This document shows, one piece after another, positions 1 to 64,000 of a stretch of DNA of 64,000 bases. The stretch's first letter is position 1; each line of letters opens with the position of its first letter. Below the pieces are notes generated by a model that was not told the origin of the DNA, searched no databases, and saw only the letters and a program-made list of their open reading frames with translations. The stretch is from positions 38,331,030-38,395,029 of the forward strand of contig CM041780.1 of assembly GCA_023374045.1 (NCBI GenBank). The letters run 5' to 3'. This stretch comes from Limonium bicolor. Taxonomy: Eukaryota; Streptophyta; Magnoliopsida; Caryophyllales; Plumbaginaceae. The translations under genes were made by a program, and so were the position numbers.

Positions 1-308
1 TGATTTAGATAGAAACTAGAGTTTAGAATTTAAGGAAAACCTTAGAAAGTGTAAGATAGATGAAAGTGGTGTATGTGGTGTGGCCAAGTCCATAAGGAGG
101 GAACTTTGGGCTAGTAGAAGTGCTAGGTGAAGGAATGTGAAATGTAGGAAAGAAGTAAGTGTTAAGTGTTAGTAGTTGTTGTAAGAATTGTGTAAAGGAT
201 GGGAATGAGTTTGGAGGATGGTTTAAGATGAGTTTAAGGGTCTAAATGATGTTAGAACACATTGGATGGCTTGAGGAAAGGTTTAGTGAAAATTTGGCAA
301 AGTTTGGG
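1..308 (+). repeat. Element B 5' LTR, piece upstream of the A insertion
   Basis: The first 308 bases match 24242-24549 of the B 3' LTR almost base for base. The match breaks at 309, where element A begins, and resumes at 14089. Base 1 therefore corresponds to base 1994 of a roughly 4.1 kb LTR. No gene is present. Confidence 0.95.
304..308. repeat. Target site duplication of element A, left copy (TTGGG)
   Basis: TTGGG precedes the TG of the A LTR and recurs at 14089-14093 on the far side. The uninterrupted site in the B 3' LTR (24546-24552) has TTGGGCAT once. Three extra bases, TCA (14086-14088), lie between the right LTR end and the right copy. Confidence 0.85.
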
Positions 309-663
309 TGTAACACCCCATCCAACAACCAACACATAATAACAATTCGCAGCGGAAATTCAACTCATCACATTACTTATTCCAATGGTGTTACACGCCG
401 TTAACCACCTACGTGGCTAACAAGGCTAATACATGTACATTTGTATCGGTCTGATGGACTAGATTCCCGAGCAACTACTCAATACAATACTCATTCCATC
501 TTCAGCATTTATTATATACATACACTTCCCCTGTACCGAGTATTTACCACTACTGCCGATAACAATTTCGGTCTTACTACGCCTATCATATTCATGCCAT
601 TTAAATGGCTACCCATATATCATCTGCCCCGTCCTACTCTCGAACGGCTTCCAGCTCTCCGTA

Positions 664-786
664 CCTGAAACAGGAAAAGAAGAGAAAGGGTGGCCCCCAA
701 GGGGCTCAGCACCTTTGCTGGTATGGTAATCCCGCAGCCCACATGCTACCGGGCCACGCACAACTAATTGTCGTCTTAGCATGCAG
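664..786 (-). other. Conserved LTR 3'-end block in element A
   Basis: On the minus strand it keeps GACAATTAGT, a TAGC/GGGC stretch, ACCAGCA, GTGCTGA and a CCCC-TTGGGGGC hairpin, then a pyrimidine run and CAGGTA. The same order occurs in B (15451-15556, 25914-26022) and C (55136-55236) although surrounding LTR sequence has diverged. Copy in the other A LTR: about 10000-10118. Role unknown; an RNA structure or 3'-end/poly(A) signal is possible. Confidence 0.6.
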
Positions 787-1870
787 TTGATTATATTTAA
801 ATCATGCATACAAGCCATATCCATACAACACATAATCTCGCCTCAATGGGCTCAATCTATAACCCAAACATCCACACTTAACCAACCATCCAATGATTCC
901 TTAAACCCTAGAGTGGCTCTCCTCCAAAACGGAGCTACTTCCTTAACAGACGACATGTACCCATTAATCGGGTTATCCTTAAACGCCTCTTGTCACAACT
1001 GGGATTCATTTCCATGATCCATACATTCCATATCCTACAACATATCTCATTCCACACATAACAAAACATAACAAACCTTTCTTGCTTCGATGTACACATG
1101 ACAACGTTGCATTCATTTAAAACACCCAATATATATATATATCAAAGCATAGCAAGGGAATTTGCATAGCACTATAACATTACATACACCATAAAATCGG
1201 TTCTCACAAGGAACCTTCCACCATAGTTAGTATACCAGTGAGCCTAGAGATTATTACCAATCCCATGTTAAGCTCGTTACCATCCTCGTTACCGTCCGGT
1301 TATATAGAACGGTTAACTTATACCCAAGGTGTGTCGGATATAGTAATCCCAAGCACACCGAAATAACATACGCATGCCCCTGTGGCCCGACGTGAGTCAG
1401 TAACTAGCTTTGGATAAGCTAAGGGAAGGTAGAAACCAAATTGGAATACCACCTATACATACACCAAGAGAGCCGAACCGGATAAGATAACGACTCCCGT
1501 CCATCACACGCGTGGCCGGAAACAATCCGGACTCCTCACCCCCCGTTAGTACATATACCATATAAATAAGTAGTTAGGGATCCATTATGGAGCCTACCAC
1601 ATCCACACACCATGCGGTATCATAACCGAGTTAAGCACACAAGGGAGGTTCACACACTTGCATACAACAACAATATCCAACCAACTCACACATAGCCGTG
1701 GTTAGCACGTTCCCAAGGTTTGGGCCGTCAACTCCGAATACCGATCACTCATGTGTTCCTAGTTTTAGTTAGCTAAGGTTTAACACATATTTGAGGTTAA
1801 ACGGCATCGGATACCAAATTCGCCACATAAATGAATTACTATAAACTCATTACATGTTTTAATCTTACAA

Positions 1871-1955
1871 GGTGGCAACATTCAATAAAACATATTGGCA
1901 TACAAGCCGGTGTAATCCGTTAGGACACAGGTTGCAAGAAAACCATACCTGTCAC
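1871..1955 (-). other. Conserved mid-LTR block in element A
   Basis: On the minus strand this reads TTCTTG..ACCTG..CTAACG..CGGCTTGT.TGC and TGTTTTATTG, aligning with blocks in B (14723-14834, 25193-25305) and C (54028-54141). In B and C it contains a CGAGG-TGTC-CCTCG hairpin; in A the corresponding stem is CGG-ATTACA-CCG. Second A copy: 11201-11285. It could mark promoter or leader RNA, but nothing here proves that. Confidence 0.5.
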
Positions 1956-2251
1956 CGGAGTCCACTTTACCACGTCCACTTATGTTCCTCGAGCAATTCT
2001 CGAACAACTGTTGACATCACATGTGTTTTATTAAATTGGGGTTGTTGTTTTAAAGTCTAATGCTTATATTTTCCCCCGTTAACTTGGTTAAATTTTTACA
2101 TTTTTAACTTGTTTTACTTTCACATTTAATACAACCTTTAGCCCACTTATTGTCATTAAAACTCACCTAACATGTCCTTAACATCCTTATAACATCATTA
2201 CCTACCAATCCCCATCATCTCATATCATTTCATAACCTTAAACCATGTTTG

Positions 2252-2508
2252 GTCCGACCGACCCACCGACCGACCCACATCTGGGTCGGTCCATTACAGA
2301 CCCCTTTTACTTCCTTATTAACATGCCCGTCCGACCCACGTCCGACCCACCATTCTGGGTCGGTCCATGTGCGAACATTTTCCACCTTTGAAACTTGACC
2401 GACCGACCCATGTCCGACCCAACCTTCTGGGTCGGTCCATTACCGAACACTTAACATTTTACAGAGGCTCGACCGACCCACAAACTGGGTCGGCCCCTGG
2501 GTCGGTCG
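2252..2508. repeat. CCGACCCA / TGGGTCGG inverted-motif array (A, left LTR)
   Basis: Several copies of ACCGACCCA on one strand alternate with TGGGTCGGT, often separated by a few bases, so neighbouring motifs can pair as hairpins. Equivalent arrays occupy the same LTR position in the other A LTR, in B and in C, with family-specific arm sequences. Confidence 0.85.
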
Positions 2509-4711
2509 CCTCCTAAATTTACCCAAACTTGTCAAATCTTTACCAAACTTCTCCTAAGACCTCTTAATGTGTTCTAACATCATTTGGCACTTCAAACACA
2601 CCCTCAAGATAATCTTAAGCACTCACAAAACTATGTTTCCTAATTCCTTAAACCTTTACTTATATCTCCACAAAGTTCCTAACACTTACAATGTTTTCTC
2701 CTTATAATTTCTAGGTGGCATTTCACCTATCATAACTACTATCCCAAAACACTTTCTCCTCATCTTAACATCATCTCTTAAGCATCATTTTCTTACTAAC
2801 TAAATCTCCTTTTTACATCATACCTAAACATCACTTGTTCCTTGAACATCAACATTACCTAAACCTTAAACAACTTCTTACACATTTCCCAAATTTGGCC
2901 ATAGCTTCTCTAGTATATACCCACATCCAAACACTTAGGTTTTTACCTTAATTCATCCAAGAACACCTAAAATCCATCAAACACATTTTATACACAAACT
3001 TCACACATTAAGCACTACATCACAATATAGTGCATAACTTAAATTGCTTGGCACTTAGGCCCTTAAATGCATGGCTCTTAGGCCCTTAAATTGCATAATC
3101 CTTAAACACTGAATTTCCCACATAATAATGCCTTTGACCTGCAAATACATCCAACAATTCATATGCCTTTAATAAACCCCTTGAGAGCATTTTACTAGCT
3201 CATTTACCATTGCTCTTAGGTTTTTAACAAGCATTATAAGTTTATTCTCCTAAGGCATTAAACCACATCAAGATAGGTTGTTTACCTCTTTTCCTCACAA
3301 ATTTCTTTCTTGTTTCCTTGTAAACCGGTAGGGCATTTGGTTCCTTGCCAACAACTAAACAATATGCCAACATTAAAATGAGTATATAAGCTTTAAGCTT
3401 TATCTCATTGTAAACCCTAGTTACATATATTATCTTAAGGTATTAACATGATTGTTTTACCTTGGAATGGAAAGAGAGCTTGAATATATATCAAGAGAGG
3501 ACTCCTCCTAGCCCTTGGAAGATTCAAATGAAGCTAAACAAGACAAGAGAAGACACCATTACAAGGTGCATTTTCGGTTATGACAAAACATGAAGGAAAT
3601 GTCATTTTTCTTTGAGTTTCCTTACCTTGAAGCAAAGGAGAACAAGAATATGTGAAAAGGTGAGCTCAAGCTCCTCCCATGGTGATTCCTCTTGGCACCG
3701 AAATGGTGGTTTTGAGGATTTGAAAGGACAAGGTTGAAGAGCTTGCTCCAACTAAGAGAACGGTAGTCTCGGAATTAAATTCGGAGCATGGAGTCATAAG
3801 TTACAAGTGAGGAAGGATGAGAATGGCATGGCTCTGTTTGGAAACCGATGGAGAGAGGAGGAAGAAGAAAACCACCGTGGGAAATGAAGGGAAAAGAGAA
3901 TGAGAAGGTAAGTTTGCTTTTGTTAAGATATTTATCCTTATAAAGCAAATAGTATACTAATTAGTCATTCTTTCTTTTCTTTGTAAACTAACAAAGGTGG
4001 TGAGTCACAACACCTTAAAAACCGGCCCCAAATAGTGCCTAAGGGTACTTTAGACTTTATTAGTCAATTGTCTCACTTATAACATTATATGTTACAAACT
4101 AGTTATAAAAATCACTATTCACCAATTACAAGGCACATAGAAGTGAAATTTTTGATTTCCCATTGATATGGCCACCCAAATGTGATACTATATAGTACAC
4201 ATGTTAATTAAAGAGTAATGATGGACATTTAGCCATTCAAAACTCATTTACAAGACAATTTTTCAAAAACGTGCTTTAAGACTTCTTAAAGCACATTTTG
4301 CGTTTTAACTTGTTTTCAAGCTTGGTTTTCTTTGGTAATTGATTTAATATGTTCATTAACATATAATTAAGGCATAGGTATGACCATTAGGTCTTATACA
4401 CATTTATCCCAAGCTTAGAGCACATTTTTGCTCAATTGACTTTAAGGTATTACCTTGTGTTTTTTTGGTTTCATTGTCTACCAAAGTTTCCTAAGGACTT
4501 ATTAGCCTTATAAATCATAATTAAATTATCAAGTCTTGGTAGGCTCTTTGGGTCCTAACCAAGTTCACTCCAACTTAGAGCATGTTTTTGCTCAACCGTG
4601 TCTTAGTGTTTTATTGTTTACTATGGTTTAAATTACCCTGATGTTCCTAAGGCACTTTTTAGCCTTTAGATACCATTTATATTTACAACATACCAAGTTT
4701 GGGGTATTTCA

Positions 4712-4748
4712 ATCTACCCCCCTTAAAAGAACTTCGTCCTCGAAGTTC
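4712..4748 (-). other. Element A PPT with adjoining hairpin
   Basis: On the minus strand a perfect 8-bp stem GAACTTCG-AGGA-CGAAGTTC (4729-4748) runs directly into TTTTAAGGGGGGTAGAT (4712-4728), which abuts the LTR TG. The purine run is the plus-strand primer site. The same hairpin-PPT order is found in B and C. Confidence 0.85.
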
Positions 4749-4834
4749 ACATTTCCTCGCATCATTGGATTAGAATACGGGAATTACTTATAGCCACAAG
4801 ACTTCCATTACCAACCATCTTTCACATCCAACCT

Positions 4835-5032
4835 CGGACTTAATGGTCCGGGCAACATATCCACCTTATACATAAAATATCATATTCACATGGTAACCTC
4901 GGACTCAATGGTCCGGGTACCTTCACCACACTTGCACCCATACAATATCCCTCAGACTCTTAGGTCTGGGTGACATAACCACGTTTAGACTCATAGGTCT
5001 TGATAACACAACACATTTAGACTCATAGGTCT
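4835..5032. repeat. Array of five short covarying hairpins
   Basis: Units at 4835-4850 and 4900-4915 (CGGAC..GTCCG), 4953-4968 (CAGAC..GTCTG), and 4987-5000 and 5019-5032 (AGAC..GTCT). Loops are six bases and similar. The third unit changes G to A in one arm and C to T in the other, preserving the pair. Confidence 0.7.
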
Positions 5033-5268
5033 TGATAGCACACACTTTAGGAGATCAAAGTCAAATAACCCTTATCACCCATACCAAACAACATGTCATA
5101 GCATGTATATCAAACAGAAATACCTTTTCCATCTCTCCATGGGTTCGAATCCCACTTTGAGTACATATACATTGTGATCCCGCGGAACCCGGTCGCGATG
5201 GACACTTTCTGGTCCCCGTTCCTTTGGGAGATCAAAACATTCACTTAATTTTTAACATATGTACTTCT

Positions 5269-5296
5269 CATGTCACCGGTCCGAAGACAAAGGCTC
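5269..5296 (-). other. Block shared by elements A and C upstream of the PPT
   Basis: On the minus strand: GAGCCTTTGTCTTCGG then ACCGGTGACATG. It matches C at 60455-60482 over 28 bases, with an imperfect second C copy at 60529-60556. I do not see it in B, so it supports A and C as one non-autonomous family. Confidence 0.75.
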
Positions 5297-6091
5297 ATAC
5301 GTCCTCAGCTCGTGAGCAAGTACTACAAAATATTCTTTACTAGGTTAAGTATATAAGAAGATCTTTATTCAAGATATTAATCGATTGTTTTTAAAACACC
5401 AATTGAAAATTCTTTTGAAAACACCACACAACTCCAAGTCCAGTTTATGCTCCTTGTATCTTTCTTAACATGGTTATTTGTAATCACTTATAGGGAGCTT
5501 CAAGAATCATCCAACACTGATGTGATCAGCATCGTGTTGAACTATCTTTCCACCCCAATTTGTGTTCGGCTTCCCTTGATCTCATGATAATCAAGTTTCA
5601 CCTCCCACTTCATTTTCAACCAACAATTAATTCAAGCATATCCCATTTTCTATCTTTGAATCTCTCTAGTCATAATCATTACATCTCCAAGGGATAGAAC
5701 TCCGTCTATCAATCATCATCCAAATCCAACTTAATTCAAGTTACCTAGGGAATTTAATTCTCACTAGGTTCTATGTCGGTCTCATAACCCTTCATAAATC
5801 ACAACATTGTATATATATACATATATTTTTATCAAAATACAATACATGGTTTGTACTTATTCACCGTCGGGGTTTTAGTTCCCCGGGAGTTTCTTTACTC
5901 CCTTCCACTTGTACTAACACACTTCCCACAATGGTATTCGCATCTTCTGTGCGCAATCACCTCAATTTACCCACAAATAAATGCGTATGTTTATATAACA
6001 CACGCGCCAACCATCATAACAATCATTTTGTGCTATGCACAACCCAGTTCACGTACACTTGTACGATAAACACACTAAGTGGTTTTTTTGC

Positions 6092-6128
6092 GCTCTACCC
6101 CCCCTAAAAGGGATTACCCCACGTAATC
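6092..6128 (-). other. Second (internal) PPT-like module of element A
   Basis: On the minus strand: GATTAC-GTGGG-GTAATC hairpin (6112-6128), CC, then TTTTAGGGGGGGTAGAGC (6092-6109). It lies about 1.4 kb inside the true PPT. Elements B and C hold the same module, so it is unlikely to be chance. Confidence 0.7.
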
Positions 6129-8516
6129 ATCACTAACCTTGGCTTAAAATGTTCTACCCTAAACCGTCGTGAAGTGTTTTAAACTTCCACGCGGTCCATT
6201 ACCAATGGATTCTGATTAGGATCTTAACCATATTGGCGGTTTTAGTCCCATAAACAAGAATTCGCATTGGAGTTGTAACTCATAACCGGTTTCGGTCCTG
6301 GGCCTGTGAGGCTTTTAGGTAATGATAACTAGTCATTTATTCATATCACCAATATATATCCGGTACCCTGACGCATGGGCTCACTGGCCTCTGTTGCGCA
6401 ACCCTGATAATTATAGCTGGTTTGCCCCATTCGTTACTGTTAATGTATTGTACATCTCCAATGTATTACCTTATCTTGGGAAAAATGGTTTCTCAACCGA
6501 TGCATGGTATCTCTTACCCTGAGCGAATTCGGTGAGTTTCACAATTTTCCATCTATTTCTACAGCATAAACTACTATGTAATTCGCAATGATTGACTTGC
6601 TTCTACCGACTTATTGTCGGTTGAGATTGAGCTACTACCTAATGTGTAGTGCTCTCTCACTTATTTCCCACACCTGGGGTATATCTCATACCGACCTTTG
6701 GTATTTAGTGTTACTGTAGTTATTTACTGTTAATCATGTCTCCACCCTTGGTTTTGTACATGTATTCTTTCATTGGTGCGGCCTTGCATTTCCTATGCAA
6801 CCGCCATTATAACATTATTCTTCCACCATTACCATGCTTCGGATTCCTAGCTATCCCACTCGTTCATTACTGTGCAGGAGCAATACCAAAACACTCAGTC
6901 ATACAGAGTGCAGAGGCGTAAACCCTTGACAGCAACTCTCTTATGCGATTGCGATAGAATTTTCACTGAAATCCTTATCATCTAACCCTTGCCACCGGCT
7001 TACTGCTCGGTTCGTTTGCTATCCCTTAATGTTGTACCTCCACTGGGTTTAACTCATAACTCTGCTCACTCCCATTTTATCATTTAACAATATTCACACA
7101 ACGGTCGCTTATTGCGCACCGTATCCTTACTCATTATATAGCATCAACTTATACTGTATCCGCTATTATATTAGCTTCTGCTTTTAAGCTAGGTTTATCT
7201 GGCCACTTATTTGGCTGATTTTTGAATATATCATTATCTTTCCCTTGAGCGTTGTTCGCTACACATTTAGCTTCACACACCTACGGTGATTGCTATCAGA
7301 CTTATTACACTCCTGCGTACACAACTGGTACGAGCACTTCCTTTCGTGTTATTTTATTTAAATCACCCTGGGGTAATAACAACGTGGTCCATCCTCCACA
7401 CATCTCTTGAACTTGATTCACATAACTACCGCTCCTGCGGTCTCACAATATCGAGAGGTATCCCACTCTTAATGCAGTGGTTAGCTTACCACTCTATTCA
7501 CTTATACCACATAAACTTCTACAATCAACCGAATTCGTATAACATATCTTACTCATGGCTTATAAGCCTTATTTGCCTTGAGCTGGGCTTATGTAGGCTG
7601 TCCACACACATGTACTTCTCTGTACAACATTACATGTTTAGAGGTTGTATTGGCATCCATGACAAGGTTGTTGCATCACATTTCCTTTCATGGGATGCCC
7701 CTTAGGATTGCCAGTCCGTCTCCTGACAACTTATGTCTAATCTGGGCGTTAATTTCAACCCTTGTGTTTCTGTCATATATTTCGTTCAACAATTGTTGAT
7801 GCGCACACCCTTCGAGGATTGCTCCTGGGTGTTGCTACGTTATGCCTTACATTTGTTTCACACTTTTTGGTACATTCCGTTATTATCTTCTTCTGTAAAG
7901 ATCAACATTTCCAGACAGTGTAGGTACTGATTCTGGGAGTTTCATCCCGTTCATTGCACATTAATGTGTCCACATTAGGCATCTGCCTTGCCCTGCTTTT
8001 CAGCTATCATGTTTATCCCTGGGGATCCTTAAGTCACATAAGCTGTCTTTACATAACAGTCAGTGCACTTTGCACTTCCTGACTCTTAAAACATTTCCTT
8101 GAAAGGAATTCACTAATTCCTTTAGTCTCGTTAACTTAACTGAGTTCCTTGACTTCAAGCATTCCTTGTATTTTCTAGCTCCTGTTGTTCAATACTGCTG
8201 ACCGTAGACGGAGTCGACTACTTCCCGTGTTCGGACTCTACTCGTATACATATATGGGGTATCATACTGATACATTACTACTTACCTAACTAACCTATAA
8301 GTAGGTCTGTCAGGTCCACATGCTCCTATCGGAGTGCGGTCGTCCCACAACACAGTTGGTACACTTGTAGTGTCCGTCACACGCCTAGGTGAAGTATTCT
8401 GTTGTCAACGCCCTTATATTGTCCCGTGACAATATTCATTCCTTACTTCCCGAACTTAATCGAGGGAAGGTTTATCCACTGTCGCATCCTTGTCAGTCGC
8501 TCTTGGTTTCACTGGT

Positions 8517-8615
8517 TTGGTTTAAAAAAGTTGGAAAGAAGTGTTGGTTTGAAAGAAAATCTGGTTTGAAAAGAAAAGGGTTTGGGAAAGATTAGGTTTG
8601 AAAGAAAATTTCCAT
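8517..8615. repeat. GGTTTGAAAGAAAA direct repeats
   Basis: Four imperfect copies of a GGTTT(G/A)AAAG-type unit make a purine-rich stretch on the + strand (pyrimidine-rich on the element's coding strand). No gene; I do not see it in C. Confidence 0.6.
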
Positions 8616-8793
8616 GGTTTCACAACATCTTCTCACCTTAGCCAAGTCTAGCTTCTTGCTGACTGGTGTACTTCCAATTACAGAGGTTAGGCTAACAGGC
8701 CCTTCCACTGTTATGACGATCACATTTAACTCCATGGTACTTTTCCAAGTACCTGTAGTGGTTATGAATTTCCCGAACAGCCCTGTTATAGCA

Positions 8794-8813
8794 GCACTTG
8801 CTATGGCAAGTGC
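8794..8813 (-). other. Perfect 8-bp hairpin conserved between A and C
   Basis: Minus strand GCACTTGC-CATA-GCAAGTGC, preceded by GCATGGC. The same 27-base stretch is in C at 56487-56513, in otherwise diverged internal DNA and at a similar distance from the PBS. A packaging or dimerisation hairpin is one possibility. Confidence 0.75.
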
Positions 8814-9607
8814 GCCATGCTAACTGGCTATCGGTTTGACACCTACCGATTGTGGTATTGTTTTGACACATATTGTCCTCAGTGGCCTTGTTGGCCCACA
8901 CTGATCTTACTGCCTTGATGGATACTCCTCTAGGTGACTTCTCACTGTTTCCACACGTAATAATCATTCACTAGGGTGTTTCCTATTCTGGGAGACCCTT
9001 TGTCTTAGTATTATACTCACTTGTAGCCCGTTCCACGCACTTGTGTTACTGAGACTTGTCTCTTGTTTGGGCACTACGTTGTAGTTCCTTGTCGGTTGGT
9101 ATACCGTTGGTGTATTATTTATCAACTGTGTTCCGTAGACTCTTGTCTCGGATTCCATTAATCCATTTCTTGCCTGTTGCACGGTTGGTGCGTTGCAAGC
9201 TGGTCATCCTCGACTGCTCGGCATGTCGACCGAGGTTGCCAGAAATTCTATTCCTCTTTACACAAAATCCTTCATTTGTCGCTATAGAATGTGGTTAACA
9301 TTATTCAGATGGAGACCGTCTCCGGGATTCCCAGTTTCCGGGACCTACCGTATGACAGGTTCTCCGTACCCTAAGGGTATTTAATAACAGCCAGATCGGG
9401 TATTCCCGAGTAAGAGAGGACTTCCATCTCTCTGGCGTTCTTTCCCAAGTTATCAAACAGGGATTGTGGAGGGTGGGATGGATATTGTAGGTTTCCAGTA
9501 GTCACTGGTAGTTCCTATCTAGCGTATCTCTCACGCTATCACTCAACCCTTAACCCAAAGTACTTAAATCCTAACTCGGTATTTCCTAAGCTCGGTAATT
9601 CAGTCAT

Positions 9608-9633
9608 CAGAGCGATACTTCGCTCTGATACCA
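9608..9633 (-). other. Element A PBS overlapping a hairpin
   Basis: The minus strand reads TGGTATCAGAGCG (9621-9633), complementary to the 3' end of initiator tRNA-Met, five bases after the LTR end. CAGAGCGA-AGTA-TCGCTCTG (9608-9627) forms a perfect 8-bp stem whose first arm is the 3' half of the PBS. Confidence 0.9.
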
Positions 9634-9638
9634 CTTTT

Positions 9639-12600
9639 TGTAACACCCCATCCAACAACCAACACATAATAACAATTCGCAGCGGAAATTCAACTCATCA
9701 CATTACTTATTCCAATGGTGTTACACGCCGTTAACCACCTACGTGGCTAACAAGGCTAATACATGTACATTTGTATCGGTCTGATGGACTAGATTCCCGA
9801 GCAACTACTCAATACAATACTCATTCCATCTTCAGCATTTATTATATACATACACTTCCCCTGTACCGAGTATTTACACTACTGCCGATAACAATTTCGG
9901 TCTTACTACGCCTATCATATTCATGCCATTTAAATGGCTACCCATATATAACATCTATCTGCCCCGTCCTACTCTCGAACGGCTTCCAGCTCTCCGTACC
10001 TGAAACAGAAAAGAAGAGAAAGGGTGGCCCCAAGGGGCTCAGCACCTTTGCTGGTATGGTAATCCCGCAGCCCACATGCTACCGGGCCACGCACAACTAA
10101 TTGTCGTCTTAGCATGCAGTTGATTATATTTAAATCATGCATACAAGCCATATCCATACAAACATAATATTTCGCCTCAATGGGCTCAATCTATAACCAA
10201 ACATCCACACTTAACCAACCATCCAATGATTCCTTAAACCCTAGAGTGGCTCTCCTCCAAAACGGAGCTACTTCCTTAACAGACGACATGTACCCATTAA
10301 TCGGGTTATCCTTAAACGCCTCTTGTCACAACTGGGATTCATTTCCATGATCCAACATTCCATATCCTACAACATATCTCATTCCACACATAACAAAAAT
10401 AACAAACCTTTCTTGCTTCGATGTACACATGACAACGTTGCATTCATTTAAACACCCAATATATATATATATATCAAAGCATAGCAAGGGAATTTGCATA
10501 GCACTATAACATTACATACACCATAAAATCGGTTCTCACAAGGAACCTTCCACCATAGTTAGTATACCAGTGAGCCTAGAGATTATTACCAATCCCATGT
10601 TAAGCTCGTTACCATCCTCGTTACCGTCCGGTTATATAGAACGGTTAACTTATACCCAAGGTGTGTCGGATATAGTAATCCCAAGCACACCGAAATAACA
10701 TAACGCATGCCCTGTGGCCCGACGTGAGTCAGTAACTAGCTTTGGATAAGCTAAGGGAAGGTAGAAACCAAATTGGAATACCACCTATACATACACCAAG
10801 AGAGCCGAACCGGATAAGATAACGACTCCCGTCCATCACACGCGTGGCCGGAAACAATCCGGACTCCTCACCCCCGTTAGTACATATACCATATAAATAA
10901 GTAGTTAGGGATCCATTATGGAGCCTACCACATCCACACACCATGCGGTATCATAACCGAGTTAAGCACACAAGGGAGGTTCACACACTTGCATACAACA
11001 ACAATATCCAACCAACTCACACATAGCCGTGGTTAGCACGTTCCCAAGGTTTGGGCCGTCAACTCCGAATACCGATCACTCATGTGTTCCTAGTTTTAGT
11101 TAGCTAAGGTTTACACATATTTGAGGTTAAACGGCATCGGATACCAAATTCGCCACATAAATGAATTACTATAAACTCATTACATGTTTTAATCTTACAA
11201 GGTGGCAACATTCAATAAAACATATTGGCATACAAGCCGGTGTAATCCGTTAGGACACAGGTTGCAAGAAACCATACCTGTCACCGGGGTCCACTTTACC
11301 ACGTCCACCTATGTTCCTCGAGCAAACTCTCGAACAACTGTTAACACATGTGTTTTCATTAACATCGGGGTTTGCTTGATTATTTAATGTCAATGCTTAA
11401 TTTTCCCCCGTTAACTTATTTATATATCTTAACATTACTTTTAACTTGTTTACTTTCCATTCATTTTAATACACCTTTTAGCCCACTTTATTGTCATTAA
11501 ACTCACCTAACAGTCCTTAACATCCTTATATCATTATCATCATTACCTACCAATCCCCATCATCTCATTTCATTTCATAACCTTAAACCATGTTTTTGGT
11601 CCGACCGACCCACCGACCGACCCACATCTGGGTCGGTCCATCACAGACCCCTTTTACTTCCTTATTAACATGCCCGTCCGACCCACGTCCGACCCACCAT
11701 TCTGGGTCGGTCCATGTGCGAACATTTTTCCACCTTTGTAACTTGACCGACCGACCCATGTCCGACCCACCCTTTGGGTCGGACCATTACCGAACACATT
11801 CCAAACATTTTACAGAGGCTCGACCGACCCACAAACTGGGTCGGCCCCTGGGTCGGTCGCCTCCTAAGCTTACCCAAACTTGTCAAATCTTTACCAAACT
11901 TCTCCTAAGACCTCTTAATGTGTTCTAACATCATTTGGCACTTCAAAACACACCCTCAAGATATCTTAAGCACTCACAAAAACTATGTTTCCTAATTCCT
12001 TAAACCTTTACTTATATCTCCACAAAGTTCCTAACACTTACAATGTTTTCTCCTTATAATTTCTAGGTGGCATTTCACCTATCATAACTACTATCCCAAA
12101 ACACTTTCTCCTCATCTTAACATCATCTCTTAAGCATCATTTTCTTACTAACTAAATCTCCTTTTTACATCATACCTAAACATCACTTGTTCCTTGAACA
12201 TCAACATTACCTAAACCTTAAACAACTTCTTACACATTTCCCAAATTTGGCCATAGCTTCTCTAGTATATACCCACATCCAAACACTTAGGTTTTAACCT
12301 TAATTCATTCAAGAACACCTAAAAATCCATCAAACACATTTTATACACAACTTCACACATAAGCACTACATCACAATATAGTGCATAACTTAAATTGCTT
12401 GGCACTTAGGCCCTTAAATAGCATGGCTCTTAGGCCCTTAAATTGCATAATCCTTAAACACTGAATTTCCCACATAATAATGCCTTTGACCTGCAAATAC
12501 ATCCAACAATTCATATGCCTTTAATAAACCCCTTGAGAGCATTTTACTAGCTCGTTTACCATTTGCTCTTTAGGTGATTTTAACAAGCATTATAAGCTTA

Positions 12601-14085
12601 TTTCTCCTAAGGCATTAAACCACATTGAGATAGCTTGTTTACCTCTTTTCCTCACAAATTTCCTTCTTGTTTCCTTGTAAAACCGGTAGGGCATTTGGTT
12701 CCTTGCCAACAACTAAACAATATACCAACTTTAAAATGAGTATATAAGCTTTAAGCTTTATCTCATTGTAAACCCTAGTTACATATATTATCTTAAGGTA
12801 TTAACATGATTGTTTTACCTTGGAATGGAAAGAGAGCTTGAATATATATCAAGAGAGGACTCCACCTAGCCCTTGGGAGATTCAAATGAAGCTAAAACAA
12901 GACAAGAAAGACACCATTACAAGGTGCATTTTCGGTTATGACAAAACATGAAGGAAATGTCATTTTTCTTTGAGTTTCCTTACCTTGAAGCAAAGGAGAA
13001 CAAGAATATGTGAAAAGGTGAGCTCAAGCTCCTCCCATGGTGATTCCTCTTGGCACCGAAATGGTGGTTTTGAGGATTTGAAAGGACAAGGTTGAAGAGC
13101 TTGCTCCAACTAAGAGAACGGTAGTCTCGGAATTAAATTCGGAGCATGGAGTCATAAGTTACAAGTGAGGAAGGATGAGAATGGCATGGCTCTGTTTGGA
13201 AACCGATGGAGAGAGGAGGAAGAGAAAACCACCGTGGGAAATGAAGGGAAGAAGAGAATGAGAAGGTAAGTTTGCTTTTGTTAAGATATTTATCCTTATA
13301 AAGCAAATAGTATACTAATTAGTCATTCTTTCTTTTCTTTGTAAACTAACAAAGGTGGTGAGTCACAACACCTTAAAAACCGGCCCCAAATAGTGCCTAA
13401 GGGTACTTTAGACTTTATTAGTCAATTGTCTCACTTATCACATTATATGTTACAAACTAGTTATAAAAATCACTATTCACCAACTAAGGCACATAGAAGT
13501 GAAATTTTTGATTTCCCACTAATATGGCCACCCAAATGTGATACTATATAGTACACATGTTAATTAAAGAGTAATGATGGACATTTAGCCACTCAAAACT
13601 CATTTACAAGACAATTTTTCAAAAACGTGCTTTAAGACTCCTTAAAGCACATTTTGCGTTTTAACTTGTTTTCAAGCTTGGTTTTCTTTGGTAATTGATT
13701 TAATATGTTCATTACCATATAAATAAGGTATAGGTATGACCATTAGGTCTTATACACACTCATCCCAAGCTTAGAGCACATTTTTGCTCATATTGACTTA
13801 AGGTATTACCTTGTGTTTTATTTGGTTTCATTGTCTACCAAAGTTTCCTAAGGACTTATTTAGCCTTATTAAATCATAATTAAATGTTATCAAGTCTTGG
13901 TAGGCCCTTTGGGTCCTAACCAAGTTCACTCCAACCTTAGAGCATGTTTTTGCTCAAACCGTGTCTTAGTGTTTTATTGTGTTTTACCATGGTTTAAACT
14001 ATACCCTGATGTTCCTAAGGCACTTTTTAGCCTTTAGATACACATTTAATCATTTAGTCAACATACCAAAGTTTGGGGTATTTCA
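9639..14085 (-). repeat. Element A 5' LTR (right copy)
   Basis: 4447 bp; collinear with 309-4711. Differences are largely one- or few-base indels, many in homopolymers (for example runs at 10003-10035 against 669-700). Contains the same conserved blocks (about 10000-10118 and 11201-11285) and the inverted-motif array at 11598-11860. No gene. Confidence 0.95.
11598..11860. repeat. CCGACCCA / TGGGTCGG inverted-motif array (A, right LTR)
   Basis: Counterpart of 2252-2508. Because the motif and its complement carry no stops, open frames appear on both strands here (11590-11928 and 11665-11886); these are repeat artefacts. Confidence 0.85.
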
Positions 14086-14107
14086 TCATTGGGCATCTCT
14101 AGGTGGC

Positions 14108-14416
14108 GTCCGACCCAAGGGTCCGACCCAAGTTTGGGTCGGACGACCTCTGTTTAACGCCAGGGAAAGGTTCTGGAATGGTCCGACCCAGAGGACTTGG
14201 GTCGGACAGGTGAGTTTTAGAGGGCAGATAAGTTTCTGGAATGGTCCGACCCAGAAGGTTGGGTCGGACGTGGGTCGGACATGGGAGGTTTTTAGAAGAC
14301 GGAAAATTTCTGGAATGGTCCGACCCAGTTGGTTGGGTCAGACTGGGTTCGGACATGTAGAGTTTTTTTCAAAACCCGAAAGTTACTGGAAGGGTCCGAC
14401 GGTGGGTCGGACGGCC
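14108..14416. repeat. GTCCGACCCA / TGGGTCGGAC inverted-motif array (B, 5' LTR)
   Basis: Roughly 60-base units, each with a GGTCCGACCCAG arm, a short spacer and a TGGGTCGGAC arm. B uses TCCGAC/GTCGGA arms where C uses ACCGAC/GTCGGT, so both arms differ together. Reading frames on both strands here are by-products. Confidence 0.85.
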
Positions 14417-14722
14417 CTTAACACTTAAAAAAAAAAGAAATTTTGAATTCTAAGATTGATAATTGGTAATAAGGTATACCTTTGGTAGGGTGGTAATGAT
14501 TAGGACCCTAAGAACTTAAGGGATTAAGTTAAATTAAGTTAAGTATAAATTGTAATGTTTAAAGTTATGTTTGTAAGCTAAGTGGCAAAGACTTGAGAGG
14601 ATTATTGAATGGGAATCCTTAGGGACTAAGTGAGTTAAGTAAGGTGCAAATAACTAATGACCTAAAAATGAATGAATGTTTTAGGTTTGTGAGTTGGGAC
14701 CCGAAAGGTTAAAACAACAACG

Positions 14723-14834
14723 CGACGGTGAACGGTACAATCCTTCTTGTGACCTGCTTGCTAACGAGGTGTCCCTCGGCTTGTGTGCTATCTGTTTTAT
14801 TGCTATGACTAAACAAGATAAAGCATGCAACCGG
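14723..14834 (+). other. Conserved mid-LTR block (B, 5' LTR)
   Basis: Includes GTGAACGGTACA, TTCTTGTGACCTGCTTGC, the CGAGG-TGTC-CCTCG hairpin, CGGCTTGTGTGCTAT and AAGATAAAGCATGCAACCGG. Nearly identical in C (54028-54141), although flanking LTR DNA is much less alike. Second B copy 25193-25305. Confidence 0.6.
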
Positions 14835-15450
14835 TTATATTTATTCTCGTTGTGTTTGTGTTATCTTTACACTACCCGCGAGACTTGAGATGGTTACTAA
14901 CCAAGTTTAGTACTTACTGAGTTAAGAATAAGAGTTAAGTTTGATGGTTGTTGGTTAATGCCCGTTAAGGCTTAGCTCGCACATGGTGATTAAGATGTCT
15001 ACTAACTGGAACTTGAGTGAGGAAACCCGGGACCGATCTCCGGTCAGGCATGCTAAGGAAAAAGGGAGACGGTATCTGAATCAGATCCGCCCTCCGCTTA
15101 AGGACTTGTCTTCGGACTTGTAGCCTAGGGCCGTTGCCGGCTCAGCTACGCTGGACTCCCGTCCCGAGTAGGTGGCATTAAGATCGTGCGGTGGGATCAC
15201 CTAAATCCCAGATTCGAATTAAGCTACAACCATTCCCTTCCAGGAACGGTTTGTATACTGAGAATGAGTTGAGATTGATATTAAGGTAAGGAACTGAGAT
15301 TAAGGAAATGAGGACTAAGGAAGGGGTTACTAACCCACTTGATAAGAGAACGCTTGAGTCGTTCATTGTTTGTGAACTATATGTGTTCATCTGTGACTAT
15401 TGTTACTGCACTTCATATTGTGCTTGTGTATGTAATCAATTTCCATGCTA

Positions 15451-15556
15451 TCGACAATTATTCGTCGTAGCCCCGTTAGCTTGGGGGCCATGAGAGGGTG
15501 TACCAGCATTCGTGCTGACCCCCCTTGGGGGCTATTTTTACACTTGCAGGTAAGAG
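15451..15556 (+). other. Conserved LTR 3'-end block (B, 5' LTR)
   Basis: Contains TCGACAATTA, GCTTGGGGGCCATGAGAG, the GCATTCGTGC hairpin, CCCC-TTGGGGGC and a pyrimidine tract ending in TTGCAGGTAAGAG, which has both splice-acceptor and splice-donor appearance. Matches C 55136-55236 and B 25914-26022. Confidence 0.6.
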
Positions 15557-15898
15557 ACCCATGAGGACGCACTACGAGAGTAGGAGCGGTTAGACTTAGG
15601 GTGGGATGTTTATTTGAGTTCGGGTTGCGCTTGTGCACCCGACTGTTTATATTTAAACTGATGTAAGGTTGAGATTATGTTTAAGCTACTTGTACTCGGT
15701 TGGTTGTGGTATTGTGGTTGGTGATGTTTTGAGTTGGATAAGTATTTTGGATAAGTATTGTAAATGTTAAGGCCGGTATATTCTAACGATCAGACCGTGG
15801 CAAGGTCCAGGTGTTTATTATTTCCACTGCGACGTATTCGATTAAGTGTTCAGTTTTGCGATAACCACGAATGGCTTTGGGTGGGGTGTTACAAAAAG

Positions 15899-15923
15899 TG
15901 GTATCAGAGCGTACTACGCTCTG
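15899..15923 (+). other. Element B PBS (tRNA-iMet) overlapping a hairpin
   Basis: TGGTATCAGAGCG at 15899-15911, five bases after the LTR, complements the 3' end of plant initiator tRNA-Met. CAGAGCGTA-C-TACGCTCTG (15905-15923) is a perfect 9-bp stem that starts inside the PBS. Confidence 0.92.
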
Positions 15924-16770
15924 ATCAAGAAATACCGGACATGAGTAACCACCGAGTTAGGATATAAGTTAAGGAATAAGTGATGGGTTAAGGGTGTGAG
16001 AAGTTAGAGCGAGTAGAGTCAGATGACCACTAATAAGTGTGGATCGTCTTTATCGTCTACGGACGTTATAAATTCGTTAACCGAAACAGTGGTGAATACA
16101 AATCTAATGTGAGTTATGCTTGTTCAGATGGCAGGACGTCCTAGGGAAGCCGAGGTCGCGGCCAGGGTGATGATGCTTCAGGAATACCTGGAGGGCAGAC
16201 GATCGCAGAGATCGTAGCTGCCGCATTAGGGTATATGGGCTATCAGCCTGGTGTGGGTGCACCACCTCCACCGCCACAACCTAGGGAACCAAACTGGGTG
16301 AAGAGTCTAGCAGATCTTCGACCCGCGCACTTTAAGGGGGAGACCGATCCCGCCAAGCTTGAGGCGTACATCTCCGAGCTGGAGACCGCCTTCGAGACCC
16401 TTGATGTCCCTGCTGGGATCAAGGTGCGTCTAGCTGCTGCCTTCTATCTGAAGGGGGCGGCAGGCGATTGGTGGAAGCTGGTGAGGGCAAGCATGTGGCC
16501 AATCCAGAGTTCGGCTGGGAGCAGTACACCGCCTTGCTACGAGCAAAGTACTACCCCGCCCATGTCCAGACGAAGAAGCGCTTACAGTTGGATGCGCTTA
16601 AGTAGACGGACAAGATGACAGTGGATGAGTATTACTCAGAGTTCACTGCCTTGCTCCGTCTTCTGCCAGGTCTTGGATACTCTGACCAGATCTTGGTGGA
16701 CCGCTTCTATGGCAGGCTAAGCCATCGACTCCACTACGGCATGGGGCCGACGAGTTACACTACCTTGCAG

Positions 16771-16855
16771 GTAATAAGAATGATTGAGATTTGAGTAAGT
16801 AATGAGTAAGATTTAGATTATGAGAAATAAGAGTGACTAATACTATGGAAAGCAG
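16771..16855 (+). other. Putative intron 1 in element B gag
   Basis: Starts CAG|GTAATAAG and ends GAAAGCAG|GAG; 85 bp, AT-rich with stops. Gag sense continues across it: SYTTLQ before and ECYHAAAKVE after, in the same phase. Typical plant intron size. An alternative is a non-spliced insertion. Confidence 0.6.
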
Positions 16856-17107
16856 GAGTGCTATCATGCCGCTGCTAAGGTTGAGATAACCGTCCAGCTG
16901 AGGGACGAGGAGAATGCTAAGAGGAAGAGTGATGGTAAGAGCTCAGAGAGTCAAGGGCAAGGAGGGTACAAGAAACAAAGTACCAGCCTCAGGCCCAGAA
17001 AAATCAGAACCCAAAGGGAAAGGAGGAAAAGGAGAAGGCTCCGGAAGAGCCATTGAAGTTGACGTATGCTATTGCAGCTACACCCCTGCGCTCTAGGGCG
17101 CCAAAGG

Positions 17108-17186
17108 GTAAGGAATTGATATTGAATGTGTTAAGAAACAAATTAGTAACCATTTGAGATATGAGAATTGACATTATAATCATCAG
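17108..17186 (+). other. Putative intron 2 in element B gag
   Basis: Starts CCAAAGG|GTAAGGA and ends CATCAG|GATCTG; 79 bp, AT-rich with stops. The frame TPLRSRAPKG before it continues after it into the segment leading to the first zinc knuckle. Confidence 0.6.
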
Positions 17187-17526
17187 GATCTGAGACTGAG
17201 AAGGGAGCCGGTGGTGGCTACCAGCGACGCTTCATCTGTAGGTGGTGTCACAAGGACCACCCCGGCTCGACTGTAAAGGGAACAAGGTGGAGTGCAACTT
17301 TTGTGGAGTTTATGGACACCGGGCATATGAGTGTTACCGGAACCCTGCTAGCAGAGCCTATAGGCCCGATACCAGGGGCAAGGGCAAGACCGACCAGGGA
17401 GCTGGATCTGACGGTCAGAGGAAGGTGCAGCAGCCGGCGGACAAGAACCCACGGGTGACCCAGAAGTCGGGACCCACTTTACACATGGTGGACCGGACGA
17501 TGAGCCTGAACCCTCATCGAGGCCAG

Positions 17527-17658
17527 GTACCACTATAACCATTTAGTAATAAAAATTCCTGCTTACCGCATTATCATGCATGTTTGGTGAATAAATGAGT
17601 TAAGTAAGAATAAGATGAGATTAGGACTTAAGTAAGATATAACCTACTACCACTTTAG
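17527..17658 (+). other. Putative intron 3 between gag zinc knuckles and AlkB
   Basis: Starts GGCCAG|GTACCA and ends CACTTTAG|GAAGAT; 132 bp, AT-rich with stops. Frame 1 on both sides would join in phase 0. The later AG at 18548-18549 (AATTAG|GTTATGG) is also in phase 0 with the same donor, so skipping AlkB to join gag directly to protease is possible in principle. Confidence 0.5.
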
Positions 17659-18395
17659 GAAGATTCAACATCTGCTACCCAATACCATCTACACACCAAC
17701 CCGGAGCACACCGACATCGAAACCATAGACTTTCCAACTGAACAATGTCAGGTTATCCGCCCAGGTACGATTTTATTAAGGGGATACCTGACACCCGAAG
17801 CACAAATAGCCATCATCAGAAGATGCAATCAACTAGGAATGGACCGGGAGGTTTTACACACCGGAGTACCCAGGGGGAGCAAGGATGAAATTAAAGATGA
17901 TGAGCTTGGGCAAGGATTGGAATCCGTATGCCAGGAATTACCAAACCATGAGGGTGCAAGATGGAGTCTCGCCACCGGGAATACCCGAAGAGTTCCATCC
18001 AGTGATTACACAAGTCGTGGAAATCGCTCAGCAGTTGGAAGCTGAACCGATTCCAGACATCCAGGCAGACATTTGCATTGTAACTTCTACGAGAAGGATG
18101 GGAAGCTGGGACTACACCAGGATAAGGACGAGACAACGGAGTCTCTCGAAAGAGGGATACCCGTAGTGTCTTTGTCCATTGGAGATGATGCGGAGTTTTT
18201 ATACGGCGAGCAGAAGCGTGCGGACCGTGCAGATAAGTTAGTACTTAAGTCAGGTGATGTGTTAATTATGGGAGGAGAATCAAGGATGTTATACCATGGG
18301 ATTAAGAGAATCAAGCTGAATACACAATCGTCAGCAGTAATCAATGCGACGCATATGAGACCAGAAGATTAAACCTAACCTTTAGACAATATTAG
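17659..18395 (+). pseudogene. AlkB-like 2-oxoglutarate/Fe(II) dioxygenase domain captured in element B
   Basis: AlkB enzymes oxidatively remove alkyl groups from nucleic-acid bases using Fe(II) and 2-oxoglutarate; some plant RNA viruses carry the domain. Seen here in order: RPGTILLRGYLTPEAQ (from about 17760), LKMMSLGKDWNP (17887-17925), IPEEFHP, NFYEKDGKLGLHQDKDE with the iron-binding HxD (His 18115-18117, Asp 18121-18123), PVVSLSIGDDAEFLYG, LKSGDVLIMGG, the distal iron-binding His in MLYHG (18295-18297) and RLNLTFRQY with both 2-oxoglutarate-contacting arginines (18366-18386), then TAG at 18393. That is about 245 codons, near full length for the family. Three frame changes (near 17880, 18080 and 18365) interrupt it, so it is not translatable as printed. 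It lies between gag zinc knuckles and protease, on the element's strand, with intron-like borders. Source (host gene or virus) cannot be told here. Confidence 0.88.
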
Positions 18396-18549
18396 CCATG
18401 TAATGTTAGAAGGAGATGAGGAATGAGATGTAATATTGAAGCACATTTGTAAACAGGATGGTCATGAATAAGATAACAGTGTTGTTCATATAAATTGTTA
18501 CGACTCTTGTTATACCATCAATACTCATGAAGCTTGTGAACACAATTAG
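18396..18549 (+). other. Non-coding linker between AlkB and protease
   Basis: 154 bp of AT-rich sequence with stops in all forward frames, ending in AATTAG|GTTATGGAC, a possible splice acceptor directly before the protease frame. It may be the 3' part of an intron or an untranslated spacer. Confidence 0.45.
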
Positions 18550-19035
18550 GTTATGGACTCGGTACGGAAGTGCACTAAGCATACTTACAGAGGCACAGCC
18601 GACGCCAGCGGTACTATCCTCACCGGCACCTTTTCGATTAATGGGATTGAGGCATCAGTTCTCTTCGACTCAGGGGCCTCGCATACCTTTGTCTCGGCAT
18701 CATTCGCGAGCAGGTTGGGGCTAGATGCTGATGAGCTACCCGACTTCACGGTTACGCTCCCGTCTAAGGAGAAGGTTCGTTGCACTCGTTATTACCGAGG
18801 AGCCACTATCAGAATTAAGGGAGAAGACTTTTCAGTCAGTTTCATTGAGTTCAGTAAGCTAGGATTTGATGTTATCTTCGGGATGAACTGGTTGGAGCGG
18901 CACAAGGGACATATCCTCTGCGCCGAGCATAGATTGCTGCTCAGGAGTCCGTCTGGGGTAACAATATCATACCGCCAGAGGCCCAGAGAGCCTTCGACTA
19001 GGATTATCACCGCCATGGCAATGTATACGAATTAA
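18550..19035 (+). pseudogene. pol: Element B pol: retropepsin-type aspartic protease
   Basis: Cleaves the Gag-Pol polyprotein. An ATG at 18553 opens the frame; the active-site triad region is VLFDSGASHTFVS with the catalytic Asp at 18667-18669, followed by the flap-side FDVIFGMNWLERH typical of Ty3/gypsy proteases. A TAA at 19033-19035 closes the frame, but the next codons continue in the same frame into the reverse transcriptase leader. The break is therefore a single nonsense codon, not a domain end. Whether pol starts here or is fused to gag by splicing or frameshift is not resolved. Confidence 0.88.
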
Positions 19036-20560
19036 TTAAGGAAAAAGGAAGAAGTGTACCTCTGCTATGTACAGGACATAGAGAGAGACCCTGAGTTCGA
19101 CCCCGACTTATCTGTAGTGTCGGAGTTCCCCGACTTATTTCCATGGGAACTGCCCGGCATGCCACCCACTCGAGAGGTAGAGTTCACCATCGAGCTGCTA
19201 CCTGGTACCGGACCGATAGCCAAGGCACCATACCGTATGGCTCCAGCAGAAATGGCTGAGTTAAAAGAACAATTGAAAGATTTGTTGGATAAGGGATTCA
19301 TTAGACCAAGTGTTTCACCATGGGGAGCGCCAGTCCTCTTCGTGAAGAAGAAGTATTGTAGTCTCCGCCTCTGCATCGACTACAGAGAGCTGAATGCAGT
19401 GACAGTGAAGAATAAGTACCCACTACCCCGCATTGACGATCTGTTCGATCAGTTGAAGGGAGCATATGTGTTCTCCAAGATTGATTTCAGATCGGGGTAT
19501 CATCAGATAGCCATTAAGGAGGGAGACATTGAGAAGATGGCATTCCGGACACGATACGGCCACTATGAGTTTACAGTGATGCTGTTCGGTTTGTCGAACG
19601 CACCGGCGAAATTTATGGATCTGATGAACCGCTTGTCCGGGAGCAGCTGGACAAGTCGGTTGTGGTTTTTTATTGATGACATTTTGATATACTCGAAGTC
19701 TAAGGTTGAACATGAGGAACATCTGAGGAGGGTATGGAAATACTGAGGGAGAACCAGCTATATGCTAAGTTCTCCAAGTGTGAGTTTTGGCTTGACCAGG
19801 TCTCTTTCCTAGGTCATGTCATCTTAGATGCTGGGATCGCAGTGGATCCAGCAAAGATTGATGCTGTACGTACTTGGCCAAGGCCGAAGACTGTTACCGA
19901 CATCCGGAGCTTTCTTGGTCTGGCAGGTTACTACAGGAGGTTTGTTAGAGATTTCAGCAAGGTCGCGAAACCGATGACCAGTCTGATGAAGAAAGATGCA
20001 CCGTTCTTGTGGACAGTTGACTGTGAGAGATCATTTCAGCGCTTGAAGGACTCACTGACCACTGCACCGTTCTGACCATTCCAGACGGTATAGAGGGCTT
20101 TGAGGTTTATTGTGATGCATCCGGCAGAGGGCTGGGTTGCGTGCTCATGCAACATGGCAAGGTGGTGGCATATGCCTCACGTCAGTTGAAGAAACATGAG
20201 GAGAACTACCCCACACATGATTTAGAGCTGGGAGCTGTAGTCTTCGCTTTGAAGATATGGCACCACTACTTATATGGGGTTAGTGTCACGATCTACACCG
20301 ATCACAAGAGTTTGAGATACATATTCACTCAGAAGGAGTTAAATCTTCGACAGAGGAGATAGTTAGAGTTTCTGAAAGACTATGACATTGACCTCCAATA
20401 CAAAGAGGGGAAGGCCAATGTTGTAGCGGACGCCCTGAGCCGTCGAGCACACTCACTCCATTCGCTAGTTTCTTTCTCCAGCTTGGTTGATGAGGTGCGA
20501 GAGGCTCAGAGGACAGATGAGTACATGAGAGAGGTCAGACAGAAGCTGACAGATGGTACC
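19036..20560 (+). pseudogene. pol: Element B pol: reverse transcriptase and RNase H
   Basis: Copies element RNA to DNA and degrades the RNA. RT blocks in order: [63 protein letters not shown], the [10 protein letters not shown] catalytic box (19669 onward), then, after a frame change near 19735, [14 protein letters not shown] and [13 protein letters not shown]. RNase H follows another frame change near 20072: [49 protein letters not shown] at 20360-20362 interrupts before LEFLKDYDIDL, and the domain ends near ADALSRRAHS. Domains have normal family length. At least two frameshifts and one stop make it inactive as printed. Confidence 0.92.
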
Positions 20561-21936
20561 ATTTGAGAGTCAGAAATACGACTTCAGACTTCATGATGAT
20601 GATTTGATCAGACTTAAGGGCCGTTATGTATACCACGGGGCAACACGGATCTGAAAGACCGTATACTTAGAGAATCACACTGTTCTTCAGTTTCCATCCA
20701 TCCGGGAGCCTCTAAAATGTACAAAGACATGAAGAGATACTTCTGGTGGTCGGGGATGAGACCGATGTTACTAGATTGAGGTCAGAATGTTACACCACGA
20801 GTTCGTCTTGAGGTGTCTCACATGCCAAAGGTGAAATTCGAGCACCGACGACCGGGCGGAGGTACAGTCGATGCAGTTCCGGAGTGGAAGTTCCATGATA
20901 TCTCCATGGACTTCGTAGTTGGGCTTCCACCTGCTAGGGGAGGTCTCAACATGATATGGGTGGTGGTGGATCGCCTTACCAAAGTAGCCCGATTCATACC
21001 GATGAAGGATACTTGGAAGGTGACCAAATTAGCTGAGTTATTGAGAATGAAATCATGAGACATCACGGCATACCAAAGACCATAGTGTCAGATAGAGATA
21101 CCAGATTCCTTTCGAGGTACTGGAGAGCTACCAGAGAAGCGTTGGGTACAGAACTCAAGCTGAGTACCGCGTTCCATCCTCAGACAGATGGTCAGACTGA
21201 GCGTACTATTCAGACACTCAAGGACATGCTGAGAGCATGTGCCTTAGACTTCCAGGGCAGTTGGATTGACAGATTGCATCTGATCGAGTTTGCATACAAC
21301 AACAGCTATCACGCTTCGATCAAGATGGCACCTTTTCAAGCGCTGTACGGTAGACCATGTCGTACACCGCTCTGCTGGGATGAGTCGAGTGAGACGGTCA
21401 TTATAGGACCAGAGTACTTAGAACAAGTTAAGGCTGAAGTTCAGCAAATTGGGGAGAACATGAAAGCTGCTCAAGATAGGCAGAAGTCGTATGCTGATGT
21501 TCGACGACGGGACCTGGAGTTCACAGTGGGCGACCAGGTATTTCTGCGAGTTTCACCGATGAAGGGTGTATTCAAGTTTGGGCAGAATGGCAAGTTAAGC
21601 CCGAAATTTGTTGGTCCCTATGAGATTACGGAGCAGGTGGGCCCGGTTGCTTACAGGTTGAATTTACCTGCTGAGCTGGGTAAAATGCATGATGTTTTTC
21701 ATGTTTCACAGCTAAAGAAATACATGCACCACCCCTCCCATGTGTTAGAACCTAAGAAGTTGAAATATGAGATCCGTGGAGACTCCTCAGAGAATCTTGG
21801 ACAGTAAGACTAGGGACACTCGCCACAAGTCAGTGCGACTGGTGAAGGTTCTCTAGTCTAACCAGGATGTCGAAGAGGCTACGTAGGAATTAGAGGATAA
21901 GATGAGGGTGAAGTACCCTTCTTTGTTTACTGACTA
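20561..21936 (+). pseudogene. pol: Element B pol: integrase with C-terminal chromodomain
   Basis: Inserts element cDNA into chromosomes. The zinc-binding part is damaged but recognisable near 20670-20830 (ESH, FHPSGASKMYKDMKRYFWW after a frame shift, CLTCQ). The catalytic core shows D in ISMDFVVGLP, D in TIVSDRDTRF and E in DGQTERTIQ, with a frame change near 21050. The C-terminal part has GPYEITEQVGPVAYRLNLP and MHDVFHVSQLKKY. After 21807 a further frame carries the chromodomain remnant (VRLVKVL, NQDVEEAT, ELEDKM), with two TAG codons where tryptophan is expected, ending at TGA/TAG near 21936. Chromodomains of this clade bind heterochromatic histone marks and bias insertion, which fits the nested setting. 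Confidence 0.9.
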
Positions 21937-21949
21937 GATCATCTATATA

Positions 21950-21986
21950 GGGTACGAGGCGTACCCCCTTTTAAGGGGGGTAGAGC
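21950..21986 (+). other. Second (internal) PPT-like module of element B
   Basis: GGGTACG-AGG-CGTACCC hairpin (21950-21966), CC, then TTTTAAGGGGGGTAGAGC (21969-21986), only some 260 bases before the true PPT. Same arrangement as in A (6092-6128) and C (59629-59666), with different stem bases. Confidence 0.75.
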
Positions 21987-22211
21987 TTCCTCGCTTTTGA
22001 GTTAGGAAACGATCATGTTTGTCGTTTGTTTGGTTGTTTAAGATGTGAATTTGTGTAAGTTGCTACCTTCGGTGTAAGTTTGAGTTATGTATAATACTTA
22101 TGTATTGTATTTGAGATTGACCTTTGAGTCTTGAGATGTGTGAATGTGAATATAAGATGTGGTGTTAAGATTAAGGACAATTGTGTACCGTGAATGATTA
22201 AGCACATATGT

Positions 22212-22248
22212 GAACTTTGAGGACAAAGTTCTTTTAAGGGGGGTAGAT
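22212..22248 (+). other. Element B PPT with adjoining hairpin
   Basis: GAACTTTG-AGGA-CAAAGTTC perfect 8-bp stem (22212-22231) runs straight into TTTTAAGGGGGGTAGAT (22232-22248), next to the LTR TG at 22249. The purine tract primes plus-strand DNA synthesis. Confidence 0.88.
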
Positions 22249-24565
22249 TGAAATACCCCAAACTTAGATATGGTGTTTAAATGATAAAATAAGATATAGG
22301 AGGCTAAATAATGCCTTAGAAACCATTCTAACCAAAGAAATATAAGGAAACTCCAAAAGAGCAGGTTAAGCAAAAACGTGCTCTAAGCTTGGAGAGACTT
22401 GGGAGAGTAACCCAAATTTGTTCTAAGACCTTAGTAATATCCTAATGGTCATTTTAAATCAATACCAAAGAAAACCAAGCTTTAAAACAAGTTAAAACAC
22501 AAAATGTGCTTTAAGGAGTCTTAAAGCACGTTTTTGAAAAATGTCTTGTAAATGAGTTTTGAATGGCTAAATCCATCATACTCTTTAATTAACATGTGTA
22601 CTATATAGTATCACATTTGGAAGTCTACATCAATGGGAAATAAAAAATTTCCCAACAATGTGCCTTGTTTTGTGAATATAATTTATTTAAGCTAGTTTAT
22701 AACATAAGTCAATATAAGTGAGATATTTGGTCAACAATGACTAAGTACCCCTTGTTACTAATGGGGGCCGGTTTCTTGTAAGGTGAGTCACCACCTTCAT
22801 GACTCATTAAGTAAATAAAGACTTATAAAGCAAATGTACTATTCACTTTTTAACATAAATATCACACTTTAGTAGTTCTCTCTCTCCTCACTTCTTCATT
22901 CTCCTTTGTTCCCACGGTTTTCTTGCTCTCTCTCCCTTCTCCATTAACGTGAAGCAACACCTCCATGCTAGCTTCATCTAGCCTTGCACACAACTCACTC
23001 ATTTTAGCTCCAAAGCCAAAACAAATTACATATTCTCCTTAGTTAGCTCAAGCCTCTCTCTCCTATCTTTTCAAACTTCAAGAGCTTCATTTTGGTGCCA
23101 AGTCAAACCACCATTAGAGGAGGAAATTTCAAGTTTGGAGACTCCATTGGCTTCTCCATTCTCTTAAGGTAAAGAAAAGTGTAAGAAAATCTAGGTTCCA
23201 TCATTTTCTTCCTGTCTGAAAATTTGTACTCATGGGACTCCATGTTTATGCCTTGTTCTAGCTTGTTTTCTACTCTTCAAAGGATTGAGGAGTCCTTCTT
23301 GCTTCATATCCAAGCTTTGTCTTGAGAAACCAAGGTAAAACAATCACCTTAATGCCTTAAAGCAAACACATTTTTAACCTAGGGTTTGTTCCTTAGGGTT
23401 AATGTATTATCTAGTACTCATTGGAGTTTTGGATATTGGTTAGAACATTGGCAGGAGATATATATTGGTGACCGAGATTGAGCTAAAGGAAAACCTAAGG
23501 AAGAAAGCTTTTTAAGCTTGTAAAAAGAACAAGGTAAATTACTTACCTTAAGGTGTTTTATTGTTAAGGGAATGAGATTTAGATATGTGATGAGTTTATA
23601 ATTAAAAAGGGGTTATATATAACCTAGGATAAATAATGACTATACTTGTGAACTTGTGACGAAAGAGCCAAATGAGAAGAAGAAATAGTTTAAAATGCAA
23701 AATAATGTTGAGATGAATTATAAGAAGCATTTTATTTCAATGGGAGCCTTGTTGTGTGTATTCGTAGGTTAAAGGCAAATATATGGAAATTCAGTGGTTA
23801 AGATTATTGTCATTTAAGGGCCTAAGTGCCAAGCATTTTAAGTTTAAGCACTATATGATGATGTGGTGTGGTTTTGGTGTAAATTGTGTGTTAAGGTGTT
23901 GTGATGAGAATTTGGGTGATGTTGGTTGTTTGATGGAGAAAAACCAAGTGTTAGTATGTACTATGTACTAGAGAACCCATGGCAAAATTTAAAGGAGAAC
24001 TTAGGTGTTTAAGATATTCTAAGGGAATTGAATGACTAAGGAAGTACTAGGATGTTCTAGAGGTTGTCTTGATGAAAAAGGGTGAGATTAAGGTGTTCTA
24101 ATGACTTATAATGACTTAGCCACCATGAAGGATTTAGGAATCAAAAGAATGTATTTGAGTATTTAGGACTTAGGTAAATGTTGATAAAAGAAGCTAGGAA
24201 ACCTTGGTAAGTTTGGTGTGATTAAGTGTGAAACTTCGAGATGATTTAGATAGAAACTAGAGTTTAGAATTTAAGGAAAACCTTAGAAAGTGTAAGATAG
24301 ATGAAAGTGGTGTATGTGGTGTGGCCAAGTCCATAAGGAGGGAACTTTGGGCTAGTAGAAGTGCTAGGTGAAAGGAATGTTGAAATGTAGGAAGAAGTAA
24401 GTGTTAAGTGTTAGTAGTTGTTGTAAGAATTGTGTAAAGGATGGGAATGAGTTTGGAGGATGGTTTAAGATGAGTTTAAGGGTCTAAATGATGTTAGAAC
24501 ACATTGGATGGCTTGAGGAAAGGTTTAGTGAAGATTTGGCAAAGTTTGGGCATGTTTTGGTGGCG

Positions 24566-24883
24566 TCCGACCCAGGGTCCGACCCAAGTTTGGGTCGGAC
24601 GGCCTCTGTTTAACGCCAGGGAAAGGTTCTGGAATGGTCCGACCCAGAGGACTTGGGTCGGACAGGTGAGTTTTAGAGGGCAGATAAGTTTCTGGAATGG
24701 TCTGACTCAAAGGTTGGGTCGGACGTGGGTCGGACATGGGAGGTTATAGACGAAAATTTTCTGGAATGGTCCGACCCAGTTGGTTGGGTCGGACGTGGGT
24801 CGGACATGTAGAGTTTTTCAAAACCCGAAAGTTACTGGAATGGTCCGACCCAGAGGGTGGGTCGGACGGTGGGTCGGACGGCC
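24566..24883. repeat. GTCCGACCCA / TGGGTCGGAC inverted-motif array (B, 3' LTR)
   Basis: Intact counterpart of 14108-14416, showing what the A insertion site looked like. Units alternate a CCGACCCA arm and a TGGGTCGG arm with a TTCTGGAATGG spacer. Confidence 0.85.
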
Positions 24884-25192
24884 CTTAACACTTAAAAAAA
24901 AAAGAAATTTTGAATTCTAAGAATGATAATTGGTAATAAGGTATACCTTTGGTAGGGTGGTAATGATTAGGACCCTAAGAACTTAGGGATTAAGTTAAAT
25001 TAAGTTAAGTATAATTTTAATGTTTAAAGTTAAGTTTGTAAGCTAAGTGGCAAAGACTTGAGAGGATTATTGAATGGGAATCCTTAGGGACTAAGTGAGT
25101 TAAGTAAGGTGCAAATAACTAATGACCTAAAAATGAATGAATGTTTTAGGTTTGTGAGTTGGGACCCCGAAGAAGGTTAAACAAACAACGAT

Positions 25193-25305
25193 CAACGGTG
25201 AACGGTACAATCCTTCTTGTGACCTGCTTGCTAACGAGGTGTCCCTCGGCTTGTGTGCTATCTGTTTAATTGCTATGACTAAAACAAGATAAAGCATGCA
25301 ACCGG
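25193..25305 (+). other. Conserved mid-LTR block (B, 3' LTR)
   Basis: Second B copy of the block described at 14723-14834, with the same CGAGG-TGTC-CCTCG hairpin. Confidence 0.6.
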
Positions 25306-25913
25306 TTATATTTATTCTCGTTGTGTTTGTGTTATCTTTACACTAACCCGCGAGACTTGAGATGGTTACTAACCAAGTTTAGTACTTACTGAGTTAAGAA
25401 TAAGAGTTAAGTTTGATGGGTTGGCTAATGCCCGTTAAGCTTAGCTAGCACATGGTGATTAAGATGTCTACTAACTAGAACTTGAGTGAGGAAAAACCGG
25501 GACCAATCTCCGGTCATGCATGCTAAGGAAAAAGGGGACGGTATCTGAATCAGATCCGCCCTCCGCTTAAGGACTTGTCTTCGGACTTGTAGCCTAGGGC
25601 CGGTTGCCAGCTCAGCTACGCTGGACTCCCGTCCAGAGTAGGTGGCATTAAGATGGTGCGGTAGGATCACCTAATCTCAGTTTCGAATTAAGCTACAACC
25701 ATTCCCTTCCAGGAACGGTTTGTATACTGAGAATGAGTTGAGATTGAGATTAAGGTAAGGAACTGAGATTAAGGAAATGAGGACTAAGGAAGGGGTTACT
25801 AACCCACTTGATAAGGGAACGCTTGAGTCGTTCATTGTTTGTGAACTATATGTGTTCATCTGTGACTATTGTTATTGCACTTCATATTGTGCTTGTGTAT
25901 GTAATCAATTTCC

Positions 25914-26022
25914 ATGTTATCGACAATTAGTCGTCGTAGCCCCGTTAGCTTGGGGGCCATGAGAGCGTGTACCAGCATTCGTGCTGACCCCCTCGGGGGC
26001 TATTATTACACTTGCAGGTAAG
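25914..26022 (+). other. Conserved LTR 3'-end block (B, 3' LTR)
   Basis: Second B copy of 15451-15556; here the G/C hairpin is CCCCCTCGGGGGC, a change in the loop and not in the stem. Confidence 0.6.
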
Positions 26023-26364
26023 AGACCCATGAGGACGCACTACGAGAGTAGGAGCGGTTAGACTTAGGGTGGGATGTTTATTTTGAGTTCGGGTTGTGCC
26101 TGTGCACCCGACTGTTTATATTTAAACTGATGTAAGGTTGAGATTATGTTTAAGCTACTTGTACTCGGTTGGTTGTGGTATTGTGGTTGGTGATGTTTTG
26201 AGTTGGATAAGTATTTTGGATAAGTATTGTAAATGTTAAGGCCGGTATATTCTAACGATCAGACCGTGGCAAGGTCCAGGTGTTTATTATTTCCGCTGCG
26301 ACGTATTCGATTAAGTGTTCAGTTTTGCGATAACACCACGAATAGCTTTAGGTGGGGTGTTACA

Positions 26365-29300
26365 GTAGATCCTTAATAGACGACAGTTCATATACACAAC
26401 ACAATTCATATAAAAAAAAAGATACGGGCGAGAGCATTCATATATTTCATAATAGCAAGGTCACGGAAAAACACCTGTATACATCTTTGCATTCCCGTAT
26501 ACATTCCTGCATCCTTTATCTCTAGAACACCCCTCCCCTGTTTACTGAGCACGATCATCGTTCCCACACGATCCTTCATCATCATCACACTAGCATTCAG
26601 TTGATCCACTGGTTGGTGTGCCATTGCCAACGAGAAAAATGACAAGGCGATCATCGTTCTATGCCTCATGGACATTGTTTTTTCCTGCCAGTGCCAAGTT
26701 CATCAACGACAACAAAAGATAGATGGGGCGTGACTACTACCATCGCCGAGCACTGATAAGTGTAAAATATATATACTTTTAGAGTTATAATTCTTTCTAT
26801 TTTGTAACAATTCATGTCATATTTCTCACTTATCATATGTTTTTCTTTAAATTTGTATTTAGATGAGAACTGATATATCTTATGTGTCAAATGCAGGAAA
26901 AATCTTAAATTTACATTCATCATCTCATAAAAATCACGATACAATAAGCGATATAATATATATATATATATATATACACGTGAGGAGACATGTCCGCATG
27001 GCACATGCATATAGGTTATTTACGTTACATGAACTTCATGAATATGGAAGCCATTTTCTACATTCACGCTGGTATATATTAGTATATACATGGGCTGCTC
27101 CCATTTGTTTTACATGGGCTGAATTGATAAAAGAAGGGAGGCTGCATTTTTTGGAGAAAAGGAGGTAGCGGACGTTGTTGGTAAGCCGCATTGGACCGGA
27201 AGTTTTCAAGATAAAAATAGTAACAATCCAATTTTGATCAGCCAAATGGGGCCGCCACCGATTTGAGAAAGAGGTCCACGTTGGCTCTGCATGGAGATAA
27301 ACGCTGCAAATAAAGAATCAAGATAGGCGGTCGAAGACCCAAGAATACACGGGCTGATGTGGAGCTACATGAGGGAATTGATAAAAAATGAAAGATAAAT
27401 AAAAAGGCAGATACGATAGATATTTATCACACGGCAAAGATAAAAGAAGAGTCTATATATACATGCATACAACAGAGACTTGAGGAATTACATTCACGCC
27501 GCGGGCTACATCCAAGCCCAGGAGGGGCTTACCCTCTTGCATAATCCCACGTCCTAGCACAGGGGGCTTTAGGCCTCCACGCTCATTTTCTTCATTCATC
27601 ACGCCACTGTACAGGGGGCTCGCGCCTCCCTTGCTACATCACCACCACACTATCAATCCATCACCACATATCACTCACCATCGTCATCATCTTCACACCA
27701 CCATATCCCTCAACGCAGCATCGCCACCGCCACTCCATACCACCATCACACCATCGCACACACACCACACCACCACCACCTGACCACCGTGCTCCATCAC
27801 CGTTCCAACACCACATCACCATCGTGACTTCATCACCTCTGCCACTCCCACATATTATTTTTGTTACTTATTAATGTCTTTCTCTTTTTTTATGTTATAT
27901 TTATGTTGGAGTAGTTAGATTAGCTCCCCAGATTGGGGTAGCAAACCGGATCTTCACATTTATTTTGTGATGTTTTCTCAAATTCAATAATGTAGTAGTT
28001 TAATTCCAGTTCTTCATGCGCTTTAATTCTCTAGATAATTATTAAAGCAATCTTTGTAGTTTTCTAATCAACACGCGAGAGCTGAGATAGATAACAAGAC
28101 ATAGGAATTAAACCTGATTAACGACTAGAAGCGTGATCCCGCCTATAGGGTTAATCGGTCTCAAATAGAAACTATTCTTTATGCGATTAGTTGTGTCCGG
28201 ATTAGAGCATTAGTATGCTGCTAGTTCTAGCAATTGGTTAGGATTCGTTAGACTTAGCCGTTGACGAATTAATTACAGTTTCTGAGTTTATTGCAGAATT
28301 AGGGAAGAGTTTATAAATAGATTAGAATGTGAAGGTTTGCAGAACAATCCGGGGTGCTTCCTTTTATTTAGAGTTTCTATCTTTATTTAGTTTGTTTTTA
28401 CTGTTTTATTATTTTATTTGTTTGTTGAGTCTTTCTTTTTATTAAATTAAGTAAAACCTGAAAAAGTGACGTTTCCTATATTTCTTAGTTTAGTTTCTCA
28501 GTAGTAAATAAATTGTCAATTAATTGAACGAGGTCCCTGAGTTCAACAACCCACTTATTCACTATTCCGCAAAACGATAGGTACACTGCCTAGGTAGAGA
28601 TAGTCACATATTTCTGCTAACAAGCACACGCTCATCTTCTACACGACGGTCTGCCACCTCTTTTTCTGCTAGCCATTGCTGGTCGCTGATAAACTCCAAC
28701 TTGAGGCGTCCGCTTTCAGTTGCTGCCTACTTGACAAACACCAGAGCCAAGTACGCCGCATTATACTTGCATCTTCGTCAACTATATGTCAACCTCACGG
28801 TCCCGTACGTAGTCAATCTCTCAGCGTGAAGTTCCATGGCTCGTTACTACCCGGAGGTCAAACAACAAGAAGGAAAGGTATAGACGGTCAGTGCTCGTGG
28901 CAAGGATTTGCTTCGCTCCGCTGATTTTTTGTAGGAAGGAGAAGATCATGCTGAAACGTTTCCCCCATCATCAACCTCGTGTTGGTTGCCATGTCGTTTC
29001 TCGGCAATGACCCATAAGCTGTGTTAGCGTTTTGCCTTTCTAGGCCAAGATTCCCCTCCTGTTGTAGAGAAGAAGTGAGGAGTAGATCGGTGCTGCTAAA
29101 GCTCACGACATGAAGTTACGCTGTATCACTGACCCACAAGTGATCAACGGGAAATACCGAAAACAAGGAGGTGAAGATAATCAGGTATGTCATTCACTCT
29201 TTTCTTTGCTGTTTTGTTTGTTATCACGTCCGAAGCTGAGATTGAGGAGAAACCATACTTTCATATCAGTTAACTAATGGTAAGGGTATGTACGGGCATA

Positions 29301-29848
29301 ATGTGAAATCGGATGTGGGTGTGATTAATGTGCGATGTGGTATACATATGTAAAGGGAATAAAATAAAATAAAAGTATGGTTGAGCCATAGTGGATTATG
29401 GTTGAGCCATAGTGGATTTTCATCAAAATTCTTATGTAGAAAAAAAAGGGACGTTGTTCTTCTAGAGCTAGTATGTTGCATGTACATTAGTGTTTGTTTC
29501 AGTTAGCAAGTGATCTGATATGCTTGCGACTAAAATGATTAAAAGGATAATATCATAAACCCCTTAGAAATTATAATAGTAGAGGAAAAGTAATTTTTAG
29601 GGGTAATAAAGGAATCTGAACCCTTATAAATTTGACATCAAGCCCCCGGACCCACACTCCAAAAATCGTGACATTTCCTTTCCAAGTTTAAAAGGTTAGA
29701 ATTTAGGTGGCGACTCTATTTAGCTTTGTGTGGGCCAGTTAGAATAATTAAGCTTTAATTTTATAATTTCGGTTTAGTTATTCTAATTGCAAATCGAACC
29801 TCGAAGCCTTAAGCTCAATACTTAAAAGGGTTCAAAACAACGCCCACA
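26365..29848 (+). repeat. Element E first LTR (5' part missing, cut by B)
   Basis: Collinear with 36391-39251 plus 47852-48534. Holds a TA microsatellite (26957-26978), a TATA-like box (27453), a CAC/ACC-rich stretch (27640-27860), and ends near CGCCCACA before the PBS. The segment about 29020-29112 is unrelated to its counterpart at 39046-39148. No protein-coding gene is supported. Confidence 0.8.
27453..27462 (+). promoter_or_regulatory. TATA-like box in first E LTR
   Basis: TCTATATATACATG lies mid-LTR after GATAAAAGAAGAG and is conserved in the second LTR (about 37481-37492). It is the best candidate core promoter by sequence only. Confidence 0.4.
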
Positions 29849-29851
29849 GAC

Positions 29852-29869
29852 TAGCGACTCTGCTGGGGA
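29852..29869 (+). other. Element E PBS, first copy (tRNA-Arg type)
   Basis: TAGCGACTCTGCTGGGGA; the copy at 48538 has the intact TGG start. TGGCGACTC complements the 3' end of plant tRNA-Arg (ACG), the primer of Ogre-type elements. Confidence 0.75.
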
Positions 29870-30039
29870 CCACCACCTAAGTTTTAAAATTTTAAACTTA
29901 GGAAAGAGGGCTTAACTTGAATTTATATTTTTAAGGCTTACTTTTTATGATATTATCCTTTTTTAGCTTATGCATTTTTATTATCTTGCTCATACGAGAG
30001 ATGAGGGTCCAAATAAACCAATCATCGGTCATGCTTAGA

Positions 30040-30340
30040 CATGGCCCGTTCTGAGACACACACTATAGGGTGATGTGTAAAAGTGGGGGAAATGAGGAGG
30101 ATGGCGTGCAAGTCCCATCCCTTCACTACCTGGGCCTAAAGCCCCAAGCACCTCTCCGAACGTACCCTTACCCAAAAACCAAATATTGGTCTAGCCAAGG
30201 CATGACCCGTCCTGAGACAAACACTCTAGGGTGATGTGTAAAGGTGGGGGAAATGAAGAGGATGACGTGCAAGCCTTATCCCTTCACTACCTGGGCCCAA
30301 AGCCCTAAGCACTCTTCGGATGTATCCATACCCATTCGAA
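30040..30340 (+). repeat. Two-copy 161-base tandem repeat in E
   Basis: Units begin CATGGCCCGTTCTGAGAC (30040) and CATGACCCGTCCTGAGAC (30201) and share GGGTGATGTGTAAA and CCCTTCACTACCTGGGCC. Same pair in the second E unit from 48725. Confidence 0.85.
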
Positions 30341-30824
30341 GAAACTTGCATTGTGAGGACATGCATATTTTCTCTTTATATCTTTGTGATTCCATGCTTC
30401 TTTGATAAGCTTGATTGTGTGTTGGTTAGTAGCTGAAATAAATAATCTTTTATTGGATCTTTACCTTTCGGCCCAAAGGCCCATTCTAGTCTAGGTGAAC
30501 TATTCACTTCGGCTTCGGCCTAGAAACCTTAGATCAAGGTGGTCTCTTTCAGCCCAAAAATGTGTAAATCTGAATCATCCATTTTGATCCATTCAGGGTT
30601 AGGCAAAAAAAAATCCATTTGAATTTGCAAAAATTCATAAGACTTGAAAATTGATTTATGAATCATGTTTACATTCCGGACCAAAGGCCCATCAGGAACT
30701 GGGATTAGGTCTTTCACCTGAACATTGAAAACTTTTTCGGTCCAGTAACCCATTCATATTCCATATAATTTCTTCCGGTTCATGTATGGCACTTTCAATT
30801 CAAGATGTTCAAGCACAAGTGCCT

Positions 30825-31570
30825 ATTCACAATTCAAATGACATTCCGGCCCAAGCGCTCCACTCAATGTCTGAAACATTTCGGCCCAAGCGCCAATCTA
30901 CAATTAGAAATTATTTCAGCCCAAGGCCTCATTCTCAAAGTGTTTCGGGCCAAGTGCCTCACTCACAATTAAAATCTGTCAGGCCCAAGCGCCTATCCAC
31001 AATCATGACACTGTTTAGGCCCAAGCGCCTATTCACAGTCCAAATGCATCCCGGCCCATGTTCCTCACTTTTAGTCAAATGATATCTAAGCCCATGTGCC
31101 TATCTACAGTCCATGTGCCTCTCTTTTAGTCCACTGATATTCAGGCCCAAGCTCCTATCCACAGTCCAAATGCATCCCGGCCCATGTGCATCACTTTTAG
31201 TCTAATGATATCTAGGCCCAAGTGCCTATCTACAGTCCATGTGCCTCTCTTTTATTCCACTGATATTCAGGCCCATACGCCTATCCATAAATCTAATGCA
31301 TCCCTGCCCATGTGCTTCACTTTTAGTCCACAGATTTTCAGGCCCATGCATCCAGTCTCATGTGCCTCACTTTCAGTCCACATATATTCGGGCTCAAGTG
31401 CCTTTCCACAATCCGAGAGCATCCCGGCCCATATGTCTCACTTCAAGTTTTTGAGCTTTCAGGCCCGAGCGCCTATCCACAGCCCAAAGAGCATTCCGGC
31501 CTAAGGGCCTCATTCACAGTTAAGGGACATTCCTAGTCTAGATTTTTCAGCCCAAGAGCCCTCTAATAAT
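30825..31570 (+). repeat. Degenerate GGCCCAAGCGCC repeat array in E
   Basis: About 15-18 imperfect units of 40-60 bases with CAGGCCCAAGCGCCTATCC and CCGGCCCATGTGCCTCAC cores and variable links. The second E unit has the matching array (49505-50245). Frames across it are shadows of the repeat. Confidence 0.8.
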
Positions 31571-34074
31571 ACATCAGATTTCATTGTTGTGTTTTCTTAG
31601 GTTACAAATTTTTAGGACGTTTTGTCATTCGTTAGCTCTTTTTCTTTTGTTGACTTCAAAAAAAAGGAAAAAAGAAAAAAGGATCACAGACATTTCTACG
31701 TCCTCCCAAAGGTACATCATGGCAGAAAGCTCGAGTCTTCTGTGCGTCAACATCATGCAGATTGGCGGTACTCGAGTTCATAAAGGAGATCAGGGTTCAC
31801 ATGCATAAAATGTTGCTATAAACTGTCATTCATATTTCAAATGCATCATCAGGGTTTTGCAAACAATTGTTTTGAAAAAACTGTTTTGAATGAACATTTC
31901 TTGACATCAACCATAAGAAGCATTGGTTTTGTAAAATCATTTTCTTCATATTCACAAGCAGATGACTTTTTCAAATCCAAAAATTTTCCAAAATGAAAAG
32001 ATAAATTCATGATTGAGCTTTCTTTGCAAGGAACATCCATTTTTGCTAAACAAGTGTCTCTCAAAACTAAGGTTTGTGAAACGATCATTTTCTGACAGTG
32101 GAACATAAAGACTTGCTTTGTTTCTAAGAACATGATCATGCTTATTCGAGTACCGAAGCACATCCCAAAACACTAAAGCAACCCACATAATGGTTAGTAG
32201 AGCACCAAGTCATCAAACAATTATTGAAATCCCCGTCACAATACTGGGGGCAATCTGAGTTAGAATCGTTTATTCCAAACTTCTTCTAACATATGTGTGA
32301 ACGAAACTCTTTGAGCAAAAGAGTGCAAGAGTGTCTTGAGTGGAAAAAACCAATGAGAGAAAACGCGTGCCATCCTTACACGTGGTGAGGCCACATACAT
32401 GTGAGGTAAGCAGCATGACTCTGACCGAAGGAGATAGTTTGTCAATTTACACCAAGACCTGTGAAAAGTAACAAGAAGAGACACATAACTATCAGGAATG
32501 ATGAAACACCTAGGTAAACACCACATAGCCAGAAGCTTGTGAAACCCTGAAATCAAACCCTAGGCACCCCCGTTGAGCTTTTCGTATAACCTCTTTTATC
32601 AATAAAGCTTCACAAAAAGCCAGCTCGTGATGATTATGTACACTTGTTTCTAAACGAAGCGAGGAGCCCAATTCTCAGATGAGGACACCACAAGTCTGAA
32701 ATGAGAAGCAACACTACCACAAATCCGCAAACGGTCGCAAAGCGACCCAGGATTCAAGAGCTTGAACAAAAGCAGCTCCAAAAGTTTGGGAAACACAAGA
32801 ACCCCGAAGATGATTCAAAGTAGCTCCAACAGCCCCAAAAGATCGGGAAACACAAGAACCCTGAAGGCAAGTCAAAGTAACTCCAAAAGATTTAAGACCG
32901 GGAAACACAAGAACCCCAAAGATGAAAAGGCGAATCTGAAAGCCTTGAGTTTCCAACAAAAAAGTAGCAACAAGGATGACACCAAGGTCATTAACTTGAA
33001 GGGAAGTCCACATGCAGTAACAAGACTACTTCACACGTAAGGACGGGAAGACGAATCTGGGAGAAGGTCAAGTTGCATCTTTGGTCACCCTTAAGCCCCA
33101 CAAGACCGAAAATATCCCTCCATGGTCCCTTTGATATTCATCATACCCAATGGCCCAATTATAAGCCTCAAAGACTTCCGACTTGATAGTTATGTGTCTA
33201 AATCAAGTGAAAGTAACAGATCGAAGGCGTAAGTCCATCAAATATCGAATTTAAAAGTCTTGAAGTTATGACTGTAAGTGAGAAATGAGTGCAAATGTTA
33301 AACACATCGAGTGTAGGTAGAAAAAGCACCACATCAAAGCAAACCTTAACCCTGTGAGGATGAGAATTGTTCACATGTTTAGCCAAAGATAATACTGGGG
33401 GCAATCGATCGTTTCGATCGATTGCCATAATTTCTAACTCAGATAGCTCAAAGAAATACTGAGGGCATTTGTTTCCAGAAAAATCCATAGATGACACAAA
33501 GAAATCCCAAAGTCTTAGGCCCGTCATAAGCTCTAAGCACCATGTCCCAAAACCTTAAGCCTTAAGCACCATGTTCTGACATTGCAATCCCAAAGACTTA
33601 GGCTTATCATAAGCCTTAAGCACCGCATCTTAAAACCTCGAGCTCCACAACCCTGAGAAAATCATAAAGCCCGGAAGCATGTTCAGTTTTGAAGGATCAA
33701 AATTTTGGTCTCGAAGTCCATTCCTGAAAAATGAGTGTTCCATGAATTTAAGCTGAAAGAAGTATTTGCTTATACATCTGAATTTTTGACAGTAGAGTCA
33801 ACACCAATCTTGACACTAGGTCAACAATATTTTTGAAAATTGAGTCAATCTTGTTTTGGCACCGAGTCACCCATGTTTGTTTTTGAAAATTGAATCGATC
33901 TTGTTTTCATAGTAAGTCCATGAGCTTATTTTAGCACTGAAGTTAGACAGTTTGTTTTAACATTAACATCGAGTCAATTTTGCATATTGATTTAGTCATT
34001 AAGCTTGTTTGTGTATTGAGACAGTACGCGTGTTTGGTATGTCTTGCATCGAGCCAGTAAGCATGGTTTTTATC

Positions 34075-34336
34075 GAGTACAGGTGGAGGTATGCTGCCCG
34101 TTGAATTGAAGCAGGGTGTATAGTGGCCAATGTGTACGAGTGGTTGAGTACAGGTGGAGGTATGCTGCCCGTTGAATTGAAGCAGGGTGTATACTGGCCA
34201 ATGTGAACGAGTACAGGTGGAGGTATGCTGCCCGTTGAATTGAAGCAGGGTGTATACTGGCCAATGTGTACGAGTACAGGTGGAGGTATGCTGCCCGTTG
34301 AATTGAAGCAGGGTGTATACTGGCCAATGTGTACAA
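34075..34336 (+). repeat. Four-unit minisatellite, about 63 bases per unit
   Basis: Units start at 34075, 34146, 34209 and 34272 with GAGTACAGGTGGAGGTATGC and end GGCCAATGTG. They are almost identical to one another. Three copies of a GGCGATGGCAATAAGTCC unit follow (34336-34475). Not a CRISPR: spacers are absent and units abut. Confidence 0.9.
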
Positions 34337-34503
34337 GTTGGCGGGGCGATGGCAATAAGTCCTCATTTCTATGTCAACTTTTTGGATAACAACTGGCGGG
34401 CGATGGCAATAAGTCCCCTGTGAAAACTAGAAGTTCATCCCAACAACCCAGTTGGCAGGCGATGGTAATAAGTCCCCTTGGAAAACCAACATGGAGTATT
34501 TTT

Positions 34504-34926
34504 GAATGGGTTTCGGTCCCCAGAGGCATCCGAGTTATTTTTTTTTAATGGGTTTCGGTCCCCAGAGGCATCCGAGTTATTTTATTTTTGAATGGGTTTC
34601 GGTCCCCAGAGGCATCCGAGTTATTTTCCTTTTGAATGGGTTCCGGTCCCCAGAGGCATCCGAGTTATTTTATTTTTGAATGAGTTTCGGTCCCCAGAAG
34701 CATCCGAGTTATTTTATTTTGAATGGGTTTCGGTCCCCAGAGGCATCCGAGTTATTTTCTTTTTGAATGGGTTTCGGTCCCCAGAGGCATCCGAGTTATT
34801 TTATTTTTGAATGGGTTTCGGTCCCCAGAGGCATCCGAGTTATTTTCTTTTGACGGGTTTCCGTCCCCAAAGGCATCCGAGTTATTTTCTTTTGAACGGA
34901 TTTCAGTCCCTAGAAGCATCGAGTAA
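34504..34926 (+). repeat. Ten-unit minisatellite, 42-44 bases per unit
   Basis: Unit core GGGTTTCGGTCCCCAGAGGC followed by ATCCGAGTTATTTT and a variable T/C-rich tail. Units decay toward the right; three very degraded ones can be followed to about 35100. One frame reads a repeated VPRGIRVI peptide but is a by-product. Confidence 0.92.
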
Positions 34927-37900
34927 TGTTACATTTTTCTTGCATTTCATTCAGAATGGATTTTGGTCCACATAGGCATCTGAATCACATCACACATCTT
35001 GCATTTCATTCCGAACGAGTTTTGTTTTTTAAAAGCATCGAATCCCATGACATATTTTACATATAGGACGGGTTCCAATCCCAAGAAGCACTTGGATACT
35101 TGCTTGCATTTAATCTCTTGGATATGTTTAGGCCCTTAGAAGTGTCTTGGTACAATGACATGCTTCTCATTTGGGTCTCTAGTGCCCTCGACTAGCTCGG
35201 TAAGCTCAAATTTCTGTTTTGAGGTCGTCAACAACTTTGAACAGAAAAAAGGACAAGCAATGTGTAACAAGGTTTGTAAAGATTTGGGGTATTATCAAGC
35301 GTCAACATGACTTTTCATTGACATTCCAAAATCAAGTTGACGGGGGGCAATCCTGTTATCCCCAAAATCTTTACCCTCATTTGAGCAAAAGGGAGCATTT
35401 CTAGAGCTTTAAGGTGGTGAGACATGAATTGCAATACCATGAAAACTGAGGTGGTATGCTTGACAAGAAATCTTATTGGCATAGTGGTAGGGGAGAGACT
35501 CATAAAGAATGTGAGAGGTTAATGGTTCAAGGTTAATGATAAACAACTTTTATAGTTTTTGCTTTCTACTTAATTCTCCATTCTTCTCTTCTCTTTTTAT
35601 TTCTAGTTTTCAAAATCAGAGTTTATTTGAAAAGTAAAAAATCCAAAAAAAAAAACAAATGTGCTTCTTTCCTATTTTTGGTTGCTAGTTTATTTTCTTT
35701 CCAACAAATAAAAAAGAAAAAAGGAAAACGTTTGAACGTGATTTCAAGGAAAAAACTCATATTATTTTAGTTAGTTATCTTCCATTTTTTTAATGATTAT
35801 TCATTTTTTTTCTAATTTCTATTTTTTTTCATCCTTATCCCTTTTTATTCTCTTAACTATTTGTTTTCAAAACAAAAAAAAACAACAAAAATCTTTTCTA
35901 TTTTTACTAGTTGTTCATTTTATTAATAGAACAATGTTTTTCAAAATTTCTATCATTTTTGTGACTTTGAAAATCTCGTTAGTATTTTTGTAATTTAACG
36001 TTTTCTTTTAGTATTTTACTCGTTTTATTTTACTAGTTAGTGACTTTTCTTTTTCAATCTTATTTCTCACTTTTTATTAATTAGTTTGTTTATTTTTAAA
36101 TTCAAAAGTTTGTTAAATTGTTAAGATTCTTTAGCCTTTAATTGATCTACAGTCCTTTATATAATCACTCCATACTCCTGTTAAGAGGGGACACAGACTG
36201 ATAGTTCATACAGCCAGATCACACTCATTCACACACGGGCATTCTGCTCCTACTCGTTCGTTTCATCGCTACCATTTCACTGCCTCATTCTGCGTTCATC
36301 CTGATAAACAATCATCTCCGTTGTCTCATTGTTTGAACTGTCATTTCTAGATTTATTCTGCTATTGTCCATTCTTATCCCACCATTGTAGGTCCTTAATA
36401 GACGACAGTTCATATACACAACACAATTCATATAAAAAAAATACGGGCGAGAGCATTCATATATTTCATAATAGCAAGGTCACGGAAAAACTCCTGTATA
36501 CATCCTTGCATTCCCGTATACATTCCTACATCCTTTATCTCTAGAACACCCCTCCCCTATTTACTGAGCACGATCATTGTTCCCACACGATCCTTCATCA
36601 TCGTCACACTAGCATTCAGTTGATCCACTGGTTGGTGTGCCATCGCCAACGAGAAAAAAGACAAGGCTAGATCATCGTTCTATGCCTCATGGACATTGTT
36701 TTTTCCTGCCAGTGCCAAGTTCATCAGCGACAACAAAGATAGATGGGGCGTGACTACTACCATCGCCGAGCACTGATAAGTGTAAAATATATATACTTTT
36801 AGAGCTATAATTCTTTCTATTTTGTAACAATTCATGTCATATTTCTCACTTATCATATGTTTTTCTTTAAATTTGTATTTAGATGAGAACTGATATCTTA
36901 TGTGTTAAATGCAGGAAAAATCTCAAATTTACATTCATCATCTCATAAAAATCACGATACAATAAGCGATATAAATATATATATATGCACGTGAGGAGAC
37001 ATGTCCGCATGGCACATGCATATAGGTTATTTACGTTACATGAACTTCATGAATATGGAAGCCATTTTCTACATTCACGCTGGTATATATTAGTATATAC
37101 ATGGGCTGTTCCCATTTGTTTTACATGGGCTGAATTGATAAAAGAAGGTAGGCTGCATTTTTTGGAGAAAAGAGGTGAGCGGACGTTGTTGGTAAGCCGC
37201 ATTGGACCGGAAGTTTTCAAGATAAAAAATAGTAACAATCCAATTTTGATCAGCCAAATGGGGCCGCCACCGATTTGAGAAAGAGGTCCCGTTGGCTCTG
37301 CATGGAGACGCTGCATTGTGGCAGAGAGGTAGTGCAGTATAAGACAAAGATAGGCGTGACTGATGAGAAGCCATAAATAAACGGGCTGATGTGGAGCTGC
37401 ATGAGGGATTGATAAAAAATGAAAGATAAATAAAAGGCAGATACGATAGATATTTATCACACGGCAAAGATAAAGAAGAGTCTATATATACATGCATACA
37501 ACAGAGACTTGAGGAATTACATTCACGCCGCGGGCTACATCCCAGCCCAGGAGGGGCTTACCCTCTTGCATAATCCCACGTCCCAGCACAGGGGGCTTTA
37601 GGCCTCCACGCTCATTTTCTTCATTCATCACGCCACTGTACAGGGGCTCGCGCCTCCCTTGCTACATCACCACCACACTATCCATCCATCACCACATATC
37701 ACTCACCATCGTCATCATCTTCACACCACCATATCCCTCAACGCAGCATCGCCACCGCCACTCCATACCACCATCACCATCGTACACACCACCACACACC
37801 ACGCACCTGACCACCGTGACTCCATCACCGTTCCACCACCACATCACCACCGTGACTTCATCACCACCGCCACTCCCACATATTTTTTTTTGTTACTTAT

Positions 37901-39246
37901 TAATGTCTTTCTTTTTTTTTTATGTTATATTTATGTTGGAGTAGTTAGATTAGCTCCCCAGATTGGGGTAGCAAACCGGATCTTCACATTTATTTTGTGA
38001 TGTTTTCTCTAATTCAATAATGTAGTAGTTTAATTCCAGTTCTTCATGCGCTTTAATTCTCTAGATAATTATTAAAGCAATCTTTGTAGTTTTCTAATCA
38101 ACACGCGAGAGCTGAGATAGATAACAAGACATAGGAATTAAACCTGATTAACGACTAGAAGCGTGATCCCGCCTAAAGGTTAATCGGTCTCAAATAGAAA
38201 CTATTCTTTATGCGATTAGTTGTGTCCGGATTAGAGCATTAGTATGCTGCTAGTTCTAGCAATTGTTTAGGATTCGTTAGACTTAGCCTTTGACGAATTA
38301 ATTACAGTTTCTGAGTTTATTGCAAAGTTAGGGAATAGTTTATAAATAGATTAGAATGTGAAGGTTTGCAGAACAATCCGGGGTGCTTCCTTTTATTTAG
38401 AGTTTCTATCTTTATTTAGTTTGTTTTTACTGTTTTATTATTTTATATTTGTTTGTTGAGTCTTTCTTTTTATTAAATTAAGTAAAACCTGAAAAAGTGA
38501 CGTTTCCTATTTTCTTAGTTTAGTTTCTCAGTTAGTAAATAAATTGTCAATTAATTGAACGAGGTCCCTGAGTTCGACAACCCACTTATTCACTATTCCG
38601 CAAAACGATAGGTACACTGCCTAGGTAGAGATAGTCACATATTTCTACTAACAAGCACACGCTCATCTTCTCCATGACGGTCTGCCACCTCTTTTTCCTG
38701 CTAGCCATTGCTGGTCGTTGATAAACTCCAACTTGAGGCGTCCGCTTTCAGTTGCTGCCTACTTGACAAACACCAGAGCCAAGTACGCCACATTATACTT
38801 GCATCTTCGTCAACTATATGTCAACCTCACGGTCCCGTATGTAGTCAATCTCTCAGCGTGAAGTTCCATGGCTCGTTACTACCCGGAGGTCAAACAACAA
38901 GAAGCAAAGGTATAGACGGTCAGTGCTCGTGGCAAGGATTTGCTTCGCTCCGCTGATTTTTGTAGGAAGGAAGATCATGCTGAAACGTTTCCCCCATCAT
39001 CAACCTCGTGTTGGTTGCCATGTGTTTCTCGCAATGACCCATAAGCTTTCTCGTTGTAGCCATCCTGTTTAGTCCTTTCCTCTTTCTATTCTTGTCTCCT
39101 CTCTGTTGTAGTAGAATGTGTGTAATCGTGTATAATCAGACTAATTACGCTGTATCACTGACCGAAAAGTGATCACGGAATACCGAAAACAAGGAGGTGA
39201 AGATAATCAGGTATGTCATTCACTCTTTTCTTTGCTGTTTTGTTTG

Positions 39247-39251
39247 TTATC
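39247..39251. repeat. Target site duplication of element F (TTATC)
   Basis: TTATC at 39247-39251 and again at 47847-47851. The empty site in the first E LTR reads TTTGTTATCACGTCCG (about 29217-29232). Confidence 0.95.
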
Positions 39252-39833
39252 TGTAAATGTATGTGCGCCATACATACTTATGGTTTTTGATGTGTGACAA
39301 CCATGCGGAACCAGTCTTGTACTCAGCATACGGTTTTTCGGTAAAATCCCTATGAACGTCAAACAGAAACGGGCTCGCTCATGTGACATCAGATATAATA
39401 TCAAGTTGTTAAGATTCACCCTATTTTATCTCCTCAGTTATTGTTAAGCGCTATCATTACTAGAATATTACGTGAGGGAAGTTTTGCGTAATTCTGGGAA
39501 ATTCCCATGTATATATATACTTGTATAGATATAGTTTAGGGTTACGCTTTTGGGTATTATAAACAGATCATCATCCCTTACGGCGAAACCCCTTTTGGTT
39601 GGTAAGAACGAGTGCTTCTTTCCATTAGATCAAGTGTGTTTATCATTCAAAGAGTGATAGGTTATAGTGTGATTGTTCAAGGTGTTGAACAGATCAGGTG
39701 AGGAGTTTTTCACGTTATTAATATATATTAGTAACTGAGTTTTCTTCTATATTGGATCGCAATCTGTCGAGTAATTACTACTAACAACTCAGTACAAGTC
39801 TGAGTATACTGGAGGTCTCATTACGAACTGTCA
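39252..39833 (+). repeat. Element F 5' LTR
   Basis: 582 bp, TGTAAATGTATG to GAACTGTCA. A TATATATATAC tract lies at about 39510-39520, 320 bases before the end, and is a reasonable core promoter. Confidence 0.95.
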
Positions 39834-39835
39834 AG

Positions 39836-39847
39836 TGGTATCAGAGC
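39836..39847 (+). other. Element F PBS (tRNA-iMet)
   Basis: TGGTATCAGAGC two bases after the LTR, complementary to the 3' end of initiator tRNA-Met. Confidence 0.93.
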
Positions 39848-39892
39848 AGGTTACCTTGGCTCGAGGCTAACGCTTCAAGGTAGATCGTGAAG

Positions 39893-41715
39893 ATGGGTTC
39901 GTACAATGTCAAGGCTCCCAAGTTAACCAAGCTAAACTACTCTAAATGGTGCGAGCAGATGGAAGCTCAACTAATTTCCGTTGATTACAAAGTTTGGAAG
40001 GTGGTTACTAAAGGCGATTTTAAACCCACTGTCACTATAGAAGGGAAGGCTCAGGACAAGCCTGAAGAACAATGGACGAAGGATGACGAGAAGTTACTTA
40101 GCAAGAATAAACAAGCCCTGCGAATTCTCGTGTCGTCTCTCTCAGATGAAGATCAAGGAAGTGTTCTTGGTATTCAAACAGCAAAAGGTGTGTGGGATTT
40201 TCTTAAAATAGCATATCAAGGTACTGAATCTATTCGTAAAGCAAAGGAGAAACAGTATAAGAGAGAATTTAATAACTTTAAGATGGCTGAAGGAGAAACG
40301 TTAGTTGCTGCGATTGAGAGGTTCAATCAGATTTTAATTGAAATCAAGACAGTGGGGGCATCACTTACAAATGAACAGACCAATGAGAGGTTTTTGGAAT
40401 TGCTTACTAAAGACTGGTTGAATTACACCTCTATGTTGGAGAAGATGGATAAAGTATCATCGGTTTCTTTTGAAGAACTGTGTTCGGATTTAATCGTCCA
40501 TGAAAGCAAGATGAAAGAACAGTCACTGGATGGTGTTTCTCTGGAAAGAAAAGATCTCGCTCTTAAAGCAAAGAAGATTGCAGACAACACTGACTGGGAG
40601 TTAGATGATGATTTCGATACAGAGATAAACCTACTGGCTCAAGGATTGAAGAGAATTATGAGCAGAAAGAGGGGTGGATTTCAGGGATCAAGCAGTAACC
40701 GACGTGAATTAGATATAAGTAAGGTGGAGTGTTTCCGGTGTCATAAGCAAGGTCATATGATAAAGGATTGTCCTTTATCATCAAAACCCCCACAGTATAG
40801 AAATCGAGATTCCCGCATGGCTGCTGCAGCATGGGGTGAAGAAGAAGAGGAGTCAGCACCGGCTGAGAAAGTTGAGGCACATTATTGTATGACGGCAATC
40901 CATCGATCTCACACTGATGAATTAGCATACGATGAATCAATGTGTCTGGTTGCAAAAGACAAGGAGCATCACTCTCTTGTGGGAGAGCAGGTAAGTTTTC
41001 TTAACTTCAATAGTGTAGGTAGAGAATCTTCAAAAAATCAAATTTTTGATGCTTTGACGGCTGCTTTATTAGAAATTGGAGTTTTAAAAGGAAAACTTGA
41101 CGATGCTAGTAGCAAAGAATTTCAAATAAAGCAACTAGAACAGGAGATAAACGAGTTGAAAGCTAAAAATAAGGAGTTAGCGGAAAAGCTGGTAGCAAGC
41201 TCATCCAAGGTATTACAATCTACGTTTACTTCATCAGTTAAAAGTAAGTTGAGTTCAATACCAGAGTGGGCAGAAAGGAAATTCAACTACTTAAAGCAGA
41301 TAATGAATGGATTCGTCAGGATAATGCTGATCTCCAGAAACAATGTGATACTCTTGATAGAAGACTAAACATCATTAATCTAGAAAATCCTTCATGGCAC
41401 ACGGGAAAAATCAAACTTAATGAAATTGTTAGAAAACCAAATAAAAATCAAGGTGGACTAGGGTTCTGTGGAGTTGAAGCTGATTTAAGACCAAAGAAGC
41501 AATATACACAAACTAAAACTATTCCGGAAAAAAATAGGTTCTCAGCTGGTCCAGCGGTGATAGAGTGTAGTTATTGTCATATCCTTGGACATCATATTAA
41601 TTCATGTTTTAAATTACAACGGAAAAACGCTAGAGATTCCGTTACTCATTCTGTTATGTATGCTAGTATGTATTCTCGTCGACCCAAACAACAATGGGTC
41701 CCTAAACGTTATTGA
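39893..41715 (+). pseudogene. gag: Element F gag with two zinc knuckles and coiled coil, one frameshift
   Basis: Structural protein of the particle. ATG at 39893 (MGSYNVKAPKLTKLNYSKW), the first ATG after the PBS. The N-terminal copia-type gag domain contains SKWCEQMEAQL, VWDFLKIAYQGTES and NERFLELLTKDW. A first knuckle, CFRCHKQGHMIKDC, is near 40732. Downstream is a coiled-coil-prone stretch (QIKQLEQEINELKAKNKEL, 41120-41180). A one-base frame change near 41280 moves the reading to a frame with a second knuckle, CSYCHILGHHINSC (41566), and WVPKRY. It ends at TGA 41713-41715, directly in frame with protease, compatible with stop readthrough or simple decay. Confidence 0.88.
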
Positions 41716-43060
41716 TTCCTTTCTTTTATGTGCCAGGACTACGCTGACGGGGCCAACATTTGGCTTATGGATAGCGGGTGTTCTCGGCATATGACTGGAG
41801 ACCATACATTGTTTCGAGAACTTGAGAGTTTACATGGAGGTTTTGTGACTTTTAGAAATAATGGAAAGGGACAGATTATTGCTATCGGCACAGTTGGTCA
41901 TCAGGGGAATGTTGAAGATGTGTGTCTGGTGGATGGGTTAGAGCACAATCTACTGAGTGTATCACAAGTGTGTGATAAGGGTCCATCCGCAATCACCTTT
42001 GATTCTTATGGATTCGTTGTCACAGATTTGACGACAGGTGCATCACTTCTACAAGGATATCGCAGAGGCAATCTGTATTTAGTGGATGTTGATGATCAAA
42101 ATTGGACGCTACTTGTCTCACTGCTTCCACAGAAACTGCTAATTTGTGGCATCAACGTCTGGGTCATGCTCACATACACCTGCTCAATAAATTACGAACT
42201 CAACACCTTGTTGAAGGATTACCATCATCAGTTCTTCAGGAAGATTTTCCTTGTGGCGCATGTCAGCTTAATAAACAGACACGTTCAACACATGTTCCTA
42301 AATCTGTGGTTTCTACCACTACCGTGCTAGAATTAGTGCATATGGATTTGGTAGGACCTATGTGCACCATGACCAGGGCTGAGAAGAATACATTTTTGTT
42401 TTTGGCTGATGATTATTCTCGCTTCACCTGGATTTATCTACTTCATGCTAAAGCAGATACTTTCAATCGGTTTAAAGAGTTTTATGTTCAGATGCAGCAA
42501 CAATTGGGGTTTCCTCTGCGTACCATACGTTCAAACAATGGCAACAGAATTTGTCAACCAGCCGCAGTTTCGACAGTTCTGCACTGATCAAGGTATCACC
42601 CATACTTTTTCATCAGTGCGTACACCTCAGCAGAATGGTGTTGTGGAACGAAAGAATCGTACATTAGTTGAGATGGCACGAACAATGCTTAATGCAAGCG
42701 GATTAGCACCTAGTTTCTGGGGGAGGCAGGCAGTTAACACGGCATGCTATATTCTCAACAGGGCACTTATCAGACCTATGCTCAATCAAACTCCATATCA
42801 GCTGGTTAAGGGACGACCTCCGACAATTGGATACTTTAAGGTATTTGGGTGTAGATGTTTCATTTTACACAATGGTAAAATAACACTGGGAAGCTTGACC
42901 CCAGAGGGGATGAAGGAGTGTTCTTGGGGTACTCTACTACTAGTAAGGCGTATCGGGTATTTAACAAGCGTACTCTTGTTGTGGAGGAATCGTCATATGT
43001 ACGATTTGATGAAAAGAATTTTGGTTTTCGGGAACCACAGAATATTGGGTCGGAATTAGG
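41716..43060 (+). pseudogene. pol: Element F pol: protease and integrase
   Basis: In frame with gag after a TGA. Protease: IWLMDSGCSRHMTG with catalytic Asp at 41770. A frame change near 42100 leads to GAG-pre-integrase LWHQRLGHAH and CGACQLNKQ (zinc-binding H2C2), then the integrase core: VHMDLVGPM (first Asp), a site reading RSNNG at 42528-42542 where the family has Asp at 42534-42536 (GAC/GAT to AAC), a frame change, and QQNGVVERKN (Glu). The tail has WGRQAVNTACYILNR and FKVFGCRCF, then a frame change near 42880 and GYSTTSKAYRVFN. The missing second Asp alone would prevent integration activity. Confidence 0.9.
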
Positions 43061-44920
43061 TGTCGATGATTCCGACGATTCAGATTCGGATTCACTACCT
43101 CCATCCATTCAGACTCTCCTCTTACCTCACACACAGAATCTCACTCTGATTCTTCTACTTCGTTACCATTGTCTTCTGATAATTCGGACAGCTCATCTAT
43201 GCAAGTTGAAACTTCTGCAACAGACAATTCTGTATCAACTGGAGACCCAAGTTCTCAATCTGATGATACCACAATTCCTCCTAATATTCCTTCTCGTCGG
43301 GCTCCTGGAGTTTCGTTAGATAATCTCATCTCAGACTTGAACTCCGGCCGAGTAACTCGTCACTCACTTCGAAACTATTGTGCTCATGAGGGTTTCTGTC
43401 CAGTATTGAGCCCCGTAATATAAAGGAGGCCCTTACTGACTCTGATTGGATACTAGCTATGCAGGAGGAACTAAATGAGTTTAAACGGAATGACGTCTGG
43501 ACTTTAGTACCTCGGCCAAGTCATCAGGAGGTGATAGGTACACGGTGGGTTTATCGCAACAAACTTGATGCAAATGGACATGTCGCTCGCAATAAGGCTC
43601 GCTTGGTTGTTCAGGGGTATAACCAACGTGAGGGTATTGATTATGATGAGACTTATGCACCAGTTGCCCGTTTAGAAGCTATCCGGATGCTGATTGCTTT
43701 CGCTGCTCACAGGGCGTTTCCTTTGTATCAAATGGATGTTAAATGTGCGTTTCTAAATGGTTACATTGATAAGGAGGTCTATGTTGCTCAACCTCCGGGC
43801 TTTGCTGATCAGTCCAGACCTGATGATGTTTATTTACTCAAGAAATCCGTCTATGGGTTAAAAACAAGCACCGAGGGTCTGGTATGCGCGTCTCACCTCT
43901 TATCTCCTTCAGCAAGGTTTTACACGGGGAAAAGTGGACTGCACGCTCTTTCTCAAATTCCAGGATTCTGATCTTTTGTTGGTTCAGATCTATGTAGATG
44001 ATATCGTCTTTGGTTCTTCCTGTCCCTTGTTGTCTAAATCGTTTGAGACGGTAATGACTAAGGAATTCTCTATGAGCAGTATGGGTGAACTCACCTTTTT
44101 CTAGGATTGCAGGTTCCAACCAAGACTCACACACATTTGTCTGGCAAGGAAAATATACGATTGAACTTCTATCCAAATTTGGGTTTGATTCCGCTAAATC
44201 ACTTGCCACACCAATGTCTAATGTCTTAAACTTGGTTCTGAGACTCATGCTGAACCCACTGACCCTACTGAGTATAGAGCCATGATTGGATCACTGATGT
44301 ATCTCACCGCCAGCAGACCTGATATCCTTTACAGCGTTTGCTATTGTGCTCGATTTCAGGCTGATCCAAGAGTTCCACATCTTCAGGCTGTCAAACGAAT
44401 TTTCCGTTACTTAAAAGGCACTCCTAACTTGGGATTGGTTTATCGGGTTGGATCTTCCTTCACACTCCAGGCTTATACTGACGCTGATTTTGGAGGATCA
44501 CTTACTGATCGCAAGAGTACATCTGGATGTGCTCAGCTTCTGGGTACTAGTCTGGTGTCCTGGTTCTCTAAGAAGCAGTCTTCTGTTGCTTTATCCACCA
44601 CAGAAGCTGAATATATTGCTGCTGCTGCTTGCTGTGCTCAGGTTCTCTGGCTCCAATATCAACTTGAAGACTATGGTATGCCTCAATCACCTATCCCGAT
44701 TTACTGTGACAATCAGTCCACCATTGCTTTGTCCAAGAACCCAGTTCAACACTCCCGTACCAAACATATCGAAATCCGCCATCACTTTCTTCGGGATCAA
44801 GTAGAAAAAGGAACAGTGGAATTGCGTCATTGTTCCACGGAGGAGCAGTTGGCAGACATTTTTACTAAACCACTTCCTCGAAATTTTCCATCGTCTCAGT
44901 TTGGCACTGGGCATGGTTAA
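43061..44920 (+). pseudogene. pol: Element F pol: reverse transcriptase and RNase H
   Basis: Starts with an acidic, serine-rich linker (DDSDDSDSDS) after integrase, then [21 protein letters not shown] blocks: [54 protein letters not shown] and the catalytic IYVDDIVFGSS (YVDD at 43991-44002). Frame changes lie near 43390, 43865 and 44100. RNase H is open from 44282: GSLMYLTASRPDI, YTDADFGG, SWFSKKQSSVALSTTEAEYIA, CDNQSTIALSKNP, LADIFTKPLP; it ends at TAA 44918-44920. All expected domains are present and of normal length. Confidence 0.92.
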
Positions 44921-45479
44921 TGTTGATTAAGGTCCACTTCTTTTATTTTCTGTGTTTTTTCTCTTTTGTGTACAAACGTGGTACTAGATTTGAGTGGAGT
45001 TTATTTTCAATATACAAACTCGTGAGGATTCCATAGATTATTGTGGAACATGTTTTAGATGATCTGGATCAATGTTATCGTTGGAACGTTTTTTATGTTA
45101 CTGATTTTTTTTATCTCTTCATAACACAAAATCACAACCCAAATATGGCCCAAATATTTCTCCACGTTCTTCTGAACCGTCGTCCACTCTGCCTACCTAT
45201 TTACCTACGTTTGTCAGCTTTTCCTGCTTATCAGTCTTACCCTCGTCTCTTCCGTTGCATTCTTCTTTTTCAAAATCCCTGCACTCTACTGGTTGCCTGT
45301 CATCTCTCTTTCTTGCTCTCCTACTTCGCCATGGACATCGTTCTGTATGACCCTGCCTTCGCTTATCTCCAGCTTCTTTCTCCCCGTTCCGCATTTTCTT
45401 GGTTCACCACCACCGACTATTTCCATCAACTCCGACTTGCTCCCCATGCAGCCAGAATACCATATCCCCTTGCTGTTGA

Positions 45480-46840
45480 ATATCCTCCACTTCTTTTGCC
45501 CGTGCCACCCCCTACCCAAGATTCTCCATCCAAAAGTGTGCCGATGATTTCCCATCCTGTGATGTTCCTTTTGATGACTCTCCGGTTTCTGATTCTTTGC
45601 CTACCTCACCACCATTATCACCACAAAACCCATCTCCTCCTCGCCGAAACCCTAGGTCACAGACTCGCCCTTCTCGGGCTGCTGTTCTTCGCCGTCGCCA
45701 AACTCTTCGGCCACGTTGTTCTCAGCCCCCTCAGCCCTCATCTACTCCGTCGCACCCTGATGTTCTTTCGGATGATGATGTGCCGTTATCAGTCTTGCGC
45801 CAACGCAAGCGTTCTGCTGTGCACGCTCAGACAGCGTCTTCTTCAAAGCGTCCTCGCCGCGGGTCTCCAGTGCCAAGCTCTTCAGCTACTAGGTCGGTTG
45901 CCTCCTCTGGTTCTTCCTCGACTAATTCTGCCTGGTCTGGTCATTCCTTTCCCTGTTTTCCTGCTTTTAAGTCTGAGATTCGTAATGCCCATATCGTTGT
46001 GGGTAAACGGGTGGATTGTGTTTGGCTTCGCAAGAATAAATTATCCAATATTGCTAGTTGCCTTTCAGCACAAGGCTGGTCGTCTGTGTTTGCATTGGGT
46101 ACGAAAATTTACTGGGAGCCTGTTAAAGAATTTTACAAGAATCTTCAATTTGTGGATGAATATCTGCTTCGGACCACAGTTAAGGGAGTGGTTATTGAGT
46201 TAACACCTGATTTGATTGGCATGATTCTGGATGTTCCTTTTGACGGTGTTAAAACCTTTTCTCGTGAAGTCAATACTTTTGCTCCATCTCAGAAGGATGA
46301 GGACCTTTTGGTTTCTTTGGGATTGAACCAGAGACCCGAAGGATTCGGTCTGCTCCTCAACGGCAGCTAGATGTGCTTGGACGTTTGCTCCATATATTGG
46401 TTTATCAAGGCGTTGCTCCCCGAAATGATCAACGTGGGACAGTTACCTTCATGGACATCTGTTTGATGTGGTGCCTCATTCAGAAGAATCCTGTTAGCTT
46501 GCCTCATTTCATGTTGTTTCATATCCATCATGCCATCACCGAGTGTACATCATCACTGCCATATGCTCCCTGGTTGACAAAGATATTCCAGTATTTCTCA
46601 GTTGAATTATCTACTGAATCTGCCAAGGTTTTGGATCATAATCACGAGCTTTCTCAGACCACTCTGTCCAAGATGGGTCTAGCACTGGCAGGGAATATTT
46701 GGGTAGTAAAACAGCCTCCGAAGGTTGTTTCAGGCGTTTTGAGCATCTCAGTACACTTCCGCAACAATTGGATAACATTTTGTCTCTCATCAAGGCGATC
46801 GATGCTCGTTGGCACATCTTGAGGCTCATCTGGGGGTGCG
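45480..46840 (+). pseudogene. Element F extra 3' gene (Sirevirus env-like / plant transposon-protein domain), broken
   Basis: Located between RNase H and the PPT, where Sireviruses carry an env-like or third gene of unproven function. The frame is open from 45480; no clear ATG was identified. It begins with an acidic Ser/Pro-rich part (DDFPSCDVPFDDSPVS), a basic Pro/Arg stretch (PSPPRRNPRSQTRPS), then a globular part: GKRVDCVWLRKNKL, VKEFYKNLQFVDEYLL, ELTPDLIGMILDVPF. After a frame change near 46350 it continues LGRLLHILVYQGVAPRN and FMDICLMWCLIQKNP, and after another near 46700 it ends near LPQQLDNILSLIKAI. These resemble the plant-specific transposon-protein domain often found at the 3' end of such elements. 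I see no signal peptide or convincing transmembrane segment in this frame, so calling it an envelope is not supported. Confidence 0.7.
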
Positions 46841-47120
46841 ACGTTAATCCTTTTCTTGTCCTCGGCTCGTTCAGCCCTGTCCTGCTGTTCCCCTCTGATA
46901 TCGTTGTTTGCCTCTAAACCGTTGTTGTCTGTTTCTGATTTTGTGCGTTTCCGACTCTATTTTGGTTCCCTGCTGCTGGGTGTTGTTTTTGTTGTTCCCT
47001 TATGTCACTATCTGAAACTCTTTCCCGCTATTAACGTTGTATAAAATGCTATTTCGTGTTCCACGGTATATTTTTTTTTACATTTCGTGAGTTTCTAGGC
47101 CCGTACCATTTTTGATTGCG

Positions 47121-47260
47121 CAAAAAGGGGAAACATGGTGAATATCGGATTTGTGATTATTGATCAAGTTAGCTGTGTTTCAGGGGGAACTGTTTCAGGG
47201 GGAATCTGTATCTCTCTATTCACCATGATGAAGTTTGCACACATCAAAAAAGGGGGAAAC
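47121..47260 (+). other. Element F multiple polypurine tracts
   Basis: AAAAAAGGGGGAAAC (47246-47260) abuts the 3' LTR and is the PPT. Similar tracts lie upstream: CAAAAAGGGGAAAC (47121), CAGGGGGAACTG (47181) and CAGGGGGAATCTG (47196). Repeated PPTs before the 3' LTR are a Sirevirus hallmark. The stretch 46841-47120 before them shows no gene. Confidence 0.85.
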
Positions 47261-47846
47261 TGTAAATGTATGTGCGCCATACATACTTATGGTTTTTGAT
47301 GTGTGACAACCATGCGGAACAAGTCTTGTACTCAGCATACGGTTTTCGGTTTTTCGGTAAAATCCCTATGAACGTCAAACAGAAACGGGCTCGCTCATGT
47401 GACATCAGATATAATATCAAGCTGTTAAGATTCGCCCTATTTTATCTCCTCAGTTATTGTTAAGCGCTATCATTACTAGAATATTGCGTGAGGGAAGTTT
47501 TGCGTAATTCTGGGAAATTCCCATTATATATATACTTGTATAGATATAGTTTAGGGTTACGCTTTTGGGTATTATAAACAGATCATCATCCCTTACGGCA
47601 AAACCCCTTTTGGTTGGTAAGAACGAGTGCTTCTTTCCATTAGATCAAGTGTTTATCATTCAAAGAGTGATAGGTTATAGTGTGATTGTTCAAGGTGTTG
47701 AACAGATCAGGTGAGGAGTTTTTCACGTTATTAATATATATTAGTAACTGAGTTTTCTTCTATATTGGATCGCAATCTGTCGAGTAATTACTACTAACAA
47801 CTCAGTACAAGTCTGAGTATACTGGAGGTCTCATTACGAACTGTCA
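47261..47846 (+). repeat. Element F 3' LTR
   Basis: 586 bp, same ends as 39252-39833. A 7-base duplication (CGGTTTT region near 47340) and a few substitutions are the main differences. Confidence 0.95.
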
Positions 47847-48537
47847 TTATCACGTCCGAAGCTGAGATTGAGGAGGAGAAACCATACTTTCATATCAGTT
47901 AACTAATGGTAAAGGTATGTACGGGCATAATGTGAAATCGGATGTGGGTGTGATTAATGTGCGATGTGGTATACATATGTAAAGGGAATAAAATAAAAGT
48001 ATGGTTGAGCCATAGTGGATTATAGTAGCTGGATAGATTAGATTATTAAGCTTATTATTAAAGGGAGTACCATTTTGATTTCAAATTTATTTTGCTTTTC
48101 GTCAAAATTCTTATGTAGAAAAAGGGACGTGTTAGTTCATTCTAGGCTAGTATGTTGCATGTACATTAGTGTTTGTTTCAGTTAGCAAGTGATCTGATAT
48201 GCTTGCGACTAAAATGATTAAAAGGATAATATCATAAACAATTAGCCTTAGAAATTATAATAGTAGAGGAAAAGTAATTTTTAGGGGTAATGAAGGAATC
48301 TGAACCCTTATAAATTTGACATCAAGCCCCCGGACCCACAACTCCAAAAATCGTGACATTTCCTTTCCAAGTTTAAAAGGTTAGAACTTAGGTGGCGACT
48401 CTATTTAGCTTTGTGTGGGCCAGTTAGAATAATTAAGCTTTAATTTTATAATTTCGGTTTAGTTATTCTAATTACAAATCGAACCTCGAAGCCTTAAGCT
48501 CAATACTTAAAAGGGTTCAAAACCAACGCCCACAGAC

Positions 48538-48555
48538 TGGCGACTCTGCTGGGGA
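48538..48555 (+). other. Element E PBS, second copy (tRNA-Arg type)
   Basis: TGGCGACTCTGCTGGGGA three bases after the LTR end. It differs from the first copy by one base (TGG against TAG). Confidence 0.8.
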
Positions 48556-50826
48556 CCACCACCTAAGTTTTAAAATTTTAAACTTAGGAAAGAGGGCTTA
48601 ACTTGAATTTATATCTTTAAGGCTTACTTTTTATGATATTATCCTTTTTAGCTTATGCATTTTTATTATCTTGCTCATACGAGAGATGAGGGTCCAAATA
48701 AACCAATCATCGGTCATGCTTAGACATGGCCCGTTCTGAGACACACACTAGAGGTGATGTGTAAAAGTGGGGAAATGAGGAGGATGGCGTGCAAGTCCCA
48801 TCCCTTCACTACCTGGGCCTAAAGCCCCAAGCACCTCTCCGAACGTACCCTTACCCAAAAACCAAATATTGGTCTAGCCAAGGCATGACCCGTCCTGAGA
48901 CAAACACTCTAGGGTGATGTGTAAAGGTGGGGGAAATGAAGAGGATGACGTGCAAGCCTTATCCCTTCACTACCTGGGCCCAAAGCCCTAAGCACTCTTC
49001 GGATGTATCCATACCCATTCGAAGAAACTTGCATTGTGAGGACATGCATATTTTCTCTTTATATCTTTGTGATTCCATGCTTCTTTGATAAGCTTGATTG
49101 CGTGTTGGTTAGTAGCTGAAATAAATAATCTTTTATTGAATCTTTACCTTTCGGCCCAAAGGCCCATTCTAGTCTAGGTGAACTATTCACTTCGGCTTCG
49201 GCCTAGAAACCTTAGATCAAGGTGGTCTCTTTCAGCCCAAAATGTGTAAATCTGAATCATCCATTTTGATCCATTCAGGGTTAGGCAAAAAAAAAATCCA
49301 TTTGAATTTGCAAAAATCATAAGACTTGAAAATTGATTTATGAATCATGTTTACATTCCGGACCAAAGGCCCATCAGGAACTGGGATTAGGTCTTTCACC
49401 TGAACATTGAAAATTTTTTCGGTCCAGTAACCCATTCATATTCCATATAATTTCTTCCGGTTCATGTATGGCACTTTCAATTCAAGATGTTCAAGCACAA
49501 GTGCCTATTCACAATTCAAATGACATTCCGGCCCAAGCGCTCCACTCAATGTCTGAAACATTTCGGCCCAAGCGCCAATCTACAATTAGAAATTATTTCA
49601 GCCCAAGGGCCTCATTCTCAAAGTGTTTCGGGCCAAGTGCCTCACTCACAATTAAAATCTGTCAGGCCCAAGCGCCTATCCACAATCATGACACTGTTTA
49701 GGCCCAAGCGCCTATTCACAGTCCAAATGCATCCCGGCCCATGTTCCTCACTTTTAGTCAAATGATATCTAAGCCCATGTGCCTATCTACAGTCCATGTG
49801 CCTCTCTTTTAGTCCACTGATATTCAGGCCCAAGCGCCTATCCACAGTCCAAATGCATCCCGGCCCATGTGCATCACTTTTAGTCTAATGATATCTAGGC
49901 CCAAGTGCCTATCTACAGTCCATGTGCCTCTCTTTTATTCCACTGATATTCAGGCCCATACGCCTATCCATAAATCTAATGCATCCCGGCCCATGTGCTT
50001 CACTTTTAGTCCACAGATTTTCAGGCCCATGCATCCAGTCTCATGTGCCTCACTTTCAGTCCACATATATTCGGGCTCAAGTGCCTTTCCACAATCCGAG
50101 AGCATCCGGCCCATGTGTCTCACTTCAAGTTCAAGAGCTTTCAGGCCCGAGCGCCTATCCACAGCCCAAAGAGCATTCCGGCCTAAGGGCCTCATTCACA
50201 GTTAAGGGACATTCCTAGTCTAGAATTTTCAGCCCAAGAGCCCTCTCATAATACATTAGATTTCATTGTTGTGTTTTCTTAGGTTTACAAATTTTTAGGA
50301 CGTTTTGTCATTCGTTAGCTCTTTTTCTTTTGTTGACTTCAAAAAAAAAGGAAAAAGAAAAAAGGATCACAGACATTTCTACGTCCTCCCAAAGGTACAT
50401 CATGGCAGAAAGCTCGAGTCTTCTGTGCGCCAACATCATGCAGATTGGCGGTACTCGAGTTCATAAAAGAGATCAGGGTTCACATGCATAAAATGTTGCT
50501 ATAAACTGTCATTCATATTTCAAATGCATCATCAGGGTTTTGCAAACAATTGTTTTGAAAAAAACTGTTTTGAATGAACATTTCTTGACATCAACCATAA
50601 GAAGCATTGGTTTTGTAAAATCATTTTCTTCATATTCACAAGCAGATGACTTTTTCAAATCCAAAAAATTTCCAAAATGAAAAGATAAATTCATGATTGA
50701 GCTTTCTTTGCAAGGAACATCCATTTTTGCTAAACAAATGTCTCTCAAAACTAAGGTTTGTGAAACGATCATTTTCTGACAGTGGAACATAAAGACTTGT
50801 TTTGTTTCTAAGAACATGATCATGCT
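48556..50826 (+). other. Element E second internal region (start only, cut by C)
   Basis: Collinear with 29870-32145, including the two-copy repeat (48725-49020) and the GGCCCAAGCGCC array (49505-50245). It stops at ATCATGCT, where C begins; the uninterrupted site is at 32137-32150. No gene. Confidence 0.85.
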
Positions 50827-53409
50827 TGAAATACCCCAAACCTAAGTATGCTAATTAAACATCAAATCATGATGTATTAAGGCTAAAATATGCCTTAGAA
50901 AGATTGGTAGACAATTCTAACCAAGGAAAACACAAGAAAGTGCCTTAAAGGCAATCAGGGCAAAAGCGTGCTCTAAGCTTGGAGAGAATTGGGTGAGTAC
51001 CCAAATATCATGATAAGACCTTAGTAATATCCTAATGGTCATTTTAAATCAATTAGCAAAGAAAACCAAGCTTGAAAACAAGTTAAAACACAAAATGTGC
51101 TTTAAGAAGTCTTAAAGCACATTTTGAGAAATTGTCTTAGAATTGAGTTTTGAGTGGCTAAATGTCCATCATTACTCTTTAATCAACATGTGTACTAATT
51201 AGTATCACATTTGGAGGTCTAAATCAATGGGTAATCAAAAATTTCCCGATTATGTGCCTTGATTAGTGAATAGTAACTATTTAGTGCTAGTTTAAGTTTT
51301 AATCAATATAAGTCAATTAATTGGTCAACAAAGACCATGTTGGCCTTATATTAAGAGGGTGGCCGTTTTTTTTTAAGTGGGGAGTCACCACATGAGTCAC
51401 CATAAGTAGTCAAATAAGAAAGGAAAAGAAGAGTAAGTAAGAAAGTTACTATTTGCTTTATTAAAGCAAATATCACATATTAGCCACCTTTCTTCCTCTC
51501 TCTCTTCATTTCTCCTTCCTTCCACGATTTTTCTTTCTCCTTCCTTGCTCCAAACCGAGAGAGCTTCTTCCATGGGTGCTCCACCTTCAAATGCTCACCA
51601 AGTATTCATCTTTGCTCCAAATCAAAAACTAAGTGTAGATTTCTCTTAGTTAGGCCAAAGACCTATCTTCCTATCTTTTCAAATCTTTCAAAGCTCCATT
51701 TTGGTGCCATGAGAAAACTCCATTGATGGGGGAAAATCAAGTTTGAAGAGCTCATTAGCTTCTCCATTCTCTTAAGGTAAGGAAAATGTAAGAAAAACCA
51801 TGTTTCCACCATTTCTACACATTACCGAAAATTCCTTCTCATGGGGATTCATTTTTATCCATTGTTCTAGCTTGACTCTATTCTCCAAGGGCTAGAGGAG
51901 GTCCTACTTAATTCATATCCAAGCTTGCTTTGAGAATCCAAGGAAGGTAAAACATTCAGTTTAATACCTTAGAACATATTTTAACCTAGGGTTTACTCCT
52001 TAAGGTTAGTGTATTGATTAGTGCTCATATGAGTCATTGGTTATTGATTAGAACATTGGCAAGAGAAGTTTGAGTGGTGGCCGATATTCATTCAAGAAGA
52101 AGGTCTAAGGAGGAGTTAAGATAAGCTTGAGAAAACAAGGTAAAATGCTTACCTAATGGTGATTTAAGATTAAGGAATGAGTTTTAGATAAATACCAATG
52201 TGGCTTAGAGCTTACATTGTGTATTGGGTTATATAACCTAAGGAAAAAGAACTTAAACAAGCTTATGAACTTGTGATTAAGGAGCTAATGAGAATGAGTT
52301 AGCAATATAAGTTTAAGGTGGATTTTAAGAGCATTATAACTACTATGAGATTGATGAGTGTATTTGCAGGTTGAAAGCTTATACATGTGGGAAATTCAGT
52401 GTTTAAGTTTAAGTCATTTAAGGGCCTAAGAGCCATGTCATTTAAGAGCCTTAGTGCTATGCAATTTAAGATTATTGCACTATATTGAGTTATTAAGAAT
52501 GAGTTGATTTGGATGAGGAGGAAATTTGATGAGAAAGGACTTGGTGTGTGTGAGGTTATTGTGTGAGAAAAACAATGCATTTGGGCATGAGAATATACTA
52601 GAGGAGCTATGGCAAAATTTGAGTAGAAAATAAGTGTTTAGGTGAAGGTGGTGAATCAATATGACCTAGGATTTACTAGGAGTCATCATGAAGAATTTGA
52701 GTGGAAATGAGTTAACTAAGGAGTTCTTAAGGATGAGAATGACCTAGAATGGTCTATGAGGAATTTAGAGTTTAGGTGGGTGTATTGAACACACCAAAGT
52801 CATGAGATGAGGAATATAAGACTTGAGCATAAGTTTAAGGAGAAGGTATGATGTTTAAGGTGATTAAGATATATTCTAAGGGAGTTTAATGACTAAGGAA
52901 GTACTAGGAATGTTCTATAGGTTGTCTTGATGAAAAAAGGGTGAAGTTAAGGTATTATAATGACTTAGGTATCACCATGGAAGATTTAAGAATCAAGAGA
53001 ATGTATTTGAGTATTTAGGGCTTAGGCAAATGTTGGTGCATAACTAGGAAGGAAACAATGTGATGATGATGGAAGTTTAAACTTGTTAAGGAACTTTAAG
53101 TAAATGCATAAAAGAGTTTTAAATGGTGAAAGATGCTTGGGAGATGATGTATTAGTGATGAGGGAAACATTTGGCTTAGTGGTTACATTAAGTATGAACC
53201 ACCACCTAGAAACCTAGAGGAAAACATTACAAGTGTAGCATTATTACAAGGAAGATGCATAATGACTAAGGTGGATTTTGATGGATGATTAAGGTATTAA
53301 AGGAGGGTATAAGGTGGGTTTAAGGTGCCAAGATGATGTTGGACCTATTAGGACACTTGTGGAAAAGTTTGGAATTGAAAGAGGCAATTTAAGAGGATGG
53401 TCTGTAGAG

Positions 53410-53682
53410 GACCGACCCAGGGTCCGACCCAGTTCTGGTCGGTCGGACCTTGTTAACCCAGCAGAAATGTTTCGGCAATAGACCGACCCATAAGGATGGG
53501 TCGGTCGGTGGGTCGGTCGGGCAAGGTTTAAGTAGGAAAATGGGTTCGGTAAGGGACCGACCCAGAGGGTTTGGTGGGTCGGTCGGTCTAGCTCTGGGTC
53601 GGTCGGATGGGTTCCAAAAGACGGAGGAGTTTCTGTAATGGACCGACCCAGGGGTTGGGTCGGTCGGTGGGTCGGTCGACCC
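53410..53682. repeat. ACCGACCCA / TGGGTCGGTCGG inverted-motif array (C, 5' LTR)
   Basis: Four to five ACCGACCCA arms alternate with TGGGTCGGTCGG arms, spacers 5-10 bases inside a unit and about 40 bases between units. Same position as in A and B, with the arm base change matched on both sides. Confidence 0.85.
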
Positions 53683-53884
53683 TTAACACTTAGAAAAAAA
53701 AAAAAAGAATTTCGAATTATAAGAATGGTAATGGGTAATGAGGAATACCTTTGGTAGGGTGGTAATGATTAGGACCCTAAGAATTTAAGGGATTAAGTTA
53801 AGTTAAATATAACTTGAAAGTGTAAGGTTAAGTTGTAAGATTAAGTGGTAAGACTTAAGAAGTGTTAGATTGGGAGTCATTAAG

Positions 53885-53932
53885 GGTTAAGTAAGTTAAG
53901 TAAGTTAAGTAAGTTAAGTAAGTTAAGTAAGT
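53885..53932 (+). repeat. GTTAAGTAA microsatellite
   Basis: About five units; the right LTR has about four (63855-63894), so copy number changed after insertion or in assembly. Confidence 0.9.
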
Positions 53933-54027
53933 TTGAACTAAGTTAAGTGATTAACAACCTAAAACTGAATGAATGTTTTAGGACTTGGGATTTGGACTCC
54001 GGAGGAGAGTAAGCAACCGAAACGACC

Positions 54028-54141
54028 AACGGTGAACGGTACAGTTGTTTCTTCTTGTGACCTGCTTGCTAACGAGGTGTCCCTCGGCTTGTGTGCTATT
54101 TGTTTTGTGTGCTCACTAAACAAGATAAAGCATGCAACCGG
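54028..54141 (+). other. Conserved mid-LTR block (C, 5' LTR)
   Basis: Same order and CGAGG-TGTC-CCTCG hairpin as B 14723-14834. A TATATATATAT run follows at about 54150. Confidence 0.6.
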
Positions 54142-54617
54142 AACATATTATATATATATATTGTGTTGTTGTGTGATGTTTGAAAACTAACACAACATAC
54201 CGTGAGAACTTACTAACCAATGCTTAGTAAGGAATTAAGTGAGACTAAGGAACGCCCCTAAAGAGGGACGATATGAACCGAAAGAGGTTGACCAACAAAC
54301 ATGGTCTTGAGACTATTACTAACTGAACTTGAGTGAGGAATCCGGAATGGTACCGGCACATGTGTATTGGGGGAAGTCGGTATCCTTATCAAATACCGTC
54401 TTCCAAGATGACTTGTCCTCGGACTCGTCGCCTAGAGTCGACATATAGACTCGACCTCCTCGGACTTCTTGTTTAGGAGGGAGGCATACTGAGATGGTGT
54501 AGTGGGATCTACCTAAATGCCCAACTAATTCTAACAAATATTGTTTATGTAAACCAATGGAGCTGATAACTCATTGGTTAGGGCTACGTGACCCGACAGA
54601 TAAACAATGAATTAAGG

Positions 54618-54924
54618 AACAACCATTCTAATTAAAGAACGGTTGACTTAATTGAGATAAGATTTGAGATAAGTTACAACCATTCTACTTAAAGAATGGT
54701 TGTATTCTAAGACTGAGATAAGTTACAACCAATCCCTTCCAGGAACGGTTGTGTATAGATGAGATTAAGTTAAGTTACAATCATTCCTTTTTAAAGGATG
54801 TTTGTATATTAAGATTAAGATTAAGGTAAGATTAAGTTAAGTTACAATCATTCCTTTTTAAAGGATGATTTGTATTATTAAGATTAAGATAAGTTACATC
54901 CACTCCTGATTAAAGGATGGTTGT
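54618..54924 (+). repeat. Six-unit tandem array of ACAACC hairpins (C, 5' LTR)
   Basis: Units at 54618-54645, 54676-54703, 54725-54752, 54777-54805, 54844-54873 and 54896-54924, joined by AGATTAAGATAAGTT-type links. The second is ACAACCATTC-TACTTAAA-GAATGGTTGT, a 10-bp stem. Others change both arms (ACAATCATTCC with GGATGATTTGT). B has a single unit (15226-15254). Confidence 0.85.
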
Positions 54925-55135
54925 TTCTAAGATTAAGATAAGAATCAGATTGAGGTAAGATAAGGATGGAATAAGACTAAGAGAGAACATTACTTAAGGA
55001 GTTAAATATCTAACTCTCTAATTAAGGGAACGCATTTAAGTCGTTCATTGTGTGTGGAACTTTGATTGTTCATATCTGAGTTGTTGTTTACTGCACTTTC
55101 TATTATGTTGTGCATCTAATCAACCTCCATGCTAT

Positions 55136-55236
55136 CGACAATTAGTCGTCGTAGCCACGTTAGCTTGGGGGCCATGAGAGGATCGTACCAGCATTCGTGC
55201 TGACCCCCTCGGGGGCTTCTTTTTACTACACAGGTG
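55136..55236 (+). other. Conserved LTR 3'-end block (C, 5' LTR)
   Basis: TCGACAATTAGTCGTCGTAG, GCTTGGGGGCCATGAGAG, GCATTCGTGC, CCCCCTCGGGGGC and a pyrimidine tract with CACAGGTG, matching B 15451-15556 and, less closely, A. Confidence 0.6.
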
Positions 55237-55542
55237 AACATCAGGAGGAGGCTGTCGCAGGAGTAAGAAGAGGATACAGCTGTTAAGGGTTAGGGTGGCC
55301 TACGAGTTGTGCATGTACACTCGTATGGCAATTTGAGTTAGTAGTAAGATGTATAGGTTGTGAGTGGATTGTAAGAAGGTTATGTAATGGTTAAGGTTGT
55401 TTAGACTAATGTTCGGTATATTCTGTAGTCAGACCGTAGCAAGGTCCTGGATTGTAAAGAATTCCGCTGTGACTTGTGTATATATATACTGTTAAGTTGC
55501 GAGAGACCACATTTGGATTGAGTTTGGGGGTGTTACAAAAAG

Positions 55543-55568
55543 TGGTATCAGAGCGTAGTTACGCTCTG
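55543..55568 (+). other. Element C PBS (tRNA-iMet) overlapping a hairpin
   Basis: TGGTATCAGAGCG (55543-55555); CAGAGCGTA-GT-TACGCTCTG (55549-55568) is a perfect 9-bp stem starting in the PBS. Confidence 0.92.
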
Positions 55569-56493
55569 AAGACAAGAAATACCGAACTTAGGAGAATATG
55601 ATTGAGGTTGAGATTGAGTTATGGGTTAAGGGTTGAGAGATAGAGTGAGAGGTGGCGTTAGCCAGGACTCCCCGGTGTTTACCGGATATCCATAGTGCCT
55701 AGGCCCGCCCTCCACATCCCTAACCCTAAAAATGTGGGACAACGCCAGAGAGAAGAAAGCCTTCTCTTACTCGGGGAAACCCGATCTGGCAGTTAGCTAA
55801 CAGTAAGCAATACGAGAAACAACTTGTTGTACAACAGTTTTGGAGAACTTGGGGGTTTTAATGGAGCGTAGCTGAGAAACAGGCGCTACCTATGGAATAC
55901 TATCAGTAGGGGAACGGTAATTACCGAAACATGGGTCGACATGCTACGCAGTCGAAATAACCCGCGATACCAATGGTAAGGAAAGCACTACGCGTGCAAT
56001 GGATAAGGAAATGATAAGAGACATGAGTACCGGACAGCGATCCGAGAGAGCATAACAATGAGATAATACAGAGCATGAGGATTAAGATTACTGAAGGTCC
56101 AGTTAAGAACCGGGAACTCCAAACCCCACACAATGAAAAAGGGTACAAACCTGGCCGACACAATGCGAACAATGGTGGAAACACATACAAATTGTATACC
56201 GAAATAGGACTACGGTGTGTAGTGCCTAAAGAAGAATTACAGTACTGAGTAACCACAACAAAATGTGTGGAGACAGGAGCGAGCATTAAGACATAAGAAA
56301 ATGTTAAGGGGTTCCCTCAGAAAGAGGAACGCCCTGATAAATGACAGTACTGTCAAACAACAAGGAAACTGCCGGATGAACGGTTATCCAAAATAAGAGA
56401 TTATCGAAGGAGTCCCGAGGACTACCAATTACATGGAAATTAGAAGGAAGTGTCACTACCGATGTACCTGTACCAATACCCATCCTGCATGGC

Positions 56494-56513
56494 GCACTTG
56501 CCATAGCAAGTGC
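56494..56513 (+). other. Perfect 8-bp hairpin conserved between C and A
   Basis: GCACTTGC-CATA-GCAAGTGC, identical to minus-strand 8794-8813 of A, in diverged surroundings. Confidence 0.75.
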
Positions 56514-59500
56514 TACCACGGTTAAGCCACACGAAAAGCCATCAAGGCGAGATAGGAGAACGCTACAGTTGTAATACATGTTAATACCGGATTGTAAATC
56601 CATAAGAACAGAAAAATAAGACCTTGGAAAGGCCCGACGGCCTGACCATGATAAGAAGAGATGAAACACCAGTCTGCTGGGAGCAGAACTTGGACAAAGT
56701 ATAAAACCGTATAAGTATTAGCAACGATACCACCTACTACAACAACAACAACCGACAGTACGTTAAGTACACCAATCCCGAACTCCAAAGGGAAAACCTA
56801 AGAGATCGCTCGGTAATGCGAGCGAGCAAAAACACTATATAAGCAATGATATACAAGGGATGTATTATAAGTACTATTGAGACTGTTGAAGCATTGACTT
56901 ACAACGAAAACGGGATAAGACTCCTAGAGTGACCATTAAGGATACCAATAACAACATCCTTCGATGAAGATGTTGGACGACCCAGAAAACAAGGACAAAA
57001 GAAATAAACGTAAGCTATAACCTACTAAGAATTAAAGTCGTACAACCCTGGAAAGGAAAGCTCAGAGGACTACCCCCACAGAGCGGGCATAATCGAGCCG
57101 AACAAATGATGAATGACGGTTAACACTGTTTGTTTAACTCATTAACACCAAGTATGATTGATCATCAACGGGTGGCGTAGTCAACGGAAGTTGAACGAAG
57201 CGTTGAGATGAAGGTATAAGATGACTGGATGATATCCAACTTGGACACCGTAAGGCAAACGCCTAATACGAACCTAACCTAGATTGTTAAGAGACATAAG
57301 TCTAGTAAAATGACAGTATTGTCAAGACATTAAGTAACCTCAGATCACCTGAACAACTTCCATAGCAGGAAGCAGGATGCAGCAACTTATCATGAAACCC
57401 GATACTACATTTGTATGTAACCTAATGATTGATGGTGTCCAAGGGACCAAAAGTTTATGAGGATAACCTACAGATGAATAAGAACACAAATGATGAACTG
57501 AGACATTAAGCATTAAGAGCCTACGAGCCAAGGATGTTAACCACATCAGAGCCCGAGGGCGCAGTAAGTTATAAGAGAACTTGTTTAAGCCGCGAAGGGA
57601 CTACAATTTGTAAATATGAACGGTTACCAAACCTATGACTTAAAATGGGAAGAATATACCAAGAAAGGGTACCAATGAGAACATTGAGATAATGCTAAGG
57701 ACAGGAGCGGAGAACGAACCATGCCTTTTAGGGTGGAGATACCTCTCCTTGTTGTGAGGCCATGAGTGGGAATGAACCCCTCAAAAGGGCTTTCACTGTT
57801 AGAGATAAAATACACTTTATTTAGAAAATGGAAACTATGAACCTTGAGATCACCTTAGAACATACCAGATACACTGAGTAATAAGGAAGGTCGCACAGAT
57901 AGACCCCATATCCAACACCCAGGATGTAAGAATTAGAATGGGTCAGAGATAAACATTGTGACTGCACATTGCGGCACGTCAATTAATCAATGCTCAGAAG
58001 AGCTTGTGATTCAGTGGATGACTTTTTCAGTAACCAGTTACATGGTAGATAACATCACTAAGGATGAAGAAAGAAAGCGAAAGACATTAGCCTACTTACG
58101 AATCTGAGATTGGAGCAGAACATCTTTACATCAAGAGTCAACTATTTTACAACACCGTACGGCAACCGCCTATGCCGGAATGAAAGAACTTCCAGTGTGT
58201 TTACACCAAGAAGGGATTGATTATAAGGTAAGACATTAGAATAAGTGAATAAGAGGTTGCACCATTAATGGGCAACATGGGTAAAGGCCAACTACCACGG
58301 TAGAGTAGTGGTCGTAAGTACAATAGTTAGATGAGTGTGGATTAAGTCATGGTACGCGGTAAGGCGACCATTATGTATGAGCCGTCAAATATTGACACTG
58401 AGGCAATTAGATTTATGAGTTAAGACCAGCATAAGTAAGAAAATAAGATGGTAGACGAACTGAGCGCTGATGCCAGTAGTCTGGACCCGGTTAGGTAAGA
58501 CTTCACAGGAAGCACACTACACATTCCTTAAGGAACTGGAAGTGCATTCCAGTGAGAGCATATGAAAAAGAAAGATAAGAGGCTCTATGGAAAGAGACCT
58601 CAGATATTAAGTGACCGAATCAATACGGAATACAGGAAGGAGCTAGAGCATACCATACCCGAGAACACACAATAATGGATTTCCCTTGATTAACTTCAAG
58701 AAGAACAATAAATGTTATTATGGAACGATGAAGAGGAGATCGAGAACAGAATACTTCATAATTAGCAATAGCTAAACGTGTGACGGACACTATGAGTTTA
58801 CTAAAACGAGACGTGGGACGACTGCACCCCACAGGGGCTTGCAGGCCTGACACGCTCATTTATGAGTTAGTTGGGTAAGTAGTAATGTACCAGTAAGGTA
58901 CCCCATGCATGTAGACGAGTAGTGTAAGGAACACGGGAGGTAGTCGACTCCGTACCACGGACAACGACGCAAGATCACACAAGAGCAGCTACTACCACAG
59001 ACAGTCGAAGAGAAGAATTTAGTTGAACCAGCAAACACAGAGGAAACCAGAGGACAGATAATTAAGGACTATGAAGTGCGAGAAGCACGGATTGTTAAGT
59101 ATAGACATAGGACATGTCTTAAGGGGAGTAAGATTAGACTGTAAAGTGGCAATAAGCACTAACAGTAGCTTGAGATTAAGAATCATCCCGAGACCAAAGA
59201 TCAGTCGACGGGAAACAATTTAGACATTCGAGAAAATACTAAGAGTATGAGCATAAAATCTCCAAGGAGAATAGATAGACGAGTTACAACTCATCAAGGC
59301 CGTGTATATATAGAGGATAACACGTGTCCATTGAGAGACTAATATTTCCTAAACAGTAAGGATGCAGAAGGATATGCAATGCTATCAAAAGCTAAGTGAG
59401 GCAGTTAAGCCTAAGAACATCAGAGTGGCGCAGCGAAAGCTAGCAGATCACTACCTTTGAGATTAGACCAAACTAAGTTAAGGAAACGGTATAAGTACCG

Positions 59501-59628
59501 TTAAGAATCCTCGATACAGAGACTAAGTCATTTCTGATCGAATTATAAGTAAAATAGATGACGTGGAAGCTAGAATGCTTGGTAAGAATTAGACATCTTG
59601 AACTTATGTTCAAAGATCATGTAATGTT

Positions 59629-59666
59629 GATTACGTGGGCGTAATCCATTTTAAGGGGGGTAGAGC
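59629..59666 (+). other. Second (internal) PPT-like module of element C
   Basis: GATTACG-TGGG-CGTAATC hairpin (59629-59646), CA, then TTTTAAGGGGGGTAGAGC (59649-59666), about 1.1 kb before the PPT. Confidence 0.75.
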
Positions 59667-60454
59667 GAAAACCGCTTAGCGTATGTTTGTGTACTGAGTA
59701 CATAAACTACGGTGTGCATAGCACAAAACAATTTGAGAATATGTTTTACATAAACATCTTGAGATAAATCATGGTTATTACACACAGAAGATGTGAATAC
59801 CATACATATTAAGTATCTATCTTGTTAACTCCGGTGTGAGTACAAGTTAAGAGAATTAAGAAAGAGGATTAAGGAGACTTAAGGAATAAGGAATATATGA
59901 GGTATAAGTCGATATGAGACTATGTGTGAGATAAGAATAAGATAACACTATGAGATATTATTTGATATGAGCATGAGGAAGGATATAGTAATGATATGTG
60001 GTATGAGACTGATATGGAATTTAGTAGGAATTTAAGTCTGGAGGTAGTTACTAAGAGATGAATTGGGAATGTTTGATGGACTGAGTCCACACTTTGGAGA
60101 TGTATTGATTATGATTAGAAGAACTAAAAAGATAGAAAATTGGACATGAGTGAATTACTGACGTTTGAAAATGACGTGGGAGGTGGAACTTGATTTTCTA
60201 GGGATCAAGGGAAACCGAACACAAATTGGAGTGGAAGGATGGTTCTACACTGATGCTGATCACATCAGGGTAGGATTATTCCTGAAACTCCCTACCAGTG
60301 GTCACAAGTAAATCACACTAAGGATAGAGGCCTTAGGATAAAAAAAATGAAATTGGAGTTGCTTGTATTTTTAATTAGAGGAATTATTCCTCACATGACC
60401 TCGTAAAAAGGATTACCTTTTTACTGAGTCTCGCCCATGAAGTCGAGGACGCAC

Positions 60455-60556
60455 GAGCCTTTGTCTTCGGACCGGTGACATGGGGAGAGCAGCGTGTTTT
60501 GTATTCTAGCCATGGTGACGAGGACGAATGAGCCATTGTCTACGGACCGGTGACAT
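60455..60556 (+). repeat. Duplicated A/C-shared block
   Basis: GAGCCTTTGTCTTCGG plus ACCGGTGACATG at 60455-60482 and an imperfect copy at 60529-60556, both after CGAGGACG. A has one clear copy (5269-5296). Confidence 0.75.
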
Positions 60557-60769
60557 GGGAGAATACGTCGGAAGTTGTGCGAATGTTTTAATCATCAAAA
60601 GGAACAAAAGGAATTTTGAGTGCTACACATGCTTAAGCATGTTGTGTGATATTTAAGTATAAGAATGTGGAGGATCCAATGATCCAATGAGATTAAGTAT
60701 ACATAAGTATGATCTATATGATCTAAGGAATGAGGTAAGACATGTATTCTAATGAGATAAGATGCATGG

Positions 60770-60805
60770 GAACTTTGGGGACAAAGTTCTTTTAGGGGGG
60801 TAGAT
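60770..60805 (+). other. Element C PPT with adjoining hairpin
   Basis: GAACTTTG-GGGA-CAAAGTTC perfect 8-bp stem (60770-60789) directly before TTTTAGGGGGGTAGAT (60790-60805), which abuts the right LTR. Confidence 0.88.
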
Positions 60806-63800
60806 TGAAATACCCCAAACCTAAGTATGCTAAGTAAACATCAAATCATGATGTATTAAGGCTAAAATATGCCTTAGAAAGATTGGTAGACAATTCTAAC
60901 CAAGGAAAACACAAGAAAGTGCCTTAAAGGCAATCAGGGCAAAAGCGTGCTCTAAGCTTGGAGAGATTGGGTGAGTACCCAAATATCATGATAAGACCTT
61001 AGTAATATCCTAATGGTCATTTTAAATCAATTAGCAAAGAAACCAAGCTTGAAAACAAGTTAAAACACAAAATGTGCTTTAAGAAGTCTTAAAGCACATT
61101 TTTGAGAAATTGTCTTAGAATTGAGTTTTGAGTGGCTAAATGTCCATCATTACTCTTTAATCAACATGTGTACTAATTAGTATCACATTTGGAGGTCTAA
61201 ATCAATGGGAAATCAAAAATTTCCCGATTATGTGCCTTGATTAGTGAATAGTAACTATTTAGTGCTAGTTTAAGTTTTAATCAATATAAGTCAATTAATT
61301 GGTCAACAAAGACCATGTTGGCCTTATATTAAGAGGGTGGCCGGTTTTTTTTTAAGTGGGGAGTCACCACATGAGTCACCATAAGTAGTCAAATAGAAAG
61401 GAAAAGAAGAGTAAGTAAGAAAGTTACTATTTGCTTTATTAAAGCAAATATCACATATTAGCCACCTTTCTTCCTCTCTCTCTTCATTTCTCCTTCCTTC
61501 CACGATTTTCTTTCTCCTTCCTTGCTCCAAACCGAGAGAGCTTCTTCCATGGGTGCTCCACCTTCAAATGCTCACCAAGTATTCATCTTTGCTCCAAATC
61601 AAAACTAAGTGTAGATTTCTCTTAGTTAGGCCAACCTATCTTCCTATCTTTTCAAATCTTTCAAAGCTCCATTTTGGTGCCATGAGAAAACTCCATTGAT
61701 GGGGGAAAATCAAGTTTGAAGAGCTCATTAGCTTCTCCATTCTCTTAAGGTAAGGAAAATGTAAGAAAAACCATGTTTCCACCATTCTACACATTACCGA
61801 AAATTCCTTCTCATGGGGATTCATTTTTATCCATTGTTCTAGCTTGACTCTATTCTCCAAGGGCTAGAGGAGGTCCTACTTAATTCATATCCAAGCTTGC
61901 TTTGAGAATCCAAGGTAAAACATTCAGTTTAATACCTTAGAACTATTTTTAACCTAGGGTTTACTCCTTAAGGTTAGTGTATTGATTAGTGCTCATATGA
62001 GTCATTGGTTATTGATTAGAACATTGGCAAGAGAAGTTTGAGTGGTGGCCGATATTCATTCAAGAAGAAGGTCTAAGGAGGAGTTAAGATAAGCTTGAGA
62101 AAACAAGGTAAAATGCTTACCTAATGGTGATTTAAGATTAAGGAATGAGTTTTAGATAAATACCAATGTGGCTTAGAGCTTACATTGTGTATTGGGTTAT
62201 ATAACCTAAGGAAAAAGAACTTAAACAAGCTTATGAACTTGTGATTAAGGAGCTAATGAGATGAGTTAGCAATATAAGTTTAAGGTGGATTTTAAGAGCA
62301 TTATAACTACTATGAGATTGATGAGTGTATTTGCAGGTTGAAAGCTTATACATGTGGGAAATTCAGTGTTTAAGTTTAAGTCATTTAAGGGCCTAAGAGC
62401 CATGTCATTTAAGAGCCTTAGTGCTATGCAATTTAAGATTATTGCACTATATTGAGTTATTAAGAATGAGTTGATTTGGATGAGGAAATTTGATGAGAAA
62501 GGACTTGGTGTGTGTGAGGTATTGTGTGAGAAAAACAATGCATTTGGGCATGAGATATACTAGAGGAGGAGCTATGGCAAAATTTGAGTAGAAAATAGTG
62601 TTTAGGTGAAGGTGGTGAATCAATATGACCTAGGATTTACTAGGAGTCATCATGAAGAATTTGAGTGGAAATGAGTTAACTAAGGAGTTCTTAAGGATGA
62701 GAATGACCTAGAATGGTCTATGAGGAATTTGAGTTTAGGTGGGTGTATTGACACACCAAAGTCATGAGATGAGGACTTGAATAAGTTTAAGGAGAAGTTG
62801 TAGCAAAGTTTAAGGAGAAGTATGATATGATGTTTAAGGTGATTAGATATATTCTAGGGATTTAATGACTAAGGAAGTACTAGGAATGTTCTATAGGTTG
62901 TCTTGATGAAAAAAGGGTGAAGTTAAGGTATTATAATGACTTAGGTATCACCATGGAAGATTTAAGAATCAAGAGAATGTATTTGAGTATTTAGGGCTTA
63001 GGCAAATGTTGGTGCATAACTAGGAAGGAAACAATGTGATGATGATGGAAGTTTAAACTTGTTAAGGAACTTTAAGTAAATGCATAAAAGAGTTTTAAAT
63101 GGTGAAAGATGCTTGGGAGATGATGTATTAGTGATGAGGGAAACATTTGGCTTAGTGGTTACATTAAGTATGAACCACCAAACCTAGGAAACCTACAGTG
63201 AGCTTATTACATGGATTACAAGGAAATGCATAATGACTAAGGTGGATTTTGATGGATGATTTAAGGTATTTAAAGGAGGGTATAAGGTGGGTTTAAGGTG
63301 CCAAGATGATGTTGGACCTATTAGGACACTTGTGGAAAAGTTTGGAATTGAAAGAGGCAATTTAAGAGGATGGTCTGTAGAGGACCGACCCAGGGTCCGA
63401 CCCAGTTCTGGGTCGGTCGGACCTTGTTAACCCAGCAGAAATGTTTCGGCAATAGACCGACCCATAAGGATGGGGTCGGTCGGTGGGTCGGTCGGGCAAG
63501 GTTTAAGTAGGAAAATGGGTTCGGTAAGGGACCGACCCAGAGGGTTTGGGTCGGTCGGTCTAGCTCTGGGTCGGTCGGATGGGTTCCAAAAGACGGAGGA
63601 GTTTCTGTAATGGACCGACCCAGGGGTTGGGTCGGTCGGTGGGTCGGTCGACCCTTAACACTTAGAAAAAAAAAGAAATTTCGAATTATAAGAATGGTAA
63701 TGGGTAATGAGGAATACCTTTGGTAGGGTGGTAATGATTAGGACCCTAAGAATTTAAGGGATTAAGTTAAGTTAAATATAAACTTGAAAGTGTAAGGTTA

Positions 63801-64000
63801 AGTTGTAAGATTAAGTGGTAAGACTTAAGAAGTGTTAGATTGGGAGTCATTAAGGGTTAAGTAAGTTAAGTAAGTTAAGTAAGTTAAGTAAGTTGAACTA
63901 AGTTAAGTGATTAACACCTAAAACTGAATGAATGTTTTAGGACTTGGGATTTGGACTCCGGAGGAGAGTAAGCAACCGAAACGACCAACGGTGAACGGTA
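60806..64000 (+). repeat. Element C 3' LTR (first 3.2 kb, cut by window end)
   Basis: Collinear with 50827-54050. Differences are mostly small indels. Contains the inverted-motif array (63383-63652) and GTTAAGTAA repeats (63855-63894). No gene. Confidence 0.95.
63383..63652. repeat. ACCGACCCA / TGGGTCGGTCGG inverted-motif array (C, 3' LTR)
   Basis: Counterpart of 53410-53682 with almost the same units. Confidence 0.85.

What the first reader, a model, noticed from the sequence alone, without database searches (positions are those of the whole stretch)
17659..18395. AlkB dioxygenase domain embedded between gag and protease of a chromovirus
The iron ligands (HxD at 18115-18123, His at 18295-18297), the 2-oxoglutarate RLNLTFR motif (18366-18386) and several structural blocks are all present in family order, so a nearly complete AlkB domain lies inside a Tekay/Del-like retrotransposon. 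I know AlkB domains in cellular repair/RNA demethylases and in some plant RNA viruses, but not as a regular part of chromoviruses. It could protect element RNA or cDNA from alkylation, or remove host RNA methyl marks (m1A, m6A) that limit transposition. It is interrupted by three single-base frame changes, yet catalytic residues survive, which would be unlikely after long neutral drift.
Basis: partly seen in the sequence, partly recalled or inferred. Interest (0 to 1): 0.93.

Follow-up and report, generated by a model that had tools for sequence, protein, structure and literature searches.

The report
Plant retrotransposon carrying an AlkB gene
A plant "jumping gene" related to retroviruses carries a nearly complete, now frame-shifted copy of a DNA/RNA-demethylating enzyme between two of its standard genes; a different enzyme of this kind is already known from such elements in one orchid genus, so this looks like a second, separate case rather than a wholly new kind.

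Summary
Positions 17659-18395 encode an essentially complete AlkB dioxygenase domain broken over several frames: HMM pieces of 178, 124 and 24 bits against at most 7.4 in 20 shuffled windows. It lies between gag and protease of a Ty3/Gypsy element with ~4.1-kb LTRs and, by eye only, a damaged chromodomain. The enzyme resembles plant OsALKBH1/ALKBH1C-D, with a plant-type FDIC motif just upstream. Five unnamed proteins, P0001-P0005, are its closest relatives; the window shares 18 of 19 residues that set them apart from plant host genes, and with them lies outside the sampled plant-type genes. The genomic setting of the five could not be seen, so a stable AlkB-bearing family is unproven.

The broken frames do not show age: LTRs differ by 2-3%, and the frame changes match the indel rate of the window's larger LTR pairs, whether mutations or assembly errors. 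Prior art: Phalaenopsis Tat/Ogre-like Gypsy elements carry an ALKBH5-like m6A demethylase (PMC9289625). This case differs in AlkB subfamily, position and apparently element lineage, hence a new variant of a known kind. Function is inferred only.

The parts
1..308 (+). part of the element's 5' LTR, cut off from the rest by a minus-strand insertion; continues beyond the window start
   Evidence: 98.7% identical to 24242-24550 inside the 3' LTR
309..14085 (-). minus-strand LTR element nested in the 5' LTR (LTR pair 309-4711 / 9639-14085); TTGGG at 304-308 and again at 14089-14093, three bases beyond the aligned LTR end (my reading); does not carry AlkB
   Evidence: LTR pair; flanks printed; no gag/AlkB/pol hit, no ORF of 100 aa on its own strand in 4700-9700
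14089..15893 (+). remainder of the 5' LTR, ending TTACA
   Evidence: aligned with 3' LTR
15899..15910 (+). primer binding site TGGTATCAGAGC (initiator-Met tRNA type; label recalled)
   Evidence: sequence printed
16145..17526 (+). gag, in more than one frame; CCHC knuckle at about 17293-17334
   Evidence: sub-cut-off Pfam matches: Ty3_capsid 17.0, Retrotrans_gag 18.3, zf-CCHC_3 19.0 bits
17527..17658 (+). AT-rich (69%) spacer between gag and AlkB; possible intron (CAG|GTACCA ... TTTAG|G), hypothesis only
   Evidence: composition; donor ranks 18 of 373, acceptor 79 of 584 with a recalled matrix
17664..17681 (+). FNICYP, equivalent of the plant-type FDIC motif upstream of the AlkB domain (frame 2)
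   Evidence: matches FDICYP of P0001; motif in 81 of 92 plant-type proteins with 40 or more residues before the domain, 0 of 71 other hits in their first 60 residues
17659..18395 (+). AlkB (2OG-Fe(II) dioxygenase) domain of OsALKBH1/ALKBH1C-D type with a stop codon at the usual C-terminus, broken over frames 2, 0, 1, 0, 2
18115..18123 (+). HxD iron ligands
18295..18297 (+). distal His iron ligand
18366..18386 (+). RLNLTFR 2-oxoglutarate motif
18396..18549 (+). AT-rich spacer between AlkB and protease
   Evidence: 18397-18549: 153 bases, 67% AT
18550..19032 (+). protease
   Evidence: RVP_2, 93.6 bits
19036..20563 (+). reverse transcriptase and RNase H, frame-shifted, with in-frame stops
   Evidence: RVT_1 80.6 bits, RT_RNaseH 109.4 bits; 20363-20563 has no Pfam match of its own
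20618..21804 (+). integrase, frame-shifted
   Evidence: Integrase_H2C2 41.3 bits, SH3_Tf2-1 93 bits, Integrase_p58_C 29 bits; rve core only at E 0.12
21791..21934 (+). probable chromodomain remnant (LVKVL*SNQDVEEAT*ELEDKMRVKYPSLF), two in-frame stops
   Evidence: read by eye; 30-aa piece 21764-21853 without Pfam match; label recalled
22236..22243 (+). polypurine tract
22249..26364 (+). 3' LTR, about 4.1 kb

Best explanation
A Ty3/Gypsy element, probably a Tekay/Del-like chromovirus, took up from spliced RNA of a plant ALKBH1C/D-type gene a complete AlkB domain that now sits in sense between gag and protease and ends at its own stop codon (shown: position, domain, subfamily; inferred: capture from spliced RNA). 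It was probably intact when this copy inserted and belongs to an AlkB lineage represented by five other sequences, likely other copies or related elements (inferred). Most likely mechanism (inferred): the element's AlkB, made as its own protein or as an extension of Gag, removes adenine methyl groups from single-stranded nucleic acid of the element, either its cDNA and R-loops (the OsALKBH1 activity) or its RNA (as proposed for the orchid element), and so relieves a host mark or damage that hinders replication.
For: Essentially full-length domain and catalytic residues. Closest solved structure is rice OsALKBH1: 104.6 bits for the catalytic piece; for relative P0002 the model (pLDDT 96) matches OsALKBH1 at TM 0.93, E. 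coli AlkB at about 0.83 and ALKBH5 at about 0.57. FDIC motif in 81 of 92 plant-type proteins and 0 of 71 others. Window keeps 80 of 91 residues invariant in P0001-P0005 and 18 of 19 residues that separate that group from the consensus of 33 plant host genes, none host-like. LTRs 44/2089 to 57/2091 substitutions apart: a young copy. Four frame changes in 0.74 kb (5.4 per kb) against 4.9-5.9 indels per kb per copy in three large LTR comparisons (1.6 and 2.6 in two short ones), so they need no older decay. Changes avoid conserved sites: 8/84 against 21/93 after trimming fragment edges, p 0.015; untrimmed 11/91 against 22/101, p 0.055. Host enzyme activity: rice ALKBH1 demethylates 6mA in ssDNA in vitro and its loss raises 6mA in R-loops (PMC10469495, abstract and passages; that PDB 5xeg is this same gene was not checked).
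Against: Only one element copy was read. The setting of P0001-P0005 is unknown; they may be cellular genes. Frames are broken, so this copy is inactive unless the assembly is wrong. The selection test is weak: untrimmed p is 0.055, and P0004 fails it (p 0.17). The neighbouring pol shows fewer frame changes per kb (about seven in 3.3 kb, my reading) than AlkB. A search for gag-AlkB fusions of about 340-1080 aa gave none, with a poor query. Two related LTR elements in the window lack AlkB. A published screen of 121 angiosperm genomes found 2-ODD only in Phalaenopsis (PMC9289625). The chromodomain is by eye only. No activity data for this protein.
Confidence: 0.5

Rival explanations
1. Passenger capture: a reverse-transcribed host ALKBH1 transcript was picked up by template switching, spread in one or a few copies, and never served the element.
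For: Gene capture by plant LTR retrotransposons is well documented (reviews PMC13317346 and PMC7264820, passages only). This copy is broken. Two related LTR elements nearby lack AlkB.
Against: The window copy shares 18 of 19 group-specific residues with five other sequences and none of the host alternatives, so it is not a fresh copy of a sampled plant gene; window and P0001-P0005 fall outside 33 and 117 sampled plant-type genes; conserved sites change less (trimmed; only borderline untrimmed).
Confidence: 0.3
2. A separate processed gene copy or other element inserted into this one chromovirus copy after it integrated.
For: AlkB is flanked on both sides by AT-rich, apparently non-coding stretches and has its own stop codon.
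Against: No flanking duplication beyond chance between 17450-17680 and 18380-18620 (longest shared word 9 nt; 9 or more in 41 of 200 shuffles), no poly-A tract after the stop codon, same strand as gag and pol, at the gag/protease boundary.
Confidence: 0.08
3. P0001-P0005 are cellular genes of plants outside the sampled angiosperms, and this element captured its AlkB recently from such a gene in its own host.
For: P0001-P0005 carry no names and no context; they and the window lie outside the sampled plant-type genes; P0001 keeps the FDIC motif.
Against: P0001 and P0002 read as complete, P0005 as nearly complete, uninterrupted domains although host genes seem to have introns there (inferred from mis-spliced models P0036, P0081, P0154); P0002 stands for four member sequences (cluster at 90% identity, one contig listed); the window also holds a Copia element of a kind that I recall as usual in angiosperms, which argues weakly against a non-angiosperm host.
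Confidence: 0.2
4. The frame changes are assembly errors of a noisy long-read draft and the element encodes an intact AlkB (compatible with the best explanation).
For: Indels are frequent in the three large LTR comparisons (4.9-5.9 per kb per copy), most of 1 nt (13 of 21, 32 of 46, 19 of 31), although substitutions range from 1.6 to 2.9%.
Against: Some stretches show no change of frame (494-aa Copia gag; about 1.2 kb of protease-RT); two short LTR comparisons have fewer indels (1.6 and 2.6 per kb per copy); indel counts depend on the aligner; in-frame stops also occur in pol and in the probable chromodomain.
Confidence: 0.35

Closest known systems
Phalaenopsis Gypsy_Pa_2799 family with paALKBH5-like ORF2 (PMC9289625; read: parts 1-4 of 7 and the Discussion)
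   Same: Ty3/Gypsy plant LTR retrotransposon carrying an AlkB-family domain with the iron and 2OG ligands; idea that it demethylates nucleic acid to help the element
   Different: There: Tat/Ogre-related, 25.5 kb with 6.4-kb LTRs, AlkB in a separate ORF2 of 565 aa, ALKBH5/9B/10B clade, m6A RNA activity shown in vitro, many copies. Here: probable chromovirus, about 4.1-kb LTRs, AlkB between gag and protease, OsALKBH1-type domain, one broken copy, activity untested.
Plant OsALKBH1 / ALKBH1C-D-type genes (PDB 5xeg; PMC10469495, abstract and passages)
   Same: Same domain, FDIC motif before the domain, same C-terminus, best structural match (TM 0.93 for relative P0002)
   Different: Element-borne and contiguous where host genes appear interrupted (inferred); residues that differ from the host consensus at 18 of 19 tested columns; falls outside the sampled plant-type genes
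Tekay-clade chromoviruses with an extra 5' ORF (sunflower, maize, sorghum, rice; PMC11728184, passages only)
   Same: Chromovirus of the same probable clade with an additional protein besides Gag-Pol
   Different: In that paper's passages the sunflower extra protein (5' aORF) matches no known domain; none is called AlkB
AlkB domains of plant RNA viruses (Alphaflexi-, Betaflexi-, Closteroviridae; as cited in PMC9289625)
   Same: Mobile genome with its own AlkB
   Different: The window's domain is of the plant ALKBH1 type with the FDIC motif; viral AlkB sequences themselves were not compared
TET/JBP dioxygenases in fungal DNA transposons (PMC12730594, search listing and start of abstract only)
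   Same: A transposable element that encodes an Fe/2OG-type demethylating enzyme
   Different: Different dioxygenase family, substrate and element class

Membership tests
AlkB family (Pfam 2OG-FeII_Oxy_2) | Profile match above the curated cut-off | tested here: met
   catalytic piece 90.5 bits, cut-off 31.2; the middle piece alone 16 bits, below it; N-terminal piece none
AlkB family (Pfam 2OG-FeII_Oxy_2) | HxD...H iron ligands and RxxxxxR 2OG motif in order | tested here: met
   read at 18115-18123, 18295-18297, 18366-18386, in two frames
AlkB family (Pfam 2OG-FeII_Oxy_2) | 2OG-dependent demethylase activity | not testable with these tools
Plant OsALKBH1/ALKBH1C-D-type proteins | Closer to these than to other AlkB groups with solved structures | tested here: met
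   OsALKBH1 best in PDB by sequence and, for P0002, by fold; FDIC motif
Plant OsALKBH1/ALKBH1C-D-type proteins | Nested within the plant gene clade | tested here: inconclusive
   window piece and P0001-P0005 lie outside 33 and 117 plant-type proteins; non-angiosperm genes not sampled by name; short alignments with long-branch warnings; the middle-piece tree gives no starred placement
Phalaenopsis ALKBH5-like Gypsy family | ALKBH5-clade AlkB | tested here: not met
   ALKBH5 structures match P0002 at TM about 0.57 against 0.93 for OsALKBH1; no ALKBH5 among the 23 PDB sequence hits of the window piece
Phalaenopsis ALKBH5-like Gypsy family | AlkB in a separate ORF outside gag-pol of a Tat/Ogre-type element | tested here: not met
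   AlkB lies between gag and protease; element lineage itself not placed by an RT tree
Chromovirus (Tekay/Del-like) | gag-PR-RT-RH-IN order with a chromodomain after integrase | tested here: inconclusive
   PR, RT, RH and IN match Pfam in order, gag matches are below cut-off; chromodomain recognised by eye only, its 30-aa piece has no Pfam match
Chromovirus (Tekay/Del-like) | RT phylogeny places it in Tekay | not tested
   no reference RT set on hand; label rests on recalled sequence features and LTR length

The most novel reading that the evidence does not exclude
A lineage of plant chromoviruses has carried its own OsALKBH1-type adenine demethylase as a stable extra gene between gag and protease, in several plant species and possibly since about the origin of flowering plants, and uses it on single-stranded DNA intermediates: a retrotransposon-encoded DNA adenine demethylase acquired independently of the orchid RNA demethylase.
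Probability: 0.2. Interest if true: 0.8.

Novelty: new variant of a known kind. Interest (0 to 1): 0.5.

Why it matters
If the family is real, two unrelated Gypsy lineages recruited different AlkB enzymes, which would suggest that adenine methylation (of RNA or of single-stranded DNA) is a real obstacle for plant retrotransposons and would allow a direct test of the role of DNA 6mA in plants. If it is a passenger, it is an ordinary gene capture.

Tried and rejected
Processed pseudogene or late insertion: rejected for lack of a duplication or poly-A tract. Bacterial or viral origin: not favoured, because of the FDIC motif and the closeness to OsALKBH1; bacterial relatives are more distant (the six acidobacterial loci L004-L009 are 41-47% identical to P0002), and 3 IMG/VR contigs encode distant AlkB (33-37%). 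Viral AlkB sequences of plant RNA viruses were not compared. A first scan of viral contigs with P0002 found none.

A neat splice model (one donor after gag, alternative acceptors before AlkB and before protease, all in phase 0) was drafted in the notebook. The FNICYP match puts the AlkB start in another frame, and splice scores with a recalled matrix are only moderate, so it is kept as a weak idea. A first view that the LTR is 1.8 kb was wrong: the 5' LTR is split by a nested element. A first AlphaFold model from five sequences was poor (pLDDT 41) and was not used. P0081 (Artemisia) looked close only because part of its domain is doubled; P0081 and P0154 were left out of the large tree, and P0081 also out of the 33-gene trees, which kept P0154 and used 33 of the plant-type hits and 10 of the other hits. 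The profile search scored a capped 7992 candidates, passed 3927 and listed the best 120. The third protein search, for gag-AlkB fusions, used a poor query and returned 2 proteins, both host-type. Host genome: the genome search did not complete. Rfam found nothing in the window.

Full report
What is there. The stretch 17659-18395 (+) encodes an AlkB dioxygenase domain. An HMM built from five relatives finds three pieces of 177.9, 123.9 and 23.7 bits that together run from profile position 2 to 200 of 210; the last 13 positions give only 7.1 bits. Nothing else in the window exceeds 6.1 bits, and 20 dinucleotide-shuffled windows peak at 7.4. Pfam gives 90.5 bits to the catalytic piece, 16 bits (below cut-off) to the middle piece, and no AlkB match to the N-terminal piece alone. 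The domain ends at RLNLTFRQY-stop, the usual end of the plant proteins. Homology includes FNICYP (17664-17681, frame 2), the counterpart of an FDIC motif found in 81 of the 92 plant-type proteins that have at least 40 residues before the domain, and in the first 60 residues of 0 of 71 other hits. The path of frames is therefore 2, 0, 1, 0, 2: four changes, one more than reported.

The host element. The AlkB lies in sense between gag (knuckle at about 17293-17334) and protease (18550-19032, 93.6 bits) of a Ty3/Gypsy element with RT, RNase H and integrase. The gag matches are below Pfam cut-offs. A damaged chromodomain is recognised by eye; its longest piece, 30 aa, has no Pfam match. The Tekay/Del label rests on recalled features (PSHV before the chromodomain, long LTRs), not on an RT tree. 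The 3' LTR spans 22249-26364, the polypurine tract 22236-22243 and the primer binding site 15899-15910. The 5' LTR is split: window 1-308 matches 24242-24550 at 98.7%, and 14089-15893 matches the rest, with a minus-strand LTR element of 13.8 kb in between; TTGGG stands at 304-308 and again at 14089-14093. That element and another plus-strand one (LTRs 50826-55.5k and 60.8k-64000) have internal regions of about 5 kb with no ORF of 100 aa on their own strand and no AlkB.

Age and broken frames. Global alignment gives 44 substitutions in 2089 aligned LTR sites; MAFFT gives 57 in 2091. Each copy has thus changed by about 1-1.4% since insertion, so survival of a handful of catalytic codons says little about selection. 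LTR pairs in this window carry many small indels: 5.9, 5.3 and 4.9 per kb per copy in three large comparisons, and 1.6 and 2.6 in two short ones. Four frame changes in 0.74 kb (5.4 per kb) are about what the large comparisons predict; pol has fewer (about seven in 3.3 kb by my reading). Whether these indels are mutations or errors of a draft assembly cannot be told here; indel counts also depend on the aligner. Either way the AlkB may have been intact when the copy inserted.

What kind of AlkB. The closest solved structure by sequence is rice OsALKBH1 (5xeg, 104.6 bits), ahead of E. coli AlkB (57 bits) and animal ALKBH1 (41 bits). The first protein search gave 80 hits at E up to 1e-3 among 298 candidates; the top five, P0001-P0005, are unnamed proteins from ENA or lgn contigs. 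The profile search returned 3927 hits at E up to 1e-25, of which the best 120 were listed; those with organism names are angiosperms, and many are labelled DNA N(6)-methyladenine demethylase or ALKBH1C/D-like. At the 91 columns invariant in P0001-P0005 the window keeps 80 residues (three of the 11 losses lie at fragment ends); at 19 columns where P0001-P0005 agree but differ from the host consensus it keeps 18, and none is host-like. On 95 catalytic columns the 33 host genes form one side of a branch (96/99) and the window lies with P0001-P0005 and the outgroup on the other; the tree is short, has long-branch warnings, and three bacterial rows fall on the wrong side. The middle piece also has P0004 and P0002 as nearest rows, without a starred placement. 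The full domain without the window gives host genes 100/94 and the five relatives 56/19; with 117 plant-type proteins the values are 95 and 65, and 89 for the host side on the catalytic columns (SH-aLRT only). So the window's AlkB goes with P0001-P0005 and outside the sampled plant-type genes; whether the six share one origin is unresolved, and gymnosperms, ferns and mosses were not knowingly sampled. AlphaFold on P0002 with 87 sequences gives pLDDT 96; Foldseek ranks OsALKBH1 first (TM 0.93), E. coli AlkB about 0.83, ALKBH5 about 0.57.

Origin. The domain reads through places where host genes appear to be interrupted. I infer these from mis-spliced host models (P0036 has an insert at SGD/LLFGG; P0081 and P0154 repeat segments ending at SIS/VGD and LHQ/DRD), not from gene maps. 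A capture of spliced RNA would follow. There is no flanking duplication beyond chance (9 nt; reached in 41 of 200 shuffles) and no poly-A after the stop codon, which speaks against a later separate insertion.

Selection. Without DNA of relatives, dN/dS could not be computed. On protein level, changes peculiar to the window avoid columns invariant in the relatives: 8 of 84 against 21 of 93 after trimming three residues at fragment edges (p 0.015), 11 of 91 against 22 of 101 untrimmed (p 0.055). The same test gives p below 0.003 for four relatives and 0.17 for P0004. This is weak support for past constraint.

Mechanism. Rice ALKBH1 demethylates 6mA in ssDNA in vitro and its loss raises 6mA in R-loops (PMC10469495: abstract and passages). 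In Arabidopsis, ALKBH9B removes m6A from ONSEN RNA and frees it for mobilisation (as told in PMC12786077 passages, and in the Discussion of PMC9289625). The most likely role of an element-borne OsALKBH1-type enzyme is removal of adenine methyl groups from the element's single-stranded DNA or RNA; I give this functional reading about 0.35 on its own. How it is made is open: the spacers on both sides are AT-rich (69 and 67%) and contain possible splice sites, but splice scores are moderate and the frames do not fit a simple model.

Prior art. Alvarado-Marchena et al. 2022 (PMC9289625; parts 1-4 of 7 and the Discussion read) described Phalaenopsis Tat/Ogre-like elements with an ALKBH5-like m6A demethylase, and found 2-ODD domains in no other of 121 angiosperm genomes. 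My searches of the held library showed, in the listings seen, no report of AlkB in a chromovirus or of an ALKBH1-type AlkB in a retrotransposon: 20 of 196 papers listed; 20 of 24; 15 of 1,412; 14 of 14; 6 of 6; 10 of 12; 12 of 17; 9 of 9. Most subscription papers and all bioRxiv preprints are missing from that library. Tekay elements with a 5' extra ORF are known (PMC11728184, passages).

Verdict. Real, young, and of an AlkB type for which I saw no report in retrotransposons; a new variant of a known kind. The decisive question, whether AlkB is a standing part of an element family, stayed open because the host genome could not be searched (16 unanswered calls, listed in Tried and rejected) and the contigs of the relatives could not be read.

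Noticed in passing
window 309-14085 (-) and 50826-64000 (+): Two LTR elements related to the AlkB element by LTR (about 70-85% identity in aligned pieces), primer-site region and polypurine tract, with internal parts of about 5 kb and no ORF of 100 aa on their own strand: they look like non-coding, non-autonomous (LARD-like) partners.
   Followed up: partly
window LTR pairs (309-4711/9639-14085; 50826-54041/60805-64000; 14092-15893/24552-26364): Small indels are frequent relative to substitutions in the large LTR pairs, which suggests residual assembly errors or an indel-prone genome.
   Followed up: partly
window 39251-47846: Copia element (LTR pieces 97.5% identical) with a 494-aa gag ORF and a downstream, sub-cut-off Transposase_32-like ORF at 45480-46819 split over two frames.
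   Followed up: partly
window about 30040-31443 and 48725-50168: Two similar stretches with the same tandem arrays (161-bp and 126-bp units), perhaps LTRs or copies of a further repeat that flanks the Copia element.
   Followed up: no
window 26365-26500 and 36387-36519: The sequence just after the AlkB element's 3' LTR is 95.6% identical to a stretch 10 kb further on: the element may have inserted into another repeat.
   Followed up: no
L004 (2301-2894) and L005-L009: Acidobacterial AlkB proteins are 41-47% identical to P0002, the best matches of the genome-contig scan; the plant ALKBH1C/D family may have a bacterial source of this kind.
   Followed up: no
L001, L002, L003: Three IMG/VR contigs encode distant AlkB proteins (33-37% identity to P0002).
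   Followed up: no
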